The translations under genes were made by a program, and so were the position numbers. From the NCBI RefSeq assembly GCF_001750105.1, contig NZ_CP014143.1, positions 3,069,501-3,133,500 on the forward strand: a stretch of DNA of 64,000 nt, written 5' to 3'. The notes under the pieces were generated by a model. The model was not told the DNA's origin and searched no databases. It worked only from the letters and a program-made list of their open reading frames with translations. Within the stretch, counting starts at the first letter, position 1. The number at the start of each line of letters is the position of its first letter. Positions 1 to 64,000 of the stretch are shown one piece after another. This DNA is from Microbulbifer aggregans (GTDB taxonomy: Bacteria > Pseudomonadota > Gammaproteobacteria > Pseudomonadales > Cellvibrionaceae).

Positions 1-1189
1 CTTCCCGACTCTCTTCCGGATCGCGCTGGCCAGGTTTCGTGCCCACCGCAGGAGCCTCTCGAACGCGCACCAGCATGCCATCGGTGACTGCCGTCAACCG
101 GGTGGTGACAAGGCGTTCACCACCTTCGAGCCCCGATTCCAGCACAGCATAATCACCACTGAGATATGCCAGCTCGACCTGGCGGACGGTAATCCTGTCA
201 TCGCGCACTTCCCAGACCTGGCCACCGTCCTGAAGCGCGGTCAGAGGAATCCGCACCCGTGCCCGCTCCGCCGGGCTGACGATGTTGACCTGGGCCAGGT
301 CATTGAGCAGCAACTTGGGCTCGGAGACCAGCTCCTGGGACAGAGGGTCCTGTAGTTCGACGAGGACCCTGGCGAGACGCCCCTGCTCCTCGAGCACGGG
401 AATCAACCGCACGAACTGGCCTCGCCGGTAGGTCCCCGGTGGCCACTGGCTGCCACGGATTCGCACCTCAGCACCCTCCCTTTGCAAACGAGAGAGCTGT
501 ACCGCTGGAATCTCTACCTCAACCTGAAACAGGTCCGCCCCCGCCAGCTGGTAGAGCACGGTGCCCGGACCAACCCGATCGCCGATATCGACGCTGCGGC
601 TGACCAACAGTGCATTGAACGGAGAGCGAACTTCGGTCAGGCGCAGATCTCTCTCCGCCAGGCGCACGGCTGCCTCGGCGGCCTCAACCCGGGCCTGCGC
701 CGCGGCCAGTTGTGGCTCCCGTAGCACCAGGGCGCGGTCGGCTTCTGGCACGGAGCTGCCGAGCAGCTCGTACTCCTCTTTCGCCACCAGTTGCTGTCCC
801 CGCTCCTGCTGCAGTTCCGCACGGCGTTCAGCCAGGGTGCTGCGTGCAGTGCGGAGTGCCAGCTCGTACGGTTCCCGCTCTATGCGTGCCAGTAGCCGGC
901 CCGCGGGCACGGTCGCCCCCTGGTCCAGGTCGTAATCCAACCACTCAACCCGCCCTTGCACCTGGGGCTCCAGATCCACGGTCTCCCGTGGACGGACCCG
1001 CCCGAGCGCCTCGACCGTCACCGGGAACTCCCCAAGCTCGGCCGTGATCACCTCCACCAGGGGCGCAGGCGGCGGCTCATCGCCCCGCTGCATGGTGGGT
1101 TTTTCTCGGAGGAACCAGCTGGCAATCAACACCGCCCCAACCAGTAAGCCAACCGGTAACGCGAAGTTCCAGTTCAGCCGCTCCAGCAT
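1..1189 (-). CDS. HlyD/AcrA-type efflux periplasmic adaptor, C-terminus cut by window edge
   Basis: Periplasmic adaptor of a tripartite efflux pump, linking an inner-membrane RND pump to an outer-membrane channel. About 396 residues are visible without a stop. The N-terminus has one membrane anchor (LPVGLLVGAVLIASWFL, residues 11-27), then a barrel-sandwich segment (VTVEALGRVRPRETVDLEPQ), a coiled-coil hairpin rich in Arg/Glu/Gln (about 105-180) and a second half-motif (RSPFNALLVSRSVDIGDRV). These are the hallmarks of the family. The ATG overlaps the stop of the upstream TolC-like gene by one base (TGATG), so the two are translationally coupled. The RND pump gene is expected just outside the window. 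The true C-terminus is not visible. Substrate unknown. Confidence 0.9.
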   Translation of the reverse strand, partial: MLERLNWNFALPVGLLVGAVLIASWFLREKPTMQRGDEPPPAPLVEVITAELGEFPVTVEALGRVRPRETVDLEPQVQGRVEWLDYDLDQGATVPAGRLLARIEREPYELALRTARSTLAERRAELQQERGQQLVAKEEYELLGSSVPEADRALVLREPQLAAAQARVEAAEAAVRLAERDLRLTEVRSPFNALLVSRSVDIGDRVGPGTVLYQLAGADLFQVEVEIPAVQLSRLQREGAEVRIRGSQWPPGTYRRGQFVRLIPVLEEQGRLARVLVELQDPLSQELVSEPKLLLNDLAQVNIVSPAERARVRIPLTALQDGGQVWEVRDDRITVRQVELAYLSGDYAVLESGLEGGERLVTTRLTAVTDGMLVRVREAPAVGTKPGQRDPEESRE

Positions 1190-2643
1190 CAGCTACCTCC
1201 CTGCCGGTAGCGCTCCAACTCAAGCGGCTGAGCGTCCGGAAGGTCCTCCCCGGGTATACCGCCGGACAGGGCACGATAGAGCACGACCCGGTTCTCGATC
1301 AGCTCCCGCTGGGCGGCCAGCATTTGCCGCTCGAGGCTTTGCTGTTCATTGGTGGCTGTGAGCACGTTGAGGAAATCTACCGTGCCACGGGTATACGCCC
1401 GGCGCTGGCGCACCACAATAAGGTCGGACAGTTGCGCGCGTTCCCGCAGGTACCGCAAACGCTCGCGCACCGCCTGTTCCTGTATCAGGGCACGCTCGAC
1501 CTCGGACAGAGCAGATAAAACTGTGCTTTCCAATTGCGCCCAGCGCTCCTGCTCGGCGGCCTCCTGACGCTTGCGCTCCGACGACAGACGTCCTCCGTCA
1601 AAGATCACTCCCTCGGCAGCGGCGGTGAGTGTCAGCAGCCAGTCTTTGGTGATATCGCTGATGGAGGGGCCACCCCCGCTGTAGAAGGCGGCGAGGCTGA
1701 TCACCGGCAGGCGCTCGGCCCAGGCCTGTTCGGCCAGGTAGTAGCCCTCCAGCAGGTTGCGCTGTGCCTCGAGTACATCTGGGCGTCGCAACAGGAGGTG
1801 CGCGGGAACACCGGTATTGGGCAGGGCCGGCAACATGGGTAAGCCGGTGCGGGGCTCGACCATACCATTCAGGACTTCGGTGGTTGTGCCGACCAACGTC
1901 GCCAACTGAACCTTGAGGGCCTCGATGTTGAACTCGGTCTCTGTCAGCTCCTGTTGCGACTGTACAACCAACGACCGTTGCTGCAAGACATCCGCAGCGG
2001 CACTGATGCCACCACCGAAACGGAGTTCCAGTACCCGCAAGGTCTTGCGGTTGATATCCAGCTGTTGATGCAACAGATCGCGCTGCCCCCACTGTTCGCG
2101 GAGCTGCAACCACGTGGTGGCGACTTCAGAAGCCAGGCTGAGTGCGGCAACCTGGAGGCTCTCCTCGCTGGCCAGGCGCGCCGCTTCAGCGGCGCGGGCG
2201 CTCGACCTGACCCGCCCCCACAGATCGATTTCGTAGCTGGCGGCGAGGCGTCCACTCCAGCTGCCGCCCTCATTTTCGCCACCGGAAAAATCAAAGCCGC
2301 TGTCCTGGGAGCGGCGCTGCTCCGTGTGTTCCAGCTCGCCACTGACTTGTGGCCAGAACCCTGATCGGGCGCCGCGTGCCACCGCGGCCGCCTGCTCGAG
2401 ACGCCAGAGTGCGGCCTTGAGATCCGGACTGCCAGTCAGCGCTTGCTGTACCAGGGCGTCCAACTGCGGGTCGCGAAAACTTCGCCACCAGCGCTGATCC
2501 GGTATCGCGTCACCGGAAGCGGAGAATTGGTCAGGTAGAGCCAGTGCCTCTTGCGGTAACCCGGGTGGCAGCGGCTGGACCGCGCAGGCGGACAGCAGCG
2601 GCAGAACAATGACCAGCGCTCGCAGAGCAGACAAGGGCACCAC
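1189..2643 (-). CDS. TolC/NodT-family outer-membrane efflux lipoprotein
   Basis: Outer-membrane channel of a tripartite efflux pump. The GTG start at 2643 gives about 484 residues, normal for NodT-type factors, and places a lipoprotein signal right at the N-terminus (LRALVIVLPLLSAC, lipobox LSAC). An open frame continues to an ATG at 2799, but that adds 52 residues before the signal peptide and is unlikely. Two internally homologous TolC halves are visible: FRDPQLDALVQQAL near the start, the long helical segments, and NTGVPAHLLLRRPDVLEAQ in the middle, which is diagnostic of the family. It is first gene of the minus-strand operon with the adaptor. Start codon is uncertain because no strong ribosome binding site is seen. 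Confidence 0.9.
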   Translation of the reverse strand: MVPLSALRALVIVLPLLSACAVQPLPPGLPQEALALPDQFSASGDAIPDQRWWRSFRDPQLDALVQQALTGSPDLKAALWRLEQAAAVARGARSGFWPQVSGELEHTEQRRSQDSGFDFSGGENEGGSWSGRLAASYEIDLWGRVRSSARAAEAARLASEESLQVAALSLASEVATTWLQLREQWGQRDLLHQQLDINRKTLRVLELRFGGGISAAADVLQQRSLVVQSQQELTETEFNIEALKVQLATLVGTTTEVLNGMVEPRTGLPMLPALPNTGVPAHLLLRRPDVLEAQRNLLEGYYLAEQAWAERLPVISLAAFYSGGGPSISDITKDWLLTLTAAAEGVIFDGGRLSSERKRQEAAEQERWAQLESTVLSALSEVERALIQEQAVRERLRYLRERAQLSDLIVVRQRRAYTRGTVDFLNVLTATNEQQSLERQMLAAQRELIENRVVLYRALSGGIPGEDLPDAQPLELERYRQGGS

Positions 2644-2972
2644 CGGAAAACCGTTTACAGCAAAATCAGTAACGTTGTCTTGAAAGTATCGGGCACTTGC
2701 CGGGTGCTTCAAGGAAATTGACCCTTCCTTACCCCAAAAGCAGAAGATTGTGCTGCTCGGAACAGAGGGAGTGCCCTTCCGGTCAGACTTCGGTATCATG
2801 GCGGCGCCGGCAAATAGTGATCACAAATTTCCAGCGATCACCGTCCACGCACAGCAGCCGCATCGCGGTCAGCCGGGTCGGCCCTGTGGCCCCGCGGCGC
2901 AACTGATTACCATGCATTGCCCGGGTTAAAGACCCCGGTTGCCACTGACAGCAAAGGTAGACGAGACGAATA
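2644..2972. other. Divergent intergenic region between efflux operon and gcdH
   Basis: 329 bp with no gene I can support. It must hold the promoters of the minus-strand efflux operon and of plus-strand gcdH. A six-base inverted repeat CTTGAA (2679-2684) / TTCAAG (2708-2713) lies close to the efflux start and could be a regulator site, but this is weak. No clear sigma-70 promoter was identified. Confidence 0.4.
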
Positions 2973-4157
2973 ATGAGCAAGCATCAACCCCTCGCCCACT
3001 GGGAAGACATCCTGCTGCTGGACCAGCAGCTCAGCGACGAAGAGCGCATGGTCCGTGATACCGCGCGCGAATACTGTCAGTCGCAGCTTATGCCGCGCAT
3101 TCTCGAGGCCAATCGCCACGAAGTCTTTGACCGCGAGATCATGAGCGAAATGGGTGAGCTGGGCCTGCTGGGCTCCACCATCGAGGGTTACGGCTGTGCC
3201 GGGCTGAACTACGTCTCCTACGGACTGGTAGCCCGCGAGGTAGAGCGCGTCGACTCGGGCTATCGCTCCGCGATGAGTGTGCAGTCCAGCCTCGTGATGT
3301 ACCCCATCTCCGCCTACGGCAGTGAAGCCCAGAAAGAGAAATACCTGCCCAAGCTCGCGACTGGCGAATGGGTTGGCTGTTTCGGCCTGACCGAGCCGGA
3401 CGCCGGCTCCGATCCCGCTGGCATGAAGACCCGCGCCAAGAAAGTCGACGGCGGCTATCGCATCAGCGGATCCAAAATGTGGATCACCAACAGCCCCATC
3501 GCCGACGTGTTCGTAGTCTGGGCGAAGGATGACGAGGGCATCATCCGCGGCTTCGTCCTGGACAAGGGGATGGAGGGCCTGAGTGCACCGAAGATCGAAG
3601 GCAAGTTCTCCTTGCGCGCCTCCATCACCGGCGAAATCGTGATGGACAACGTCTTCGTACCTGAAGAAAACAAGTTCCCGGACATCGGCGGCCTGCGCGG
3701 CCCGTTTGGCTGTCTGAACCGCGCCCGCTACGGTATTTCCTGGGGTGCCATGGGTGCCGCTGAATTCTGCTGGCACGCAGCGCGCCAGTACGGCCTCGAC
3801 CGCAAGCAGTTTGATCGCCCGCTGGCACAAACGCAGCTGTTCCAGAAGAAGCTGGCCGACATGCAGACCGAGATTACTCTCGGCCTGCAGGCTTCCCTGC
3901 GCGTGGGCCGACTGATGGATGAAAACAAGGATTTCGATCCCACCATGATCTCCCTGGTCAAGCGCAACAACTGCGGCAAGGCCCTGGATATCGCGCGCAT
4001 CGCCCGCGACATGCACGGCGGTAACGGCATCGCTGACGAATTCCATGTGATTCGACACGTCATGAACCTCGAAGCGGTCAACACTTACGAGGGCACCCAC
4101 GACGTGCACGCCCTGATTCTGGGCCGTGCCCAGACTGGTCTGCAGGCGTTTTTCTAG
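2973..4157 (+). CDS. gcdH: Glutaryl-CoA dehydrogenase
   Basis: FAD enzyme that oxidises and decarboxylates glutaryl-CoA to crotonyl-CoA in lysine, tryptophan and glutarate breakdown. 394 residues, the usual length. Visible signatures: [17 protein letters not shown] and [17 protein letters not shown] (flavin and acyl-CoA binding), [39 protein letters not shown], and the C-terminal [17 protein letters not shown]. In the latter Glu373 sits where the family's catalytic base is. The motif set is specific for GcdH rather than for general acyl-CoA dehydrogenases. The gene stands alone, with no adjacent glutarate CoA-transferase or LysR regulator, so the upstream activation step must be encoded elsewhere. 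Confidence 0.96.
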
Positions 4158-4294
4158 TGCCGAAGGGCAGCGGACCGGGCAACCCGGTCTGCCCTGCCCG
4201 TCCGGCGCCCCACTGGAAGTGGTGACAGGCGCCGGTTACCCCTCTACCATCTGCGAGTCGTCTCCATCCCTGACTCGAGAGTTCCCAACCCTCT

Positions 4295-4915
4295 ATGGAA
4301 CAACTGCTCTTCTGGTGCGATCTGATCGGCATCGTGGTTTTCGCCTTTTCCGGCGTTCTCGCTGCGGGCCACAAACAGATGGATCTGTTCGGTGCCGTGG
4401 TACTGGCCTGCGTCACTGCCACCGGCGGCGGCACCCTGCGCGATATGATCCTCAACGTTCCGGTTTTCTGGCTGCAGGACAGCCACTACCTCTGGCTTGC
4501 CACCGCCACCGGCGTCGTCAGCTTTTACCTGATCCGCTACCTCCAGGTACCCATGCGCCTGCTGAAGATTGCGGATGCCATGGGGCTGGCCGTGTTTGTG
4601 GTTATCGGCACCCAGAAAGTACTGGGCCTGGGCCACTCCCCCGCCATCGCTATCGTGATGGGGGTGATGACCGGTACTTTCGGCGGCCTGATCCGGGATA
4701 TCCTTGCCGGTGACATTCCCCTGCTGTTGCGCCGGGAGATTTATGCCACTGCCGCCCTGAGTGGCGCCGCGGTGCTGGTATTATTGGACGCCAGCGGCGC
4801 ACTGCCGGGCGAGATAGTGGTCGCCATCGCCATCCTGGTGACCCTGGGAATCCGCCTTGCCGCGCTGCGGTGGAATCTATCAGCCCCCATTGCCCGGTTT
4901 GGCAACCACGGTTAA
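4295..4915 (+). CDS. TRIC-type cation channel family protein (UPF0126, YadS/YicG-like)
   Basis: Small integral membrane protein of 206 residues made of two tandem UPF0126 repeats, the prokaryotic relatives of trimeric intracellular cation channels. The paired signature is seen twice: FAFSGVLAAGHKQMDLFGAVVLACVTATGGGTLRDM and, in the second repeat, MGVMTGTFGGLIRDILAGDIPLLLRREIYATAA. The Gly-rich kinks GGGTLRD and GGLIRD are the family's conserved pore-lining motifs. About seven transmembrane helices are predicted by eye. The bacterial role is not settled; a cation or amino-acid-related permeability function has been suggested for homologues. It is followed after 33 bp by a hydrolase on the same strand and may share its transcript. 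Confidence 0.88.
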   Translation: MEQLLFWCDLIGIVVFAFSGVLAAGHKQMDLFGAVVLACVTATGGGTLRDMILNVPVFWLQDSHYLWLATATGVVSFYLIRYLQVPMRLLKIADAMGLAVFVVIGTQKVLGLGHSPAIAIVMGVMTGTFGGLIRDILAGDIPLLLRREIYATAALSGAAVLVLLDASGALPGEIVVAIAILVTLGIRLAALRWNLSAPIARFGNHG

Positions 4916-4948
4916 CACGCGCAACTGCGCCGCACACGGAACCACGCT

Positions 4949-6562
4949 GTGACTTATTCGCTTCCACTGAAAGCCCTGCTATTGATCCTTCCGCTGGCCC
5001 TGACAACAGCGTGCCAGCGCAGCGATCCGGCCGAAGCCGCCGATAGCGATCCCACAGCCCAGCTCGAAGCCAGACCCTGCTGGTTCAACGTGGATGACAG
5101 CTGGCCGGTCACACAGTGTTTCATGATGGAAGTACCGGAGAATCACGAAAAACCCCAGGGGCGGAAAATTCGCTTTCCGGTGGTTCGCTTTATGGCCAGT
5201 GAAAAGAATCCGGACAAATTTCCGCTGCTACATCTCGGGGCCGGCGGGCCTGGGGCCAGCATGGGACTGGAGCCAGAGAACGCGAGCGAGTGGCTCTGGA
5301 TCAATTACGCCGCCATGACTGTGGAAAATGGACGCGACCTGATCGTGATCGACCCTCGCGGCACTGGTATGGCCGAGCCACGCCTCTCCTGTACCGAATT
5401 TATCGAGGATGCAACAACGGCCTTCCAGCGGCCCCTGACTTCAGACGAGGAGGGCCGGGTATTCAGTTACAGCCTCGAGCGCTGTTACAGCCGCTTGAGC
5501 GATGAAGCAGATCTTGCCCAGTACAACAGCTCGTCGGTGGCGCGTGATATTGAGGCGTTGCGAGAGGCCCTGGGGGTCGAGAAGATCAACCTCTACGGTG
5601 TCTCTTACGCCTCCCGCTACGCCCTCACCATGGCCCGGGATTTTCCGGATTCAGTGCGGGCGCTGGTACTCAACAGCGCCGTTTTTCCCGATATCCCCTA
5701 CGTGCAGCAGTTGGCTGAGGACTCCCTGTCAGCCTACCTGCGCGGCATCGATTTTTGCGGGAGTGACAAACTCTGCGCCAGCCGCTACCCGAACTTGCGG
5801 CAGCGACTGGAAAGCCTGGTAGAACAGCTGGATGAGTCCCCGGTGACAGTCTCAATCGAGCACCCCTATGCCGATGGCGAATTCCCGTTTGTCATGACTG
5901 GTCAACGCCTCCTGCGCGTGCTGTTCCAAGCGTTATATGACGAGGGTTTTTACCCCGAATTTCCCGCGGTGATCGAAGGGCTGGAAAAGGGGGATCCGGC
6001 GCCGGCTCGTGATGCGGTGAGTAATTTCATGGCCATCATCCTCGATCCCTATTTCGGTGACGCGGCCGGTATCAGCCACTTCTGTTTCGAGGAGGCCCCT
6101 TTTGTCGACTTTCAGCAGGCGCGACAAAAAGCAGACGGCACCGGCATTCTCGGCGGCGCCGTGCGCGCGGACCTCGAGCTGATGCAGCTACAGTGCCGCA
6201 TCTGGGCCATCCCTCCCGCTGATCCGATTGAAGCTGAGGCAATTGCTGCCCCGGTGCCTACCCTGATCCTTCACGGCGCGCTGGATCCGGTACTGGATGC
6301 AGAGGATGCAGAGCGCGCCCGCAACACGCTCCCCAATCATCAATGGCTGCTGTTCCCACAGCTGGCACACGATGTGATCTCTGCCAGTAACTGTGCGGAG
6401 GCTGCCGCTGCAGAATTTCTCAATAGCCCCACAGAGCCCGTGGTGGAACAGGCTCTCGCCTGCCGGAAAGATGAGATCGCGGCCCAGTCCACAGAAGCAT
6501 CCAGCGAGCCCGAGGAAGCCCCCCCGGCACGCACCACCGCCGGTGATGAAGGGCAACGGTGA
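4949..6562 (+). CDS. Alpha/beta-hydrolase lipoprotein, tripeptidyl-aminopeptidase-like (S33)
   Basis: Secreted, lipid-anchored serine hydrolase of 537 residues. The GTG start gives a short lipoprotein signal (LKALLLILPLALTTAC, lipobox LTTAC). The fold is shown by HLGAGGPGASMG (oxyanion strand), DLIVIDPRGTGMAEP, and the nucleophile elbow GVSYAS with Ser219. A C-terminal TAP-like domain carries PVPTLILHGALDPV (acid) and FPQLAHDVI (His). This layout matches the SlpE / tripeptidyl aminopeptidase group, which removes short peptides or hydrolyses small esters. The last 40 residues are Glu/Pro/Thr-rich and probably disordered. It follows the TRIC-like gene by 33 bp. Confidence 0.85.
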   Translation: MTYSLPLKALLLILPLALTTACQRSDPAEAADSDPTAQLEARPCWFNVDDSWPVTQCFMMEVPENHEKPQGRKIRFPVVRFMASEKNPDKFPLLHLGAGGPGASMGLEPENASEWLWINYAAMTVENGRDLIVIDPRGTGMAEPRLSCTEFIEDATTAFQRPLTSDEEGRVFSYSLERCYSRLSDEADLAQYNSSSVARDIEALREALGVEKINLYGVSYASRYALTMARDFPDSVRALVLNSAVFPDIPYVQQLAEDSLSAYLRGIDFCGSDKLCASRYPNLRQRLESLVEQLDESPVTVSIEHPYADGEFPFVMTGQRLLRVLFQALYDEGFYPEFPAVIEGLEKGDPAPARDAVSNFMAIILDPYFGDAAGISHFCFEEAPFVDFQQARQKADGTGILGGAVRADLELMQLQCRIWAIPPADPIEAEAIAAPVPTLILHGALDPVLDAEDAERARNTLPNHQWLLFPQLAHDVISASNCAEAAAAEFLNSPTEPVVEQALACRKDEIAAQSTEASSEPEEAPPARTTAGDEGQR

Positions 6563-6900
6563 GAGTGGCGGCGACAAACAGGCGGAGCCGACGCCGGAAA
6601 GCTAGCCGCCGTACTTGTCAGCGATACTTTTGCTGCGCCCGGTCAAAGAGCGCGCCCCCCTGTTTTTTGACATGAAGCAGCACCCGCGCGGCTGTTTTTG
6701 TTGGAGTCCGCACGTCAATCCCCCGCAGTTTCGCGCCAACGGCGGCAACCTGACGCCAAGCTGCGCCAGTTAGCACAAATGTACCACTCAAACTCCTAAA
6801 CTCTCTTCGACAAGATGAGCCCCTCGTACGGGGCCACTGGGCCGACCGGGAATGGCGGCCCTTCTCGACAGCAATCTCAAGAAGACAGGGATGGTCACAC
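6563..6900. other. Intergenic region upstream of the DcaP-like porin
   Basis: 338 bp with no supported gene. It should contain the porin promoter and leader. A small hairpin GCCCC-TCGTAC-GGGGC (6819-6834) lies about 70 bases before the porin start and would be in its 5' leader. Nothing else recognisable. Confidence 0.4.
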
Positions 6901-8187
6901 ATGCTCGCGAGATTACCTGGCGCGCCTGAACACTGCTCAGGCGCCTCCACGGCTTCCAGTCATGGCTCTCTTGCGCTTGTCGCTATAGCAGCTGCTTTCA
7001 CCGGCATTGCACCAGCGACCGCCGGCGACGCCGGGGAGCCGGGTTTCTTCAGCCCCCCGGAAGTGAACCTCTACACCAACATCATGCTGGATGCCGGCTA
7101 CCAGAAGTACACCAACAACCCGGACTGGTTTGACGTGGTCCGGCCAACGAAATTACCGGCCTTCGAGGGCGAGTTCGAACCAGACGGCAAGTGGTTCCAG
7201 GGTGTGCGACAAACGCGCATGGGCTTCAAGGGAACATCGCAGACCCGCTGCGGAGAAGTGAAAACCCATTTCGAATACGAGATGTTCGGGGTCGGGGCGA
7301 ACGCCGGTGAGACCACATTCCGGCTCCGGCACGCCTGGGGTGAGTTCTGCCAGGTTGGCGCCGGGCAGACCTGGAGCGTATTCATGGACCCGGACATTTT
7401 CCCTAACACCATCGAGTATTGGGGCCCCAGCGGCATGGTGTTCTTCCGCAACGTGCAGTTCCGCTGGACACCCTGGCGCGACGGGGATTCGAGTTTCGCA
7501 GTGTCTGTCGAGCGCCCGGGCGCGAGCCGCGATGAAACGCCCTATGAAGACCGGATCGAACTGCAGAATATTCGCTCGCACCTGCGCTGGCCCGATCTCG
7601 CAGCCCACTATCGGGCGGGCACCGACTGGGGCTACCTGCAGGTAGCAGGCATCGTTCGCCGTATCGAATGGGAGGACATCCTCGAGGACGAATTTGATCT
7701 GAGTGGCGATGAAACCGGCTGGGGGGTCAACATCACCTCCAACATCATCATGGGATACACGGTACTGAAGCTGGGGGCCGTGTACGGCGAAGGGGTGCAG
7801 AACTACATGAATGATGCGCCAGCAGATATCGGCGCAGTTCTGCAACCCGATAACCCGGTGACGCCACTGACTGGTGAAGCCCTACCGATGCTCGGCCTGA
7901 CGGCCTACCTGGATGTGAACTGGAACAAGCAATGGACCTCGTCAGTCGGGTATTCCAGCCTCGATATCAATACCACCGACGGCCAATTGGACAGGGCCTA
8001 TGAAAAGGGCGAATACGCATCGGTTAACCTGCTGTACCACCCGACCGACAAGGTCTTTCTTGGCCCGGAACTCCAGTATGCAGAGCGGGAAAACGCGCGT
8101 GACGGCTTCCGTTCCCACGACTTCCGCGTGCAGTTTTCCATCAAGTACATGTTTGATATGACCCTGAGAGGAGATCGCGATGATTGA
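6901..8187 (+). CDS. DcaP-like trimeric outer-membrane porin
   Basis: Outer-membrane beta-barrel of 428 residues. The ATG at 6901 gives an unusually long pre-signal segment (about 24 residues) before a hydrophobic core LALVAIAAAFTGIAPATAG, with mature protein from about residue 43. The body shows alternating amphipathic strands. Motifs RQTRMGFKG, FEYEMFG, LRHAWGEF, AGQTWSVFMDPDIFPNTIEYWGPSGMVFFRNVQFRWTPW are typical of the DcaP family, which takes up dicarboxylates and related anions in Acinetobacter. The last strand is FRVQFSIKYMFDM. The downstream open frame encoding a secreted glutaminase begins inside this gene's end (ATG 8180), suggesting co-expression. Substrate is inferred only. Confidence 0.85.
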   Translation: MLARLPGAPEHCSGASTASSHGSLALVAIAAAFTGIAPATAGDAGEPGFFSPPEVNLYTNIMLDAGYQKYTNNPDWFDVVRPTKLPAFEGEFEPDGKWFQGVRQTRMGFKGTSQTRCGEVKTHFEYEMFGVGANAGETTFRLRHAWGEFCQVGAGQTWSVFMDPDIFPNTIEYWGPSGMVFFRNVQFRWTPWRDGDSSFAVSVERPGASRDETPYEDRIELQNIRSHLRWPDLAAHYRAGTDWGYLQVAGIVRRIEWEDILEDEFDLSGDETGWGVNITSNIIMGYTVLKLGAVYGEGVQNYMNDAPADIGAVLQPDNPVTPLTGEALPMLGLTAYLDVNWNKQWTSSVGYSSLDINTTDGQLDRAYEKGEYASVNLLYHPTDKVFLGPELQYAERENARDGFRSHDFRVQFSIKYMFDMTLRGDRDD

Positions 8188-8227
8188 CCCACGGCTTTAC
8201 AGGTCATGGCTGTATGGATTCGTCAGC

Positions 8228-9238
8228 ATGAAACTGCTTGCCCTAGCACTGGTAGCGCTAGTGTCGACACCGGCTCTCGCCATGGAGCCGAAGCAGATCC
8301 AGGCAGCGCTGGACCGGGCCTACGAGAAATACAAAGGACTCAAGGAAGGCGCGAATGCCGACTACATTCCGGTGCTCGCCAAGGTGGATTCAAACATCTA
8401 TGGCATTGCGCTGGTAACACCGGACGGCAAGGTCTACACCGCCGGGGATGTGAAATCGGAAGTATCGATCCAGTCGATCTCCAAGGTGTTTACCGCCGCC
8501 AAGGTGATGGAGCAATCCGGGCCTGACCAGATCTTCGGCACCATCGGCGTCGACGCCACCGGTATGCGCTTCAACTCCATCGTCTCCATCGAAATGTCCA
8601 AACAAGCATTTGGCGGTCCGGAGATGAATCCCCTGGTCAACCCCGGGGCCATCGCTGCCACCAGCATGGTCAAGGGGAACAGCCGTGACGATATCTTCAA
8701 TACGATCCTGTCCTTCTACTCCGACTTCGCCGGTCGAAAGCTCACCGTCAACCAGGAGGTGTTCAAATCCGAGTCCGACACCAACCAGCGTAACCAGGCC
8801 ATCGGCATGCTGATGTACGCCTACGGCTATATCAAGGACAACCCCCAGCAGGCGACCGATATCTACACCGAGCAATGCTCCGTCAGTGTCAACGCCAAGG
8901 ACCTCGCCACCATGGCGGGTACGCTCGCCAACGGCGGACTCAACCCGGTAACCCAGAAGGCCGTCATGAAGCCAGACAATGTGCCCAAGCTGCTGGCGGT
9001 GATGGCCACCGCCGGCCTGTACGACGACTCGGGCAAGTGGCTGTGGCGTACCGGCCTGCCCGGCAAGAGTGGCGTCGGCGGTGGCATCATCGCGGTATCG
9101 CCGGGCAAATTTGGTATTGCCGTCATCTCACCGCCCCTGGACGAGGCAGGAAACAGTGTCCGCGCCCAGAAGGCCATTGCCGATATTTCCAATGCGCTCG
9201 GTGGCAACCCCTATGCCATCATGCCGGTGAAGAAGTAA
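8228..9238 (+). CDS. glsA: Class A glutaminase, probably periplasmic
   Basis: Hydrolyses L-glutamine to L-glutamate and ammonia. The ATG at 8228 starts a clean Sec signal (MKLLALALVALVSTPALA, cut before Met19), so I prefer it to the in-frame ATG at 8180, which would bury the signal. 336 residues. The beta-lactamase-like catalytic core shows QSISKVF with the Ser83-x-x-Lys86 pair, the substrate loop NPLVNPGAIAATSMV, and the Tyr/Gly-rich C-terminal segment GLYDDSGKWLWRTGLPGKSGVGGGI with the conserved GKSGVGGGI. Most bacterial GlsA enzymes are cytoplasmic; this one carries an export signal. It follows the DcaP-like porin by 40 bp. Together they suggest uptake or processing of glutamine in the periplasm. 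Confidence 0.93.
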   Translation: MKLLALALVALVSTPALAMEPKQIQAALDRAYEKYKGLKEGANADYIPVLAKVDSNIYGIALVTPDGKVYTAGDVKSEVSIQSISKVFTAAKVMEQSGPDQIFGTIGVDATGMRFNSIVSIEMSKQAFGGPEMNPLVNPGAIAATSMVKGNSRDDIFNTILSFYSDFAGRKLTVNQEVFKSESDTNQRNQAIGMLMYAYGYIKDNPQQATDIYTEQCSVSVNAKDLATMAGTLANGGLNPVTQKAVMKPDNVPKLLAVMATAGLYDDSGKWLWRTGLPGKSGVGGGIIAVSPGKFGIAVISPPLDEAGNSVRAQKAIADISNALGGNPYAIMPVKK

Positions 9239-9243
9239 CCCCC

Positions 9244-9267
9244 AGGCGGCCGGGGCACCGGCCGCCT
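9244..9267 (+). terminator. Terminator-like hairpin after glsA
   Basis: Perfect 10-bp GC-rich stem AGGCGGCCGG / CCGGCCGCCT around a GGCA loop, starting six bases after the glsA stop. There is no U-run after it, so it may be a weak terminator or an mRNA 3'-end stabiliser. Confidence 0.55.
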
Positions 9268-9390
9268 CAACCTGCACCGGAGACCATCCGGAGTCACTTT
9301 CCCCCTGTCGTTCTTTGCTGGACAGCGGCATTAAATCCGCTTAATTTGGGCCCTATAACGATTAAAAAAGCGACGGGAACCCAGCGCGCC

Positions 9391-10290
9391 ATGACTAGAG
9401 ATTCAGCGCTTTCAGTGGCAGAGCTTGCCGAAGCCCTACAAGCCCCCGATACCGGCGAGGATCGGCGGTTGGTGGTATTGGACTGCCGGTTCAACCTGGC
9501 TGAGCCTGGGGCTGGAAGGTCGCAATATGCCGCCGGGCACATACCCGGGGCGGTCTATGCCAGCCTCGACGATGACCTGTCAGGGCCAGTCCAGCGCTTT
9601 GGTGGCCGCCATCCCCTGCCTTCACCAGACCAATTCCAGGCCTTCGCGCGCCGCGCCGGCATCGGCGCAAAGACGCATGTGGTGGTCTACGACGATCAGC
9701 GACTTGCCTTTGCGGCCCGCGCGTGGTGGTTATTGCGCTATTTCGGGCATGACTCCGTTTCCGTGCTCGACGGCGGTTTCGCGGCCTGGAAAGCTGCAGG
9801 GCAGCCTCTCGAATCCGGCTCCACGCCCGGTCCGCAGGCCCAGGGGAATTTCGTCGCACATTCAGGAGAAATGACCACCGTCCACTATGACGCCGTGTTT
9901 GAGCACGTTGGCAACCCACCCTGGCGCCTTGTCGATGCCCGCGAGAGCTCGCGCTTTGCCGGCCACCAGGAACCGATCGACCCCCTCGCGGGACATATTC
10001 CAGGTGCCGTAAACAAGCCCTGGCAATCTGCCACCAATGAAGACGGGAGCCTCAAGAGTGAGGCGGAACTAAAGCACCTCTGGCGGGACCTGCCCAGCGA
10101 GGAACCACTGGTGCATTACTGCGGCTCAGGTGTTACGGCCTGTGTGAATCTTTTCGTGCAACACCGTATCGGTCGCAAGGACGGATTGCTTTACCCGGGA
10201 AGCTGGAGTGATTGGTGTGCCCATATTCTCTACCCGTATGCCGAACAAAGTGCACCTGCGGAAACGTCGGTTTCAAAGGATCTGGCCTGA
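9391..10290 (+). CDS. sseA: 3-Mercaptopyruvate / thiosulfate sulfurtransferase, tandem rhodanese
   Basis: Transfers sulfur from 3-mercaptopyruvate (or thiosulfate) to an acceptor. 299 residues with two rhodanese domains: a catalytically silent N-terminal one (VVLDCRFNLAEPGAGRSQYAAGHIPGAVYASLDDDLSG) and an active C-terminal one. The active-site loop is HYCGSGVTAC with Cys244; CGSGVTA is typical of mercaptopyruvate sulfurtransferases rather than plain rhodaneses. The ATG at 9391 is chosen because the open frame upstream of it runs antagonistically through glsA in another frame. The gene ends before a strong bidirectional terminator shared with msrA. Confidence 0.93.
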   Translation: MTRDSALSVAELAEALQAPDTGEDRRLVVLDCRFNLAEPGAGRSQYAAGHIPGAVYASLDDDLSGPVQRFGGRHPLPSPDQFQAFARRAGIGAKTHVVVYDDQRLAFAARAWWLLRYFGHDSVSVLDGGFAAWKAAGQPLESGSTPGPQAQGNFVAHSGEMTTVHYDAVFEHVGNPPWRLVDARESSRFAGHQEPIDPLAGHIPGAVNKPWQSATNEDGSLKSEAELKHLWRDLPSEEPLVHYCGSGVTACVNLFVQHRIGRKDGLLYPGSWSDWCAHILYPYAEQSAPAETSVSKDLA

Positions 10291-10337
10291 CCCCTCTCTT
10301 CCCCTGACTTTCTCCCTTTTGACAGAGAGCAGCCCAA

Positions 10338-10376
10338 TAAAAAAGCGCGCAGCCTGATCAACAGGCTGCGCGCTTT
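10338..10376. terminator. Bidirectional rho-independent terminator between sseA and msrA
   Basis: Perfect 13-bp stem (AGCGCGCAGCCTG at 10344-10356, CAGGCTGCGCGCT at 10362-10374) around an ATCAA loop. On the minus strand it is followed by a U-rich run (complement of AATAAAAA), making it a strong terminator for msrA. On the plus strand only a short UUU follows. Confidence 0.9.
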
Positions 10377-10420
10377 CGTGATATTAGACCTTAATAACCC
10401 GGGCTTGATCCAGCCGCAGA

Positions 10421-11050
10421 TCAACGAATCAGGCAGGCACCGGTACCGGCGAGGCCGCAATAACCCTCGGGATTTTTCGCCAGGTACTGCTGGTGATAAT
10501 CCTCGGCGTAGTAGAAGGGGTTGGCCATGGCAATTTCGGTGCTGATCTCTCCCAACCCTTTTTCAGCCAGCGCCTGCTGGAAGGCCTCTTTGCTCTTCTT
10601 GGCCTGCTCCAACTGCTCATCATCGAAGCAGAAGATACAAGAACGGTACTGGGTGCCGAGATCATTGCCCTGGCGCATTCCCTGGGTGGGGTCATGGTTC
10701 TCCCAGAACGCTTGCAGGAGGTCGCCGTAACTGATCTTGGCGGGATCGTACACGACCAGTACAACCTCGGCGTGGCCGGTACGGCCACTGCAAACCTCGT
10801 CATAATTGGGGTTTTCGGTGCAGCCGTCGGAATAACCCGCCGCAGTCGTGTAAACACCGTCCATCTCCCAGAACAGCCGTTCCACACCCCAGAAGCACCC
10901 CATTCCGAAAATGGCCGCCTTCATGCCCTCGGGAAACGGCTCCTTCAGCGGATTACCATTGACGAAATGCTGATTGGTGATTTCCATCGGCTCAGGACGC
11001 CCCGGCAGTATCTGGTCGGCACAGGGCATTTGAAACTTGTCGTATTGCAT
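10421..11050 (-). CDS. msrA: Peptide-methionine (S)-S-oxide reductase
   Basis: Repairs oxidised methionine (S-epimer) in proteins and free Met sulfoxide. 209 residues. Motif [12 protein letters not shown] carries the catalytic Cys52. Family blocks [61 protein letters not shown] follow in order, and the C-terminal [12 protein letters not shown] supplies resolving cysteines. The N-terminal extension before the core aligns with the Escherichia coli enzyme, supporting the start at 11050. It is second gene of a two-gene unit, nine bases behind a methyltransferase. Confidence 0.97.
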
Positions 11051-11059
11051 CAGTTAACC

Positions 11060-11719
11060 TCAAGCGCCGGTTTCGCCGGCGATCATCAAACATCCGGTGG
11101 CCTTCATCGGACGGTTTACCGTCCATTCCTGGTAGTCCGCGCCCAGTTTCTCTTCTGCGCGCTCGGCGAGGCGGCGAAACGGAGACCTTCCCGGATCCAC
11201 CAGCACCACACGCCCTACCCCCGCTTTCAGGGCACGACGGGTCAAATTGTAGAGTGGCGACTCCAACTTATCCCAGAAACAGATATCGGTGCCGATCACC
11301 GCGTCAAAGCGCGACAGGTCGTCCGCGGTAACCCGCTCGTAGCGGCAGCGCCAGGTGTCCACGGACACGCCGTTGAGCTCCGCATGGTAATGGACAAATG
11401 GGAACACACTCGGATCGGCATCGAGTCCGGTCACCCGGGCATCGAATTGCTTGGCACAGAAGATTCCGCCGAGCCCCCAACCACAACCCAGATCCAGCAC
11501 TCGTGCCCCCGTCTTCAGCGGATGCTTCTTCAGGTAGTCCATGGTCAGGCACGAGCTTTTCCAGAACTTGTTGCCATGCAAGCTGGGCTCGCCCGCCTCG
11601 CGCCGCAGGCGGCGCATATCCGGGTGTGCGTTCTGACGAACGGTTAATCCAAAGAGCTTTCGCGTGTGGCTGGCGGTCGGCATGGTAATAGGTACGTCTC
11701 CCTGAAGCATCCGGTTCAA
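11060..11719 (-). CDS. Class I SAM-dependent methyltransferase
   Basis: Predicted methyltransferase of 219 residues, substrate unknown. The SAM-binding loop is VLDLGCGWGLGGIFCAKQF (about residues 75-93), followed by the acidic strand VTGLDADPSVF and the motif IGTDICFWDKL. The upstream block GEPSLHGNKFWKSSCLTMDYL resembles the small methyltransferases related to the protein-lysine METTL20/ETFKMT and nicotinamide N-methyltransferase groups. An alternative ATG at 11683 (MPTASHTRK) would shorten it by 12 residues. It lies nine bases upstream of msrA on the same strand, which suggests co-transcription and perhaps protein maintenance, but that is inference. Confidence 0.8.
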   Translation of the reverse strand: MNRMLQGDVPITMPTASHTRKLFGLTVRQNAHPDMRRLRREAGEPSLHGNKFWKSSCLTMDYLKKHPLKTGARVLDLGCGWGLGGIFCAKQFDARVTGLDADPSVFPFVHYHAELNGVSVDTWRCRYERVTADDLSRFDAVIGTDICFWDKLESPLYNLTRRALKAGVGRVVLVDPGRSPFRRLAERAEEKLGADYQEWTVNRPMKATGCLMIAGETGA

Positions 11720-11850
11720 ACAAGAAAGTCACGCAATTTGACACAAGTGTATCGCCAATCGCTGCTCGCTTCAGCCCGGTAGGCTACCTTTATCGACACA
11801 GCAAGGAGTGTCACCTGCAAGGGGTCACAGGGATCGATGTGAGGCAGTAA

Positions 11851-13131
11851 ATGTACAGGCGAAACATCCCTCTAAACATGGGCCGCGCGCTCTCCGTCCT
11901 GACACTGGCCGGCGCCGGTGCAGTCCAGGCCGTCCCAATCTACGAGTCTCCAGAAGTAACCCTGTATATGGAAGGGTATTTCAGTGCCCACCAGGTCAAT
12001 ACTCTGGGCGATACCGCCATGCAGGACGGTGCCTCCCGTGTCCGCATCGGCCTGAATATTCCCGCCTACGATATCTGGGATGTCGGCTTCAATCTCGAAT
12101 GGGGCGTGCGCGCGATTTCCTCGGCTCAGGACCTGATTATCTCCGGTGACCAGCAGAGCGAATTTTCCGAGCGCAACGACTCACTATTTCTTCGCCAGGG
12201 CCACGCATTCGCCAAGCACGATTGCTGGGGAGACTTTGCCGCCGGCAAGCAGTGGGGTGTGTACTACGACGTCGCCCAGATTACCGACTGGTACAACGTC
12301 GGCGGCGGTCTTGCCAGCGGCGCTTTCGCCCTCGGCACCGACGGAGGCGTTACCGGCACCGGGCGGGCGGACAGCGCCCTCACTTGGCGCCAGCAGTGGG
12401 AGATCTACGGCGGAGAATTCCAGCTCGGCCTGCAGTATGCGGCTCACGTGTCCTCCCTCAATATCAGTGTCGATGATGTCGTGGCTCCGGATACCCGACT
12501 CGAATGTCCAGCTGAAGACTGTGAATTCGGCATCGGGCACGGAATCTCTTTGAGTTACAACCTGGACTTCGGCGACGGGCTCTTTTTCGGAGCTGCCTAT
12601 AACCGGGTCAAACTGGATCTTTCTACCGATCGAGGCCTGGTCTTCGATACATCCGGCCCTGACGAAGAAATCATTATTGATGATCGCTTCCCGATCAACG
12701 CCAGCAGCAATGCCTGGGCGACCACCATGGGGCTTGCTTATGGTAAAGGGGCTTACCAGAAGGGCTTTTACGGCGCGGTGGTCGGCCAGCGATCACAGAA
12801 TAATGAACTGGCTCCGGCAGGCTCGGTGGAGGGCATCACCAACTTTTTCGATGCCCGCGGCTCAGAGTCGTTCTTCAGTTACACGTGGGGCATGAAGAAC
12901 TGTTATTCCGTTTATCTCGGACACAATGTATTGAAATCCGATGATGCAGTATTCGAAGCCGCATTGATCGAGGATGATCAGTTCCGGCTGGCCGTCTACT
13001 ACGTGGGCTTCCAGTACCTCTGGAATGAGCGAATTCGTGTCTACTGGGAAAATGCCATCGACGACAGCAACGTGGTAGCCCGGCCTATTGTTGACGACTA
13101 CATTGCCGTCGGCATCCGCGTCGACATTTGA
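11851..13131 (+). CDS. Gram-negative outer-membrane porin-like protein
   Basis: Predicted beta-barrel of 426 residues. Signal peptide about MGRALSVLTLAGAGAVQA (from residue 10); ATG at 11878 is an alternative start. After it come EVTLYMEGYFSAHQVN and many alternating hydrophobic/polar strands, with aromatic girdles and a final strand DDYIAVGIRVDI. Acidic extracellular-type loops (PDTRLECPAEDCEFG with a likely disulfide) are present. The sequence does not match a specific porin class that I recognise, so the solute is unknown. The gene stands alone, followed after 37 bp by a J-domain gene. Confidence 0.7.
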   Translation: MYRRNIPLNMGRALSVLTLAGAGAVQAVPIYESPEVTLYMEGYFSAHQVNTLGDTAMQDGASRVRIGLNIPAYDIWDVGFNLEWGVRAISSAQDLIISGDQQSEFSERNDSLFLRQGHAFAKHDCWGDFAAGKQWGVYYDVAQITDWYNVGGGLASGAFALGTDGGVTGTGRADSALTWRQQWEIYGGEFQLGLQYAAHVSSLNISVDDVVAPDTRLECPAEDCEFGIGHGISLSYNLDFGDGLFFGAAYNRVKLDLSTDRGLVFDTSGPDEEIIIDDRFPINASSNAWATTMGLAYGKGAYQKGFYGAVVGQRSQNNELAPAGSVEGITNFFDARGSESFFSYTWGMKNCYSVYLGHNVLKSDDAVFEAALIEDDQFRLAVYYVGFQYLWNERIRVYWENAIDDSNVVARPIVDDYIAVGIRVDI

Positions 13132-13168
13132 TACTCTTCCGAGCTGACTCACAACTCTGGAAGTGTAA

Positions 13169-13687
13169 GTGGCTCGCATCATTCTGCTCATCGCACTGGG
13201 TATCATCGCCCTCGTCGCCTGGCGAAGGTTTGAAGCAACCCCACCCCACCTGCGTCGAAAGCTTCTCCTTCAGTGGTCCCTGATTGCTGTCGCACTGCTG
13301 GCAGTGTTACTGGCGATTACCGGCCGCCTGCACTGGGTCGGTGCCGCGGTGGCGCTGGTGCTGCCGGTTCTTGGCACTACTTTGCGCTGGCTCGGACGCC
13401 ATTTGCCCTGGATCGCCCCGCTGATCGCACAGCGCGCCCAGGCCCGACAGCGGGAAAAGCAGCAGCAGGAAGGTGCACAGGATAGCGGCCCCGATCAACG
13501 GCAGGGGCCACCGATGACCAGGGCAGAAGCCCGCCAGGTGCTGGACGTGGGGCCTGATGCGACCCGTGACGAGATTATCGCTGCCCACCGCAAACTCATC
13601 CAGAAACTCCATCCGGATCGCGGCGGCAACGACTACCTCGCCGCCCGTATCAATACTGCCAAGGAGTTACTGCTCAAAGACCTCTGA
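13169..13687 (+). CDS. Membrane-anchored J-domain protein
   Basis: 172-residue protein with a GTG start. Hydrophobic segments occupy residues 3-17 ([15 protein letters not shown]), about 35-50 and about 57-70. A basic/glutamine-rich linker follows, then a compact C-terminal J domain (residues 113-172). The HPD tripeptide is in [17 protein letters not shown] and is required for stimulating a DnaK-type ATPase. The J domain at the C-terminus after membrane helices resembles DnaJ-like TIM14/Pam18 arrangements, so it probably recruits Hsp70 to the membrane. The client is unknown. It converges with cmoM; their ends are four bases apart. Confidence 0.85.
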
Positions 13688-13691
13688 TAGG

Positions 13692-14468
13692 TCAGCAGCG
13701 ACAGAGCAGATGGACGTAGCGGGCCAGTTCCCGGTAAGGGTCCACCTGGCTGTATTCCAGCTCTTTCCCGACAATGGCCGCCGCCGGCAACTTGTCGCGA
13801 ATCACCGGGGTCATGTAATCGTGGAAACAGCGGATACCACTGTGGCTCACGATTTCAAAACCCTGCTGGGCAAGCCAGTCCTCGACCCATTCGAGCTTGA
13901 GCGGATTCTGGGGCGTCAGGCTACCCGGGTGGCCGCCCCAGTGGCCGGAGTCGATATTCCGATCCAGCTGGCGAAAACTCCCCCGCTGTAGCAATCGAAA
14001 CTCCAGTGCCCGCCGATTGTAGAACGTCAGCGACAGGTGGCCGCCGGGCTTCAACAATTGGCGCAGTGCGCCCAAAGCGGCGTGCGGATCCGCGAGCCAC
14101 TCCAGCACCGCATGGCAAAGCACCAGGTCCTGGCCACAGTTGGCTGCGTCCTCGGGCAGCGCCTGTAAGGGGCGATGCAGCAGGGTCACCCTACCCTGCA
14201 AGTCGCGCAATCGCACCTGCTCCCGCGCCTGCTCTAACATCTCTGTCGAGATATCGGCAATCGTTATTTCGTGACCCGCCTCGGCAAGGTCCAGTGCGAA
14301 CTGCCCCTGCCCACCGCCGGCATCGACAATGCGCAATCGCCCTGCTGTTTCTCCAAGAAGCGGCGCCAGATCCCGACTCAGCACCGCCAGCCGTATCTCA
14401 CCCTTCAAACCGCCATAAATACGGTTGCGAAAACGGTGCGCCAGGTCGTCGAAATTGCGATCCTTCAT
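13692..14468 (-). CDS. cmoM: tRNA 5-carboxymethoxyuridine methyltransferase
   Basis: SAM-dependent enzyme that methylates cmo5U34 in tRNA wobble positions to the methyl ester mcmo5U. 258 residues from ATG 14468. Signatures: MKDRNFDDLAHRFRNRIYGGLKGEIRL, VDAGGGQGQFALDLAEAGHEIT (SAM loop), DLVLCHAVLEWLADPHAALGALRQLLKPGG, and the C-terminal VDPYRELARYVHLLCR. HAVLEW and the N-terminal block are characteristic of CmoM (formerly SmtA). Its ATG overlaps the stop of the MazG-like gene (ATGA). cmoA and cmoB lie 4-6 kb downstream on the other strand. Confidence 0.93.
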   Translation of the reverse strand: MKDRNFDDLAHRFRNRIYGGLKGEIRLAVLSRDLAPLLGETAGRLRIVDAGGGQGQFALDLAEAGHEITIADISTEMLEQAREQVRLRDLQGRVTLLHRPLQALPEDAANCGQDLVLCHAVLEWLADPHAALGALRQLLKPGGHLSLTFYNRRALEFRLLQRGSFRQLDRNIDSGHWGGHPGSLTPQNPLKLEWVEDWLAQQGFEIVSHSGIRCFHDYMTPVIRDKLPAAAIVGKELEYSQVDPYRELARYVHLLCRC

Positions 14469-14809
14469 CGAGAACCGGACTCCTCGCCACCAGCCTGCTC
14501 GGCCGCCTGACAGCGGCGCTGGTTCTCGGCGATCTTGTCGGCCAGGGCCGCATCCATATCCACGCCCAGCGTCGCGGCCAGCTTGAGAAGATACATCTGT
14601 ATATCCGCAAGTTCCGCCGCCATAGCGTCCCGCTCTTCCGTTGTGCACAGCGACTCGATCTCGGTATCGGAACGCCACTGCAGGTGGCGGGTGAGCTCTG
14701 CCACCTCTACCGATAACGCCATACACAGGTTCTTCGGCTTGTGCAGGTGACTCCAGCCCCGCCGCTGTGCGATCTCCTCGAAGGCCTCGAGTATTTGCCG
14801 GGAATCCAT
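14465..14809 (-). CDS. MazG-like nucleotide pyrophosphohydrolase
   Basis: 114-residue all-alpha NTP pyrophosphatase of the MazG / RS21-C6 (dCTPase) type, hydrolysing noncanonical or excess nucleoside triphosphates to monophosphates. The metal-binding helix pair is visible: LSVEVAELTRHLQW (ExxEL-type, residues about 31-44) and ELADIQMYLLKLA (ExxD, about 65-77). The C-terminal 15 residues are Glu/Gln-rich. ATG 14809 is chosen; the frame extends upstream but without similarity. It sits between DUF599 (one base spacing) and cmoM (4-base overlap), so the three genes form one tight operon. Confidence 0.85.
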   Translation of the reverse strand: MDSRQILEAFEEIAQRRGWSHLHKPKNLCMALSVEVAELTRHLQWRSDTEIESLCTTEERDAMAAELADIQMYLLKLAATLGVDMDAALADKIAENQRRCQAAEQAGGEESGSR

Positions 14810-14810
14810 A

Positions 14811-15524
14811 TTACTTTGACCGGGGCGGGAGCAGGGTCTTGCCCTCTGCGGCAAGAATCGACTGCAAAGTGCGGGAGCGGAACTCCCTGAGGTAGAGAAC
14901 GACAACCACCGTCACGTAGCCGGCAATAAAGAGCAGCGGATGGATAAACCAGCCCATAACCGCCATCGCGAAATAGTAGGAGCGCAGACCGTAGTTATAG
15001 CTGTGGCCCGCCTGGTCGATGACCTTGGCCGTACTGATGGCAAAGCGGCGCCGCTCATCAGCATCCATATCGTCTGAGTCCGGTGCCGGTGCGGCACCAA
15101 TCAGGACATTTGCAAAAGAGTACTGGCGCAGTGACCAGGTAAAGTTGAAGAACGCGAAGATAAAAATAAAGATCAGCACCAGCACTTTCAGTTCAAACTG
15201 CTCGACCGATGTTGGTTCCGCAAACGGCAGCGTTCTCAACACCTCAATGGCGGCCTTGTTCGCGGTCAGTGCAGTGACGAGACCGGCGAGGATCAGGATG
15301 CTGGTAGAGGCAAAGAAGCCGATGACCCGCTCCAGGTTACCGATGATCGCGGTATCCGGCATGCGCATATCCCGATCCAGCATGCGCAGCATCCATTCAA
15401 CCCGATACCACTGCAGGGAGGAAGCCAGACACCAGGCGACCTTGGCCCGCTTGCGCGCAAAGACCGTGTAACCGGCCCAGGTAGCTAAAAAACCAGCCAA
15501 GCTGGCGAAATCCAACCAGGTCAA
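14811..15524 (-). CDS. DUF599 family membrane protein
   Basis: 237-residue integral membrane protein of unknown function. Four hydrophobic helices can be picked: residues 5-22, about 72-92 (STSILILAGLVTALTA), about 112-135 (LKVLVLIFIFIFAFFNFTWSLRQYSFA), and about 190-215 (MAVMGWFIHPLLFIAGYVTVVVVLYLREF). The blocks NLERVIGFFASTSILILAGL and FNFTWSLRQYSF are typical of DUF599. It is first gene of the operon with the MazG-like gene and cmoM, so it may be under the promoter in the 226-bp gap shared with the divergent M16 protease. Confidence 0.88.
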   Translation of the reverse strand: MTWLDFASLAGFLATWAGYTVFARKRAKVAWCLASSLQWYRVEWMLRMLDRDMRMPDTAIIGNLERVIGFFASTSILILAGLVTALTANKAAIEVLRTLPFAEPTSVEQFELKVLVLIFIFIFAFFNFTWSLRQYSFANVLIGAAPAPDSDDMDADERRRFAISTAKVIDQAGHSYNYGLRSYYFAMAVMGWFIHPLLFIAGYVTVVVVLYLREFRSRTLQSILAAEGKTLLPPRSK

Positions 15525-15750
15525 CCTCTCTCTCCGTGTTCGTCTACATTTATCCTGCCGGGTCGCGACGCAGTTTTCGCCGCGACGGCCACCTTGTCAA
15601 CACTGTTTTTACGCCGCCTGCCGGCGGTAGAATAGCGCCCCACCAAAGGGCCTGCACCGGGTCACGCTGGCACCGAATAATGCACCCGACCGCGATCGGC
15701 GACGCCCGAGAGGCGTCGCCCCGGTAGAACAAGTCACACGGAGCTGTATC

Positions 15751-18663
15751 TTGAGTAACGAACATCCCGCCTTTGAACTGGTCACCAGTGCTGAAATCGA
15801 ATCCCTCGGCGTGGAGGTATCCGAGTATCGCCACCGCACCACCGGAGCGCAGCACCTGCACATCGCCGCCGACAACCCGGAAAATGTCTTCCTGGTAGCG
15901 CTGCGCACCGTTCCCCAGGACTCCACAGGCGTAGCACACATTCTGGAGCACACTGCCCTGTGTGGCAGTGACAAGTACCCGGTGCGTGACCCCTTCTTTA
16001 TGATGATACGGCGTTCACTCAACACTTTCATGAACGCCTTCACCAGCTCTGACTGGACTGCCTACCCTTTCGCCAGCCAGAACCGCAAGGACTTCACCAA
16101 TCTGCTCGACGTCTATCTGGATGCGGTATTTTTCGCCAAGCTGGACCCGCTCGATTTCGCTCAGGAAGGCCACCGCCTCGAATTTGCCGAGACCGAGAAT
16201 CCGGCCAGCGAACTGGTTTACAAGGGTGTTGTTTACAACGAGATGAAGGGCGCCATGAGCTCCGTGAGCTCACAACTGTGGCAGACCCTGAGCAAGTACC
16301 TATTCCCCACCACAACCTACCACCACAATTCAGGTGGCGAGCCGGCGGACATCCCCGAGCTCACTTATCAGCAGCTGCTGAACTTCTACCGCACGCACTA
16401 CCACCCCAGCAACGCCATCTTTATGACGTACGGGGATATCCCAGCCGCAGAGCACCAGGCAGCATTCGAAGAACAGGCGCTGCACAAGTTCGAGCCTCTC
16501 GACAAGACCATTGCCGTGGGCCGGGAAAAGCGCTATCTGTCCCCGGTCGCAGTCGAGGAACACTACCCGCTCAGTGACGAGGAGGGCCTGAAAGAAAAGA
16601 CCCATATCGTATTGGGTTGGCTGCTCGGTGACGTGACTGATCTCGAGGAAGCACTGACCGCCCACCTGCTGGCCGGTGTGCTGCTGGATAACAGCGCCTC
16701 GCCACTGATGAAGCTGCTGGAGACAACGGACCTGGGCACGGCCCCCTCGCCGCTTGTCGGCCTGGACGACTCCCAGCGCGAGCTGGTGTTCGTTTGCGGT
16801 ATCGAGGGTAGTGAGCGTGATCGTGCAGATGAGTTCGAAAAGCAGGTCATCGCCGTGCTGGAAGATGTGGCAGAAAACGGAATCCCCTACGAACAGGTAG
16901 CCGCCAGCCTGCACCAGCTGGAACTGCAACAGCGCGAAATCACCGGCGACGGCTTCCCGTTCGGCCTGCAACTGATCCTAACCGCACTGACCGGAGCCAC
17001 ACACCGTGGCGACGCCATCGGTCTGCTGAACATCGACGCCACTCTGGAAAAACTGCGCGAGCAGATCAAGGATCCGCGTTTTATTGCCGATACCGCCCGC
17101 AAGCTGCTACTCGAGAACCAGCACCGTGTGCGCCTCGTGCTCTCGCCCGATGAAGAACTGTCGGACCGCCGTTCCGCTGCAGAAAAAGCGCGCCTTGCAG
17201 ACATAAAATCCAGGCTCAGCGAAGAAGAAAAGCAGCATATTATTGAGACGGCCAAAGCCCTGCTGGATCGCCAGCAGCGCGAGGACGACCCCTCTATCCT
17301 GCCAAAAGTCGGCGTCGAGGATATTCCCCCGCACATGCCAAAGGTGGACGGTGAAACCGTCGAACTCGGCCCGCAGAAACTGACCCGCTACAGCGCCGGC
17401 ACCAACGGCCTCGTTTATCAGCAACTGGTCTGCGCCCTGCCCGACCTCACCGAAGAGGAAAAGCAGCTACTGCCCTACTACTGCCAGGTGCTGAGTGAGC
17501 TCGGCCTCGGCGACCGCGACTATCTGGAAGTCCAGCAGTGGCAGACCCGGGTAGCCGGCGCCCTGCACGGCTTCAGCAGCAGCCGCACCGACATCGACGA
17601 TCTTCACAAACTCAGCGGCCACTTCGTGTTGTCCGGCAAGGCGCTGGCGCCGAACCAGGCCGCCCTCACGGAACTGATGCAGGCAACCATCGAGGAAGTC
17701 CGTTTTGACGAGCTGCCGCGCATTAAGGAATTGCTGCTACAGACCCTGGCGCGCCGGGAACAGGGCGTTGTGGGTAATGGCCACGCCCTCGCCATGGCGG
17801 CGGCCAGTGCCGGCTACAATCGCGCAGCTTTTGAAAGTCATGCCACCGGCGGCCTGCTCGGGTTGCGCCAGCTCAAGGCGCTGGCGCGCAGCTTTGACAG
17901 CCAGCACGCGCTGGAGAAGCTGGCCCAGAAACTCCAGGCCATTCACGACAAGATTCGCCGTGCCGAACGACGTTTCCTCCTGATTGGCGAAGAAGACAAA
18001 CTGCCGGAATTCAGCAGCGCCATGATGCCGTTGGTCTCTTCCGCTGAGGGACAGGCCCCCATGTCGACCGCACCGTTTGACCCCCATCGCATCCACCAGC
18101 TGTGGCTGACCAACAGCCAGGTAAACTTCTGCGCCAAGGCCTTTGCCACTGTGCCCATGGTTCATGAGGATGCGGCGCCTCTGGCGGTTCTGGGTGGCTT
18201 CCTGCGCAACGGCTTCCTGCATCGTACCATTCGCGAACAGGGCGGTGCTTACGGTGGTGGCGCGAGCCACGACAGCAATGTTGGCGTGTTCCGCTTTTAT
18301 TCCTATCGGGACCCGCGCATGGCAGAGACCCTCAAGGATTTCGACGCTTCACTGGACTGGCTGCAGAACGCCAAACACCAGGAGGCACAGGTAGAGGAGG
18401 CAATCCTCGGCGTCGTCGGCGGACTCGACAAGCCTGGCTCACCTGCTGGTGAGGCAAAGAAAGCATTCCACTCCGAGCTGTATGGCCGGACCCACGAAAT
18501 CCGGGAGGAATTCCGCCGCCGGGTCACCGAGGTCAAACTGGCAGACCTGCAACGCGTTGGCGATACCTACCTGAAGCCCGCACTGGCGAGCACGGCTGTG
18601 GTCACCGGCGCCCAGGGCCGCGAAGCGGGACTGGAGCTGGGCCTTGAAGAAGAAAAGCTCTGA
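15751..18663 (+). CDS. M16C metalloprotease, PreP/presequence-protease-like
   Basis: Large zinc oligopeptidase of 970 residues that degrades unstructured peptides inside a clamshell chamber. Inverted zinc motif HILEH at residues 63-67, with the distal Glu in VVYNEMKGAMSS about residue 165. The C-terminal half supplies the conserved GGAYGGGASHDSNVGVFRFYSYRDP block, whose Tyr/Arg orient the substrate in M16C enzymes. No export signal is seen, so it is probably cytoplasmic. Start is TTG with GGAG nine bases upstream (ACGGAGCTGTATC). It precedes cmoA by about 20 bp and may share its transcript. Confidence 0.93.
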   Translation: MSNEHPAFELVTSAEIESLGVEVSEYRHRTTGAQHLHIAADNPENVFLVALRTVPQDSTGVAHILEHTALCGSDKYPVRDPFFMMIRRSLNTFMNAFTSSDWTAYPFASQNRKDFTNLLDVYLDAVFFAKLDPLDFAQEGHRLEFAETENPASELVYKGVVYNEMKGAMSSVSSQLWQTLSKYLFPTTTYHHNSGGEPADIPELTYQQLLNFYRTHYHPSNAIFMTYGDIPAAEHQAAFEEQALHKFEPLDKTIAVGREKRYLSPVAVEEHYPLSDEEGLKEKTHIVLGWLLGDVTDLEEALTAHLLAGVLLDNSASPLMKLLETTDLGTAPSPLVGLDDSQRELVFVCGIEGSERDRADEFEKQVIAVLEDVAENGIPYEQVAASLHQLELQQREITGDGFPFGLQLILTALTGATHRGDAIGLLNIDATLEKLREQIKDPRFIADTARKLLLENQHRVRLVLSPDEELSDRRSAAEKARLADIKSRLSEEEKQHIIETAKALLDRQQREDDPSILPKVGVEDIPPHMPKVDGETVELGPQKLTRYSAGTNGLVYQQLVCALPDLTEEEKQLLPYYCQVLSELGLGDRDYLEVQQWQTRVAGALHGFSSSRTDIDDLHKLSGHFVLSGKALAPNQAALTELMQATIEEVRFDELPRIKELLLQTLARREQGVVGNGHALAMAAASAGYNRAAFESHATGGLLGLRQLKALARSFDSQHALEKLAQKLQAIHDKIRRAERRFLLIGEEDKLPEFSSAMMPLVSSAEGQAPMSTAPFDPHRIHQLWLTNSQVNFCAKAFATVPMVHEDAAPLAVLGGFLRNGFLHRTIREQGGAYGGGASHDSNVGVFRFYSYRDPRMAETLKDFDASLDWLQNAKHQEAQVEEAILGVVGGLDKPGSPAGEAKKAFHSELYGRTHEIREEFRRRVTEVKLADLQRVGDTYLKPALASTAVVTGAQGREAGLELGLEEEKL

Positions 18664-18684
18664 CAGGAATCGGTGGCGTCAACG

Positions 18685-19428
18685 ATGAGCAAACGAGACA
18701 GTATCTACGCAGACCCTCTGGGCGATGTCGCCGGCTTTCGCTTCGATCAATCGGTGGTCGAGGTGTTCCCGGACATGATCCAGCGCTCCGTGCCCGGTTA
18801 CACCACCATCGTGGCGATGATCGGCACGCTCGCGGAGCGCTATGCCCAGGCAGGCAGCCGCTGTTACGACCTCGGCAGTTCCCTCTGCGCGGCGACACTG
18901 GCCATGCGCCACCGCATCCCCGCGGCGGATTGCGAAATTATTGCCGTGGACAACTCCCCGGCCATGACAGAGCGCGCCCGCGCCGTTCTGGCCGCCGATA
19001 GCGGCCAGATCCCGGTGCAATTAATCTGTGGCAACTTGCAGGATGTGGCCATCGAGGACGCCTCGGTAGTGGTGCTGAATTTCACCCTGCAATTTATTCC
19101 GGTGGAAGAACGCGAGAATATACTGCGAAAAATATACGAGGGACTGCGTCCCGGCGGTGTGCTGATCCTCTCTGAAAAAGTTGCATTCAGCGCTCCAGAC
19201 CACGAGCAGTTGATGATCGACCTGCACCACTCATTCAAGCGGGCCAACGGCTACAGCGAACTGGAAATTGCCCAGAAGCGCACAGCACTTGAGAACGTCT
19301 TGATCCCGGAAACGCTGGATCGCCACCGCGAACGACTGAAAGGCGTGGGCTTTAACAGTGTCGATGTCTGGTTCCAGTGTTTCAACTTCGCCTCCATGAT
19401 CGCGATCAAGGCGCGGCCCGCGGGCTGA
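18685..19428 (+). CDS. cmoA: Carboxy-S-adenosyl-L-methionine synthase
   Basis: Makes carboxy-SAM from SAM and prephenate, the donor used by CmoB. 247 residues from ATG 18685 ([12 protein letters not shown]), which aligns with the E. coli N-terminus; an in-frame GTG at 18673 is an alternative. Blocks [45 protein letters not shown] (cofactor loop), [31 protein letters not shown] and LILSEKVAF follow the family order. Directly followed by cmoB, the next enzyme, 36 bp away. Confidence 0.97.
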
Positions 19429-19464
19429 GCGCCCGCCTTGCGGCTCACATAAGAAAAGAACCCG

Positions 19465-20442
19465 ATGATCGACTACACCCGCCTTTACGCCGATATCCAG
19501 CACATTCCCGCTTTGCGCCCCTGGCTCGCCACCCTGCCGGAACAGGTAGCCACGGGACTGAGCCCGCACCGCTGGGGCGACCTGCCGGACTGGCGTGCCG
19601 CCCTGGAGGCCCTGCCGCATGTCCAGCCCGGTGCCATCGAGCTGGCACGGGAAGTCAGCGCAGGGGCGGCACAGGAGATTAGTCCGGCCCAGCGCCAGCA
19701 GCTGGAAGCCGCACTCCGGGCGCTTCACCCCTGGCGCAAGGGCCCTTGGAGTCTCTTTGACCTGCAGATCGATACCGAGTGGCGCTCCGACTGGAAGTGG
19801 GATCGCATCGCACCACATCTCGAGCCTCTGGAGGACCGGCTGGTACTCGATGTTGGCTGCGGTAATGGCTACCACTGCTGGCGGCTCTTGGGCGCCGGTG
19901 CACGACAGGTGATCGGTATCGATCCCTCGGCGAAGTATGTGGCCCAGTTTTATGCGATGAAGAAATACCTCGGTCACGATCGGCGGGTTGACCTGTTGCC
20001 CCTGGGCATCGAGGCCCTGCCCTGCAACCTGCGCGCGTTCGACACCACCCTCTCCATGGGCGTGCTCTACCATCGCCGCTCCCCTATGGACCACCTGCGG
20101 GAGCTGCGCGAAACCCTGAGGCCAGGTGGGCAGCTGGTATTGGAAACACTCGTGATTGACGGCGAACTCGGCGACTGCCTGGTGCCGGAGGGGCGATACG
20201 CGAAAATGCGTAACGTCTGGTTCCTGCCCAGCTGCGCCACACTGGAGAGCTGGCTGCGCAAGAGTGGCTTCGACCACCCGCGCACGGTGGACCTTGACAC
20301 TACCGCCCTCGAAGAACAGCGGCGCACTGACTGGATGCGCTACGAGTCCCTGGCGGACTTTCTCGATCCCGACGACTCCACAAAGACGATTGAAGGTCAC
20401 CCCGCGCCCAAAAGGGCCGTTCTGGTCGCAAACGCGCCATAG
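19465..20442 (+). CDS. cmoB: tRNA U34 carboxymethyltransferase
   Basis: Transfers the carboxymethyl group of carboxy-SAM onto 5-hydroxyuridine at tRNA wobble position 34, producing cmo5U. 325 residues, typical length. Visible blocks: ALHPWRKGPWSLFDLQIDTEWRSDWKWDRI, the SAM loop LDVGCGNGYHCWRLLGAGA, IGIDPSAKYVAQFYAMKKYLG, MGVLYHRRSPMDHL, and the C-terminal LPSCATLESWLRKSGF with TDWMRYESLADFLDP. Together with cmoA and the nearby cmoM this completes the late steps; the initial hydroxylation enzymes (TrhO, TrhP) are not in this window. Confidence 0.97.
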   Translation: MIDYTRLYADIQHIPALRPWLATLPEQVATGLSPHRWGDLPDWRAALEALPHVQPGAIELAREVSAGAAQEISPAQRQQLEAALRALHPWRKGPWSLFDLQIDTEWRSDWKWDRIAPHLEPLEDRLVLDVGCGNGYHCWRLLGAGARQVIGIDPSAKYVAQFYAMKKYLGHDRRVDLLPLGIEALPCNLRAFDTTLSMGVLYHRRSPMDHLRELRETLRPGGQLVLETLVIDGELGDCLVPEGRYAKMRNVWFLPSCATLESWLRKSGFDHPRTVDLDTTALEEQRRTDWMRYESLADFLDPDDSTKTIEGHPAPKRAVLVANAP

Positions 20443-20607
20443 TTTGTCCCGGCTCAGGGGTATCCATCCACACAAACTCCGCCAATTGGCCTAGCGGTAG
20501 AATATTCTATGGAAAGGGGCAAAAGCCCTTGATTGCGCGCTTCGCATCAGCGAATTTGCCCGCATGAATGACTGCCAAGTTACGAAATCAGCGGAGCACA
20601 CCTGTCT

Positions 20608-21993
20608 ATGAGCATCAGCGTTTTCGAGCTGTTCAAAATCGGCGTTGGACCTTCCAGCTCCCACACAGTGGGTCCGATGGTGGCAGCCCGCCAGTTTGTA
20701 CAGGACCTGACAGCGCGCGAGCAGCTGAGCCAGACCACCAGAGTCGAGGTGCACCTCTACGGCTCCCTGGCGCTCACCGGTATCGGCCACGGCACAGACA
20801 TGGCAGTGCTGATGGGCCTGCTGGGCGAATCGCCAGACACGATCGAAGTCGACACGATTGAGGACAAACAGCAGACGATCGAGCAAGGGCAACGCCTGAA
20901 CCTCGCCGGCGACCATGAAATTGCTTTTGTGCGCGATCGCGACCTCCTGTTTCACAACGACGAGTTCCTGCCCCAGCATGCCAACGGCATGACCTGCCGT
21001 GCCTTTGCCGAAGACACCACGCTCTTTGAACGCAGCTATTTCTCCATTGGCGGCGGCTTCGTACTGTCGGAAGAGGACTTCGCCCACAAAGACCAGATCG
21101 CCACCGTTCTACCGTTTGAATTTGCCAGCGGCCAACAACTGATGGACCTCTGCGAGCGCCATGGGTGGTCGATCGCCGAGTTGGCGATGGAGAATGAAAA
21201 GGCGTTCCGGAACGAGGAAGAAGTCAAAGCCGAGCTGTGGAATATCTGGAAGGTGATGGAAGCCTCGATCGAGCGCGGCTGTCACCAGCACGGACTGCTT
21301 CCGGGCGGGCTCAAAGTGCGCCGCCGCGCTGAGGAAATGTATCGCGAACTCAGTAAGCAATCTGAAGAAGAGCGCAGGCAGGGGCTGTCCATCCTCGACT
21401 GGGTGAGCCTCTACGCGCTGGCGGTGAACGAGGAAAACGCAGCCCGGGGCCGTATTGTGACCGCGCCCACGAACGGTGCAGCCGGCGTTATTCCCGCCGT
21501 CATTGCCTACTACGTCAACTTCGTTCACGACCCCGCTGAACACGGCGACCTTCGCGAGCAGGTCGTAGAGTTCCTGCTCACGGCCGGCGCGATCGGCATG
21601 CTCTTCAAACGCAATGCGTCCATCTCTGCTGCGGAAGTGGGTTGTCAGGGAGAAATCGGTGTCGCCTGCTCCATGGCCGCGGCAGGACTGGCAGCCGTTC
21701 AGGGCGGTACTAACCAGCAGATCGAGAACGCAGCCGAGATCGGCATGGAGCATAACCTCGGGCTGACCTGTGATCCTATTGGCGGCCTGGTGCAGGTTCC
21801 CTGTATCGAACGCAACACCATGGGCGCCGTGAAGGCGATTAACGGTGCCCGGCTCGCCCTGCGGGGAGACGGAGCGCATATCGTGCCACTGGACAGCGTC
21901 ATCGAAACCATGCGTCAGACCGGCATCGATATGCAGAGCAAGTACAAGGAAACCTCCCTTGGCGGACTCGCGGTGAACGCGGTCAACTGCTGA
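20608..21993 (+). CDS. sdaA: L-serine ammonia-lyase, iron-sulfur type
   Basis: Converts L-serine to pyruvate and ammonia using a [4Fe-4S] cluster. 461 residues, single-chain type with beta and alpha parts fused. The N-terminal [11 protein letters not shown] and the C-terminal [18 protein letters not shown] and [19 protein letters not shown] (conserved cysteines for the cluster) are diagnostic. ATG 20608 is the natural start. It is separated from cmoB by 165 bp that should carry its own promoter. A perfect hairpin terminator follows. Confidence 0.96.
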
Positions 21994-22010
21994 AGCACCA
22001 GCCCCTACTC

Positions 22011-22033
22011 AACCCGGCACGCCGTGCCGGGTT
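22011..22033. terminator. Terminator between sdaA and convergent rsmJ
   Basis: Perfect 10-bp stem AACCCGGCAC / GTGCCGGGTT with a GCC loop. On the plus strand it is followed by ATTCCTT. The hairpin overlaps the first bases of the rsmJ stop codon (22032-22034), so it lies exactly at the convergent junction. Confidence 0.85.
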
Positions 22034-22901
22034 ATTCCTTGTTGGACATTCCTTGCCGGCTCATTCCATGGCGGGACATTCCATGCCGGCTCATTCCATG
22101 GCGGGACATTCCATGCCGGGTATACACATCAAAGCGGCCGGACTTGCCCTCCAGCGAAACTGACGGCTTTTGCCCGGCAAGGAAAGGAGCGACCCGGGGG
22201 CGCTTGACCACGGTACGGTAGTAGCACGCCGCATAGGCTGGCTCGAGTAGCGCATCGGCATCCTCGTCACTGCCCACCAGCTGGTGAAACGCCACCATTT
22301 CCTTTTTGACCCTGGCGCTTTTTTCCCGCTGCGGAAACATGGGATCCAGATAGACCACCGGTATCGATTCCGCCGGCTGTTTTACCAGCCACTCGGACGC
22401 CGGGAGCCCCGAATCGTCGAGTGACAGACGGGCAGCGATTGGCGCAAGCTCTGAGTCTGTTTCCGCAGCGTCCCTTAATCTGCGCAGCCCGTCCCGGAGC
22501 AGGGCCCGCACGACTGGATTGCGCTCCAGCATCAAGACTTCACAGCCAAGCGAGGCCAATACGAAGGCATCTCGCCCAAGACCGGCAGTAGCGTCGACAA
22601 CACGGGGATAAAAGCCGCCGCGAACCCCGACAGCCTTGGCGATCTGCTGCCCCTTGCCCCCTCCGAACTTGCGCCGGTGGGCAACGGCACCGCCAACGAA
22701 ATCCACCCACACCGGTCCCGGCGCCTTTCGCCCCGTAGCGCAGAGACTCAGGGCATCACCGACCATTAGCAGCTGTGCAAAACTGTCCGTCTCGGCGGGG
22801 TCCACCGCCCCCAGATATGGCAGAGAGAGTTCCGCAGCAAGGTTTTGCGCGGACTCCATCCAACTTTCATCAGCGGCGGCGACGGCCAGGGATTGACTCA
22901 C
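22032..22901 (-). CDS. rsmJ: 16S rRNA (guanine(1516)-N(2))-methyltransferase with repetitive tail
   Basis: SAM-dependent methylase of G1516 in 16S rRNA. 289 residues, GTG start at 22901. Core blocks: [23 protein letters not shown], the SAM loop [34 protein letters not shown], and the target-binding [21 protein letters not shown]. The core ends at [10 protein letters not shown]. Beyond it are about 28 residues built of five consecutive copies of a 5-residue unit RHGMS (last copy RQGMS), then NKE and the stop. I would not expect this tail from the RsmJ proteins I know, and it is encoded by a DNA tandem repeat. Function of the tail unknown; the catalytic core is intact. Confidence 0.92.
22044..22118 (-). 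repeat. Tandem repeat, 5 x 15 bp, in the 3' end of rsmJ
   Basis: Five adjacent 15-bp units keep the reading frame and encode RHGMS each. Units alternate between codons CGC/CGG and TCC/AGC, so the true period is 30 bp with two near-identical copies. Such a structure can gain or lose units by slippage without shifting the frame. Confidence 0.9.
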
Positions 22902-22939
22902 GACGATCGGGACTCAGGATTGCTTGGGAGCCGCGGATG

Positions 22940-23308
22940 CTAACCCGGCGAGGCCAGCCACTCCAGTGCTTCCCGCCTTTGATCCAGCGAGAATGGCCTG
23001 GCCTCGGCACTGACAAAATGACTGACCAGGGCAGGCATCAACCGCAGCAGGGAGTCATCAGACAGAACTGCCACCTTGTGCACATGACGGTGGTGATCCC
23101 GCACGAATCGAAAGTGTGAGAGGAGCGCGCTGAAGTTTTCCCAGCCCGAGAAGTGACGGCCATTGATCAACAGGCCATGAAGCAGTTCCTGCTCGCGGAG
23201 AACCGGATCCACCTGCTCGGCGAGGAGAGAGAAGTCCGATGCCTGTAGTGGGCCGTGGGGTTCAACTTCCAGGATATCGTGATCCTGGTGCCAACGATGC
23301 TCGATCAT
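22940..23308 (-). CDS. SpoIIAA-like (STAS-related) family protein
   Basis: 122-residue cytoplasmic protein of the SpoIIAA-like family, a domain related to STAS/lipid-binding folds. The pattern HDILEVEPHGPLQASDFSLLAEQVDPVL, LINGRHFSGWENFSALLSHFRFVRDHHRHVHKVAVLSDDSLLRLMPALVSHFVSAEARPF matches this family, including the conserved FxGWexxxA and HFvxAEvR motifs. Its biological role is unknown. It lies alone between rsmJ and the unknown membrane-anchored gene downstream on the same strand. Confidence 0.8.
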   Translation of the reverse strand: MIEHRWHQDHDILEVEPHGPLQASDFSLLAEQVDPVLREQELLHGLLINGRHFSGWENFSALLSHFRFVRDHHRHVHKVAVLSDDSLLRLMPALVSHFVSAEARPFSLDQRREALEWLASPG

Positions 23309-23391
23309 GAAATGATAATAGCCGGTGCCGTGCTAGAAGCACGGCACCGGTTGTCACTTTGCTGCCGGAAGGCGGCAGCCCCAAATCAGAC

Positions 23392-23877
23392 TCAATTGCG
23401 CTGAGGCTCTTCGTCGGACTTGTCTTCATCTCCGCGGAGCTCATCCATGGCTTCTTTGGCGCCCTCCTCGGTTGCCTCGCCAGCCCGCTTCAGATCATCG
23501 CCCATGTCCTCGACTGCGCGCTCGGTGGCTTCACCGGCCTCTTTCAGCGCTTCGCCGGTTTCCTCAGCGGCACGGTCGATTGCCTCGCCGGTTGCCTCCA
23601 GGGCCTCTTCAGCTTCCTGGCCCACACTCTTGTCCTGCGGCGTCATATCGCCAGTACCGGGCGGGACTGTGTCCGGTTGATCCGGTTCCCGTGGCGTGGT
23701 GGAGTCCGGGGTACCCATACCGTCAGGAGGCGTCTCCATGGAGTCATCCTGCATGGATTCATTGGATGGAGACTCCATCGAGTCATAGGCATCTCTGGCA
23801 GTATCGTCACCGCCGCGAGACATGAAATAGCCGATTATCAGCAGCAAAATTATCAGTGGAAGCAGTAGTTTCTTCAT
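23392..23877 (-). CDS. Membrane-anchored protein with amphipathic 11-residue-type repeats
   Basis: Not a family I recognise. 161 residues. The ATG at 23877 starts a basic N-terminus and a single hydrophobic helix (MKKLLLPLIILLLIIGYFMSRG). The helix is followed by an Asp/Ser/Pro/Thr-rich linker (about 25-85) and a long charged helix (about 90-150). That helix is made of repeated EATGEAxDRAAEE / EALKEAGEATERA units, like apolipoprotein/LEA-type amphipathic helices. The linker is very low in hydrophobics, and the C-terminus is acidic. It could act as a periplasmic, stress- or surface-related coat protein, but this is inference. An upstream in-frame ATG at 23919 exists and would bury the signal anchor. 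Confidence 0.6.
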   Translation of the reverse strand: MKKLLLPLIILLLIIGYFMSRGGDDTARDAYDSMESPSNESMQDDSMETPPDGMGTPDSTTPREPDQPDTVPPGTGDMTPQDKSVGQEAEEALEATGEAIDRAAEETGEALKEAGEATERAVEDMGDDLKRAGEATEEGAKEAMDELRGDEDKSDEEPQRN

Positions 23878-24131
23878 AAACCCACCTTGTGACCCCTGGC
23901 TGTTGCGTGATCGCGACACTGGAGACCGTCATGTGGCGGCTGCCTGTCAGCCGGTTCCAGACCAATGGCGCTTTAGCAATATCAACACCCGAAATCGAGT
24001 GGAAGAAGCTCACGCCAACATTGATAAGAATAACCCGGCATTCCCGTTCTTCAAGGAACAATGTTCCACTGAGAAAGTTTCGATTGCTGTAAGTGTTCTA
24101 GTCGTTATTCAGTTGAGTTTTAAGCGAGAGG

Positions 24132-24158
24132 GTGCAGGCCGGGAAGTTGGGCCTGCAC
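24132..24158 (-). terminator. Hairpin downstream of the exported unknown gene
   Basis: Nine-base-pair stem GTGCAGGCC / GGCCTGCAC with a nine-base loop, 30 bp after the minus-strand stop. No U-run follows on the minus strand, so termination is uncertain. Confidence 0.45.
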
Positions 24159-24187
24159 AGACGGGCGGGAAACGGTTCTTTAAGGGC

Positions 24188-24658
24188 TCAACCCTGCTTG
24201 GAAATACGATCCAACTGCGCCAGCATATCGGGCGCATCCGCTTCGGGTATGGCGGCCTCACAGCTATCCAGCTGCAGGCGACCGTAGGTGTCGGGACTGG
24301 CGAAAATTATATAGTGCTCTCCCTGCTGAAGCTTGGTCTGACAGGCCTCCAGACCGAGCCGGAAAGCCAGCATCTGGGTTGCCTCTCCTTTCCACACCTG
24401 ACGTGAAACTGCCGAATAAACATAGCCTCGCACCGCGACCATACCTGGTTCAGACAAGGCATTATCGACATCCCGGTGAATACCGGAGATCTGAACCCTC
24501 GCCACCAGGCCGGCCTCCGCATAGCGGCTGGCCAGACTTTCACCGGCAAGCTCGGTGCTTTGGATTTCAGCCCCCTCTTCCGCAATAGCAGGCAACAGCC
24601 ACAGTGCCAGTGTTACGGCCAGTGCCGAATGAAACCACCAATTTGTCCGTAAAATCAT
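24188..24658 (-). CDS. Exported protein of unknown function
   Basis: 156 residues with a Sec-type signal (SALAVTLALWLLPAIA, cut near EEGAE). ATG 24658 is supported by a GGGGAG ribosome binding site six bases upstream, so the longer open frame (to 24763) is rejected. The mature part has one Cys pair (EACQTKL and LDSCEAAI) that could form a disulfide, and short beta-like stretches VARVQISGIH and GYVYSAVSRQVWKG. I do not recognise a domain. A hairpin (24132-24158) follows its stop. Confidence 0.6.
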   Translation of the reverse strand: MILRTNWWFHSALAVTLALWLLPAIAEEGAEIQSTELAGESLASRYAEAGLVARVQISGIHRDVDNALSEPGMVAVRGYVYSAVSRQVWKGEATQMLAFRLGLEACQTKLQQGEHYIIFASPDTYGRLQLDSCEAAIPEADAPDMLAQLDRISKQG

Positions 24659-24750
24659 TACCAACTCCCCTCTTCCCTTAAAGCTGATCCTTTGCTCTTT
24701 CCTGCCGCCAGTAGCGACCTCACACTGGGGCCTCCAGGCTCTCGCGCGCA

Positions 24751-24773
24751 CAAAAAAGGGCACCGAAGTGCCC
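24751..24773 (-). terminator. Rho-independent terminator of the OmpA-family lipoprotein gene
   Basis: Read on the minus strand: GGGCAC-TTCG-GTGCCC stem-loop with a stable UUCG tetraloop, followed by a run of six U. It lies 46 bp after the OmpA-like stop. Confidence 0.93.
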
Positions 24774-24818
24774 TCTTATAACGTACAGCGCATTCGGCCC
24801 TGCTCGTTTTGTCTCACA

Positions 24819-25469
24819 TTACTTGAGCGGCAGCAACTCCAGTTCTACACGACGGTTAGCCTGACGGCCAGCGTCGGAGTCGTTGCTCGCCAGAGGGTAA
24901 CGCTCACCGTAACCCACAGCCTGTACGCGGCCGGAGGCCACGCCGCGGCCGGTGAAGAAATTGGCGACGGAGCTGGCGCGACGTTCACTCAGAGTCTGGT
25001 TGTAGACGTCAGAACCGGTGCTGTCAGTGTGACCGCTAACGCGGATGGCAGTCTGATCGAACTCTTTCAGAACGATCACGACGGAATCCAGCGTGTCATA
25101 GAAGTCGGTACGAATGTCGGCACGGTCAGTGGCAAAAGTAATGTTGCCCGGCATGATCAGGCGAATATTGTCACCTTCGCGCTGAACCCGTACGCCGGTT
25201 CCTTCCAGGCGCTGGCGCAGAGCCATCTCCTGGCGGTCCATGTAGTAGCCAACACCACCGCCGATTGCCGCACCGCCCACAGCACCCGTGATGGCACCTT
25301 TCTTGCGGTCTTTATCACTGGCGGTAGCCGCACCGATGATGGCTCCGGCGATGGCGCCGGCACCAGCCCCCTTGGCGGCATTACTGGTCTTGCTCTCACC
25401 GGTATACGGATCGAGAGTGGTACAACCAACCAGTGAGCCCAGTGCGAGAATTGCTACCCATTTTTTCAT
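24819..25469 (-). CDS. OmpA-family lipoprotein with glycine zipper (YiaD-like)
   Basis: Outer-membrane lipoprotein that binds peptidoglycan. 216 residues. Lipobox LVGC at residues 13-16 (MKKWVAILALGSLVGC), then a glycine-zipper segment AAKGAGAGAIAGAIIGAATASDKDRKKGAITGAVGGAAIGGGVG (about 30-75). The C-terminal OmpA domain has VSGHTDSTGSDVYNQTLSERRASSVANFF and VGYGERYPLASNDSDAGRQANRRVEL, including the Asp and Arg of the diaminopimelate-binding pocket. A strong ribosome binding site AGGAG lies eight bases before ATG. Upstream is a 624-bp gene-free region. Confidence 0.95.
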   Translation of the reverse strand: MKKWVAILALGSLVGCTTLDPYTGESKTSNAAKGAGAGAIAGAIIGAATASDKDRKKGAITGAVGGAAIGGGVGYYMDRQEMALRQRLEGTGVRVQREGDNIRLIMPGNITFATDRADIRTDFYDTLDSVVIVLKEFDQTAIRVSGHTDSTGSDVYNQTLSERRASSVANFFTGRGVASGRVQAVGYGERYPLASNDSDAGRQANRRVELELLPLK

Positions 25470-26093
25470 GTAAGGTTCTCCTAACGCTTTTTTGGATGAA
25501 CGGGTCTCGTTTCGGGGAGATACCGCGCCCCGAGAGATGAGGGAAGTATCCCTGTTCCACCTGACTCAAAGCTGAACCGCCCCCCGATTCAGGGGACGAA
25601 GCCTAGGCGGAAAGCGAAGTAACGTCTAGCGTCGAGCCCGCAAAATCTCACTTTCCCAGCACCGGACACGCAAATCGGCTTTTCAGGGCATCCTGAAGGC
25701 CTGAAAGCGTTCTTCCACAGCTTCTGTGGATAACTCTGTGCAAGAACCGGAAAAAGGTGGCGCCACGCGGCAGTATTCCTTGCCCCCAGCACTTTGCGCA
25801 TTTTTTAGACACAGCAAATTTAACCTTTAAAAACAATAGGTTATACGGTTTCTTGGACGTGCCGTACCAACTAAGTGAGGATTGGGACAACTGCTCCCGG
25901 GCGGGGGAACGCATGTGGAAAAAATTTTGTCAACTCTTGACTTGAGCAAAAAAATTAGAGTTTTTAGACGAATTTAAGCTTTAAAGCGCTTTAGTTGATA
26001 ACTATGAATTATTAAGGCACTAGAGTGCATTTTGGCCGCCACAACAGGAACAGTGGTCCCACAGAGACGGCCACTGCAAACCGCGACAATGGA
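25470..26093. other. 624-bp AT-rich gene-free region with DnaA-box-like sites
   Basis: No gene found. The part from about 25795 to 26010 is strongly AT-rich against a GC-rich background. A perfect DnaA box (TGTGGATAA, 25725-25733) is embedded in the inverted repeat CCACAG-CTT-CTGTGG (25715-25729), and a second site fits TTWTNCACA on the other strand (TGTGGAAAA, 25914-25922). The region should also include the OmpA-like promoter near 25500. Whether the DnaA-like sites act in replication, regulation or not at all is unknown. Confidence 0.55.
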
Positions 26094-26321
26094 TCAATAA
26101 TGCGGCGGCTTTTCCTCGCCCGGCTTCTGACCGCCCTGCACCTCGAAAGAGAGATCCTGGTACTTCTCGCCGAGTTCCTTCAAGCGACCCACGAGCCAGC
26201 GGATGCTGGTGTCCTGCTTGGCGATTACATCGTTTAGCTGGGCCAGTGTGTCCTCCTGGAAGGCGAGCCGGCTTTCCAGCTCTTCCACGCGGCGGTTCAG
26301 CTCTTCTACTTCTGAAGACAT
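26094..26321 (-). CDS. slyX: SlyX family protein
   Basis: 75-residue coiled-coil protein. MSSEVEELNRRVEELESRLAFQEDTLAQLNDVIAKQDTSIRWL is a heptad-rich helix, and the C-terminal KPPHY is the family's hallmark ending. Function is not established. The ATG directly abuts the stop of the upstream serine hydrolase (26322), so the genes are co-transcribed. Confidence 0.95.
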   Translation of the reverse strand: MSSEVEELNRRVEELESRLAFQEDTLAQLNDVIAKQDTSIRWLVGRLKELGEKYQDLSFEVQGGQKPGEEKPPHY

Positions 26322-27467
26322 TCAAAGCATCCCGTAAAGTTGTTCCAACAGGCTCACGGCGCGCCGATCCATAAACAGGCTCTGCCCCAGGCGAGTGGAG
26401 ACGTATCCGAATCCAAGCTCCCGCTCCGGGTCGGCGAAACCAACGCTACCGCCGGCACCCGGGTGGCCAAAGCCAGCGGGACCACCGAAGCGAAGATCGG
26501 CAGCAGTGCCACTGCGGATAAAACCACAACCAAAGCTGACCTCGGCCTGGAGTACCGCATCATGGCCGCTGCTCTGCTCACTGGCGGCCTCCACGATCAG
26601 CTCCCGAGGCAGGATATTGGCATCTTCCCGCGCCAGCTCGCCGTAGATTACGGCAAGGTCCAGCGCACTGAAGTGGCCATTGGCCGCCGGGATCACGGCC
26701 TCGCGCCATTCACGGCTGTTGGTACCCATTACCAGACTGACGGGATTACTGAAGGCCATGGCGACAGCGCTGGAGCGATCTGCCTTGATGGCACGGCTGA
26801 TGGCGTTTTCCCTTAACTCCGGCAGTGGCTTTTTCAGGGGCCCGACATCCGCTACCTGTGCAGAGCGATGTCCCACGGCGCCGAAGCCGCCGTGCAACTC
26901 CAGCGGTGCAGCGAGGAACTGGCGGTAAAGCTCGGTCACGGGCGTCGAAGTGGCCCGCTCCAGCAAGCCACCCACGCTCCATCCATACAGAAACGGGGCA
27001 TATCCCTGGCGACTGCCCGGCGCCCACCAGGGCTCACTGGCTGCCACCTGGGCACAGGCAGCGTCCCAGTCGTAGATCAACTCGTCAGCGACCTTCTCCT
27101 GGAAGGCCACGACACCGGCACGGTGGCTGAGGAGCTGGCGCAGGGTGATCTGTGCCTTGCCCTTCTCGCCAAACTCCGGCCAATAGTCAGCAACCGGGCG
27201 GTCCAGCTCAAGCTTTCCTTCAGCCACTTGTTGCAGGGCTAGAAGGGCGAGAACACCCTTGGAAGATGAGAAAACATTGGCGATGGTATCTTCGGTAAAC
27301 GCCGTCTGCCCCTGCCGGTCGGAACTGCCAGCCCACAGGGAAACGATGGTCTCCCCATATTGGCGCACAGCCAGCGCCGCACCGGTATCGCCCCGCTCAC
27401 GGAAATTGTCGGCAAAAGCCCGGTAAATGGACTCAAAGCCGGGCGCACAGTAACCAGAGACTTCCAT
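26322..27467 (-). CDS. Serine hydrolase, beta-lactamase-related (EstB-like)
   Basis: Probably an esterase or peptidase of the class C beta-lactamase fold. 381 residues from ATG 27467. The catalytic Ser-x-x-Lys is NVFSSSKG (Ser67, Lys70). The second motif, normally Tyr-x-Asn, appears to be SRQGYAPFLYGWSVGG with Tyr, and the third, normally KTG-like, is probably AGFGHPGAGGSVGF (HxG). This matches EstB-type esterases. A TTG-initiated in-frame extension to 27485 is possible. No signal peptide, so cytoplasmic. Substrate unknown. It abuts slyX. Confidence 0.88.
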   Translation of the reverse strand: MEVSGYCAPGFESIYRAFADNFRERGDTGAALAVRQYGETIVSLWAGSSDRQGQTAFTEDTIANVFSSSKGVLALLALQQVAEGKLELDRPVADYWPEFGEKGKAQITLRQLLSHRAGVVAFQEKVADELIYDWDAACAQVAASEPWWAPGSRQGYAPFLYGWSVGGLLERATSTPVTELYRQFLAAPLELHGGFGAVGHRSAQVADVGPLKKPLPELRENAISRAIKADRSSAVAMAFSNPVSLVMGTNSREWREAVIPAANGHFSALDLAVIYGELAREDANILPRELIVEAASEQSSGHDAVLQAEVSFGCGFIRSGTAADLRFGGPAGFGHPGAGGSVGFADPERELGFGYVSTRLGQSLFMDRRAVSLLEQLYGML

Positions 27468-27564
27468 CGATTCGACCCACCGCAAAAAAGAGGCGCAAGG
27501 GTAATTTCTTCACTACGCCAGCGCAAATGGTTAGCATCACGCTCCTATTATAAGGAGACAGTAC

Positions 27565-28029
27565 ATGCACGAACCGGCAGCGATTCAGGACCAGATTCCA
27601 GAGAACCATTGCTATGGCTGTGGCCCGGAGAATGACCGCGGCCTCCAGATCAAAAGCTATTGGACAGGGGAAGACGAGACAGTGTGCACATTCACGCCCT
27701 CGCCACACCACTGCGCCGGGCCGACCCAATACCTCAATGGCGGCATCATCGCCACAGTGATGGACTGCCACACCATCTGTACGGCCATTGCGGACGGTTA
27801 CCGCCAGGCTGGTCGCGCCACCGGCACGGGTGACAAGATCTGGTATGCGACCGGCAAACTGGACGTGCAATACCGGGCACCGGCGTTGATCGATGAACCT
27901 GTGGAGCTGACCGCTAAGATCCTCGAGCGCAGCGAGCGCAAGACTCACCTGCAATGTGAACTAAAAAGCGGGGGCCGGGTCTGTGCGACCGCGGATGTTA
28001 TCGCCGTTCGCGTGCCCGACAACTGGTAG
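27565..28029 (+). CDS. PaaI-family hotdog thioesterase
   Basis: 154-residue hotdog-fold acyl-CoA thioesterase of the 4HBT/PaaI superfamily. The pattern LNGGIIATVMDCHTICTA (with the helix carrying the Gly-Gly motif), TGKLDVQYRAPALIDEPVELTAKILERSERKTHLQCEL is typical. An N-terminal CYGCGPENDRGLQIKSYW motif marks the group often annotated as PaaI family. AAGGAG lies close before ATG. It diverges from the EstB-like gene. Substrate unknown. Confidence 0.88.
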   Translation: MHEPAAIQDQIPENHCYGCGPENDRGLQIKSYWTGEDETVCTFTPSPHHCAGPTQYLNGGIIATVMDCHTICTAIADGYRQAGRATGTGDKIWYATGKLDVQYRAPALIDEPVELTAKILERSERKTHLQCELKSGGRVCATADVIAVRVPDNW

Positions 28030-28078
28030 CACCCTCCGGCAGACCTGCGGGGCGGCCAGGGGGTGAAAAGCCGCTGGC

Positions 28079-28930
28079 CTACCCTCCCCGGCTCCATTCA
28101 TCCTCATCGAGCTCCTCCACCTCGGCCAGCTTGTAACCGCAGAACTTGCAGTACTCTGCATCCATATCGTGGCCCGCCCGGCTGCAGTTATCACAGCGGC
28201 TGAGGCTGCGCTCCCGGCCCAGTTCCGAAGCCAGCTCCGCGGTAACGATACCCGTGGGAACGGCGATGATGGAGTAACCGATCAGCATCGTCAGGGATGC
28301 GATAGCCTGACCAAGTGGGCTATGTGGGCTGATGTCACCGTAGCCGACAGTGGTTACGGTGACGATTGCCCAGTAAATACTCTTGGGGATACTGGTAAAC
28401 CCATTGCCCGGCCCCTCCACCACGAACATCAGCGCACCGAAGAGCGTAGCGATCACGAGCATGCCGGAATAGAAGACCAGGATCTTGCGTCGCGACTGCC
28501 ATAGAGCCCGCATCAGCAGGTTGGCATCGCGCAGGTAGCGCACCAGCTTCAGCACCCGGAAGATGCGCAAGACGCGCAGCAGGCGAATCACCAGTAGGTA
28601 GCCTGCCCCCGCGAATACCAGGGCCAGGTAGCTGGGCAGGATCGCCAGCAAATCGACAATGCCATAGAAGCTGAAGATGTAGCGCCGGCGATCCACCGCG
28701 CAATAGATTCGGAGGGCGTACTCGATTGTGAACAGGGCCGTGAAAACCCACTCGAGGATGAACAGCTCTTGCCCGTAGTGAACCTCAATACTCTCCACGG
28801 AGACCAGCAGTACCAGGGCCACACTGATCAGGATCGCCCAGATCAGGAACACATCGAAGTTCTTTCCTGCGGGAGTATCCGTCCCGAATATCACTTCATT
28901 GAGCCATTTACGCTTGCCGGTCAGTGCCAT
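28079..28930 (-). CDS. Six-transmembrane voltage-gated potassium channel with C-terminal zinc ribbon
   Basis: 283 residues. S1-S6 are visible; S4 is the charged VIRLLRVLRIFRVLKLVRYL with Arg at every third position, and the pore helix carries the selectivity filter VTTVGYGD (about residue 207). S6 is LTMLIGYSIIAVPTGIVTAEL. This is the Kv-type (Kch-like) bacterial channel. The cytoplasmic tail is short and holds four cysteines in a CDNC...CKFC arrangement, a small zinc ribbon (CxxC-x13-CxxC), followed by an acidic end. The ribbon is unusual for this family and could sense metals or oxidation. Confidence 0.93.
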   Translation of the reverse strand: MALTGKRKWLNEVIFGTDTPAGKNFDVFLIWAILISVALVLLVSVESIEVHYGQELFILEWVFTALFTIEYALRIYCAVDRRRYIFSFYGIVDLLAILPSYLALVFAGAGYLLVIRLLRVLRIFRVLKLVRYLRDANLLMRALWQSRRKILVFYSGMLVIATLFGALMFVVEGPGNGFTSIPKSIYWAIVTVTTVGYGDISPHSPLGQAIASLTMLIGYSIIAVPTGIVTAELASELGRERSLSRCDNCSRAGHDMDAEYCKFCGYKLAEVEELDEDEWSRGG

Positions 28931-29107
28931 AGTCCCTCCTGGAAAAGTGCACTATAGCGCCCTACTCGACCGGCCGCCAGAATCGTGGCCGGAGGGTCAG
29001 GCTACCTGGCGACGCGGGTCGACAGCCTCCGAACCAGGCCGTAACATCCGCGGCAAACTCACTCAGAGCCAGAAACTCAAGAAAGCCAAGAGAACTGAAG
29101 GTTTACC

Positions 29108-29437
29108 ATGAGCAAGGACAAATCCAACCGCCTCGTCTATTCCACTGATCGCGGTCGAATCAAAGAAGAAGCGAAGCCGGAGCGCCGCCACGAGGGTGAC
29201 GGTATTGTCCGAATCCAGCGGGAAACCAAGGGGCGCAAAGGCAAGGGAGTTACATGCGTGCGGGGCCTTCCCGGCACCGACACAGAGCTCAAGCTGCTAC
29301 TGGCTGAGTTGAAAAAGCGCTGCGGCTGCGGCGGCGCTCTCAAGGACGGTGTTATCGAAATCCAGGGCGACAAACGCAGTGAAATTCAGGCCCTGCTGGA
29401 AGGCAAGGGCTTTAAGGTCAAGCTGGCCGGCGGCTGA
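29108..29437 (+). CDS. yciH: SUI1/eIF1-like protein (YciH family)
   Basis: 109-residue homologue of translation initiation factor eIF1/SUI1. The motif VTCVRGLPGTDTELKLLLAELKKRCGCGGALKDGVIEIQGDKRSEIQALLEGKGFKVKLAG contains the conserved KKxCGCGGxxKDG and IEIQGD blocks. In bacteria it influences start-codon fidelity in vitro. The start has no strong Shine-Dalgarno sequence. It converges with the 831-residue gene whose stop is 31 bp away. Confidence 0.96.
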   Translation: MSKDKSNRLVYSTDRGRIKEEAKPERRHEGDGIVRIQRETKGRKGKGVTCVRGLPGTDTELKLLLAELKKRCGCGGALKDGVIEIQGDKRSEIQALLEGKGFKVKLAGG

Positions 29438-29467
29438 AGTAAACCAGGAATCGTCCTGCCGGATCAG

Positions 29468-31963
29468 TTACGCCGACACGGCGACCAGTCGCAATGGTCT
29501 CACTTTATTGCTGCGCTCTACGGCAAGACAAGGCGACAAAATGCCAGCCAGCTGCACGCGGTAGTATTCAAGAGTTACCGCAGACGCTGCTTTGAGCTGA
29601 GCCTGTAGCTGACGCAGCAGCGCCTCCTGCCCCGCGCGATCCTCGGGAAACGCCGCATAGCCCACGTGACCTACGCGCTTCTCCAGCCGCGCAGTCAGGT
29701 CTCCGGCACTCATATAACGCCCGCGGCGAATTTCTGTCTGCAACGCCTGCCACTCGCCCCGGACGAGGTCCGCCAGCCGTTCGATGACGACCCGCATCTC
29801 ACGCTTGCTGTCCAGCCTCTCCAGGACCAGGTCGAGAATTTTTGTCTGCATTTCCATGCTGGCGAGCCGCGGAGCCAATGATCCCAGTTCCCGCACCATT
29901 TCAAGCCGCTGACTGACCGCCTCCGCCTCTCGAGTACTCATCTGTTGACGGGCCCGCTCGATACGCAATGCAAATAACGCGTGAATACCGCGAACCTGCT
30001 GTTCGAGATCATTGCGCCGGGCGCGGTTATCACTAACGCTCTCATCGGCTGCTGAGACCGTCGCTCCACAGAGCTGGTAGTCCCCGGCCTCGACCGGAAC
30101 CTGAGCCTTGAGCAGCAGCCTGCCCAGCTGCATCAGGGCACCACGGTTCTCCAGCTCGCTGAGCCTGCCCTGATACTCCCTGAGTTCCACCAACTTGCCT
30201 CGCAGCCAGTCGATACAGCCCTGCAGATCCATTCCGGCAAGCTCGTCACTCTGTGGAATTTCCAGTGGCATGATGCGAGCCGGCACCACACGGTTGAAGT
30301 ATTCCTGCAACACCACCAGCGACTCCTCAGCCTCCCTGCTTGCCGCAAGTAACTGCAGGTGCCCCACTGATGCGCTGCCCACATCGCCGAGGCCACTGAC
30401 TTCGCGGGAAATCTCCGACAGATCCGGGAAGAGTTTTTCCGACGAGAAATTGCCCCGCAGCATTGGCGCAATTGCCGAAGACTCCACTTCACCAATCCGG
30501 TCGATATCTGCCGGCGCCGCCGGGTCCCAGGGATCGGAAGTGTGGGTCATCGCCAGTTCAAGGTTGCCACGGGTTTCGTCGTCGAGATGCTCCCGGAGCC
30601 AGACCACAGCCGTCGGGAAATCCTCCAGTCGCTGATCGACGATGGCCGCCTCGCGGTTGGCCTCTGCGGCGATCAAGGCCGAGTGGACTACCTGCTGCCA
30701 CTTGTCTGAAAAGGGCGCAAATCCCTCACTACCGAGCATGGCTGCGCACCAGCGATCAGCCCGACGCTGCAGCAGACGCGCCGCCTGATTTCCGAGGCGC
30801 TGGTGCAGCGCGAGGAGGCGATCAATCAGCGGCGCCAGCGGCCGGGCACCGTACCCCAGAACCCGATTCATGCCCTGCAGAGCAGAACCGCTTTCACTTA
30901 CCGGGAAAACCCGTCCATCCTCGAAGGCGACCTGCATGGCCTGCAACCGCCCTGCACTGCCCAACACCATCCAGGTAATCAGAGCCCAGCCGCGCCCGGC
31001 ATAGAATCCCAGTGCCCGTGACAGAAGACCGAGAAGCTCAGCGCCCGAATAGGCCCTGACGGCCGAGAAGCCCAGGGTCAGGACCAACCGTTGCCGCCAC
31101 GCACCTGACAGACCTGCTCCCGCAATCACTTCTGCCCCGCGGGTTACCCGGACCTGCTCTACCATTGGCAGGCCGCCGCGCTCGGACAATGCCTCTAGCA
31201 ACAGAAAAAGTTGCGGAGCATCTTTCCGGTGCAGCGGACGTTGTTCGGCCGGACTCGTCTCGTCTAATCGCGGTTCGGCAAGAATGAAAGGCACAACGGT
31301 AAACAGCGCGACAACAGCCACCATCGCCAGGCTGGCCAGCGCACCGGTCACCGTGGAGAGACTGAAGTCACCAGCGATAAGGGATTCGGGGATCTGCCAC
31401 AGCGCCCCGACACCAGCCAGCGAAAGCGCGACGGCAGCAAAGACAAAGATTCCCGGCACGATCGCGGCTCCGACCGCCCCGGGCAACAATGTCACCCAGT
31501 CAGTCGCAGGTTGGCGCAATCGATCATCACTGGAGAAGAGAGCGCCCAGTTCCTCCAGCGCACGGCGCTCACCTTCACTTCTGCCGCCGGAATTGTTCGC
31601 GGGCACTGCCGGACTAATGGGCTGTGCGCTGCTGGCAGCTTCAGTTACCGGGCTCCTCTCCCCTTTGTGCCGGTTTCGCCGCTGGCTCGCTGCCTGTATG
31701 CGGGCGACCAGTGCCCGGTTATCAAACTTGCCCGCGGGACACACGGCGATCTTGAGTCCGAGCTTGTGCAGCCTGGTTTGGTAGTCCACCACATTAGCGC
31801 GAGTCAGCCTGTCCTTGATGACCCACCCTTTCAGCATCAATCGCTGGGCCTGGGGCGCCGGTATCTTGAACAGACGCGATGCGGCCTGGATGACCTCCTC
31901 CGCTGGTATGCCGCGAAGGGTTTTTCCTGTGGAAACGATCTGGAACAGTTCCTGGCCAGACAT
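29468..31963 (-). CDS. Membrane protein with degenerate M48-like peptidase domain
   Basis: 831 residues, not a known named protein. Residues 1-80 form a small module (FQIVSTGKTLRGIPAEEVIQAASRLFK and QAQRLMLKGWVIKDRLTRANVVDYQTRLHKLGLKI). It resembles the N-terminal module of DUF805-type and other proteobacterial membrane proteins. A Ser/Ala-rich linker follows, then two transmembrane segments (about 156-189 and 203-229). The next part resembles an M48 membrane metallopeptidase: RLVLTLGFSAVRAYSGAELLGLLSRALGFYAGRGW. Here the expected HELGH-type zinc site reads RALGF (316-320), so both zinc histidines and the catalytic Glu are missing. The remainder (about 480-830) is predicted helical with coiled-coil segments. 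Role unknown. Confidence 0.75.
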   Translation of the reverse strand: MSGQELFQIVSTGKTLRGIPAEEVIQAASRLFKIPAPQAQRLMLKGWVIKDRLTRANVVDYQTRLHKLGLKIAVCPAGKFDNRALVARIQAASQRRNRHKGERSPVTEAASSAQPISPAVPANNSGGRSEGERRALEELGALFSSDDRLRQPATDWVTLLPGAVGAAIVPGIFVFAAVALSLAGVGALWQIPESLIAGDFSLSTVTGALASLAMVAVVALFTVVPFILAEPRLDETSPAEQRPLHRKDAPQLFLLLEALSERGGLPMVEQVRVTRGAEVIAGAGLSGAWRQRLVLTLGFSAVRAYSGAELLGLLSRALGFYAGRGWALITWMVLGSAGRLQAMQVAFEDGRVFPVSESGSALQGMNRVLGYGARPLAPLIDRLLALHQRLGNQAARLLQRRADRWCAAMLGSEGFAPFSDKWQQVVHSALIAAEANREAAIVDQRLEDFPTAVVWLREHLDDETRGNLELAMTHTSDPWDPAAPADIDRIGEVESSAIAPMLRGNFSSEKLFPDLSEISREVSGLGDVGSASVGHLQLLAASREAEESLVVLQEYFNRVVPARIMPLEIPQSDELAGMDLQGCIDWLRGKLVELREYQGRLSELENRGALMQLGRLLLKAQVPVEAGDYQLCGATVSAADESVSDNRARRNDLEQQVRGIHALFALRIERARQQMSTREAEAVSQRLEMVRELGSLAPRLASMEMQTKILDLVLERLDSKREMRVVIERLADLVRGEWQALQTEIRRGRYMSAGDLTARLEKRVGHVGYAAFPEDRAGQEALLRQLQAQLKAASAVTLEYYRVQLAGILSPCLAVERSNKVRPLRLVAVSA

Positions 31964-32193
31964 CAGTCACTCCGGAGTCCCGCCGCCTACTGAACAAGTG
32001 CAGAAGCGGGAATAAAAACAAGATTCGGGTAAAGAGCCCGCAGACTAAAAGATCTGACTGATCGGGAGTGGGGACTGGTTCTCAACTGACACGGCACCCG
32101 ATGCTATCGCAGAGATTTTGAGATGTGTGTCACGGCGAGAGAGCTGCTCCCGAATACCCGTGTCACCAAATGAAATAGCGTTTGCCGCAACGC

Positions 32194-32862
32194 TTACTCC
32201 GGAGCAAACACCCGCAGGATCTGTGCAGCGAGACCATCGAGGGACAGACCTTTGCCCTCCGGCCTGAACCAGTTGTGGGTATGCGCGATTGCACCCTGGA
32301 TGAGACGCCGGCTCAGCGCCGGGTCATCCAGCGGACCGCCAAGCGCGGAAAATACCTCGCGCCAGATCTGCTCATAGCTGTCCCGCAGCCGAAGCACGCC
32401 CGCCTGACTCTCGGCAGAGAGACTTCGCCACTCCAGCACCAGAATGGAGAATCCCGGCACGGCGCGCCCGTGTATGGCCTCCAGCTCGCAGCGAATGCAG
32501 GCGTGCAGCTGTTCCCGTGGCGCTCCGGCGGTGGCGACCGCTTCCGCCATCCGCGCCCGCGCGAAGTGAATGACCTCTTCCATCACGCAGCGGAGGATCT
32601 CCTCCTTGCTGGAAAAGTGATGAAAGATACTGCCCGAAAGAATGCCCACTTCAGCACCAATGTCACGCACCGTCGTGCGGGCAAATCCCTTCTGTTCGAA
32701 CAGGTGAGCGGCACAATTGAGCAGCCGCCCACGGGTTGATTGCGGGTCGGACAACAGTCCCTCAGCCACCAGGGTCGCGATCAGCGTGCTGTCGGAGTCC
32801 AGTCTGCCTCCCCCGACGCTGCTACCCGACCCTCTGTGTTTTGTCGCAACTTTTTCTGCCAC
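32194..32862 (-). CDS. TetR/AcrR-family regulator of the adjacent acyl-CoA cluster (AtuR-like)
   Basis: 223 residues from GTG 32862 (AGGGGC lies just upstream); the frame also opens at TTG 32901. The N-terminal helix-turn-helix is TRGRLLNCAAHLFEQKGFARTTVRDIGAEVGILSGSIFHHFSSKEEILRCVM. The C-terminal part is the ligand domain, expected to bind an acyl-CoA by analogy with AtuR and related regulators. It diverges from the SDR gene; an 18-bp palindrome (32933-32950) lies between, so it probably represses the cluster and itself. The same palindrome occurs before the BKACE gene. Confidence 0.9.
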   Translation of the reverse strand: MAEKVATKHRGSGSSVGGGRLDSDSTLIATLVAEGLLSDPQSTRGRLLNCAAHLFEQKGFARTTVRDIGAEVGILSGSIFHHFSSKEEILRCVMEEVIHFARARMAEAVATAGAPREQLHACIRCELEAIHGRAVPGFSILVLEWRSLSAESQAGVLRLRDSYEQIWREVFSALGGPLDDPALSRRLIQGAIAHTHNWFRPEGKGLSLDGLAAQILRVFAPE

Positions 32863-32932
32863 TGCCCCTGCTCCCGCTTTCTGGCGCCAAAACCTACGCA
32901 ATCATCACTGAGGACACGATGGATGATTGCGA

Positions 32933-32950
32933 ACCAAGCAAGTGCTTGGT
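32933..32950. promoter_or_regulatory. Palindromic operator candidate for the TetR regulator
   Basis: ACCAAGCAAGTGCTTGGT: eight-base arms ACCAAGCA/TGCTTGGT around AG. It lies 70 bp from both the TetR GTG (32862) and the SDR ATG (33020), in the right place to control both. A near-identical site is at 43429. Binding by this TetR is inferred. Confidence 0.75.
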
Positions 32951-33019
32951 AGTTTCGTTAATTGTCCGCCCCCAAGGGCGGCCATGCAAGCCCCGCAGTC
33001 GATAAGAAGGAGAAGAGGC

Positions 33020-33913
33020 ATGCCCTACCAGAGCCAGCTGCACCCAGAGAGTTTCAGCGGTCAGACTATTATCGTGACCGGCGGCGGCAGCGGTATCGGC
33101 CGCTGCATCGCCCACGAGGTGGCAAGCCTTGGAGGACATCCCGTGCTCATCGGCCGCACGGAAGAAAAGCTCGCCGCCGTGACAGACGAGATACAGTCCG
33201 ATGGGGGCAATTGCAGCCATTACAGCCTGGATATCCGCGACGAGGATGCGGTGGTAGCAACCGTGGCACAGGTAGTAAAGGCGCGCGGTCCCATTCGCGG
33301 TCTGGTCAACAATGCGGGAGGACAATTCCCCGGCCTGCTCTCTCAGATCAAGCGCAAGGGCTTTGAAGCCGTCGTGCGCAGTAACCTGGTCGGCGGGTTT
33401 CTGATGTCCCGGGAAGTATTCAACCAGAGCATGGCGGAGCACGGCGGCAGCATCGTCAACATCACCGCCGACAACGTCGGTGGAATGCCGATGATGGGCC
33501 ATTCCGGTGCCGCTCGCGCCGGAATGGAAAACCTCACCCAGACGGCAGCGGTGGAATGGGCATCCAGCAGTGTTCGGGTAAATGCGGTGGCTCCGGGCTA
33601 TATCCTGTCCAGCGGTTTCGACACCTACGACCCGGAATTCCTGCGCCAGTTACTGCCGGGCTTCCGGGAAACCATCCCACTGGACCGGCTGGGCGAAGAG
33701 GCCGAAGTCAGTGCCGCTGTGTGTTTTCTGCTGTCCGATGCCGCCCGCTATATTACCGGTCAGACTTTGCACATCGATGGCGGCGGCAGTCTCAAACATC
33801 ATTCACCACTGTGGCGTCCCTCGTCCGCCAAAAACCGCAAGGCGTTCAACGGCTTTCACCGCAGCAACCGACCGAAAGTCGTCGAGGAGCTCGAGGCCGA
33901 GGGGAAACTCTGA
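33020..33913 (+). CDS. Short-chain dehydrogenase/reductase (atuB-like position)
   Basis: 297-residue NAD(P)-dependent oxidoreductase. The cofactor loop is TGGGSGIGRCIAHEVASLGG (residues about 18-37), then NNAGG, and the catalytic region GHSGAARAGMENL, where the usual Tyr-x-x-x-Lys reads S-G-A-A-R-A; the typical Tyr/Lys are therefore not apparent. This is seen in the 2,4-dienoyl-CoA-reductase-like SDRs (DECR type), which use another catalytic set. The N-terminus MPYQSQLHPESFSGQ is typical of AtuB/DECR-like proteins. ATG is preceded by GGAGAAGAGG. Its stop overlaps the next ATG (TGATG). Proposed role is reduction or oxidation of an acyl-CoA or alcohol of the terpenoid route; substrate uncertain. 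Confidence 0.85.
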   Translation: MPYQSQLHPESFSGQTIIVTGGGSGIGRCIAHEVASLGGHPVLIGRTEEKLAAVTDEIQSDGGNCSHYSLDIRDEDAVVATVAQVVKARGPIRGLVNNAGGQFPGLLSQIKRKGFEAVVRSNLVGGFLMSREVFNQSMAEHGGSIVNITADNVGGMPMMGHSGAARAGMENLTQTAAVEWASSSVRVNAVAPGYILSSGFDTYDPEFLRQLLPGFRETIPLDRLGEEAEVSAAVCFLLSDAARYITGQTLHIDGGGSLKHHSPLWRPSSAKNRKAFNGFHRSNRPKVVEELEAEGKL

Positions 33914-35520
33914 TGCAGCCTTTCGACTCTTCGATCGATACCAGCGCGGAAGAGTTCCTCCGCAATCGCGAGGCCATGCTTGCGGCCATCGAGAAATTCC
34001 GCGATGCGGAAAAAAAACCCCAGGTTGCAGCGGAAGCGCGTGCACAGCGGTATCGCGAGCGCGGCTGGCTGTTACCGCGAGAAAGGCTCAACCGGCTGCT
34101 CGACCCCGGAACACCGTTTGTCGAACTCTGCCCCCTGGCGGGCTATAAGCTCTATGACGATGCGGACGGCAGTGGTGCCGGCGGCGGTGCCATTTGCGGT
34201 ATCGGCTTTGTCAGTGGCAGGCGCTGCGTGATTCGGGTGGATAACTATGCGGTAAAGGGCGGCACCATCTCCCCCGCCGGCATGGACAAGGCCCTGCGCA
34301 TGCAGCAGGTCGCGCTGGAAAACCGCCTGCCCGTGGTCACCCTGGCCCAGAGTGGCGGTGCCAACCTGATTTACGCAACGGAAACCTTTGCCCCCGGCGG
34401 GCGGGGCTTTGCCAATCAGGCGCGGATGTCCGCAGCGGGTATACCACAGGTGACTGTAGTACACGGTGGGGCCACAGCTGGCGGCGCATACCAGCCAGGG
34501 CTGTCCGATTACGTGGTGATGATCCGCGGGCAGACGGGTATGTACCTGGCCGGTCCGCCACTGCTTAAGGCCGCCACTGGTGAAGTGGCTGACGAGGAGA
34601 GCCTGGGAGGCGCCGAGATGCATTGCCGTGAGGCGGGCAGCGGGGATTATCTCGCCGAAGACGATGCCGATGGCATTCGCCTGGCTCGGGAAATCGTGGC
34701 CACCCTACCAAAATCGCCTCAGCTGGAGGAGTCCTGCGAGTGGCAGCCGCCCATCTACCCTGACCATGAACTACTGGGGGTTGTCCCGGCTGACAGCCGC
34801 AAACCCTATGACGTCCGGGAGCTGCTCGCGCGCATTGCCGACGGCTCTGCCCTGCTCGATTTCAAACCCGAATTCGACCAGCAGACCGTCTGCGCGCACA
34901 TCCGTATCGAGGGCAGGGTCATCGGCGTGCTCGGCAACAACGGTCCAATCACACCGGGCGGCGCCAACAAGGCTGCGCAGTTCATCCAGCTTTGCGACCA
35001 GGGCAGAACCCCGCTGTTATTTCTTCACAACACCACCGGCTTTATGGTGGGAACAGCAGTAGAGCGGCAGGGCATCATCAAGCACGGATCGAAAATGATT
35101 CAGGCCGTAGCCAATGCCCGTGTGCCCAAAATCAGTATCGTGGTGGGCGGCTCCTATGGTGCGGGCAATTATGCGATGTGCGGCCGCGGCTTCGACCCCC
35201 GATTTATTTTCGCCTGGCCCAACGCCCGCACAGCAGTGATGGGAGCCTCCCAGGCTGGCAAAGTCATGCGCATCGTCAGTGAGCAAAAGATGCAGCGTAG
35301 CGGCGCGGTCGACGAAGCGGCGCTGGATAAGCTGGAGGCAGATACGGCCGCCTTTCTCGATGCCGGCTCCGATGCCATTTCCTGCAGCGCCCGCCTCTGG
35401 GACGACGGCATCATCGATCCCAGGGATACACGGCGCCTGCTGGGCTTTTTGCTGGAAGTCTGTCATGAGGCAGACGCAGCACAACTCGCGACCAATACTT
35501 TTGGTGTCGCTCGCTTTTAA
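33913..35520 (+). CDS. Acyl-CoA carboxylase beta subunit (geranyl-CoA or methylcrotonyl-CoA type, atuC-like)
   Basis: Carboxyltransferase subunit (535 residues) of a biotin-dependent acyl-CoA carboxylase. The N-terminal half carries LAQSGGANLIYATETFAPGGRGFANQARMSAAGIPQVTVVHGGATAGGAYQPGLSDYVVMIRGQ, followed by AGPPLLKAATGEVADEESLGGAEMH. The C-terminal half has GNNGPITPGGANKAAQFIQLC, FLHNTTGFMVGTAVERQGIIKHGSKMIQAV and SYGAGNYAMCGRGFDPRF. Both match the MCC/GCC beta family. Where methylcrotonyl-CoA carboxylases have GRIFYNQ or GRTFYNQ this one reads GRGFANQ, i.e. smaller side chains. It starts inside the SDR stop, and the partner alpha subunit is encoded downstream. Confidence 0.93.
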   Translation: MQPFDSSIDTSAEEFLRNREAMLAAIEKFRDAEKKPQVAAEARAQRYRERGWLLPRERLNRLLDPGTPFVELCPLAGYKLYDDADGSGAGGGAICGIGFVSGRRCVIRVDNYAVKGGTISPAGMDKALRMQQVALENRLPVVTLAQSGGANLIYATETFAPGGRGFANQARMSAAGIPQVTVVHGGATAGGAYQPGLSDYVVMIRGQTGMYLAGPPLLKAATGEVADEESLGGAEMHCREAGSGDYLAEDDADGIRLAREIVATLPKSPQLEESCEWQPPIYPDHELLGVVPADSRKPYDVRELLARIADGSALLDFKPEFDQQTVCAHIRIEGRVIGVLGNNGPITPGGANKAAQFIQLCDQGRTPLLFLHNTTGFMVGTAVERQGIIKHGSKMIQAVANARVPKISIVVGGSYGAGNYAMCGRGFDPRFIFAWPNARTAVMGASQAGKVMRIVSEQKMQRSGAVDEAALDKLEADTAAFLDAGSDAISCSARLWDDGIIDPRDTRRLLGFLLEVCHEADAAQLATNTFGVARF

Positions 35521-35522
35521 CC

Positions 35523-35545
35523 CGGGGCGTCTGTAAAACGCCCCG
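35523..35545 (+). other. Intercistronic hairpin between carboxyltransferase and acyl-CoA dehydrogenase genes
   Basis: Eight-base stem CGGGGCGT / ACGCCCCG around CTGTAAA, starting two bases after the stop of the carboxyltransferase gene. No U-run, so it is more likely an mRNA-processing or stability element than a terminator. Confidence 0.5.
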
Positions 35546-35576
35546 CTACCCGAACCCAAGGCCTCAGGGAGCAACC

Positions 35577-36788
35577 ATGATCCTGACCGACGAACACCGC
35601 GAACTCCAGCGCACTGTAAGAAATTTTGTCCAGCAGGAGATCAATCCCTGCGTTGATGAATGGGAACGGGCGGGCGCATTTCCGGTACATGATCTCTTCC
35701 TTGAACTGGGCAAGCTTGGCCTGCTGGGAATCAGCAAGCCGGAAGCCTGGGGTGGCCTTGGCCTCGACTTCAGTTACGAGGCGGTATTTCTCGAGGAGCT
35801 GGGTGCGGCACACTGCGGCGGGGTACCCCTATCCATTGCTGTGCAGACTTCGATGGCAACACCGGCGCTGGCAAACTTTGCCAGCGATGAGCTGAAGGCG
35901 GAATTTCTCGCACCCGCGATTCGGGGTGAGACAGTAGCCTCGATCGCCGTCTCAGAGCCCGGCGCCGGTTCAGATGTCGCCGCGATCAAGACCCACGCCC
36001 GCAGTGACGGTGATGACTACATTGTCAACGGCGAGAAAATGTGGATTACGAATGCCCCCGCAGCAGATTTTTTCTGCACCCTGGTCAATACCGGTGAGGG
36101 CAAACCCCACCAGAATAAATCCCTGCTGGTCATCCCCGCCGACAGCCCCGGGATTACCGTTGGCAAGCGGCTGCATAAAATGGGCATGCGTTCGTCAGAG
36201 ACCGCACCGGTGGCGTTCGAGGACGTCCGGGTGCCGAAGCGCAACCGCATCGGTGACGAGGGTGCCGGCTTCCTGTTGCAGATGCTGCAGTTCCAGGAGG
36301 AGCGCCTGGCCGGGGCAGCGCTCACTATCCGCGGCCTCGAGAACTGCATCAGCCATACCATCGATCACGTGCGTGAGCGCAAGGTTTTCGGTGCTCCCCT
36401 ACTGGACAACCAGGCCATCCACTTCGCTCTCGCCGAGATGCAAACCGAGGTGGAGTGCTTCCGCTCTTTAACCTGGCGTGCCGTCGAAGCATTCGTTGCG
36501 GGCGAGGATGTCACCACGCTGGCCTCGATGGCGAAACTGAAGGCCGGCCGCCTGTGCCGCAGCATCCCCGACCAGTGCCTGCAGTTCTGGGGCGGAATGG
36601 GCTATGTGGAAGAAACCCTGATCAACAGAGCCTACCGTGACTGTCGACTGACGCCAATTGGCGGCGGCGCTGACGAAGTCATGCTCGGCATCATCTGCAA
36701 GCTGATGGGCATTCTCCCGAGCCGTAAGCGCCAGAAGAGCTCCCCTCCCAAAGCCACCGAGCAAAGTTCAGTCGGTGATGCCGATTGA
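35577..36788 (+). CDS. Acyl-CoA dehydrogenase (atuD-like)
   Basis: FAD-dependent acyl-CoA dehydrogenase of 403 residues. The flavin-binding signature AVSEPGAGSDVAAIKTHA and KMWITNAPAADFFCTLVN are present, then KMGMRSSETAPVAFEDVRVP and the C-terminal FWGGMGYVEETLINRAYRDCRLTPIGGGADEVM. In the atu order this position holds the enzyme that oxidises citronellyl-CoA to geranyl-CoA; the substrate here is an inference from neighbours. A 20-residue Lys/Ser-rich tail follows the core. Confidence 0.93.
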   Translation: MILTDEHRELQRTVRNFVQQEINPCVDEWERAGAFPVHDLFLELGKLGLLGISKPEAWGGLGLDFSYEAVFLEELGAAHCGGVPLSIAVQTSMATPALANFASDELKAEFLAPAIRGETVASIAVSEPGAGSDVAAIKTHARSDGDDYIVNGEKMWITNAPAADFFCTLVNTGEGKPHQNKSLLVIPADSPGITVGKRLHKMGMRSSETAPVAFEDVRVPKRNRIGDEGAGFLLQMLQFQEERLAGAALTIRGLENCISHTIDHVRERKVFGAPLLDNQAIHFALAEMQTEVECFRSLTWRAVEAFVAGEDVTTLASMAKLKAGRLCRSIPDQCLQFWGGMGYVEETLINRAYRDCRLTPIGGGADEVMLGIICKLMGILPSRKRQKSSPPKATEQSSVGDAD

Positions 36789-36848
36789 GAGGTCGGACAG
36801 GAAGAAGAACCGTGAAGGTTACTGTTACAGAGCACAGGAGAAGCCGGC

Positions 36849-37652
36849 ATGACAGCGCTCATTACTGAACAACAGGGCTGCGTGATCAGGGTCACCCTGA
36901 ATCGACCGGAGCAGCGCAACGCGCTCAACCGTGCATCCATTGAGGAACTGGAAACCGTGTTGACCGCGGCGGAAAACGATCCGCAGGTACGCGCCCTGCT
37001 GATTCGTGGTGCCGGTGGTAACTTCTGTGCCGGCGGCGACCTGAGCGACATGCTCGAGGCACAGCAGGCTTACAGCGACGGCAATCCAAACGCTTTTGCA
37101 GAATTGAGCCGTCGCTTCGGCCGACTGCTGCAGGCAATGGAGCGCAGCCGATTGGTCATCGTATGTGCGATTGAGGGTGTGGCCATGGGCGGCGGTGTGG
37201 GCCTGGTCTGTGCCAGCGATATCTCGATTGCGGCGCCGGGCGCTCACTTTTCTTTACCGGAGACCCGGCTCGGACTGCTGCCCGCACAGATTGCCCCCTT
37301 CCTTAACAGCCGTATCGGGCCGGGCCAGACACGGCGACTGGCTCTCGGCGGTGAAAAACTGGATGCGGCCGAAGCACTCCATATCGGGCTGGTGCATCAA
37401 TTGGCCGTTAGCGCGGAAGAGCTGGACCGTGGCATCGATGCGCTCCTTGCCAATATCCGCCGTAGCGCACCCTCCGCCCTTGCCGCTACCAAGGCATTGA
37501 TACGCGATAGCATCGGGATTGCCCCGGCCGAGCAGGACGCTGTCCTGGATGCCGCGGCAGGGAAATTTTCAGCAGCCGTGCTGGGGGACGAGGGGCGCGA
37601 GGGCGCCCTCGCCTTCCTGGAAAAGCGTCAACCTGAGTGGGCCGAGCAATGA
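36849..37652 (+). CDS. Enoyl-CoA hydratase/isomerase, methylglutaconyl-CoA-hydratase-like (atuE-like)
   Basis: Crotonase-fold enzyme of 267 residues. Oxyanion-hole blocks RGAGGNFCAGGDLSDM and AIEGVAMGGGVGLVCASDISIAAPGAHFSLPETRLGLLPAQIAPFLNSRIG, the latter with the typical hydratase Glu, are close to the 3-methylglutaconyl-CoA / isohexenylglutaconyl-CoA hydratase group (LiuC, AtuE). It would hydrate the carboxylation product before lyase cleavage. Its stop overlaps the next start by four bases (ATGA), so the two are translationally coupled. Confidence 0.92.
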   Translation: MTALITEQQGCVIRVTLNRPEQRNALNRASIEELETVLTAAENDPQVRALLIRGAGGNFCAGGDLSDMLEAQQAYSDGNPNAFAELSRRFGRLLQAMERSRLVIVCAIEGVAMGGGVGLVCASDISIAAPGAHFSLPETRLGLLPAQIAPFLNSRIGPGQTRRLALGGEKLDAAEALHIGLVHQLAVSAEELDRGIDALLANIRRSAPSALAATKALIRDSIGIAPAEQDAVLDAAAGKFSAAVLGDEGREGALAFLEKRQPEWAEQ

Positions 37653-39706
37653 AGGCTGAAGCACAGGAGAACCGCCCTGGCCATGAGCGCCCGACGCTGC
37701 TGGTTGCCAACCGTGGAGAAATAGCCGCTCGGATTATTCGCACTGCCCGGGCGCAGGGCTACCGCACCATCGCCATCTACAGCGATGCAGACGCGGACAG
37801 CCCACACGTGCAGTTGGCCGATAGCGCCATTGCCATCGGCGGCCGGACGCCAGCAGAATCCTACCTGGATATCGAGCGTGTACTGGCGGCCGCCGATCAG
37901 GGCGGGGCCAGAGCGGTACATCCCGGCTATGGCTTTCTGTCGGAAAATGCCGAATTTGCCTGTGCCTGTGTCGAGCGCGGACTGGTTTTTGTTGGCCCCG
38001 CACCGGACACCATCGAACTGATGGGCAACAAGCGTCGGGCCAAATCGCTGGCGGAGTCCGCCGGCGTGCCGGGTATTCCCGGCTACAGTGGTGAGCAGAC
38101 CGATGACGCCCTGCTAAAGGCGGCCCTGGAGATTGGCTTCCCGATCATGATCAAAGCCACGGACGGTGGCGGCGGACGGGGGATGCGCCTCGTTCGGGAT
38201 CGAGAGAGCTTTGCCGACCAGCTGCGCTCCGCACGCTCGGAAGCCAGTGCCGCTTTCGGCAGTGACGAAGTCATCCTCGAGAAAGCCATTTTCTCCGCTC
38301 GCCATATCGAAGTGCAGGTTTTCGCAGATACCAAAGGCACTGTCGTGCACCTGGGCGAACGGGACTGCTCCCTGCAGCGGCGCCATCAGAAAATCATCGA
38401 AGAAAGCCCCTCGCCGGCGGTAGACCCGGCACTGCGGGCCCGTCTTGGCGATGCCGCAAAGGCCGTCGCCAGTGCCTGCCATTATGTTGGCGCCGGCACG
38501 GTGGAATTTCTCCTCGACGATGATGGCAACTTCTATTTTCTGGAAATGAACACGCGATTGCAGGTCGAACACCCGGTGACTGAAATGGTCAGCGGTTTCG
38601 ACCTGGTCGCCTGGCAACTCCTGGTTTCCCGCGGCGATCCGCTGCCTGCCGATCAGGTTGAAATTGACCGGCGGCTGGCCCAGGGCGGACACGCGATTGA
38701 GGCGCGGCTATATGCGGAGGACCCGGCCAATGGTTTTCTCCCACAGAGCGGCAGGATACTGCACTGGCAGGCACCAACCGGTGACGGTATCCGGGTGGAT
38801 TCAGGCATCTGCACCGGACAGCTGATTACACCTTTCTATGACCCGATGCTGGGCAAACTGATCGCCTGGGGTGAGGACCGTGAACAGGCGCGCCTGCGGT
38901 TACTCGGGGCATTACAGGCACCGAGCTTCGTCGGTCCTGCCCATAACTTTTCTTTTCTGTGCGGGCTCGCCTCCAGCCCCGATTTTACCGATGGCCTGAT
39001 CACCACGGATTATCTCGACCGTGCGGGTACCTCACCTGAATCGTCCGCCCCGTCGCCCGGGCTGGTTACTGTTGCCGCGACGCTACTGCATGAGCACAGT
39101 ATCCGTGAGCGGGATCGACGCTCTGGCAGGGCCAACTGGCGCACTGCCAGCGATGACACCCCCCTGCTCTATCGGCTGGAAACCGCCGGCGAAGTCCGCG
39201 ACTGCCTGCTCTGGCCACAGCCTCAGGGCCACTATCGGGTTGAATGCGAGGCTGAAACCAGCACGGTCACCATTCTGCACCGCGACGCCGACACTACCTT
39301 ATCGAGGGTTGAACTCACCATCGGGAGCAGGCGATCCAGTTATTCCTATCTAGCGGACGGGGATTTGCTGCATCTGCTCGACCAGGGTACTCAATGGCGC
39401 TTTTCCAACAGTACCCAGGCACCAGCCAGCAACCGGGCGCCAGCAACCTCGGGCCAGATTTTGGCACCGATGGATGGCTGCATCATCGAAGTACACACCC
39501 GTGCCGGCGCCAGAGTCGCACGGGGCGAGACACTCGCGGTGATGGAGGCGATGAAGATGGAGCACCCGCTGAAAGCCGCGTGTGACGGCGAGGTGATCAA
39601 GCTCGCTGCAGGGGCCGGGGATCAGGTCCGCGGTGGCCAGCTATTGGTCGAAATCGAAGCAGCAATCGAAACAGACTCGCTCATGCACCCGGAATCCACT
39701 GAATGA
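37649..39706 (+). CDS. Acyl-CoA carboxylase alpha subunit, biotin carboxylase plus BCCP (atuF-like)
   Basis: 685 residues. ATG 37649 overlaps the hydratase stop; the frame extends only four codons further. Biotin carboxylase domain: LLVANRGEIAARIIRTARAQGY, HPGYGFLSENAEFA, KATDGGGGRGMRLV, ERDCSLQRRHQKIIEESPS, MNTRLQVEHPVTEM, RLYAEDPANGFLPQSG. The C-terminal biotinyl domain has MDGCIIEVHTRAGARVARGETLAVMEAMKMEHPLKAA with the biotinylated Lys in MEAMKMEH. It pairs with the carboxyltransferase encoded at 33913-35520 to form a heteromeric acyl-CoA carboxylase. Confidence 0.95.
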   Translation: MKAEAQENRPGHERPTLLVANRGEIAARIIRTARAQGYRTIAIYSDADADSPHVQLADSAIAIGGRTPAESYLDIERVLAAADQGGARAVHPGYGFLSENAEFACACVERGLVFVGPAPDTIELMGNKRRAKSLAESAGVPGIPGYSGEQTDDALLKAALEIGFPIMIKATDGGGGRGMRLVRDRESFADQLRSARSEASAAFGSDEVILEKAIFSARHIEVQVFADTKGTVVHLGERDCSLQRRHQKIIEESPSPAVDPALRARLGDAAKAVASACHYVGAGTVEFLLDDDGNFYFLEMNTRLQVEHPVTEMVSGFDLVAWQLLVSRGDPLPADQVEIDRRLAQGGHAIEARLYAEDPANGFLPQSGRILHWQAPTGDGIRVDSGICTGQLITPFYDPMLGKLIAWGEDREQARLRLLGALQAPSFVGPAHNFSFLCGLASSPDFTDGLITTDYLDRAGTSPESSAPSPGLVTVAATLLHEHSIRERDRRSGRANWRTASDDTPLLYRLETAGEVRDCLLWPQPQGHYRVECEAETSTVTILHRDADTTLSRVELTIGSRRSSYSYLADGDLLHLLDQGTQWRFSNSTQAPASNRAPATSGQILAPMDGCIIEVHTRAGARVARGETLAVMEAMKMEHPLKAACDGEVIKLAAGAGDQVRGGQLLVEIEAAIETDSLMHPESTE

Positions 39707-39715
39707 GAGTTCACT

Positions 39716-40879
39716 GTGTTTGATATCGACAGCACCCGGCTCGCCAATCCATTCTTTACCGATGAGCACCAGCAGTGGCGGCAACAGTTACGCCGTTTTG
39801 TTTCCCGTGAAATTCTGCCGCATGTTAATGACTGGGATGAGGCCTGTGCCCTGCCGGGTGACCTGTGGGGCCGGGCTGCGGATGTGGGACTGTTGCAGCT
39901 GGGCTACCCCGAAGAATACGGCGGAGTCCCCGCAGATATCTTTCATGTGATCGTCGCGGCAGAGGAACTGGCCCGCTGTGGCGCTGGAGGGGTTTATGCC
40001 AGCCTGATGGTCCACGGTATCGCCCTGCCGCCGCTGGTGCATTACGCATCGGAGGCGTTGAAAGAAGCCGTGATTCCTCCGGTTTTGCGCGGCAAGCGAC
40101 ATATCGCACTGGCTGTCACGGAACCCGGTGGCGGCTCGGACGTGGCCAACCTGAAGTGCCGGGCTCGACGTAGCGGGGACGAATTTATTGTCACAGGAGA
40201 GAAAACTTTCATCACCGGCGGTATGCGCGCGGACTGGTTCACCACTGCCGTGCGCACCGGGGACGACGGCTTCGGGGGCATTAGCCTGCTGTTGATCCCT
40301 GCCAATGCACCAGGCGTGCACCGTCAGCAGCTGGACCGGAAACAGGGTTGGTGGTGCTCGGATACTGCCACCATTTTCTTTGATGAAGTCCGGGTGCCCG
40401 CAAGCAACCTGATCGGCGAGGAGAACCAGGGCTTTCTCCCCATCGTGCACAACTTCAATCAGGAGCGCCTTGGCATCGCGGCATCCTGTATCGAGTTCAG
40501 CCGCGTGTGCCTGCAGGAAGCCATCGAATGGGCGCAGGAGCGGGAGACATTCGGCAAGCGGCTTGCCAGCCATCAGGTCATCCGGCACAAGTTCGCGCAG
40601 ATGCTGCAACGCATCAACACCACCCAGGCTTACCTGGACCTGTGCGCCTGGCAAGAACAGCAGGGCCAACTCAAGGTCACCGATGTCGCCCTGCTCAAGG
40701 TACAGGCCACGGAAACTCTTGAGTACTGCGCCCGCGAAGCCATGCAGGTAATCGGTGGCGCCAGCTATATGCGGGGCAGCCGCACCGAGCGCATTTATCG
40801 GGAGGTCAGGGTCAACGCCATCGGTGGCGGCTCCGAGGAAATCCTGCGGGATCTCGCCTCGCGCCAGATGGGTATCTGA
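39716..40879 (+). CDS. Second acyl-CoA dehydrogenase of the cluster
   Basis: 387 residues, GTG start 9 bp after the biotin carboxylase stop. Flavin-binding signature AVTEPGGGSDVANLKCRA and EKTFITGGMRADWFTTAVRT, then GWWCSDTATIFFDEVRVPASNLIG, NFNQERLGIAASCIEFSRVC and the ending YREVRVNAIGGGSEEILRDLASRQ. It differs from the atuD-like gene and presumably handles a later unsaturation (chain-shortened acyl-CoA), but the assignment is only positional. It converges with the AGCS symporter gene (16-bp gap). Confidence 0.92.
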   Translation: MFDIDSTRLANPFFTDEHQQWRQQLRRFVSREILPHVNDWDEACALPGDLWGRAADVGLLQLGYPEEYGGVPADIFHVIVAAEELARCGAGGVYASLMVHGIALPPLVHYASEALKEAVIPPVLRGKRHIALAVTEPGGGSDVANLKCRARRSGDEFIVTGEKTFITGGMRADWFTTAVRTGDDGFGGISLLLIPANAPGVHRQQLDRKQGWWCSDTATIFFDEVRVPASNLIGEENQGFLPIVHNFNQERLGIAASCIEFSRVCLQEAIEWAQERETFGKRLASHQVIRHKFAQMLQRINTTQAYLDLCAWQEQQGQLKVTDVALLKVQATETLEYCAREAMQVIGGASYMRGSRTERIYREVRVNAIGGGSEEILRDLASRQMGI

Positions 40880-40895
40880 CTAGAGCCGGTTTCCG

Positions 40896-42371
40896 CTAGC
40901 GGTTGCCATCCCACACATCGTGTTCGACCCCGGGAATATTATGCTTGCGCGCATCGAACACCGGTTCCCGCACACCCTGGGCGCGCTGCGCTTCGTAATC
41001 CGCCAGCACCCGGAAGGCTACGCCGGAAAGAAGCAGAATTGCCAGCAGGTTGGCGGTGGCCATAAAGCCCATGGACATATCCGCCATATTCCACAACAGG
41101 GCGAAGTTATCCGAGCTGCCGCTGTACGCCACCCAGGCACCGAACAGGATGAAGAGAATGTAGAGGGCCCGGTAACAGAAAATCGAAGTGCGGGTATGCC
41201 AGAGATAGAAGATATTCGTCTCTGCGTAGTAATAGTTTGCAATGATCGAAGTGAAGGCAAAGAAAATCAGTGCGAACGCAACAAAGCTCCCTCCCCAGGA
41301 TCCCACTTCACTGGCGAGCGCATCCTGGGTCAGTGTCACACCTTCCATGTTGCCCACCATGTGCATGTCGGCCAGTAGGATGATCGACGCGGTAGCGGTA
41401 CAGATCAGGATCGTATCGAGAAAAACCGAAGCCATCTGCACGTAACCCTGAATCGCCGGATGTTTGACATCCGCAGCCGCGCCAACGTTCGGTGAGGACC
41501 CCATACCGGCCTCGTTGGAGAAGAGCCCGCGCTTGATACCATTGGCAATCACCGCGCCCAGCGCACCGGCACCGGCCTCCTCCAGGCCAAACGCACCACC
41601 GATGATATCGCCCAGCACTCGCAGCAGTTCACCGAAATTCATCACGATTACGGCGATGGCAATTGCGAGATAGGCGAGCGCCATAAAAGGCACCACGATA
41701 CTGGCAAAGCGACCAATGCTGTGAATACCGCCGAATACGATGACGCCTGCCAGCAGCGCGATACAGAGCCCCACCAGTAATGGGTTGACGCCCCAGGCGC
41801 CGTTGACCGCCGCGGCCATCGCGTTGGCCTGTACCGCATTGAAGAAGAAGCCAAAACTCAGGATCAGGAAAATGGAGAACAGTACCGAGAGCCACTTCCA
41901 GCGTTTGCCCAGCCCCTTCTCGATGTAATAGGCCGGGCCACCCCGGAATGTGCCGTGCTCTTCGCCCCGCTCCTTGTAGGTCTGGGCCAGGGTGTTCTCG
42001 ATAAAGCTGGTCGCCATTCCAAGCAGCCCGACCATCCACATCCAGAACACTGCGCCGGGGCCGCCCGCGGTGATGGCCACCGCGACGCCGGCGATATTGC
42101 CGGTCCCCACCCGCGCCGCAGCGCTGGTGGCAAAAGCTTCGAAGGAGGAAACAGAATCGCTGTGCTCGTGGTGGAAGCTGTGGCGCATCACCGACAGCAT
42201 GTGGCCGAAGTGCCGGAACTGAATAAAGCGGCTGTGCCAGGTGAAGTAGATGCCGGTCGGCAAAAGCCCGACAATCAGAATTCCCAGCCACCATAAACCG
42301 CCGATACCGCCCCAGGTAATCGCATTACCCCAGCCAATGAAGCCGGCGAGGCCATCCAGGAAGGCTTGCAT
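40896..42371 (-). CDS. Sodium:alanine/glycine symporter (AGCS family)
   Basis: 491-residue membrane protein with 11-12 helices. ATG 42371 is preceded by GGAG; an in-frame extension exists upstream to 42431. Signatures: FATSAAARVGTGNIAGVAVAITAGGPGAVFWMWMVGLLGMATSFIE, GGPAYYIEKGLG, GAVIANGIKRGLFSNEAGMGSSPNVGAAADVKHPAIQGYVQM. They match the alanine:cation symporter family that imports L-alanine, glycine or related amino acids with sodium. It stands between the catabolic cluster and BKACE; the 120-bp gap upstream of it gives no clear promoter or operator. Confidence 0.95.
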   Translation of the reverse strand: MQAFLDGLAGFIGWGNAITWGGIGGLWWLGILIVGLLPTGIYFTWHSRFIQFRHFGHMLSVMRHSFHHEHSDSVSSFEAFATSAAARVGTGNIAGVAVAITAGGPGAVFWMWMVGLLGMATSFIENTLAQTYKERGEEHGTFRGGPAYYIEKGLGKRWKWLSVLFSIFLILSFGFFFNAVQANAMAAAVNGAWGVNPLLVGLCIALLAGVIVFGGIHSIGRFASIVVPFMALAYLAIAIAVIVMNFGELLRVLGDIIGGAFGLEEAGAGALGAVIANGIKRGLFSNEAGMGSSPNVGAAADVKHPAIQGYVQMASVFLDTILICTATASIILLADMHMVGNMEGVTLTQDALASEVGSWGGSFVAFALIFFAFTSIIANYYYAETNIFYLWHTRTSIFCYRALYILFILFGAWVAYSGSSDNFALLWNMADMSMGFMATANLLAILLLSGVAFRVLADYEAQRAQGVREPVFDARKHNIPGVEHDVWDGNR

Positions 42372-42491
42372 GAGAAGCTCCAGAGCAAACAGCGCCACCG
42401 GCCCGGAATTCGCCGGAAACCGCTGGCGCACAAAGCCACTAATCTAACAAGCGTAGACGAGTTATGGAGCTTGCAGGGCCGGCCTAGGGGG

Positions 42492-43346
42492 TCAGAGGAA
42501 AATCTCACGTGCCCGCTGCGGAGATACCACCTTGCGGCCCGCCTGCTGGGCAACCTGCACCAACGCTTCGATCAGCTGGCCGTTGCCAGAGGTACGCTCA
42601 CCACCGGGGAGATAAAAGGTATCCTCCACGCCGGTGCGCAAATGTCCGCCCAACTCGGCCGTGCGACGATGCACCGGCCAGATCTCTTCCCTGCCGATCA
42701 GGGTGGTCTGCCACAGGGCGCCGGGCTTCATGTAGCGGGGCAACAATGCCAGCAGTTCGCCATCTGCGGGCATACCCGAGGCCACACCCATCACCAAGTT
42801 GTAATTGGGCCTGTCCACCATCCCCACATCGGCAAACATGCCCACCGAGCGGACGATGCCCACATCAAAACATTCAAACTCGGGACGGGTACCCGTCTCC
42901 TGGCAGACCGCCAGCAGTTCCTCGACTTTATCCACCGGGTTTTCGAACAACATCGGCGGCCAGGCCCAGGTGCCATTGGAACGGGCCTTGAGGTAATTCA
43001 GGCTACCGGCATTGCATGCGGCGATCTCGGGACGCCCGGCACGAATACATGCCAGGGCTCCCGACTGATCGCGTCCGATGGTGCCGGTCGTGAAATTGAG
43101 AATAACCCCAGGGCAGGCGCTGCGGATTGCCTCGGCGATTGCCGTTGCCACTTCTGGATCCCAGCTGGGCAGATGGCCCATGCCTGGCTCCTGCGCGCGG
43201 AAGTGCACGTGCATCACGGCTGCGCCCGCGTCATAGGCCTCCCGCGCTGACTTCGCCATTTCCTCGGGCGTCACGGGCACCGGGTGCTGGCTCGGATTGG
43301 TGAGCACCCCGGTCAGGGCACAGGTAATCACTACCTCATCGGACAT
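42492..43346 (-). CDS. BKACE (beta-keto acid cleavage enzyme, DUF849)
   Basis: 284 residues from ATG 43346, with GAGAGGAG six bases upstream; open frames run upstream to 43376. Members cleave a beta-keto acid with acetyl-CoA into acetoacetate and a shortened CoA ester; the founding member is 3-keto-5-aminohexanoate cleavage enzyme. Signatures: VVITCALTGVLTNPSQHPVPVTPEEMAKSAREAYDAGAAVMHVHFR, ILNFTTGTIG, EFECFDVGIVRSVG, YNLVMGVASGMPAD and GGHLRTGVEDTFYLPGG. HVHFR, ECFD and GLRTGVED-type motifs hold zinc and substrate. The operator-like palindrome 83 bp upstream matches the TetR site at 32933, so I infer shared control. The actual keto-acid substrate is unknown. Confidence 0.93.
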   Translation of the reverse strand: MSDEVVITCALTGVLTNPSQHPVPVTPEEMAKSAREAYDAGAAVMHVHFRAQEPGMGHLPSWDPEVATAIAEAIRSACPGVILNFTTGTIGRDQSGALACIRAGRPEIAACNAGSLNYLKARSNGTWAWPPMLFENPVDKVEELLAVCQETGTRPEFECFDVGIVRSVGMFADVGMVDRPNYNLVMGVASGMPADGELLALLPRYMKPGALWQTTLIGREEIWPVHRRTAELGGHLRTGVEDTFYLPGGERTSGNGQLIEALVQVAQQAGRKVVSPQRAREIFL

Positions 43347-43428
43347 GCGCATCTCCTCTCGACAGGCAGTCATCACCGCCTACGTTTCCTTGCCTTCAAC
43401 CGAGACAGCATTGAAAGGCGCCCGCACA

Positions 43429-43446
43429 ACCAAGCAAGCGCTTGGT
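43429..43446. promoter_or_regulatory. Second copy of the TetR operator-like palindrome
   Basis: ACCAAGCAAGCGCTTGGT, identical to the site at 32933 in 17 of 18 bases (T to C at position 11). It lies 83 bp upstream of BKACE and 141 bp upstream of the S9 peptidase gene. By position it fits control of BKACE better. A link to the TetR is inferred from sequence identity. Confidence 0.75.
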
Positions 43447-43586
43447 GCGATTGCAGTGAAAGTACCATACTGGGCAGCGGTACAGAAGCTCGGGCCGCTC
43501 AACCGGTTTAAGCCTCGTCGCCCGCTTGTATCGGTCTTTCGCCATCGGCAAAATGCCCGGCACACTCACGGAGGGAGAATTCTTCG

Positions 43587-45536
43587 ATGCGCGATTCCAC
43601 AGTCACCGAGGCTCCGTATGGCAGCTGGAAATCACCGATCAGTGCCGACCACCTGGTGGCCGGCAGTGTGCGCCTGGGCGAAGCCTCAGTAGCAGATGGC
43701 AGTCTCTACTGGCTGGAGTCGCGACCCGCCGAAAAGGGTCGCTCCGTGCTGGTGGAAAGCTCTGCGAGCGGTGAGCGACGGGATGTCACCCCTGCCCCCC
43801 TGAGTGTACGCGCGAAAGCCCACGAATACGGCGGCGCCAGCTACCTGGTGAGCGATGGCGTCGTGTACTTCGTGTTGGCCGATGACCAGCGCATCTACCG
43901 CATGGGCCTCCACGAACAGACACCGGAACCACTGACGCCCGAAGGGCCTTTCCGCCATGCGGACCTGCATCTGGACCGCCGCCGCAACCGCATGCTCTGC
44001 GTGCAGGAGGACTACTCCCCTTGTGCCGACGGCGGCGAAGCCCGGGCACGGATCATTGCCATCGAATTGACCAGCAGTGAACCAGCGACACCCAAGGTGC
44101 TGGCTGAAGGGGCGGACTTCTACTCGAATCCGGCCCTGAGCCCGGACGGCAACCGGCTGACCTTCCTGCGCTGGTACCACCCGGATATGCCCTGGGATGC
44201 GACACAGCTCTGCCTTGCGGAACTGGACGCCTCCGGCTCACCGGTGGCGGTGGAAGTTGTCGCTGGCGGTGAGGGGGAATCCATTTTCCAGCCCCAGTGG
44301 TCCCCTGCCGGTGAACTGTTCTTTGTCTCGGACCGCAGCAACTGGTGGAACCTCTACCGGCTCGGGGAAGAAAAACCGCTCTGGCAGCGCAAGGCGGAAT
44401 TCGCCACCCCGCAGTGGGTCTTCGGAATGTCCACCTACGGCTTTATTACTTCCGACCAGATCCTCTGCACCTTCACCGAGGATGGCCGCTGGAAGCTGGG
44501 CATGATCGACCTCAACAGTGGCAGCCATGAAGTGATCGACCAGCCCTACTGTGACATCGAGAGCGTACGCTGCGAAAGCCACAAGGCAGTGATGATTGCC
44601 GCGGCCGGCGAGCGCTTTCCGGCGGTGGTCTCCTTCGACGACCACAGCGGAAAATTCCAGCAGGTCGCCAGCAGTAACAGCGCTGACTTGCCGCAGGACA
44701 TTTTCTCCATGGCGCAGGCCATCGAGTTTCCCGCCGGGGACCGAACTGTACACGCGTTTTACTACCCGCCACACAACCCCGGCTTCAAGGCTCCCCAAGG
44801 GGATAAACCGCCCCTGATCGTTCTCAGCCACGGCGGCCCCACCGGCGCCACCTCCGCCGGCCTGAATCTCAAGATTCAGTACTGGACCAGTCGCGGCTTT
44901 GCCATTCTCGACGTGAACTATTCCGGCAGCACCGGCTACGGCCGCGCCTACCGGGATCGGCTGCGGGACAACTGGGGCGTCATGGACGTGGAAGATGTCT
45001 GCGCCGGCGCCGAATACCTGGTTTCCAGGGGGCTTGCCGATCCGGAGCGCCTGCTGATCAAAGGCGGCAGTGCCGGCGGCTATACCGTTCTCGCAGCGCT
45101 CACTTTCCACAAGACCTTCAGGGCGGGTGCCAGCCATTATGGTATTGGCGACCTGAGCACCCTGGCGCGGGACACCCACAAGTTCGAATCTCGCTACCTC
45201 GACAGACTGGTGGGCCCCTGGCCGGAAGCGGAGGAGATCTACCGGGACCGCTCCCCGATCCACCATGTGGAGGAACTGGACTGCCCGGTAATCTTCTTCC
45301 AGGGCATGGAAGACAAGGTGGTCCCACCAAACCAGGCAGAGGCCATGGTCAAGGCATTGCGCCAGCAGGGCATCCCGGTGGCATACGTTACCTTTCCTGA
45401 CGAGGGGCACGGTTTCCGAGGCGCGGACAGCATCAAGATGGCCCTTGAAGGCGAGCTGGAATTCTACAGCCGCATATTCCGCTTTCCGCTGGCCGAGCCG
45501 GGCCCCGGCATTACCATCGACAACCTGGACGAGTAG
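43587..45536 (+). CDS. S9 prolyl-oligopeptidase-family peptidase, cytoplasmic
   Basis: 649 residues without a signal peptide. N-terminal beta-propeller-type region with LSPDGNRLTFLRWYHPDMPWDATQL and QPQWSPAGELFFVSDRSNWWNLYR. The C-terminal alpha/beta-hydrolase has LIVLSHGGPTGATSAG, LDVNYSGSTGYGRAYRDRL, the nucleophile LIKGGSAGGYTVLAAL (Ser in GSAGG), EDKVVPPNQAEAMV (Asp/Glu) and FPDEGHGFRGADS (His). It hydrolyses short peptides or acylated peptides. The stop lies three bases before greB, so both may share a transcript. Confidence 0.9.
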   Translation: MRDSTVTEAPYGSWKSPISADHLVAGSVRLGEASVADGSLYWLESRPAEKGRSVLVESSASGERRDVTPAPLSVRAKAHEYGGASYLVSDGVVYFVLADDQRIYRMGLHEQTPEPLTPEGPFRHADLHLDRRRNRMLCVQEDYSPCADGGEARARIIAIELTSSEPATPKVLAEGADFYSNPALSPDGNRLTFLRWYHPDMPWDATQLCLAELDASGSPVAVEVVAGGEGESIFQPQWSPAGELFFVSDRSNWWNLYRLGEEKPLWQRKAEFATPQWVFGMSTYGFITSDQILCTFTEDGRWKLGMIDLNSGSHEVIDQPYCDIESVRCESHKAVMIAAAGERFPAVVSFDDHSGKFQQVASSNSADLPQDIFSMAQAIEFPAGDRTVHAFYYPPHNPGFKAPQGDKPPLIVLSHGGPTGATSAGLNLKIQYWTSRGFAILDVNYSGSTGYGRAYRDRLRDNWGVMDVEDVCAGAEYLVSRGLADPERLLIKGGSAGGYTVLAALTFHKTFRAGASHYGIGDLSTLARDTHKFESRYLDRLVGPWPEAEEIYRDRSPIHHVEELDCPVIFFQGMEDKVVPPNQAEAMVKALRQQGIPVAYVTFPDEGHGFRGADSIKMALEGELEFYSRIFRFPLAEPGPGITIDNLDE

Positions 45537-45539
45537 ATC

Positions 45540-46052
45540 ATGGGCAGAGGCATGGGCAGATGGAGACCACCGCGTCCCCGCGGCTCCCGTTACATCACAC
45601 CCGAGGGCGCACGGCGTATGCGCGAGGAAGTCAAACATCTCTGGGAGGTGGAGCGTCCGCGGGTGACCAATGCCGTCAGCGAGGCGGCGAAGCTCGGCGA
45701 CCGGTCGGAGAACGCAGACTATATCTACGGCAAGAAGCGCCTGCGCGAGATTGACAGCCGCGTGCGCTTTCTCACCAAGCGGCTTGAAGAAATCACCGTG
45801 GTCGACCGCGCGCCCGACGAGCGTGAAAAAGTCTTTTTTGGGGCCTGGGTCAGCCTGGAGGATGATGAGGGCAATACCGTGACCTACCGCATTGTCGGTC
45901 CCGATGAATTCGACGTGAAGCAGGGGCTGATCTCCATGGACTCACCGGTAGCCCGGCGCCTTCTCGGCCGACGGCTCGACGATGAAGTGGACCTGAAAAC
46001 CGGGGAGGAATGGATCACCTATTACGTGGTGGAAATCCGTTACGAGGACTGA
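45540..46052 (+). CDS. greB: Transcription elongation factor GreB
   Basis: Rescues backtracked RNA polymerase by stimulating transcript cleavage. 170 residues. An N-terminal coiled coil (SRYITPEGARRMREEVKHLWEVERPRVTNAVSEAAKLGDRSENADYIYGKKRLREID) carries the conserved acidic tip DRSENADY. The C-terminal FKBP-like domain is DEFDVKQGLISMDSPVARRLLGRRLDDEVDLKTGEEWITYYVVEIRY. N-terminal Arg/Pro-rich extension of about 15 residues. Confidence 0.97.
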   Translation: MGRGMGRWRPPRPRGSRYITPEGARRMREEVKHLWEVERPRVTNAVSEAAKLGDRSENADYIYGKKRLREIDSRVRFLTKRLEEITVVDRAPDEREKVFFGAWVSLEDDEGNTVTYRIVGPDEFDVKQGLISMDSPVARRLLGRRLDDEVDLKTGEEWITYYVVEIRYED

Positions 46053-46178
46053 CACCCATCTACCCGGGGCAGCCGATTGACCTTTTCTGCCGCCCCCAAA
46101 ATCAGTCGGACTAAGCAACACAACGACAGCAGGGCAAGCTAGAGTCCCTCTACAGGCAAAAGGTGGGGCGCCGAGCCA

Positions 46179-47984
46179 ATGACTGCACCGCGGAGGGCTG
46201 ACCGCATCAACCTGCCGGGGAACCCCAGCCGACGACGCTTCCTACGCAATCTGGGCGTCGGCCTCTTCACCACGGGATTCAATGCCGTTTTCCCAGTCTC
46301 TTCCTGGGCCCTGTCCTCGCCCCGCAATCTCCACGACGGCATCGGAGACTACGCCGCAAAGACCTACTTCGATCTTGCCTTTCGCTATACCCCGGTCGAG
46401 ATAAACGGACGCAGCGGGAGAGCAACCGCAATCAACGGCACTGTTCCCGGCCCCCTGATTCGCTGGCGTGAAGGGGATACAGTCACCATGGATGTGACCA
46501 ACCACCTGGAGGATACCAAACACGCGTCCATCCACTGGCACGGCATACTCGTGCCCTTCCGCATGGATGGCGTCCCTGGAGTCAACTTCAACGGGATACA
46601 ACCTGGCGAGACCTACCGTTATCAGTTCGAAGTAAAGCAGGCTGGCACCTACTGGTACCACAGCCATTCACGCTTCCAGGAGCAGACCGGTTCTTACGGT
46701 CCACTCATCATTGATCCGAAAGATGGCGAGCCATTCCACTACGATCGCGACCATGTGGTGGTGCTTTCAGACTGGGCCTTTACCGAACCGGAAACCCTGT
46801 TCCGTAATATCAACCTGAACCCCGAGTACTACATCTATTACAAGCGCACCGTCTTCAATTACCTGGAAGACATTCGCCGGATGGGCTTCGATGATGCTAA
46901 TGCGGAACTGCTGCCGTTTCGGCGCATGAACATGAGCCCGCGGGATCTTTCCAACGTTACCGGCTACGTCTACACCTACCTCATGAATGGCCACTCGCCG
47001 GATATGAACTGGAGCGGAAAATTCCTACCCGGGGAAACGGTCCGCCTGCGTTTTATCAACGCCTCGGCCATGAGCAACTTCGATGTGCGCATTCCGGGCC
47101 TCGACATGCAGGTTGTGATGGTGGACGGTAAAGCCGTCAAGCCGGTTTCCTGCCATGAGTTTCGCATCGGTGTGGCAGAAACCTACGATGTGCTGGTCAG
47201 GCCCAGGGATGGCAGAGCCTACACGCTGTTCGCCGAGTCACTCGATCGAAGCGGTTATGCCCGCGGAACTCTGGCACCCGAAGCGGGAATGAGTGCAGAA
47301 GTCCCACCCCTGCGCCCGGTGCCAGACCGCAAGCTGGAAGACATTGGCATGGGCATGATGAAAGGCAAATACTTCGGCGGCATGAGCGACGCCATGAAGG
47401 AAAAGCTCTACCACAAGCGAATGCAGATGCAGGACAACAGCATCCCCGGACCCAACGGCCCGATGCCGTTTCTACCGGATCGAGACAACCCCAATGTGGC
47501 GATGGTGGTAATGGATCCGCAGCACAGGCTCTCCGAACCAGGCGTGGGTCTTGGCCAAGACGGCTGGAAAGTGCTGACCTACAGCGACCTTGTCTCTGCA
47601 GAGTCCCAGCCATACACACCCGTCGTCGACCGGGAGATGACCATCAATGTCACTGCCAATATGGGACGCTTTATTTTCTCACTCGATGGAAAAAAGTTCA
47701 CCGAGCAACCGGGGCCCTATCTCTTCAAGCACAACGAGCGACTGAGGCTGTTCCTGGTCAATCACACCATGATGGAGCATCCCATGCACCTGCACGGCAT
47801 GTGGATGCAGCTGGAAAATGGCGCGCCTCATGAGGAGATTCCCTACAAACATACAATCCTGATTAAGCCCGGGGAGGCACTGTCCGTGCTGATCACGCCG
47901 ATTGAGAAAGGCGACTGGGCCTTCCACTGCCACCTGCTCTACCATATGGAAGCCGGGATGTTCCAGGTGATCCGGGTAGCCTGA
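46179..47984 (+). CDS. copA: Copper resistance multicopper oxidase CopA
   Basis: Periplasmic multicopper oxidase of 601 residues that oxidises Cu(I) and binds copper. The Tat signal is SRRRFLRNLGVGLF (residues 17-30). Copper ligands appear in HWHGILVPFRMDGV, TYWYHSHSRFQEQTG, HPMHLHGMWMQLEN and HCHLLYHMEAGMF, giving the type 1, 2 and 3 sites. A Met-rich stretch (LEDIGMGMMKGKYFGGMSDAMKEKLYHKRMQMQ) is typical of CopA. GTG/ATG choice: ATG 46179 has AAGGTGGGG upstream. Followed by copB eight bases later, so a copA-copB operon. No copC/copD in this window. Confidence 0.95.
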   Translation: MTAPRRADRINLPGNPSRRRFLRNLGVGLFTTGFNAVFPVSSWALSSPRNLHDGIGDYAAKTYFDLAFRYTPVEINGRSGRATAINGTVPGPLIRWREGDTVTMDVTNHLEDTKHASIHWHGILVPFRMDGVPGVNFNGIQPGETYRYQFEVKQAGTYWYHSHSRFQEQTGSYGPLIIDPKDGEPFHYDRDHVVVLSDWAFTEPETLFRNINLNPEYYIYYKRTVFNYLEDIRRMGFDDANAELLPFRRMNMSPRDLSNVTGYVYTYLMNGHSPDMNWSGKFLPGETVRLRFINASAMSNFDVRIPGLDMQVVMVDGKAVKPVSCHEFRIGVAETYDVLVRPRDGRAYTLFAESLDRSGYARGTLAPEAGMSAEVPPLRPVPDRKLEDIGMGMMKGKYFGGMSDAMKEKLYHKRMQMQDNSIPGPNGPMPFLPDRDNPNVAMVVMDPQHRLSEPGVGLGQDGWKVLTYSDLVSAESQPYTPVVDREMTINVTANMGRFIFSLDGKKFTEQPGPYLFKHNERLRLFLVNHTMMEHPMHLHGMWMQLENGAPHEEIPYKHTILIKPGEALSVLITPIEKGDWAFHCHLLYHMEAGMFQVIRVA

Positions 47985-47992
47985 TTGCGCTT

Positions 47993-48862
47993 ATGAAAAT
48001 GCTTACCGCTACCCTCCCTACTGTTTTTCTACTGCCGTGGCTTGTTGTGGCCCAGGAGGCTGCTCCGTCCACAGTGCCCATTCAAGCTACTGAAGATGGC
48101 ACTGAGCCAAAGCCCGAAGATTACAGAAGCCCTCCCCTGCCCCCGGAGCCCGGCCAACAAATCAGGAAAATCGCTGAAGATTCACCAGGCAAGCCACAGG
48201 AAAATTTCGGTGTTGTACCGATTCACGATAACCAGAAATTCTTTCAGGTACTGGGTAAGCGCCTCGAGTACCAAAAGGATGGCGAACTTGAAAAACAGGT
48301 CTGGGAAATCGATGCCTGGTATGGGGGCGACCACAACAAGCTATATCTCGAGTCGGAGGGGGAGCGCGAAGCCGGGGGAAAGACCGAGGCCGCCCGGCTC
48401 GAAGTCTTCTGGAATCACGCGGTTCGGCCATTCTGGGACATGCAGTTGGGAGTGCGGCACGACTTCAATCCCCGCGAGAGCCGCTCCTTTTTTGCCGGAG
48501 GTTTTCAGGGAATAGCACCCTATGGGTTCGAAACAGACCTCACCGCCTATATCAGCGAAGACGGCGATGTCTCGTGGCGGCTGGAAATCGAGCGGGGCTT
48601 TCACTTCACACAGCGGCTGGAACTGGAACCACGGCTGGAAACAGATTTCTCCTTTTCGGATGTGCCGGAATACAACATCGGTGAGGGCTTCACCGGAATT
48701 GAAGTGGGACTGAGGCTCCGTTACATGATCACCCCGAAATTCGCGCCTTATCTCGGCATTTCCTGGCAGCGCAAGATTGCTGAAACCGCAGACCGCATAG
48801 AAGCGGATGGCGGAAAGACCGAGTTCACTTTTGCCCTGGCCGGAATCCGCTTCTGGTTCTGA
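47993..48862 (+). CDS. copB: Copper resistance protein B, outer-membrane
   Basis: 289-residue outer-membrane protein paired with CopA in copper handling. Signal peptide MKMLTATLPTVFLLPWLVVAQ, then a Pro/Glu-rich linker, and DAWYGGDHNKLYLESEGEREAGGKTEAARLEVFWNHAVRPFWDMQLGVRHDFNPRESRSFFAGGFQGIAPYGFETDLTAYI. These blocks are diagnostic of CopB. The barrel ends with ...FTFALAGIRFWF. The gene is unusually poor in the Met-rich repeats seen in some CopB proteins. Confidence 0.95.
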   Translation: MKMLTATLPTVFLLPWLVVAQEAAPSTVPIQATEDGTEPKPEDYRSPPLPPEPGQQIRKIAEDSPGKPQENFGVVPIHDNQKFFQVLGKRLEYQKDGELEKQVWEIDAWYGGDHNKLYLESEGEREAGGKTEAARLEVFWNHAVRPFWDMQLGVRHDFNPRESRSFFAGGFQGIAPYGFETDLTAYISEDGDVSWRLEIERGFHFTQRLELEPRLETDFSFSDVPEYNIGEGFTGIEVGLRLRYMITPKFAPYLGISWQRKIAETADRIEADGGKTEFTFALAGIRFWF

Positions 48863-49201
48863 TCCCGTTCACCCATCAACTTGTGCAATTACCGGGGTTC
48901 CCGGAAGAAAACTGCCCCAGGGTAACAACTGCTCACTCAACCTTCTCTTTGCTGAAATGGCCTTGAGAGACGCCCGAAGTAAGCACCGGGGCGCAATGAA
49001 GAGCTATGATGAAAGATAAAGGAGAAACTTTGTCAGTGGTGCAAAAGGCCACTGACGCCTCGAGCTTCTTTTGATCAAACCTAGAGCAAAATAACGACAG
49101 GTTGGATACTTTTGCAGGCACCACTGATCAGAGCCTCTGCACCTTTACAGAACGGTTCCCAGCGCGCCGCTTCGGCAGATCTGGCCGGGCCACTTGGCAC
49201 T
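48863..49201. other. Intergenic region upstream of the MgtC/DUF4010 gene
   Basis: 339 bp without a supported gene if the GTG start at 49202 is right; the frame is open from a TTG at 49112. A hairpin GTCAGTGG...CCACTGAC (49032-49056) lies inside; no U-run follows, so its role as copB terminator is uncertain. Confidence 0.4.
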
Positions 49202-50452
49202 GTGACTGACCTGGAGACAATCACCGCCTTTGCCATTGCCCTGGGGCTCGGCTTGCTGATCGGCCTCCAGCGCGAGCGCAGTACCGACAGACTGGGTGGA
49301 ATCCGGACCTTTCCCCTGATCGCAATTTTCGGTGCACTGACAGCAGAGCTGGCCCGGGTCTTTGAGGCCCCTTGGCTGCTGCTGGTGGGCTTGTTGTGCA
49401 TGACCGTGCTTATCCTTCTCGGAAACCTGGAGCGCTTGCGCGGGGACAAGGAAAGCAGCGGCATCACCACCGAGATCACTGCGCTACTGATGTTCCTGCT
49501 CGGGGTATTTCTCGTTATCGGCGATAAGATGCTCGCCGTCGCCCTCGGCGGGACAATCGTCATCCTGCTGCACCTCAAACCGAGCATGCACCAATTTGCC
49601 AAGAAACTCCCGGAAAAGGATCTCCGGGCGATTATGCAGTTCGCGTTAATTTCCCTCATTATCCTCCCGGTTCTGCCCAATCAGACCTTCGGGCCCTACG
49701 ATGTACTGAATCCGTTCAAGATCTGGTTGCTCGTCGTACTGATCGTCGGTATTGGTCTCGGGGGCTATGCAGCTTACAAGCTAGTGGGGGCGCGAGCAGG
49801 CACGATATTGAGTGGCGTTATCGGCGGGCTTATATCGTCGACCGCCACAACCGTCAGTTATGCACGGCGAGCCCGCGAGAACCCGGGCATCTCAGATCTC
49901 GCAGCGCTGGTGATCCTGATTGCCTCCACGACGATATTTGTGCGCATGTTCGTGGAGATCGCGGTAGTCGCCCCGAGCATCGTCGTGAAGTTTATCCCAC
50001 CGCTGGCGGCACTCCTGGTAGTCAGCCTGCTGGTCTGCGCACTCGCCTATCACTTTATCGGTGAGCAAGAATATCAGATGCCAGAGCACGGCAACCCCGC
50101 AGAACTGACACCGGCGCTGATTTTTGGTGGCTTGTATGCGCTGGTCCTGGTGGCGATCGCTGCCGCGAAGGAATACTTTGGCAATCAGGGCATTTATGTG
50201 GTCGCACTGATTTCCGGGTTCACCGATGTGGATGCGATCACCCTCTCCACCGCCAATCTCGCCAATCAGGGGACGCTGACAACAGACACAGCGTGGCGCG
50301 CAATGATTATCGCCACGCTGGCCAATATGATCTTCAAAGCTGGCGCTGCGGGCATGCTGGGTGGAGGCAGACTGTTATCCCGCGTACTGATGATGTTTGC
50401 CCCAACGTTTATCGCCGGAGTGGCGGTCGTTTTTTTCTGGCCCGCGGGTTAA
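49202..50452 (+). CDS. MgtC/SapB and DUF4010 family membrane protein
   Basis: 416 residues from GTG 49202, or 446 from TTG 49112, which has an AGG nine bases before it; the start is unresolved. The first third is MgtC-like (AIALGLGLLIGLQRERSTDRLGGIRTFPLIAIFGAL, Arg/Glu-rich first cytoplasmic loop), the rest is DUF4010 (VISLIILPVLPNQTFGPYDVLNPFKIWLLVVLIVGIGLGGYAAYKLVG and LISGFTDVDAITLSTANLA). About 12 helices. Function unknown; homologues occur near metal or stress genes. Its stop overlaps the convergent unknown gene by four bases. Confidence 0.88.
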   Translation: MTDLETITAFAIALGLGLLIGLQRERSTDRLGGIRTFPLIAIFGALTAELARVFEAPWLLLVGLLCMTVLILLGNLERLRGDKESSGITTEITALLMFLLGVFLVIGDKMLAVALGGTIVILLHLKPSMHQFAKKLPEKDLRAIMQFALISLIILPVLPNQTFGPYDVLNPFKIWLLVVLIVGIGLGGYAAYKLVGARAGTILSGVIGGLISSTATTVSYARRARENPGISDLAALVILIASTTIFVRMFVEIAVVAPSIVVKFIPPLAALLVVSLLVCALAYHFIGEQEYQMPEHGNPAELTPALIFGGLYALVLVAIAAAKEYFGNQGIYVVALISGFTDVDAITLSTANLANQGTLTTDTAWRAMIIATLANMIFKAGAAGMLGGGRLLSRVLMMFAPTFIAGVAVVFFWPAG

Positions 50453-50883
50453 CGCACATCCTGTAACGCATCGCGGTATTTCTGTGGCAATCTGCCCTCA
50501 TGAAAACAGATGTTGTCGGCATCCTCGGGAATTTCGATGATTTTCGTATATTCTGTTCGACTCTCGGGGACATGGGTCGGCGCCACCTCGTACTCCGTAC
50601 CGGTATCGCTGCGGGTGGCTGTGTATCCGGAGCGATCATATCCAGCCCGGGACTGCGCGTATTCAATACGTACTCCGTGCACCTTATTCCCAGAGCTTTT
50701 TTCGAAGAATCCCACGCTCCAGTCACTGACGTCACCGGCGATGTAAACCCGCTTGACCTTGGGATACATTGCCGTGCCGCCGCCGCGGGTTTTCTGCTCC
50801 AGGTCGTAGGTGATGTACATCTCCTCTGCCCCACCCTTGTAACGAGACTCGGTCGCCTTGTATTCACGCCGCTCAGTTGTCAT
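50449..50883 (-). CDS. Protein of unknown function, 144 residues
   Basis: I do not recognise a domain. ATG 50883 starts [15 protein letters not shown]; the frame runs further upstream but overlaps the neighbour. It is Tyr/Arg/Glu-rich with alternating beta-like segments (KRVYIAGDVSDWSVGFFEKSSG, HGVRIEYAQSRAGYD) and a His/Cys near the end (ADNICFHEGRLPQKYRDAL). No signal or membrane segment. It overlaps the end of the next unknown gene by 11 bp, and its own end overlaps the MgtC/DUF4010 gene's stop by 4 bp. Confidence 0.6.
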   Translation of the reverse strand: MTTERREYKATESRYKGGAEEMYITYDLEQKTRGGGTAMYPKVKRVYIAGDVSDWSVGFFEKSSGNKVHGVRIEYAQSRAGYDRSGYTATRSDTGTEYEVAPTHVPESRTEYTKIIEIPEDADNICFHEGRLPQKYRDALQDVR

Positions 50884-51190
50884 CGCTCTCACCCCAGCTC
50901 TCGTCGTAGTCTGCATCGGTACCGATATCTTCAGCACGTCGATTGATCTTTCTGGCGGTAACGCCGAACTCTTCCTGAGCGGTGTCGCGAATCTCTTCGA
51001 TATCGTCACCGAACTTCTCTTTCCAGGCGCTACTGTGTGACAGGGTTACCAGATAACCGGCTCTGCGGTGCAGTTCAGTCAGCGCCGCGCGGGTGTCCGC
51101 ATTCTCTACATCCTCCCGGATTTTCAGCGCCAATTCATGTACATCTGTTTTGTTATCCACCGACTGGTAGATATTGCGGTCATCCGCCAT
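50873..51190 (-). CDS. Protein of unknown function, 105 residues, acidic
   Basis: ATG 51190 gives [16 protein letters not shown]...; frame is open up to 51214. Predicted mostly helical: [70 protein letters not shown]. The C-terminus is Asp/Glu-rich. Not recognised. It overlaps the downstream gene by 11 bp, so the pair is probably co-translated; a role is not evident. Confidence 0.6.
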
Positions 51191-51326
51191 AGGCCCTCCC
51201 GCTCGCTTTGCCATTAGCCGCTATGCACTAGTCGGCACAAGCCCGTCACCTCGGGGCTGCGACCGATACCCAAGCGTAATGCGCCATGCCCCCTGTCGGT
51301 ATGGTCGCAGCTATATTGGTTTCACC

Positions 51327-52043
51327 ATGAAAGAGAATAATCACCCAGCATTTCGCGCCGAGGGCCTGACCAAGGTGTACGGCAGTGGCGATACACAGGT
51401 CTTTGCCCTGCGCGGCGTAAACCTCGAAGTACCGCGGGGCGAGATGGTGGTCCTGCTGGGCCCCTCCGGCAGCGGCAAGTCCACGCTGCTCAATATTCTG
51501 GGTGGGCTGGATTCACCAACCGAGGGCCACGTCTATTTCGACCACCAGGAGCTGACCGCCTTCGACGATCGGCACCTGACCCAGTTCCGGCGCGAACACG
51601 TGGGGTTCGTGTTCCAGTTCTACAACCTGATCCCGAGCCTGACAGCGGGGGAGAATGTGGCCCTGGTGACCGAGATCGCCAGCAACCCGATGGAACCGGA
51701 ACAAGCCCTGAAACTGGTGGGCCTCGAGCAACGCATCCACCACTTCCCTGCCCAGCTGTCCGGAGGCGAACAGCAGCGTGTCGCCATCGCCCGCGCCATT
51801 GCCAAACAACCCAATGTGTTGTTTTGCGACGAGCCCACCGGCGCCCTCGACAGCAAGACCGGCATCGTGGTGTTGGAGGCGATCGCGCGGGTGAACCGGG
51901 AACTGAATACCACCACCATGGTGATTACACACAATGCGGGGATCGCGGATATGGCGGACCGGGTACTGTATATGGCGGATGGCCAGATCCAGGAGAGTCG
52001 CACCAACGAGACGCCCTGCGAACCGTCGGCCCTGAGCTGGTAG
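51327..52043 (+). CDS. ABC transporter ATP-binding protein (LolD/MacB type)
   Basis: 238 residues from ATG 51327; the frame extends upstream without similarity. Walker A is [12 protein letters not shown] (about residues 48-59), Q-loop region [19 protein letters not shown], signature [15 protein letters not shown], Walker [18 protein letters not shown]-loop [17 protein letters not shown]. The LSGGEQQR signature, with [14 protein letters not shown], is typical of LolD/MacB-type exporters with FtsX-type permeases. It is followed by such a permease and an adaptor, which form a complete exporter. Confidence 0.95.
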
Positions 52044-52145
52044 CGTATCCGATGACTCGCCGAAACGTTCACTCCAGCCAGTGTCCGCTCCACGTCACCG
52101 TTCCAGGACCGGAGCGGCATCCGTTGCAGCAGGAGCCCTCTGGCC

Positions 52146-54524
52146 ATGTGGATTGACTGGTTGCGCCCACTGGACCGCAAACTGGTGCGGGATCTGTGGT
52201 CTATCAAAGGCCAGGCACTGGCGATTGCCGTGGTGATCGGCTGTGGCATCGGCATGTATGTGATGTCCAAGGGCATGCTGATCTCCCTGGCGGAGACCCG
52301 CAGTGCCTATTACGAGCGCTATCGCTTCGCCGACGTGGTTGCACCGGTCAAACGCGCACCCAATGCCCTGCTCGACGAGATCGCCGCACTCCCGGGTGTA
52401 CGGCGGGCGGAAACCCGCATCCGTGCCGGGGTGATCCTCGATGTGGCCGGTGCGTCCGCGCCCATCACCGGAGAAATCCAGTCCCTGCCCCCGTTCCCGC
52501 AACCGCATATCAACGATATCGTCCTCCATCGCGGCCGCTACTTCGATCCCCAGCACGAAGAGGAAGTGCTGGTACTGGATGCCTTTGCCGAGGCGCACCA
52601 GCTGGAGCCCGGTGACCACCTGTATGCCATTCTCAACGGCACCAAGAAACGCCTGACCGTGACCGGAATCGTCCTGTCGCCGGAATATGTCTATGCGATT
52701 TCGCCCGGGGAAATTGTCCCGGACAAGAAACGGTTTGGCGTACTGTGGATGAACCGGGATGCCCTCGCGCATGCGTTCGACCTGGACGGCGCCTTCAACG
52801 AGGCAGTGATCCTGACCTCCACAGGCACCGACGAAGACGCCCTGATCCAGCGACTCGACAACCTGTTAAAGCGTTATGGCGCCACGGGCGCCTACGGGCG
52901 GGATCAGCAGATATCGGACCAGTTCCTCACCAATGAAATCAACCAGCTGGAAACCATCGGCCGCATCCTGCCACCAATTTTCCTGCTGGTGGCTGCGTTT
53001 CTGCTCAATGTGGTGGTGGGACGGCTGATCGATACGGAGCGCGAGCAGATCGGGCTGCTCAAGGCCTTTGGCTACAGCAATGGGGCCGTCGCCAAACACT
53101 ATATGAAGATGATCGGTCTGATTACGCTGCTGGGTGTGGTGATCGGGATCCTTCTCGGATTGTGGTTGGGCCGCGGCCTCGCCCATATGTATCAGGACTT
53201 CTTCAAGTTCCCTTTCCTTTTGTTTCGCCCGCCACCAGACGTGTACCTGGTTTCTGTGGGCTTCAGCCTACTGGTTGCCGGTGTGGGTACCGTCTCATCG
53301 GTCCGTCGCGTAGTGCAACTGGAACCCGCCATCGCCATGGTGCCGCCGCCTCCACCGGATTACAGCCGCGCGGCCCGTTGGCTGGAGAGACTGGCACCCT
53401 GGGTCGACCAGCCCAGTCGGATGATCCTCAGGCACATTTACCGCTGGCCAAAGCGCGCCGCAATGACAGTGCTCGGCATTGGTATGTCCATGGGGTTGCT
53501 GATCGGTGCAAGCTTTTCCATGGACGCGATGATGTTTATGGTGGATATCAGTTTCAACGTCATCGACCGCCAGGACGTGACAGTGAATTTTGTCGAACCG
53601 CGCAACAAGCGCGCCATTCAGGATGTACTGCATGCACCGGGTGTGATGACGGCCGAGCCCTTTCGCGCCATCCCCGTAGTGCTCCGCAACGGACCCAATG
53701 TGCGCCGTGAGGCAATCCTCGGGCTTGAAGCGGAGCCTGAATTGAGCCGGATCGTCGATACGACTTTACACCCTGTAGCATTACCGGAGCAGGGGCTCGT
53801 GTTGTCCGACAAGCTTGCGGAATTGCTCGACATCGGCACCGGGGACCTGCTGCGGGTGGAAGTACGAACCGGCCGCCGGCCCGAAGTGGACCTGATGGTG
53901 AGCTGTATCGTCAAAACCTATATGGGCACCACCGCCTATATGCACCTGGACGCGATGAACCGCTTGCTGATGGAAGACAGTGCCATTTCGGGTGCCTATC
54001 TGCTGGTCGACCCCGACGAGACCGATGCCCTGTATGAATCATTGAAGAACACACCGGTGGTCGCGGGCGTCAGCCTGCAGGAACAGGCACAGAATGCCTT
54101 CTATGAAACCCTGCAGGACAGCCTCGGCACCTTTGTTTTTTTCAACACACTCTTTGCCGGCCTGATCGCGGTAGGCGTGGTTTACAACAATGCACGTATC
54201 TCCCTGTCAGAGCGCGGGCGTGAACTGGCAAGCCTGCGTGTACTGGGCCTTACCCGCGGCGAGGTTTCCTATATTCTGCTGGGAGAACTGGCGCTGCTCA
54301 CTGTGCTGGCACTGCCACTGGGTGCTCTGCTCGGTTACCTGCTGGCCGCCCTGCTGGTACAGTCTTTCGATACCGAGCTGTTCCGGATCCCGCTGGTGAT
54401 CGGTGATTCCACCTACGGCTACGCCGCTCTTGTCGTTGTTCTGGCGGCCATCGGTTCTGGCATGCTGGTGCGCCGCCGAATCGATCACCTCGACCTGATT
54501 GCGGTCCTCAAAACCCGGGAGTGA
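52146..54524 (+). CDS. FtsX/MacB-type ABC transporter permease
   Basis: 792-residue permease with two FtsX/MacB-like halves. Membrane segments near residues 18-45 (GQALAIAVVIGCGIGMYVMSKGM), 275-295, 322-345 and 365-388. The second half has about 440-460 (MTVLGIGMSMGLLIGASFSMDAMMF), 661-685 (TFVFFNTLFAGLIAVGVVYNNARI), 710-735 and 760-782. Large periplasmic parts lie between. The typical SERGRELASLRVLGLTRGEVSYILLGE block precedes the penultimate helices. Likely exports lipids, peptides or drugs across the envelope. Its stop is one base before the adaptor's ATG. Confidence 0.93.
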   Translation: MWIDWLRPLDRKLVRDLWSIKGQALAIAVVIGCGIGMYVMSKGMLISLAETRSAYYERYRFADVVAPVKRAPNALLDEIAALPGVRRAETRIRAGVILDVAGASAPITGEIQSLPPFPQPHINDIVLHRGRYFDPQHEEEVLVLDAFAEAHQLEPGDHLYAILNGTKKRLTVTGIVLSPEYVYAISPGEIVPDKKRFGVLWMNRDALAHAFDLDGAFNEAVILTSTGTDEDALIQRLDNLLKRYGATGAYGRDQQISDQFLTNEINQLETIGRILPPIFLLVAAFLLNVVVGRLIDTEREQIGLLKAFGYSNGAVAKHYMKMIGLITLLGVVIGILLGLWLGRGLAHMYQDFFKFPFLLFRPPPDVYLVSVGFSLLVAGVGTVSSVRRVVQLEPAIAMVPPPPPDYSRAARWLERLAPWVDQPSRMILRHIYRWPKRAAMTVLGIGMSMGLLIGASFSMDAMMFMVDISFNVIDRQDVTVNFVEPRNKRAIQDVLHAPGVMTAEPFRAIPVVLRNGPNVRREAILGLEAEPELSRIVDTTLHPVALPEQGLVLSDKLAELLDIGTGDLLRVEVRTGRRPEVDLMVSCIVKTYMGTTAYMHLDAMNRLLMEDSAISGAYLLVDPDETDALYESLKNTPVVAGVSLQEQAQNAFYETLQDSLGTFVFFNTLFAGLIAVGVVYNNARISLSERGRELASLRVLGLTRGEVSYILLGELALLTVLALPLGALLGYLLAALLVQSFDTELFRIPLVIGDSTYGYAALVVVLAAIGSGMLVRRRIDHLDLIAVLKTRE

Positions 54525-54525
54525 C

Positions 54526-55734
54526 ATGGGCAAAAAGCTGTTGCGAAGGATAGTGACCGGCGCCCTTCTCGGGGCGCTGGTGGCATTCTTTGTCTATGCC
54601 TACCTGCCGAAGCCTGTCCCGGTCGATCTGGCTGCAGTTTCCCGTGGCCCCCTGGAGGTGTTTGTGCGCGACGAGGGCTATACCCGCGTGCATGATGTCT
54701 ACGTGGTTTCGGCACCGGTCACCGGTTATTTACTGCGTATCGGTCGCGAGGTGGGCGATGTCGTCGAGGCCGACAAGACACTGATCGCAGAACTACTTCC
54801 CACCAGTCCGGGCTTTCTGGACAAGCGCGGGCGTACCCAGGCCCTCGCCGCGATCCAGAGTGCCGAGGCTGCGCTGAATCTGGCGCGGGCAGAACGGCGT
54901 GATGCCGAGGCCCGCCTCGCCTTTGCCCGCTCCGACGCCCGCCGCATTCGCGCCCTGGCAAAAAAGAATTACGTATCACAATCCGAGCTGGAACGCGCTG
55001 AACTCGCACTGGACAGTGCCATCGCCGCTGTTGATACCGCCAAGGCCGCGGAGCGCGCCCGCGCCGGAGATGTCGACAGCGCCCGCGCGCTACTGATCTC
55101 TCCGGAGCCTGGCAGTGCTGCCAACCCTGAAGATATCGTGACCGTCACTGCACCCGTTAGTGGCCGGGTGCTGCGATTGCAGCAGGAAAGCGAGCGGGTG
55201 GTGATCGCCGGCACTCCACTGGTAGAGATCGGGAACGCCGCCGAACTGGAAGTGGTGGTCGATTTGCTCTCCCGGGATGCGGTGCAGGTAGAACCCGGCG
55301 CCCCAGTGGAATTCACCAGCTGGGGCGGCGAGAAACCTCTCACCGGACGGGTGCGGCTGGTCGAACCCTTCGGGTTTACCAAGATCTCTGCGCTCGGTAT
55401 CGAGGAACAGCGGGTCAACGTGATTATCGACTTCACCGAGCCGCGAGAGCGATGGTCACGGCTGGGCCACGGTTACCGGGTAGATGCCGCAATCCGGGTG
55501 TGGCGCGGGGAAGACGTACTGCAGCTGCCTACCGGGGCACTGTTCCGACACCAGGGAGAGTGGGCAGTTTTCCGAGTCGAGGGAGACCGTGCTGAACGAG
55601 TCATCGTCAAAATCGGCAAGAACAATGGCCTGCAAGCGCAGGTACTCGAGGGCGTGGGCGATGGTGAGACACTCGTTCTGCATCCCAGTGAACGCATCTC
55701 TGACGGCGTACTGATCGAGGAGCGCCAACAATAG
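54526..55734 (+). CDS. HlyD-type periplasmic adaptor of the ABC exporter
   Basis: 402 residues from ATG 54526, one base after the permease stop. Signal anchor RIVTGALLGALVAFFVYAYLP (about 7-27). Barrel-sandwich halves: RVHDVYVVSAPVTGYLLRIGREVGDVV and DIVTVTAPVSGRVLRLQQESERVV. A long helical hairpin, rich in Ala/Arg/Glu (about 100-190), lies between them. Beta-barrel region ELEVVVDLLSRDAVQVEPGAPVEF follows. Together with the two genes before it this is a MacAB-like tripartite exporter lacking a dedicated outer-membrane gene here. Confidence 0.93.
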   Translation: MGKKLLRRIVTGALLGALVAFFVYAYLPKPVPVDLAAVSRGPLEVFVRDEGYTRVHDVYVVSAPVTGYLLRIGREVGDVVEADKTLIAELLPTSPGFLDKRGRTQALAAIQSAEAALNLARAERRDAEARLAFARSDARRIRALAKKNYVSQSELERAELALDSAIAAVDTAKAAERARAGDVDSARALLISPEPGSAANPEDIVTVTAPVSGRVLRLQQESERVVIAGTPLVEIGNAAELEVVVDLLSRDAVQVEPGAPVEFTSWGGEKPLTGRVRLVEPFGFTKISALGIEEQRVNVIIDFTEPRERWSRLGHGYRVDAAIRVWRGEDVLQLPTGALFRHQGEWAVFRVEGDRAERVIVKIGKNNGLQAQVLEGVGDGETLVLHPSERISDGVLIEERQQ

Positions 55735-55943
55735 CGTTTCAGCGGCCGGACGACTCCCCAATACCAATAACTACTGTGTAAGCCCCTGTAATCCACCCCT
55801 CTTGCACTTCCTCCCTTCTGATGTCAACGTTGGCGAGGACACCTCCATTACGGGCTCCGGTCGTTATTTCAGAAATCCTAGATCTGGCCGGCAAGCTGAA
55901 GTTCTGTGTTTGCGAAAGCCCTCATTCAACAGAGGACATAAGA

Positions 55944-57920
55944 ATGTTCAAGCGACACCTCGTTTACGCAGTCGCACTGGTGTTTTTCCCCTTTTCTGTT
56001 CTCGCACAAACTCCTGAATGGGGTCATCCCGAGGATATTCCCAGGGCTGAACCCGTGACGGTTGGACTGGCCGGGGAACAACCCGCGGACATCGTGCGCT
56101 ATCTGATGGCAGAGGGCGCGCTGTCCGCCAAAGTATCCCCCCGCGGAGATCAGGTGGCATTCATCCGGCGCATTACCGGTGAGCCGCAACTCTGGGTAAC
56201 CGACCTAAAAAATCGTTGGCCTCAGCAACTCACCTTTGGCAGTGGGATCAGCTTTTTTGAATGGCAGCCTAACGGTGAGGCGCTGTTGATCGGTCGGGAT
56301 GCCGACGGCAACGAGCGTGAGGGCTATTACCTGTTGTCTGCAGACGGCACGGAAGAAACGCAGCTCCTGGCCGCCTCAGACGCGTATCGCGTATTCGGCA
56401 TGTTCTCCCGGGATGGTGCCCATATCTTTTATGCCTCCACCGAGCGCAACGGGCGAGACTTTGATATCTACCGCCACTCGATAGCAAGCAGCAAGACCAC
56501 GCGCCTGTTCGAGGGGCACTTTGGATACTACCCCACCAGTCTGAATCCGGAAGGAACAGCGCTTCTTATCAGTGAGGCCCGTGGTGAGGACGCCAATGAC
56601 CTGCACTGGCTGGATGTAAACAACGGCAAGCTCCGTCCATTGTTCCAGCCGCAGGTGGCCGCCCGCTACAGTGACTTTACCTGGCTCCCCGACGGCAGCG
56701 GTTTTTTCCTCTCTACCAACGAAGGCCGGGAATACCAGAGCCTGGCCTTTTACTCGCTGGAGCAGAAGAAGCTGGAATTTCTCAGCACCCCCGACAGCGA
56801 TATTCACAACGTTAGCCTCAGCGCGAGCGGACGCTATCTCTCCTGGACGACCAATGACGGCGGCTACTCCAGCCTCCATGTCTTGGACCGAAACCGTAAC
56901 CGGGAACTAACCGCACCAGAAATTGCGCGCGGCGTATACCGGAGCCACTTTTCCCCGGACGGCGAGACACTCATGGTGTGGGTCACCGGTCCCCGCACTC
57001 CGGGCGATGTCTACACATGGTATCTAGAGGAGGGCGAATTCCATCACGCTGTCAAAGCCTCACTGGCTGGCCTGCAGGCAAAGAACTTTGTCATCCCGGA
57101 GTCGGTCTTCTTTGAGGCGCGGGACGGCGTCAGACTGCATGGGCTGCTCTACCTTCCCGAGCAACCCCGGCACATCCTCAATCCACCGGTGGTGGTCAAC
57201 GTCCACGGCGGCCCCACGGGGCAGGCGCGGCCCCGGTTCCAACCCAGTTTCCAGTATCTCGTCAACAAGGGCATCGCCGTGTTTGACGTGAATGTCCGTG
57301 GTTCAACCGGCTTCGGAAAAAACTTCACTCGAATGGACAACCGCGAAAAACGGCTCGACTCCGTCCGCGACCTGGTGGATACCGCCGCATTCCTCTCGAC
57401 GGATGACCGGGTCAATGGCGAGCGCATCGCCGTGATGGGAGGCTCGTACGGTGGTTATATGGTGAATGCCGTCCTCGGAACCTACCCGGGCATCTATGAT
57501 GCAGGGGTCTCGGTAGTGGGAGTCTCGAACTGGGTCCGAGCTTTGGAAGAAGCGTCGCCAGCACTAAAGGCCTCCGACCGGGTTGAGTATGGAGATATCC
57601 GCGAGGAGAAATGGCAGGAGTTCTATCGTGAGATTTCCCCAATCAATAACGCCGACAAAATTACCGTGCCAATGCTGTTTGCCCACGGTGCCAATGACCC
57701 CCGCGACCCGGTAACGGAGTCCGACGACATAGTGCGCACCATCCGCAAAGCCGGTCACCCGGTCAAATATCTTCGCTTTCCTGACGAGGGCCATGGCTTC
57801 AAGAAGCAGAAAAACCGGGTCACCTACCACCGCGAGGTGGCACAGTTTCTCGAGAACATACTCAAGCTCACCGACTCCGGCTCCCAGGTAGCCGAACTCG
57901 GAAAAGGCGGCGGTGACTAA
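55944..57920 (+). CDS. S9 family peptidase, secreted
   Basis: 658 residues from ATG 55944 (preceded by GAGGACATAAGA). Signal peptide HLVYAVALVFFPFSVLA (cut before QTPEW). N-terminal propeller with GISFFEWQPNGEALLIG and YYPTSLNPEGTALLIS. Catalytic domain: PVVVNVHGGPTGQARP, FDVNVRGSTGFGKNFTRMDNREK, nucleophile IAVMGGSYGGYMVNAVLG, MLFAHGANDPRDPV, FPDEGHGFKKQKNR. Ser, Asp and His triad all visible. Prolyl-oligopeptidase/acylaminoacyl-type exopeptidase, probably periplasmic. It lies 210 bp after the ABC cassette and probably has its own promoter. Confidence 0.93.
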   Translation: MFKRHLVYAVALVFFPFSVLAQTPEWGHPEDIPRAEPVTVGLAGEQPADIVRYLMAEGALSAKVSPRGDQVAFIRRITGEPQLWVTDLKNRWPQQLTFGSGISFFEWQPNGEALLIGRDADGNEREGYYLLSADGTEETQLLAASDAYRVFGMFSRDGAHIFYASTERNGRDFDIYRHSIASSKTTRLFEGHFGYYPTSLNPEGTALLISEARGEDANDLHWLDVNNGKLRPLFQPQVAARYSDFTWLPDGSGFFLSTNEGREYQSLAFYSLEQKKLEFLSTPDSDIHNVSLSASGRYLSWTTNDGGYSSLHVLDRNRNRELTAPEIARGVYRSHFSPDGETLMVWVTGPRTPGDVYTWYLEEGEFHHAVKASLAGLQAKNFVIPESVFFEARDGVRLHGLLYLPEQPRHILNPPVVVNVHGGPTGQARPRFQPSFQYLVNKGIAVFDVNVRGSTGFGKNFTRMDNREKRLDSVRDLVDTAAFLSTDDRVNGERIAVMGGSYGGYMVNAVLGTYPGIYDAGVSVVGVSNWVRALEEASPALKASDRVEYGDIREEKWQEFYREISPINNADKITVPMLFAHGANDPRDPVTESDDIVRTIRKAGHPVKYLRFPDEGHGFKKQKNRVTYHREVAQFLENILKLTDSGSQVAELGKGGGD

Positions 57921-57965
57921 AGCGCCCCATTACGTCGATGACTGAAAAGTTGTAGGAGGCTTTTT

Positions 57966-58817
57966 ATGACTGACGGGGGTCACGCCCTGATTAGCGGGGC
58001 TGGTAGCGGTCTTGGCTTCGGGATCGCACTGCGACTGCTACGCCGGGGGTGCCGGGTTTCAATTCTCGACCTGAAACTCGACTCCGGCCGGCATCAACAA
58101 TTAGTGAGCGCGGCAAAAGCTGGAAAAAGCCAGTGGCAATTTTTCATTGCCGAAATCACTGAGCTCGACCAGGTGCGGCAAGCCATTTCCACAGCAGTGG
58201 AACATTACGGTCCCCCATTTCTAGCGCTGAACTGCGCCGGCATCCTGGTCAACCGGGCGTTTACCGACCTGGAGCCAGACGACTTCCACCGGGTGCTAGA
58301 CGTAAACCTGAATGGCAGTTTCCATTTTGCCCATGCGGCATTACCCCATCTGCAACCTGGTGCACGTCTGGCCCTGGTCGCCTCACTGGCCGGCCTCACC
58401 AGCAACTACGGTTATGCCGCCTACGGTGCTTCCAAGTTTGGGGTGGTGGGTCTCGCAACCACTCTGCGCTTCGAGCTGCAGCCACAGGGTATTCAGGTGA
58501 GCTGTATCTGCCCTGCTGAAATCCGGACCCCCATGGTGGCGCGGGAGAAACGGGATGCACACCCGGTTTCCCTCGAACTGCGCAAAGTGGCCGGCTCTAT
58601 GGATGTGGATTCGGCCTGCGATCAGATACTGAGAGGGTTGGACGCGGGCAAGTGGATGATCATCCCCGGTGTTCGGCCCAGGTTGTTAGCTTTATTCAAT
58701 CGTATCCTGCCCGGGACTTTCTACCGCATCTGTTCGCTGCTCCTGCATCGTTCACTGCGCCGACTGGATACGAATGCAAAACTACAAAGGAAAACGCCCG
58801 CAGTGAGCGGGCGTTGA
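57966..58817 (+). CDS. Short-chain dehydrogenase/reductase
   Basis: 283-residue NAD(P)-dependent oxidoreductase. ATG is preceded by AGGAGG. Cofactor loop ISGAGSGLGFGIALRLLRRGC, NCAGI, catalytic VASLAGLTSNYGYAAYGASKFGVVGLA with YxxxK, and CPAEIRTPM. A C-terminal extension with LFNRILPGTFYRICSLLLHR is amphipathic and may touch the membrane. Substrate unknown. Its stop codon overlaps a terminator hairpin. Confidence 0.9.
   Translation: MTDGGHALISGAGSGLGFGIALRLLRRGCRVSILDLKLDSGRHQQLVSAAKAGKSQWQFFIAEITELDQVRQAISTAVEHYGPPFLALNCAGILVNRAFTDLEPDDFHRVLDVNLNGSFHFAHAALPHLQPGARLALVASLAGLTSNYGYAAYGASKFGVVGLATTLRFELQPQGIQVSCICPAEIRTPMVAREKRDAHPVSLELRKVAGSMDVDSACDQILRGLDAGKWMIIPGVRPRLLALFNRILPGTFYRICSLLLHRSLRRLDTNAKLQRKTPAVSGR
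58793..58815. terminator. Bidirectional terminator between SDR and maeA
   Basis: Perfect nine-base stem AACGCCCGC / GCGGGCGTT with an AGTGA loop; it includes the first base of the SDR stop codon (58815-58817). On the minus strand it ends maeA, followed by TTTTCC. Confidence 0.8.
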
Positions 58818-58835
58818 TTCTGCTAGGGGCGGTGA

Positions 58836-60515
58836 TCAGTAGGAACGGCGACGGTATTTTCGATAACCCGGATACCAGAAGTTCCGCTCAATGGCCGCCT
58901 CGAGCTTTTCCTCGGTCACCCCGGGGGCCACTCCATCCTCCTGCGCCTGCAGGCCGACCTTGAGTGCGATGTACTTGGTGATCTCGCGGATGTTGTTCAG
59001 ATCGGGCAGCATCGCACCCTCCCCTTTCTTCACCACTGGCGCATGCTCGGCCAGCGCATTGGACGCAGCCATCAGCATATTGTCCGTCACGCGGTTTGCA
59101 CCGGCGGCGATCACGCCGAGACCCACACCCGGGAAGATATAGACGTTGTTGCATTGCGCAATGGGATAGACCTTGCCATCCAGCTCCACCGGGGCAAAGG
59201 GACTGCCGGTGGCCACCAGTGCTTCACCCTGCGTCCAGGTCAGGATCTCCTGGGGCGTGGCCTCGGCACGGGAGGTCGGGTTCGAGAGCGGCAGTACCAG
59301 CGGGCGCGGGCAGCCAGCGTGCAGGGCTTCAATCACCTCCTGAGTAAACAGGCCGCCCTGACCGGAAACGCCGATCATGATGGTGGGCTTGGTGTTCTTC
59401 ACCAGCTGCAGCAGATCCCACTCACTCACGCCGGGGTACTTATCCGGATTCTGTGCCAGGCGCGACTGGAAATTGTGCAGGCCCTTCATGTCACTGGTGA
59501 CGAGACCGTAACGGTCGAACATCAAAAGACGTTCGCGGGCCTGCTCCTCGGAGAGACCCTCGCCTACCATGGCCATCACAATCTGTTCGGCGATACCGCA
59601 GCCGGCAGATCCGGCGCCGACCACCATCACCCGCTGTTCGCTCAGCTTCTCATCCTTGGCTTTGCAGGCCGCGAGCACGGTCCCCAGACAGACCGCCGCC
59701 GTACCCTGGATATCGTCATTGAAGCAGCAGAGTTCGTCGCGGTACTTTTCCAGCAGCGGCATGGCATTGGTCTGGGCGAAGTCCTCAAACTGCACCAGCA
59801 CTTTCGGCCAGCGGCGCTTCACCGCGGCGATAAACTCGCCCACGAACTCGTCGTACTCTTCCTGGGAAATACGCTCGTGGCGCCAGCCCATATACATGGG
59901 GTCGTTGAGCAAGGTGCGGTTATTGGTGCCCACATCCAGCGTCACGGGCAGTGTATACGCCGGGCTGATACCTCCGCAGGCGGTGTAGAGGGACAGCTTG
60001 CCGATGGGGATACCCATACCGCCAATGCCCTGGTCGCCCAGGCCGAGAATACGCTCGCCGTCGGTGACCACGATCACCTTGACGTTGTCCTTGGTGGCGC
60101 TGCGCAGGATATCGTCCATATGCTCGCGATCTGCGTAGGACACGAACAGGCCGCGATGGTTGCGGTAGATATTGGAAAACTCCTCACACGCCTTGCCCAC
60201 GGTGGGGGTATAGATGATCGGCAACATCTCCTCGATGTGCTCCTCGATCAGGCGGAAGAACAGCGTCTCGTTGTCGTCCTGGATACCGCGCAGGTAGATG
60301 TGGCGATCCAGGTCCGTCTTGCACTGCTGGTACTGGTGGTAAGCGCGGCGCGTCTGCTCTTCAATAGACTCGACGTTGTTGGGCAACAAGCCCACCAGAT
60401 TGAACTCGAGGCGCTCCTTGCGGGTAAAAGCGCTGCCCTTGTTGAGCAGCGGCATTTCCAGCAGTGACGGGCCGGCGTGGGGGATATAAAGGGGGCGTTT
60501 ATCTTCGTTGGTCAT
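58836..60515 (-). CDS. maeA: NAD-dependent malic enzyme
   Basis: Decarboxylates L-malate to pyruvate with NAD. 559 residues from ATG 60515 ([30 protein letters not shown]), which matches the E. coli SfcA/MaeA N-terminus; an upstream frame to 60563 is rejected. Blocks [85 protein letters not shown], the NAD loop [15 protein letters not shown], and [16 protein letters not shown] follow the family order. Confidence 0.97.
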
Positions 60516-60707
60516 CGCTTCACATATACGGAGAAAGCACCAGAAACCGAGCTCTGGCGGCATAAAATTCTTTTTAATGGATTCTGTGCAGGGGTTATTG
60601 CGGCCCGGAGAACGGCGGCCGCAATGCAGTCACGAAATGTTGCAATCTCACGGGAATTTACGCGAAATTCCCCGGCCTGCGCACGCGCGCAGACTACACG
60701 GGCAGCC

Positions 60708-61820
60708 TCAAGATAACAACTCTTCAGGGCTATCCAGCTCAGGAGACGGCGCGATTCCCTCCACCTCCACTGTCAGGTGAAATACCTGCGGGCAGCGCTC
60801 CTTGAGCTCCTTCTCCAGCTCATCGATCACCCGCTCGGTCCGCTCCAGAGTCGCCTGGATCACCGCCCGGGTCTCCACATATTCCCGCACCTGATGGGTC
60901 AGGCGTTCCTCGGGCACCCGCGACAACAACGCTTCCTCGTGGGCGTCGATGCGCTTGCGCAGGTCGCCAACGAGGCGCTCCTCCCGCAGCTCCACCTCAG
61001 CGACCACCACCGTATGGGTCTCGTCGACGATGATCGAGCGTACATCGTGGAAGCGCTCGATCTCCGGATGCCCCTTGCAGATATCCTGGAAGGCTTCCTC
61101 AGCGCCCACATCGCGGATACTGGTCAGGAGGCGCATATTGATCATGCCGAGGAAGATCGCGGTGACGCCCAGCATCAATGCAATGATCACCGAGAAGCCG
61201 ATGTCCCAGCTCTTGTCGCCAGTCAGCTGGGTCATGGTGATACCGGTTGCAGCCAGCAACACCCCGGTGACCGCGATACTGTCTTCCAGCAGCACCGCAA
61301 TCAGGGTTGGATCATCGGCCTGTCGCAGATAGCGAAAGGGATTGCGGAGTCCGGCAGCGCGCATACGCGAGAGGAACTCCTTTGCCGCCACGTACAGCAC
61401 GTATGCCTCAAGGACCAGGGCGATAAACAGCACCACGGCGGAGATCCAGATTGGTGCAATATCGAGCCCCAGCACCGACACAGAAGTCGGCCGCTCGACC
61501 ACCCCTACCTGGTGCCATGCATGCCAGGCGTGGGCGAGGCCGAGCCCGCAACCGATGGAAAAGAGACCGATCGCACTCCACAGGTTCCACAGGTATTTCT
61601 TCTGGCCGTGGCCGAACGCATAAGTCTGATCCGCCGGGCGCCCGCCACGAATCAATCCCACCAGCAGGAACACCTGATTGAGGGTGTCCATCAGGCTGTG
61701 CACCGCCTCGTTCATCATCGATGCCGAGTGCGTGGCGAGTGCCGCCATTCCTTTCAGGACAGTGACAATGCCATTCACACAGATGGCGTAGAGAACCGCT
61801 TTCTTTGAACCTTGGGCCAT
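60708..61820 (-). CDS. Cation diffusion facilitator family transporter
   Basis: 370 residues from ATG 61820 (MAQGSKKAVLYAICVN); an upstream in-frame extension to 61958 is unlikely. Six helices. Helix 2 carries SASMMNEAVHSLMDTLNQVFLLVGL with the His/Asp pair of the metal site, and helix 5 has EDSIAVTGVLLAATGITMTQL with Glu/Asp. The cytoplasmic C-terminal domain is long and charged. Exports divalent metal (zinc, iron, manganese or cobalt), specificity unknown. Adjacent to maeA on the same strand but separated by 192 bp. Confidence 0.92.
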   Translation of the reverse strand: MAQGSKKAVLYAICVNGIVTVLKGMAALATHSASMMNEAVHSLMDTLNQVFLLVGLIRGGRPADQTYAFGHGQKKYLWNLWSAIGLFSIGCGLGLAHAWHAWHQVGVVERPTSVSVLGLDIAPIWISAVVLFIALVLEAYVLYVAAKEFLSRMRAAGLRNPFRYLRQADDPTLIAVLLEDSIAVTGVLLAATGITMTQLTGDKSWDIGFSVIIALMLGVTAIFLGMINMRLLTSIRDVGAEEAFQDICKGHPEIERFHDVRSIIVDETHTVVVAEVELREERLVGDLRKRIDAHEEALLSRVPEERLTHQVREYVETRAVIQATLERTERVIDELEKELKERCPQVFHLTVEVEGIAPSPELDSPEELLS

Positions 61821-62032
61821 TTTTCCAACTATCGAGAAATCCCTGTCGCGACTAGGAGCATAGGCAATCTCCTGACCATGAGGTGCCAGGGACAAATACT
61901 GCCTAAGAAAATTGGTGCACACAATGATTACCCTGCCGGGAGGCATAGGACTCATCACTGCCTGTCTTACAAACTCCTATGATTTCATAACGGAAAGTTC
62001 GCCATGGATTTCCATTCACCGGGAGAAGCACA

Positions 62033-63766
62033 GTGAAAGCGTTACGTTTCACATTGATTTTCTGTCTGCTCATGATCGGCTGCGCGGAGAAAGGCGACGC
62101 CGAACAGAAAGCAGTGAGCAACAGCCGCCCTGCCCCGAGCGCTCAGGAACAAGAGAATACAAATGCAGCTGAGGCGCAGCAGGCGAGCGCAAGCAAGGAG
62201 AGCCCTGCAGGCACCCAGCGCGATGAGCCAGTCACCCCGGCCAAACCGGTGAAGGGAGGCAAACCCAATATCCTCGTGATCTGGGGTGACGATATCGGCT
62301 GGACCAACCTATCTGCCTATGAACAGGGTGTCATGGGATACCGGACCCCCAACATCGACCGTATTGCCAATGAGGGCGCGATATTCACCGATCATTATGC
62401 ACAACCCTCCTGTACCGCGGGACGGGCAGCATTCATTACCGGGCAGTACCCCATCCGTTCCGGCATGACCACAGTCGGCCAGCCCGGAGACAGCCTGGGC
62501 CTGCAAAAGGAGTCGCCAAGCCTGGCGGCAGTGCTGAAGAAAGTCGGTTATCGAACCGGACACTTCGGCAAGAACCACCTGGGGGATCGCAACGAGCACC
62601 TGCCGACAGCGCATGGCTTTGACGAATTCTTTGGCAACCTGTACCACCTCAACACCCAGGAAGAATCAGAACAACGTGACTACCAGAATTTCGGCAAGGC
62701 ATTTTCCGGTGACCTGGAAACCTACGAGAAACAATTTGGCACCCGTGGAGTCATCCATTCGATCGCCACTGATGAAATGGACGATACAGAAGACCCGCGT
62801 TTTGGCGTAGTAGGGAAACAAAAGATCGAGGATACCGGACCATTGACCCAGAAGCGGATGCACAACTTTGACAGTGAAGAGGTCATCCCGCGCGCACTGA
62901 AGTTCATGGAACAAGCGAACGATGCCGGGGAGCCGTTCTTTGTCTGGTTGAACACCAGCCGTATGCATCTCTATACCCGCATCGATGACAAGTGGTTACG
63001 TGAGGTCGAGAAGTACACCAGCGAGGCCGATTACCACGGCGCGGGTATGCTGCAGCACGATCACGATATCGGTCTGGTACTGGACTGGCTCGATGACAAA
63101 GGGCTGGCCGATAGCACTATCGTCATTTACAGCACTGACAACGGGCCCGAGCACTCCAGCTGGCCCCATGGCGCTACCACCCCCTTCCGGGGCGAAAAGA
63201 TGACCACTTACGAGGGCGGTGTTCGCGTACCCATGATGGCGCGCTGGCCGGGAAGAATCCCCGCTGGCAGAGAGCTGAACGGTATTCAGGGGCACCAGGA
63301 CCTGTTTACAACCCTGGCCACCGCCGCCGGTGTCAACGATGTCGCTGAGCAGATGCTTCAGGAAAAGAAACAGTATATCGATGGTGTGAACAACCTCCCC
63401 TACTGGACGGGTGAGGTGGAAGAGTCCGCCCGCAACCACATCTTTTATTACTACGAGAGCAAGCTTACTGCAGTACGCATGGGGCCCTGGAAATTCCACT
63501 TTTCCACCAAGGAAGACTACTACGCCAACGTGATACCACGGACAGTACCGCTGGTATTCAATCTCCGAATGGACCCCTATGAAAGCTACTTCTCCAAGGA
63601 CTCCTACGGGCACCTGATGCAGAAGGTCTCGTGGCTGATCCAGCCCATGGGTGTACTGATGCAGCAGCACTTGCAGTCTCTGAAAGAGTACCCCCCCGTA
63701 CAGGGTGGCAAGAGCTTCGACATGTCCAATGTGGTTGAGGAGTTTATCAACAAGTCCAAGCAGTAA
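62033..63766 (+). CDS. Lipoprotein arylsulfatase
   Basis: 577 residues. GTG start (GGGAG upstream) with a lipoprotein signal [12 protein letters not shown] (lipobox MIGC, Cys about 17), then a Gln/Ala/Ser-rich linker. Sulfatase family: [18 protein letters not shown] with the metal Asp-Asp, and [24 protein letters not shown]. Cys127 in CTAGR fits the CxAxR/CxPxR type formylglycine site, so the enzyme needs a formylglycine-generating enzyme. Later HFGKNHLGD and [15 protein letters not shown] hold other active-site residues. It hydrolyses a sulfate ester, presumably from an algal or other sulfated compound in the envelope. Upstream 212 bp diverge from the CDF gene. Confidence 0.93.
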
Positions 63767-63801
63767 TTTGAGGGCTAGATCAACCCTGGCCAGCGCCGTG
63801 T

Positions 63802-63831
63802 TCTGACCTGGCAGTTCACTGCCAGGTCAGA
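63802..63831 (+). other. Long perfect hairpin between sulfatase and alcohol dehydrogenase
   Basis: Perfect 13-bp stem TCTGACCTGGCAG / CTGCCAGGTCAGA around TTCA, 35 bp after the sulfatase stop. No U-run follows, so it may be a terminator without U-tract or an mRNA stability element. Confidence 0.55.
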
Positions 63832-63860
63832 CGGAATTCCGTAAAGGACGAATAAACCCA

Positions 63861-64000
63861 ATGAGCACCATGCAATCCGTCGTTTTACGCAGCGGCAAGA
63901 TTCAGCTGGAAAAAGCGGAGATGCCAACTCCGGGGCCAGGACAAGTATTGGTCAAGTCCCTCGCCTGTGGCATCTGCGGTTCCGATCTTCACTTGACTCG
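63861..64000 (+). CDS. Zinc-binding alcohol dehydrogenase, 5' fragment
   Basis: First 46 codons visible, running off the window. MSTMQSVVLRSGKIQLEKAEMPTPGPGQVLVKSLACGICGSDLHLT matches the N-terminal GroES-like domain of the medium-chain dehydrogenases; CGICGSDLH contains the catalytic-zinc Cys. Substrate cannot be told from this part. Confidence 0.85.
   Translation, partial: MSTMQSVVLRSGKIQLEKAEMPTPGPGQVLVKSLACGICGSDLHLT

Follow-up and report, generated by a model that had tools for sequence, protein, structure and literature searches.

Predicted AtuR-type operators connect a geranyl-CoA-carboxylase-type operon with a separate BKACE gene in Microbulbifer aggregans

Genes and features of the locus

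The window, that is, the whole stretch of 64,000 nucleotides of the marine bacterium Microbulbifer aggregans that was analysed, contains a TetR-family regulator gene divergent from a six-gene operon, followed by a BKACE gene and its two neighbours:

32194..32901, − strand: TetR-family regulator, AtuR-type (TetR_N and TetR_C_24 domains; tentative start)
32927..32955, + strand: possible SDR-operon promoter (−35-like TTGCGA at 32927-32932, −10-like TAGTTT at 32950-32955, the operator being the 17-bp spacer)
32933..32950, + strand: predicted AtuR-type operator 1, ACCAAGC-AAGT-GCTTGGT, in the TetR-SDR spacer
33020..33913, + strand: SDR oxidoreductase, AtuB position
33913..35520, + strand: GCC-type carboxyltransferase beta subunit, AtuC-type (putative start codon at 33913)
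35577..36788, + strand: acyl-CoA dehydrogenase 1, AtuD position
36849..37652, + strand: enoyl-CoA hydratase/isomerase, AtuE position
37637..39706, + strand: biotin carboxylase/BCCP alpha subunit, AtuF position
39716..40879, + strand: acyl-CoA dehydrogenase 2 (homologues elsewhere have their own exact site)
40896..42431, − strand: AGCS Na+:amino-acid symporter (BKACE lies 60 bp upstream)
42492..43346, − strand: BKACE (PF05853)
43429..43446, + strand: predicted AtuR-type operator 2, ACCAAGC-AAGC-GCTTGGT, 82 bp before the ATG of BKACE
43587..45536, + strand: S9 peptidase, next to BKACE and divergent from it in Microbulbifer

The first five genes of the operon (SDR, GCC beta, acyl-CoA dehydrogenase, hydratase and GCC alpha) follow the order of the Atu cluster. 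The carboxyltransferase beta subunit gave its best PDB match with 5ikl_B (807.7 bits, versus 475 for MCC), and it passed the published Gly162 test for GCC, as it has Gly at 162, the position of MCC Phe191, and lacks the 3-residue insertion, whereas MCC-type carboxylases have Phe and an insertion at the corresponding place (PMC4673880). Judged by the residue test and the PDB match, this carboxyltransferase is of the geranyl-CoA-carboxylase (GCC) type. Neither AtuG nor AtuH (second SDR and AMP-ligase) was found among the six genes of the operon, and an NCBIfam search gave no name to the ORF at 29468-31963.

The regulator, divergent from this GCC-type atu operon as an AtuR-type protein would be, shares its TetR_N and TetR_C_24 domains with a Pseudomonas-type TetR and is 52% identical to the TetR of a Pseudomonas-type GCC/AtuA cluster. 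When 52 TetR rows were aligned, the HTH stretch was 55-80% identical, compared with 30-62% for the remainder. Of the 26 named TetR loci, 25 had the exact arms of the palindrome upstream of the TetR gene, as did all 29 TetR-bearing Microbulbifer genomes.

BKACE enzymes convert a beta-keto acid and acetyl-CoA into acetoacetate and an acyl-CoA. The window protein has the metal site HxH (46-48) and RxGxED (237-242), both expected for the ordinary BKACE reaction, and all 45 distinct BKACE sequences retained the two motifs. It shares family and motifs with Kce and with the triacetate acetoacetate-lyase of C. scatologenes. In Kce, Glu14 contacts the amino group; the window protein differs from it in having Leu15 at that position and in its genomic tie to GCC and AtuR.

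The two palindromes match the published AtuR operator

An earlier note on this DNA had described two near-identical palindromes 10.5 kb apart, and the window sequence bears this out: ACCAAGCAAGTGCTTGGT (32933-32950) and ACCAAGCAAGCGCTTGGT (43429-43446) are equal in 17 of 18 bases. In PMC9973270, the AtuR sites are given as AGCAAGCGCTTGG and CCAAGCGCTTGCT, directly upstream of the −10 element. The 13-bp repeat AGCAAGCGCTTGG lies unchanged within operator 2, and 12 of its 13 bases are present in operator 1. The motif was also located in the TetR-AtuA spacer of four Pseudomonas-type loci (L232, L244, L245 and L287). By these letters both palindromes are of the operator type published for AtuR, a repressor of terpene breakdown, and the operator itself is already known. 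AtuR of P. aeruginosa has two operators in the spacer between regulator and operon, and two spacer repeats (one with 1 mismatch) were identified in L232, L244, L245 and L286, whereas the window spacer has one within 3 mismatches.

The coincidence had been thought unlikely to arise by chance, and the counts agree. Scanning the window with up to 3 mismatches gave just these two places (both strands, 4 matches; shuffles had a mean of 0.08 and a maximum of 1). In the genome (3,864,326 bp, one contig) the exact pattern ACCAAGC-N4-GCTTGGT occurred at the same two places, with 0 for the reversed-pattern control and an expectation of 0.016 exact arm matches computed from the window base composition. 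With up to 2 mismatches there were 18 places versus 7 for the control, so the motif is not common genome-wide. The third place, with 1 mismatch (C1:1133167), was discarded as a regulon target because it falls in the last codons (3' end) of a PmbA/TldD-type gene; weak further targets may be among the 15 two-mismatch places.

Strict promoter consensus scans found nothing at either site. The TTG at the −35-like position ahead of operator 1 was conserved in all 29 genus rows. As operator 1 lies in the spacer directly upstream of the −10-like box, a bound regulator would block RNA polymerase.

Conservation in Microbulbifer

TetR, the exact motif and this BKACE subfamily had identical presence sets: each occurred in 29 of the 48 Microbulbifer genomes, and these were the same 29 throughout. 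Before BKACE the site was exact in 26 of the 29 and had 1 mismatch in 2; in the remaining one (G033) the stretch fetched had none within 3 mismatches. In 12 of the 29 genomes BKACE is separated from the cluster; there the site was exact in 9, had 1 mismatch in 2 and was absent in 1. Eleven of these 12 genomes form one clade, which accounts for the 9 exact sites and the 2 with a single changed base. This shows that a predicted regulon including BKACE was preserved by its operators after its genes moved apart. The proposal of the earlier note that the TetR regulates both the operon and BKACE is thus supported by the identity with the AtuR repeat, by the matching presence sets and by the retention of the BKACE site where the loci lie apart.

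That note had also placed a convergent AGCS gene between the two sites. The gene is convergent to the operon, but it lies on the same strand as BKACE and downstream of it, and therefore does not part BKACE from operator 2. Its membership in the regulon is doubtful, since it was not seen beside BKACE in L069, L075, L102, L208, L210, L274 and L281. The suggestion that the S9 peptidase might be co-regulated found no support: the gene was seen beside BKACE in Microbulbifer only, and BKACE has its site without the peptidase in L208, L210, L274 and L281. The peptidase probably does not belong to the regulon. With no support outside Microbulbifer, both neighbours were rejected as members.

Typical Atu clusters begin with AtuA (PF07287), which was found at none of 27 Microbulbifer loci and nowhere in the genome of M. 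aggregans. PF07287 was present in 3 of 48 Microbulbifer genomes; the proteins of the two that were checked were 42-44% identical, and nothing in the stretch fetched for them came within 3 mismatches of the site.

Occurrence in the order

Among 390 genomes of the order, the motif was present in 87, GCC beta in 100 and both in 77, while the reversed control was found in 6 genomes. Ten of the 87 motif genomes had no GCC beta match: G156, G219, G369, G426 and six whose motif places were looked at more closely. Among these six, in G058 and G128, AtuA and TetR were found on short contigs, and G114 had TetR with other acyl-CoA genes. None of the query genes adjoined the motif in G202, G321 and G337, where the places look like chance. 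Compared with GCC beta of P. aeruginosa, two of the four carboxyltransferases of L232, L244, L245 and L287 reached 1,102.8 and 1,079.5 bits.

BKACE was detected in 14 of the 390 genomes, 13 of them with GCC. In 5 named Cellvibrionaceae loci the site is directly followed by BKACE, in a slot held by AtuA in other operons, and in L257, L263, L264, L265 and L274 BKACE is either embedded in a GCC cluster or closes one. AtuA was examined in a hand-chosen sample of the order that included every BKACE-bearing GCC genome. Outside Microbulbifer, it was absent from the GCC locus in 6 of 9 BKACE-bearing genomes and from 0 of 42 complete GCC loci without BKACE. BKACE thus appears to stand in for the missing AtuA in several lineages. 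The two are not strictly exclusive, as G074, G196 and G315 have both; in L018 (Exilibacterium), the site and the operon are accompanied by neither within the locus. No BKACE site within 1 mismatch was found in the fetched stretch of G074, G080, G146 and G174, all outside Microbulbifer, and one BKACE copy of G334 is without a site.

Three HMG-CoA-lyase queries gave no match at any GCC locus examined, and as consequence the lyase step would rest on genes elsewhere. A Liu-like operon in the genome of M. aggregans includes an HMG-CoA-lyase-like gene (L295). Since the HMG-CoA-lyase-like genes L064 and L065 lie in other neighbourhoods, they were rejected as cluster partners, and the gene of the Liu-like operon is the lyase candidate.

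Proposed function and alternative explanations

From the observed sites, co-occurrence, gene order and GCC-type residue we infer binding, repression, ligand and substrate as follows. A dimer of the AtuR-type TetR would bind both 18-bp palindromes, repressing the divergent operon (SDR, carboxyltransferase, acyl-CoA dehydrogenase, hydratase, biotin carboxylase and second dehydrogenase) and, separately, BKACE, until a pathway acyl-CoA or acid released it. Carboxylation and hydration would give a 3-hydroxy-3-alkylglutaryl-CoA, which an HMG-CoA-lyase-type enzyme, such as that of the Liu-like operon, would split into a free beta-keto acid and acetyl-CoA. Precisely these two would be the substrates from which BKACE forms acetoacetate and a shortened acyl-CoA, taking AtuA's place in a branched, isoprenoid-like acyl-CoA pathway; the AtuA route releases acetate and a beta-ketoacyl-CoA. 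We give this AtuR-type control of operon and BKACE, with BKACE at AtuA's place, a probability of about 0.78. The narrower claim that this BKACE clade replaced AtuA by the lyase split and the subsequent BKACE reaction is tentative, slightly short of an even chance. Such a replacement would be written in regulatory DNA, because BKACE carries the AtuR operator even far from the cluster. Passage of BKACE through a 3-hydroxyglutaryl-CoA intermediate was dropped in view of the published BKACE mechanism.

BKACE might belong to the regulon while serving another co-induced branch, e.g., general branched-chain or fatty-acid beta-keto acids. The three genomes that have both AtuA and BKACE agree with this, as does PMC9973270, where RdmA, the AtuR homologue of P. 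nitroreducens, controls fatty-acid signal breakdown, a regulon beyond terpenes. However, the position of BKACE within or at the end of GCC clusters and in the five Cellvibrionaceae loci, together with GCC in 13 of the 14 BKACE-bearing genomes, makes this unlikely, if still worth weighing. That BKACE itself cleaves the 3-hydroxy-3-alkylglutaryl-CoA, the step assigned to AtuA, with no separate lyase, would suit its place in the AtuA slot and the lack of lyase matches in the clusters examined, but the complete retention of HxH and RxGxED is what the ordinary reaction leads one to expect, and direct cleavage seems improbable.

It is more improbable still that the regulator is nearer to KstR2 than to AtuR in ligand and role (steroid-type acids). 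The mycobacterial KstR2 regulon shares a TetR, control of acyl-CoA catabolism and a near-identical operator, AnCAAGnnCTTGnT; the motif AGCAAGYGCTTGGT is inside both window sites, the next PDB matches of the TetR include KstR2 structures (64 bits), and the KstR2 probes shifted in gel assays in PMC3068626 bear almost the same site. KstR2 differs in operon content, in its role in steroid catabolism and in its lower similarity to the window TetR, which is closer to the regulator of a GCC/AtuA cluster and faces GCC-type genes instead of steroid-catabolism genes. Finally, although operator 1 passed a simple, loose terminator scan (one match, against a mean of 0.3 in shuffles), a hairpin or a chance match of two palindromes was rejected as very improbable, as operator 2 failed that scan, both palindromes lie upstream of genes, and the co-occurrence and the counts in the genome and across the order, set against their reversed controls, argue for specificity.

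Relation to known systems

The AtuR-type reading points to one extended regulon of operon and BKACE, as the earlier note held; the pathway, which it called poorly described, is less obscure, the cluster being a variant form of the Atu (acyclic-terpene) type. The Atu system of Pseudomonas (atuRABCDEFGH, including RdmA-dmg of P. nitroreducens) shares the divergent TetR, the 13-bp operator, the gene order and the GCC-type carboxyltransferase. The window differs in having no AtuA, BKACE under the same operator, the single spacer operator and no AtuG or AtuH in the operon. The Liu (leucine/isovalerate) cluster shares the carboxylase, dehydrogenase and hydratase logic, but its carboxylase is MCC-type (PMC4673880) and its lyase lies inside the operon. 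A partial literature search yielded no paper that places BKACE in an AtuR regulon or at AtuA's position, or ties it to GCC.

With these predicted operators, one BKACE subfamily gains a concrete candidate substrate class, and the final step in the breakdown of terpenes and isoprenoid acids, which is assigned to AtuA, becomes testable by exchanging AtuA and BKACE.

Identification of the two operators

The earlier note had proposed scanning the whole genome and its relatives for the operator-like palindrome of the TetR regulator. The exact arms (ACCAAGC-N4-GCTTGGT) were found at only two places in the 3,864,326-bp genome of M. aggregans, which are the two palindromes that the note had described. 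The sites and genes referred to here are:

32933-32950, site 1, flanked by the TetR gene and the operon encoding SDR, carboxyltransferase beta (CT), acyl-CoA dehydrogenase (ACAD), enoyl-CoA hydratase (ECH), biotin carboxylase (BC) and a second ACAD
43429-43446, site 2, 82 bp upstream of the ATG of BKACE
42492..43346 (-), BKACE, a PF05853 enzyme
29468-31963 (-), 831-aa ORF downstream of TetR

Only 0.016 exact-arm places were expected from the window base composition, in agreement with the previous claim that a chance match was unlikely. The six operon genes are all co-directional. The S9 peptidase gene, divergent from BKACE, lies 140 bp from site 2, and AGCS is on the same strand as BKACE, 60 bp downstream of it.

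The centre of site 1 and of the orthologous TetR-side sites reads AAGC towards TetR in 26 of the 29 sites of the genus, which dyad symmetry does not require. This bias may reflect overlapping dyads or asymmetric binding. The centres of the BKACE-side sites were variable (AAGC in 16/28). In addition, the 831-aa ORF had no Pfam or NCBIfam match; its homologues (32-70% identity) adjoin TetR in the Microbulbifer loci reaching that far, with the exceptions of loci L012 and L086.

Distribution in Microbulbifer

Among relatives, the exact motif was present in 29 of 48 Microbulbifer genomes (two copies in 26, one in 3), the same 29 in which TetR was detected (E<=1e-20), and the reversed pattern used as control gave 0 matches in the 48. 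Exact arms were located upstream of TetR in 25 of the 26 named TetR loci obtained from 49 candidate stretches; the remaining one (L019, Paraglaciecola) has upstream sites with 2 mismatches and an exact site on the other side of TetR. Although 35 of the 48 genomes encode some BKACE, the window-type subfamily, distinguished by its scores and, in fetched loci, by an identity of 83-95%, was found in the same 29 genomes as the motif and TetR. Two other subfamilies (10 and 6 genomes, as read from the match table) do not track this set.

A motif copy lies beside TetR in 29/29 genomes. A second copy precedes BKACE, exact in 26 of the 29 and with 1 mismatch in genomes G038 and G040; for the BKACE of G033 no site within 3 mismatches was detected in the fetched stretch. 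The information content of the 28 BKACE-side sites (G033 left out) was 1.97 bits per arm position, a height partly due to construction as the arms were picked by the pattern itself, versus 0.33 and 0.12 bits in the 60-bp flanks. These low flank values show that the arms were not kept by shared ancestry alone.

The homologues of sites 1 and 2 are at most 11.4 kb apart in 17 of the 29 genomes. They are separated by 42 kb to 4.4 Mb on one contig in 7, and lie on different contigs of draft assemblies in 5 (G008, G020, G033, G038 and G044). Since 11 of the 12 separated-locus genomes form one clade in the CT and BKACE tree (SH-aLRT, the sole support measure, 100), the separation of BKACE is essentially one relocation. 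All 11 members of this clade retained the BKACE site, exact in 9 and with a single mismatch in 2; on the same tree, G033 stands apart as a divergent outlier.

Relationship with the AtuR operator

According to PMC9973270, whose subject is RdmA, the AtuR homologue of P. nitroreducens, P. aeruginosa AtuR bound to two 13-bp repeats, AGCAAGCGCTTGG and CCAAGCGCTTGCT, 40 bp apart and directly upstream of the atuA -10. AGCAAGCGCTTGG is present unaltered in site 2 and with 1 change in site 1, so that both sites are a predicted AtuR operator. Four AtuA operons (L232, L244, L245 and L286) carry two motif copies per TetR-AtuA spacer, with starts 43-58 bp apart; in every pair, one copy has 1 mismatch. The CTs of L245 and L287, both from genomes in the same family as the AtuA-operon loci, scored 1,102.8 and 1,079.5 bits against the P. 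aeruginosa geranyl-CoA carboxylase (GCC) beta subunit, and for this reason the family of these five loci very probably corresponds to that of Pseudomonas. The TetR proteins of the window and of L244 share 52% identity, and in 52 TetR rows of >40% identity, 13 of them from named loci, the helix-turn-helix stretch was better conserved than the rest of the protein.

BKACE at the position of AtuA

The standard cluster order is AtuR, site, AtuA, SDR, CT, ACAD, ECH and BC. PF07287, to which the AtuA query belongs, was not found in the genome of the window and occurred in only 3 of 48 Microbulbifer genomes (G033, G038 and G040). Two of these genes were checked; their identity to the query was 42-44%, and the stretch fetched for them held no site at up to 3 mismatches. 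AtuA was present in 0 of the 27 Microbulbifer GCC loci, which come from 27 of the 29 genomes.

Outside Microbulbifer, the comparison covered 58 GCC loci, drawn from 55 of the 96 genomes of the order that carry GCC, about one per genus and deliberately including all nine window-type BKACE genomes, AtuA absence being scored per locus and not per genome. Among the 47 loci from genomes without BKACE, 33 had AtuA of at least 55% identity and 9 of 33-54%; the other 5 were dropped as they lacked a full AtuA and a contig ended within 2.3 kb of CT (L259 shows a partial AtuA). AtuA was therefore missing in 0/42 retained loci, versus 6 of the 11 loci from the nine BKACE genomes. Five of those six contain BKACE within the locus (G080, G146, G174, G334 and G375), and in G121 BKACE lies outside the locus and is preceded by an exact site. 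Three loci of BKACE genomes (G074, G196 and G315) had AtuA at 55% identity or higher, and G315 has 2 further loci with a distant AtuA. Where AtuA reached 55% identity or more (36 loci), a site within 1 mismatch was present in 34. In L020, L021, L022, L024 and L029 (Pseudoteredinibacter and related Cellvibrionaceae), the first gene behind the site is BKACE, and L018 (Exilibacterium), searched at the locus only, had neither AtuA nor BKACE.

Distribution in the order

In the sample of 390 genomes, GCC beta (E<=1e-175) was found in 100 and the exact motif in 87, with both in 77 and 23 GCC genomes lacking the exact motif. The reversed control matched in 6/390 genomes, a number of similar magnitude to the 10 genomes that have the motif but no GCC. 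Window-type BKACE was identified in 14 genomes, 13 of which also carry GCC (Fisher 1e-7, relatedness ignored). Among the 10 that do not belong to Microbulbifer, 6 have a BKACE copy with a site within 1 mismatch upstream and 4 showed no such site in the stretch fetched.

The gene adjoining the first exact site, among the query genes, was examined in 39 loci around listed sites. In 16 loci (L194-L200, L202, L203, L211-L213, L215, L216, L218 and L220) this gene was an ACAD2 homologue whose matched start lies 29-69 bp from the site. Four loci had an AMP-ligase-like gene at 150-254 bp, 4 had AtuA, 2 BKACE, 1 ACAD1 and 1 an SDR (32% identity); in 11 no query gene was found beside the site. As many first exact sites adjoin ACAD2, AMP-ligase-like and other genes, distal members are normal for an AtuR-type regulon. 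L206 (G114:C1:1810905-1815905) combines an exact motif with a TetR matched as two overlapping pieces. Genes for ACAD, SDR and AMP-ligase-like proteins lie next to them, and this genome gave no GCC match.

Enzyme type and proposed pathway

The window CT scored 807.7 bits versus the P. aeruginosa GCC beta and 475 versus MCC. It has Gly at the MCC Phe191 position and lacks the 3-residue insertion, as in the GCC tests given in PMC4673880. BKACE kept HxH and RxGxED in 45/45 distinct sequences. Leu15, also in 45/45, corresponds to Glu14 of the known BKACE Kce, a match made by aligning a relative to 2y7d with an inferred numbering offset. Because Glu14 is said to contact the amino group of the substrate (PMC10470551), its replacement by Leu15 fits a substrate with a hydrophobic side chain.

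GCC and hydratase, following the acyclic terpene route outlined in PMC4847356, would yield a 3-hydroxy-3-alkylglutaryl-CoA. An HMG-CoA-type lyase would cleave it into acetyl-CoA and a free beta-keto acid, exactly the products that BKACE would take as substrates. P. aeruginosa LiuE reportedly participates in acyclic terpene catabolism. The genome of the window contains a Liu-like operon with CT and an HMGL-family gene. Two more HMG-CoA-lyase-like genes are located at G000 C1:3306000-3349000 (L293 and L294), each adjoined by a gene presumably resembling CaiB-type CoA-transferases at the N-terminus.

At the thresholds used, hydratase was not found in 6 of 17 linked Microbulbifer loci nor in the loci of G334, G080, G146 and G174, and for this reason it may also be shared with the Liu pathway. 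Those six Microbulbifer loci (L088, L090, L094, L096, L097 and L100) have a reduced operon of CT, ACAD and BC, with no SDR, hydratase or second dehydrogenase at these thresholds, and kept both sites and BKACE.

The operator is ordinary, the predicted regulon is probably real and its composition appears new. The case for TetR regulation of the operon and BKACE is strong but indirect, and the biochemical role proposed for BKACE is a sharp hypothesis. KstR2 of mycobacteria, a related TetR, has a binding sequence almost that of the window sites (PMC3068626). Two TetR regulators from different phyla, both acting on acyl-CoA catabolism, thus have the AtuR-type operator in common.
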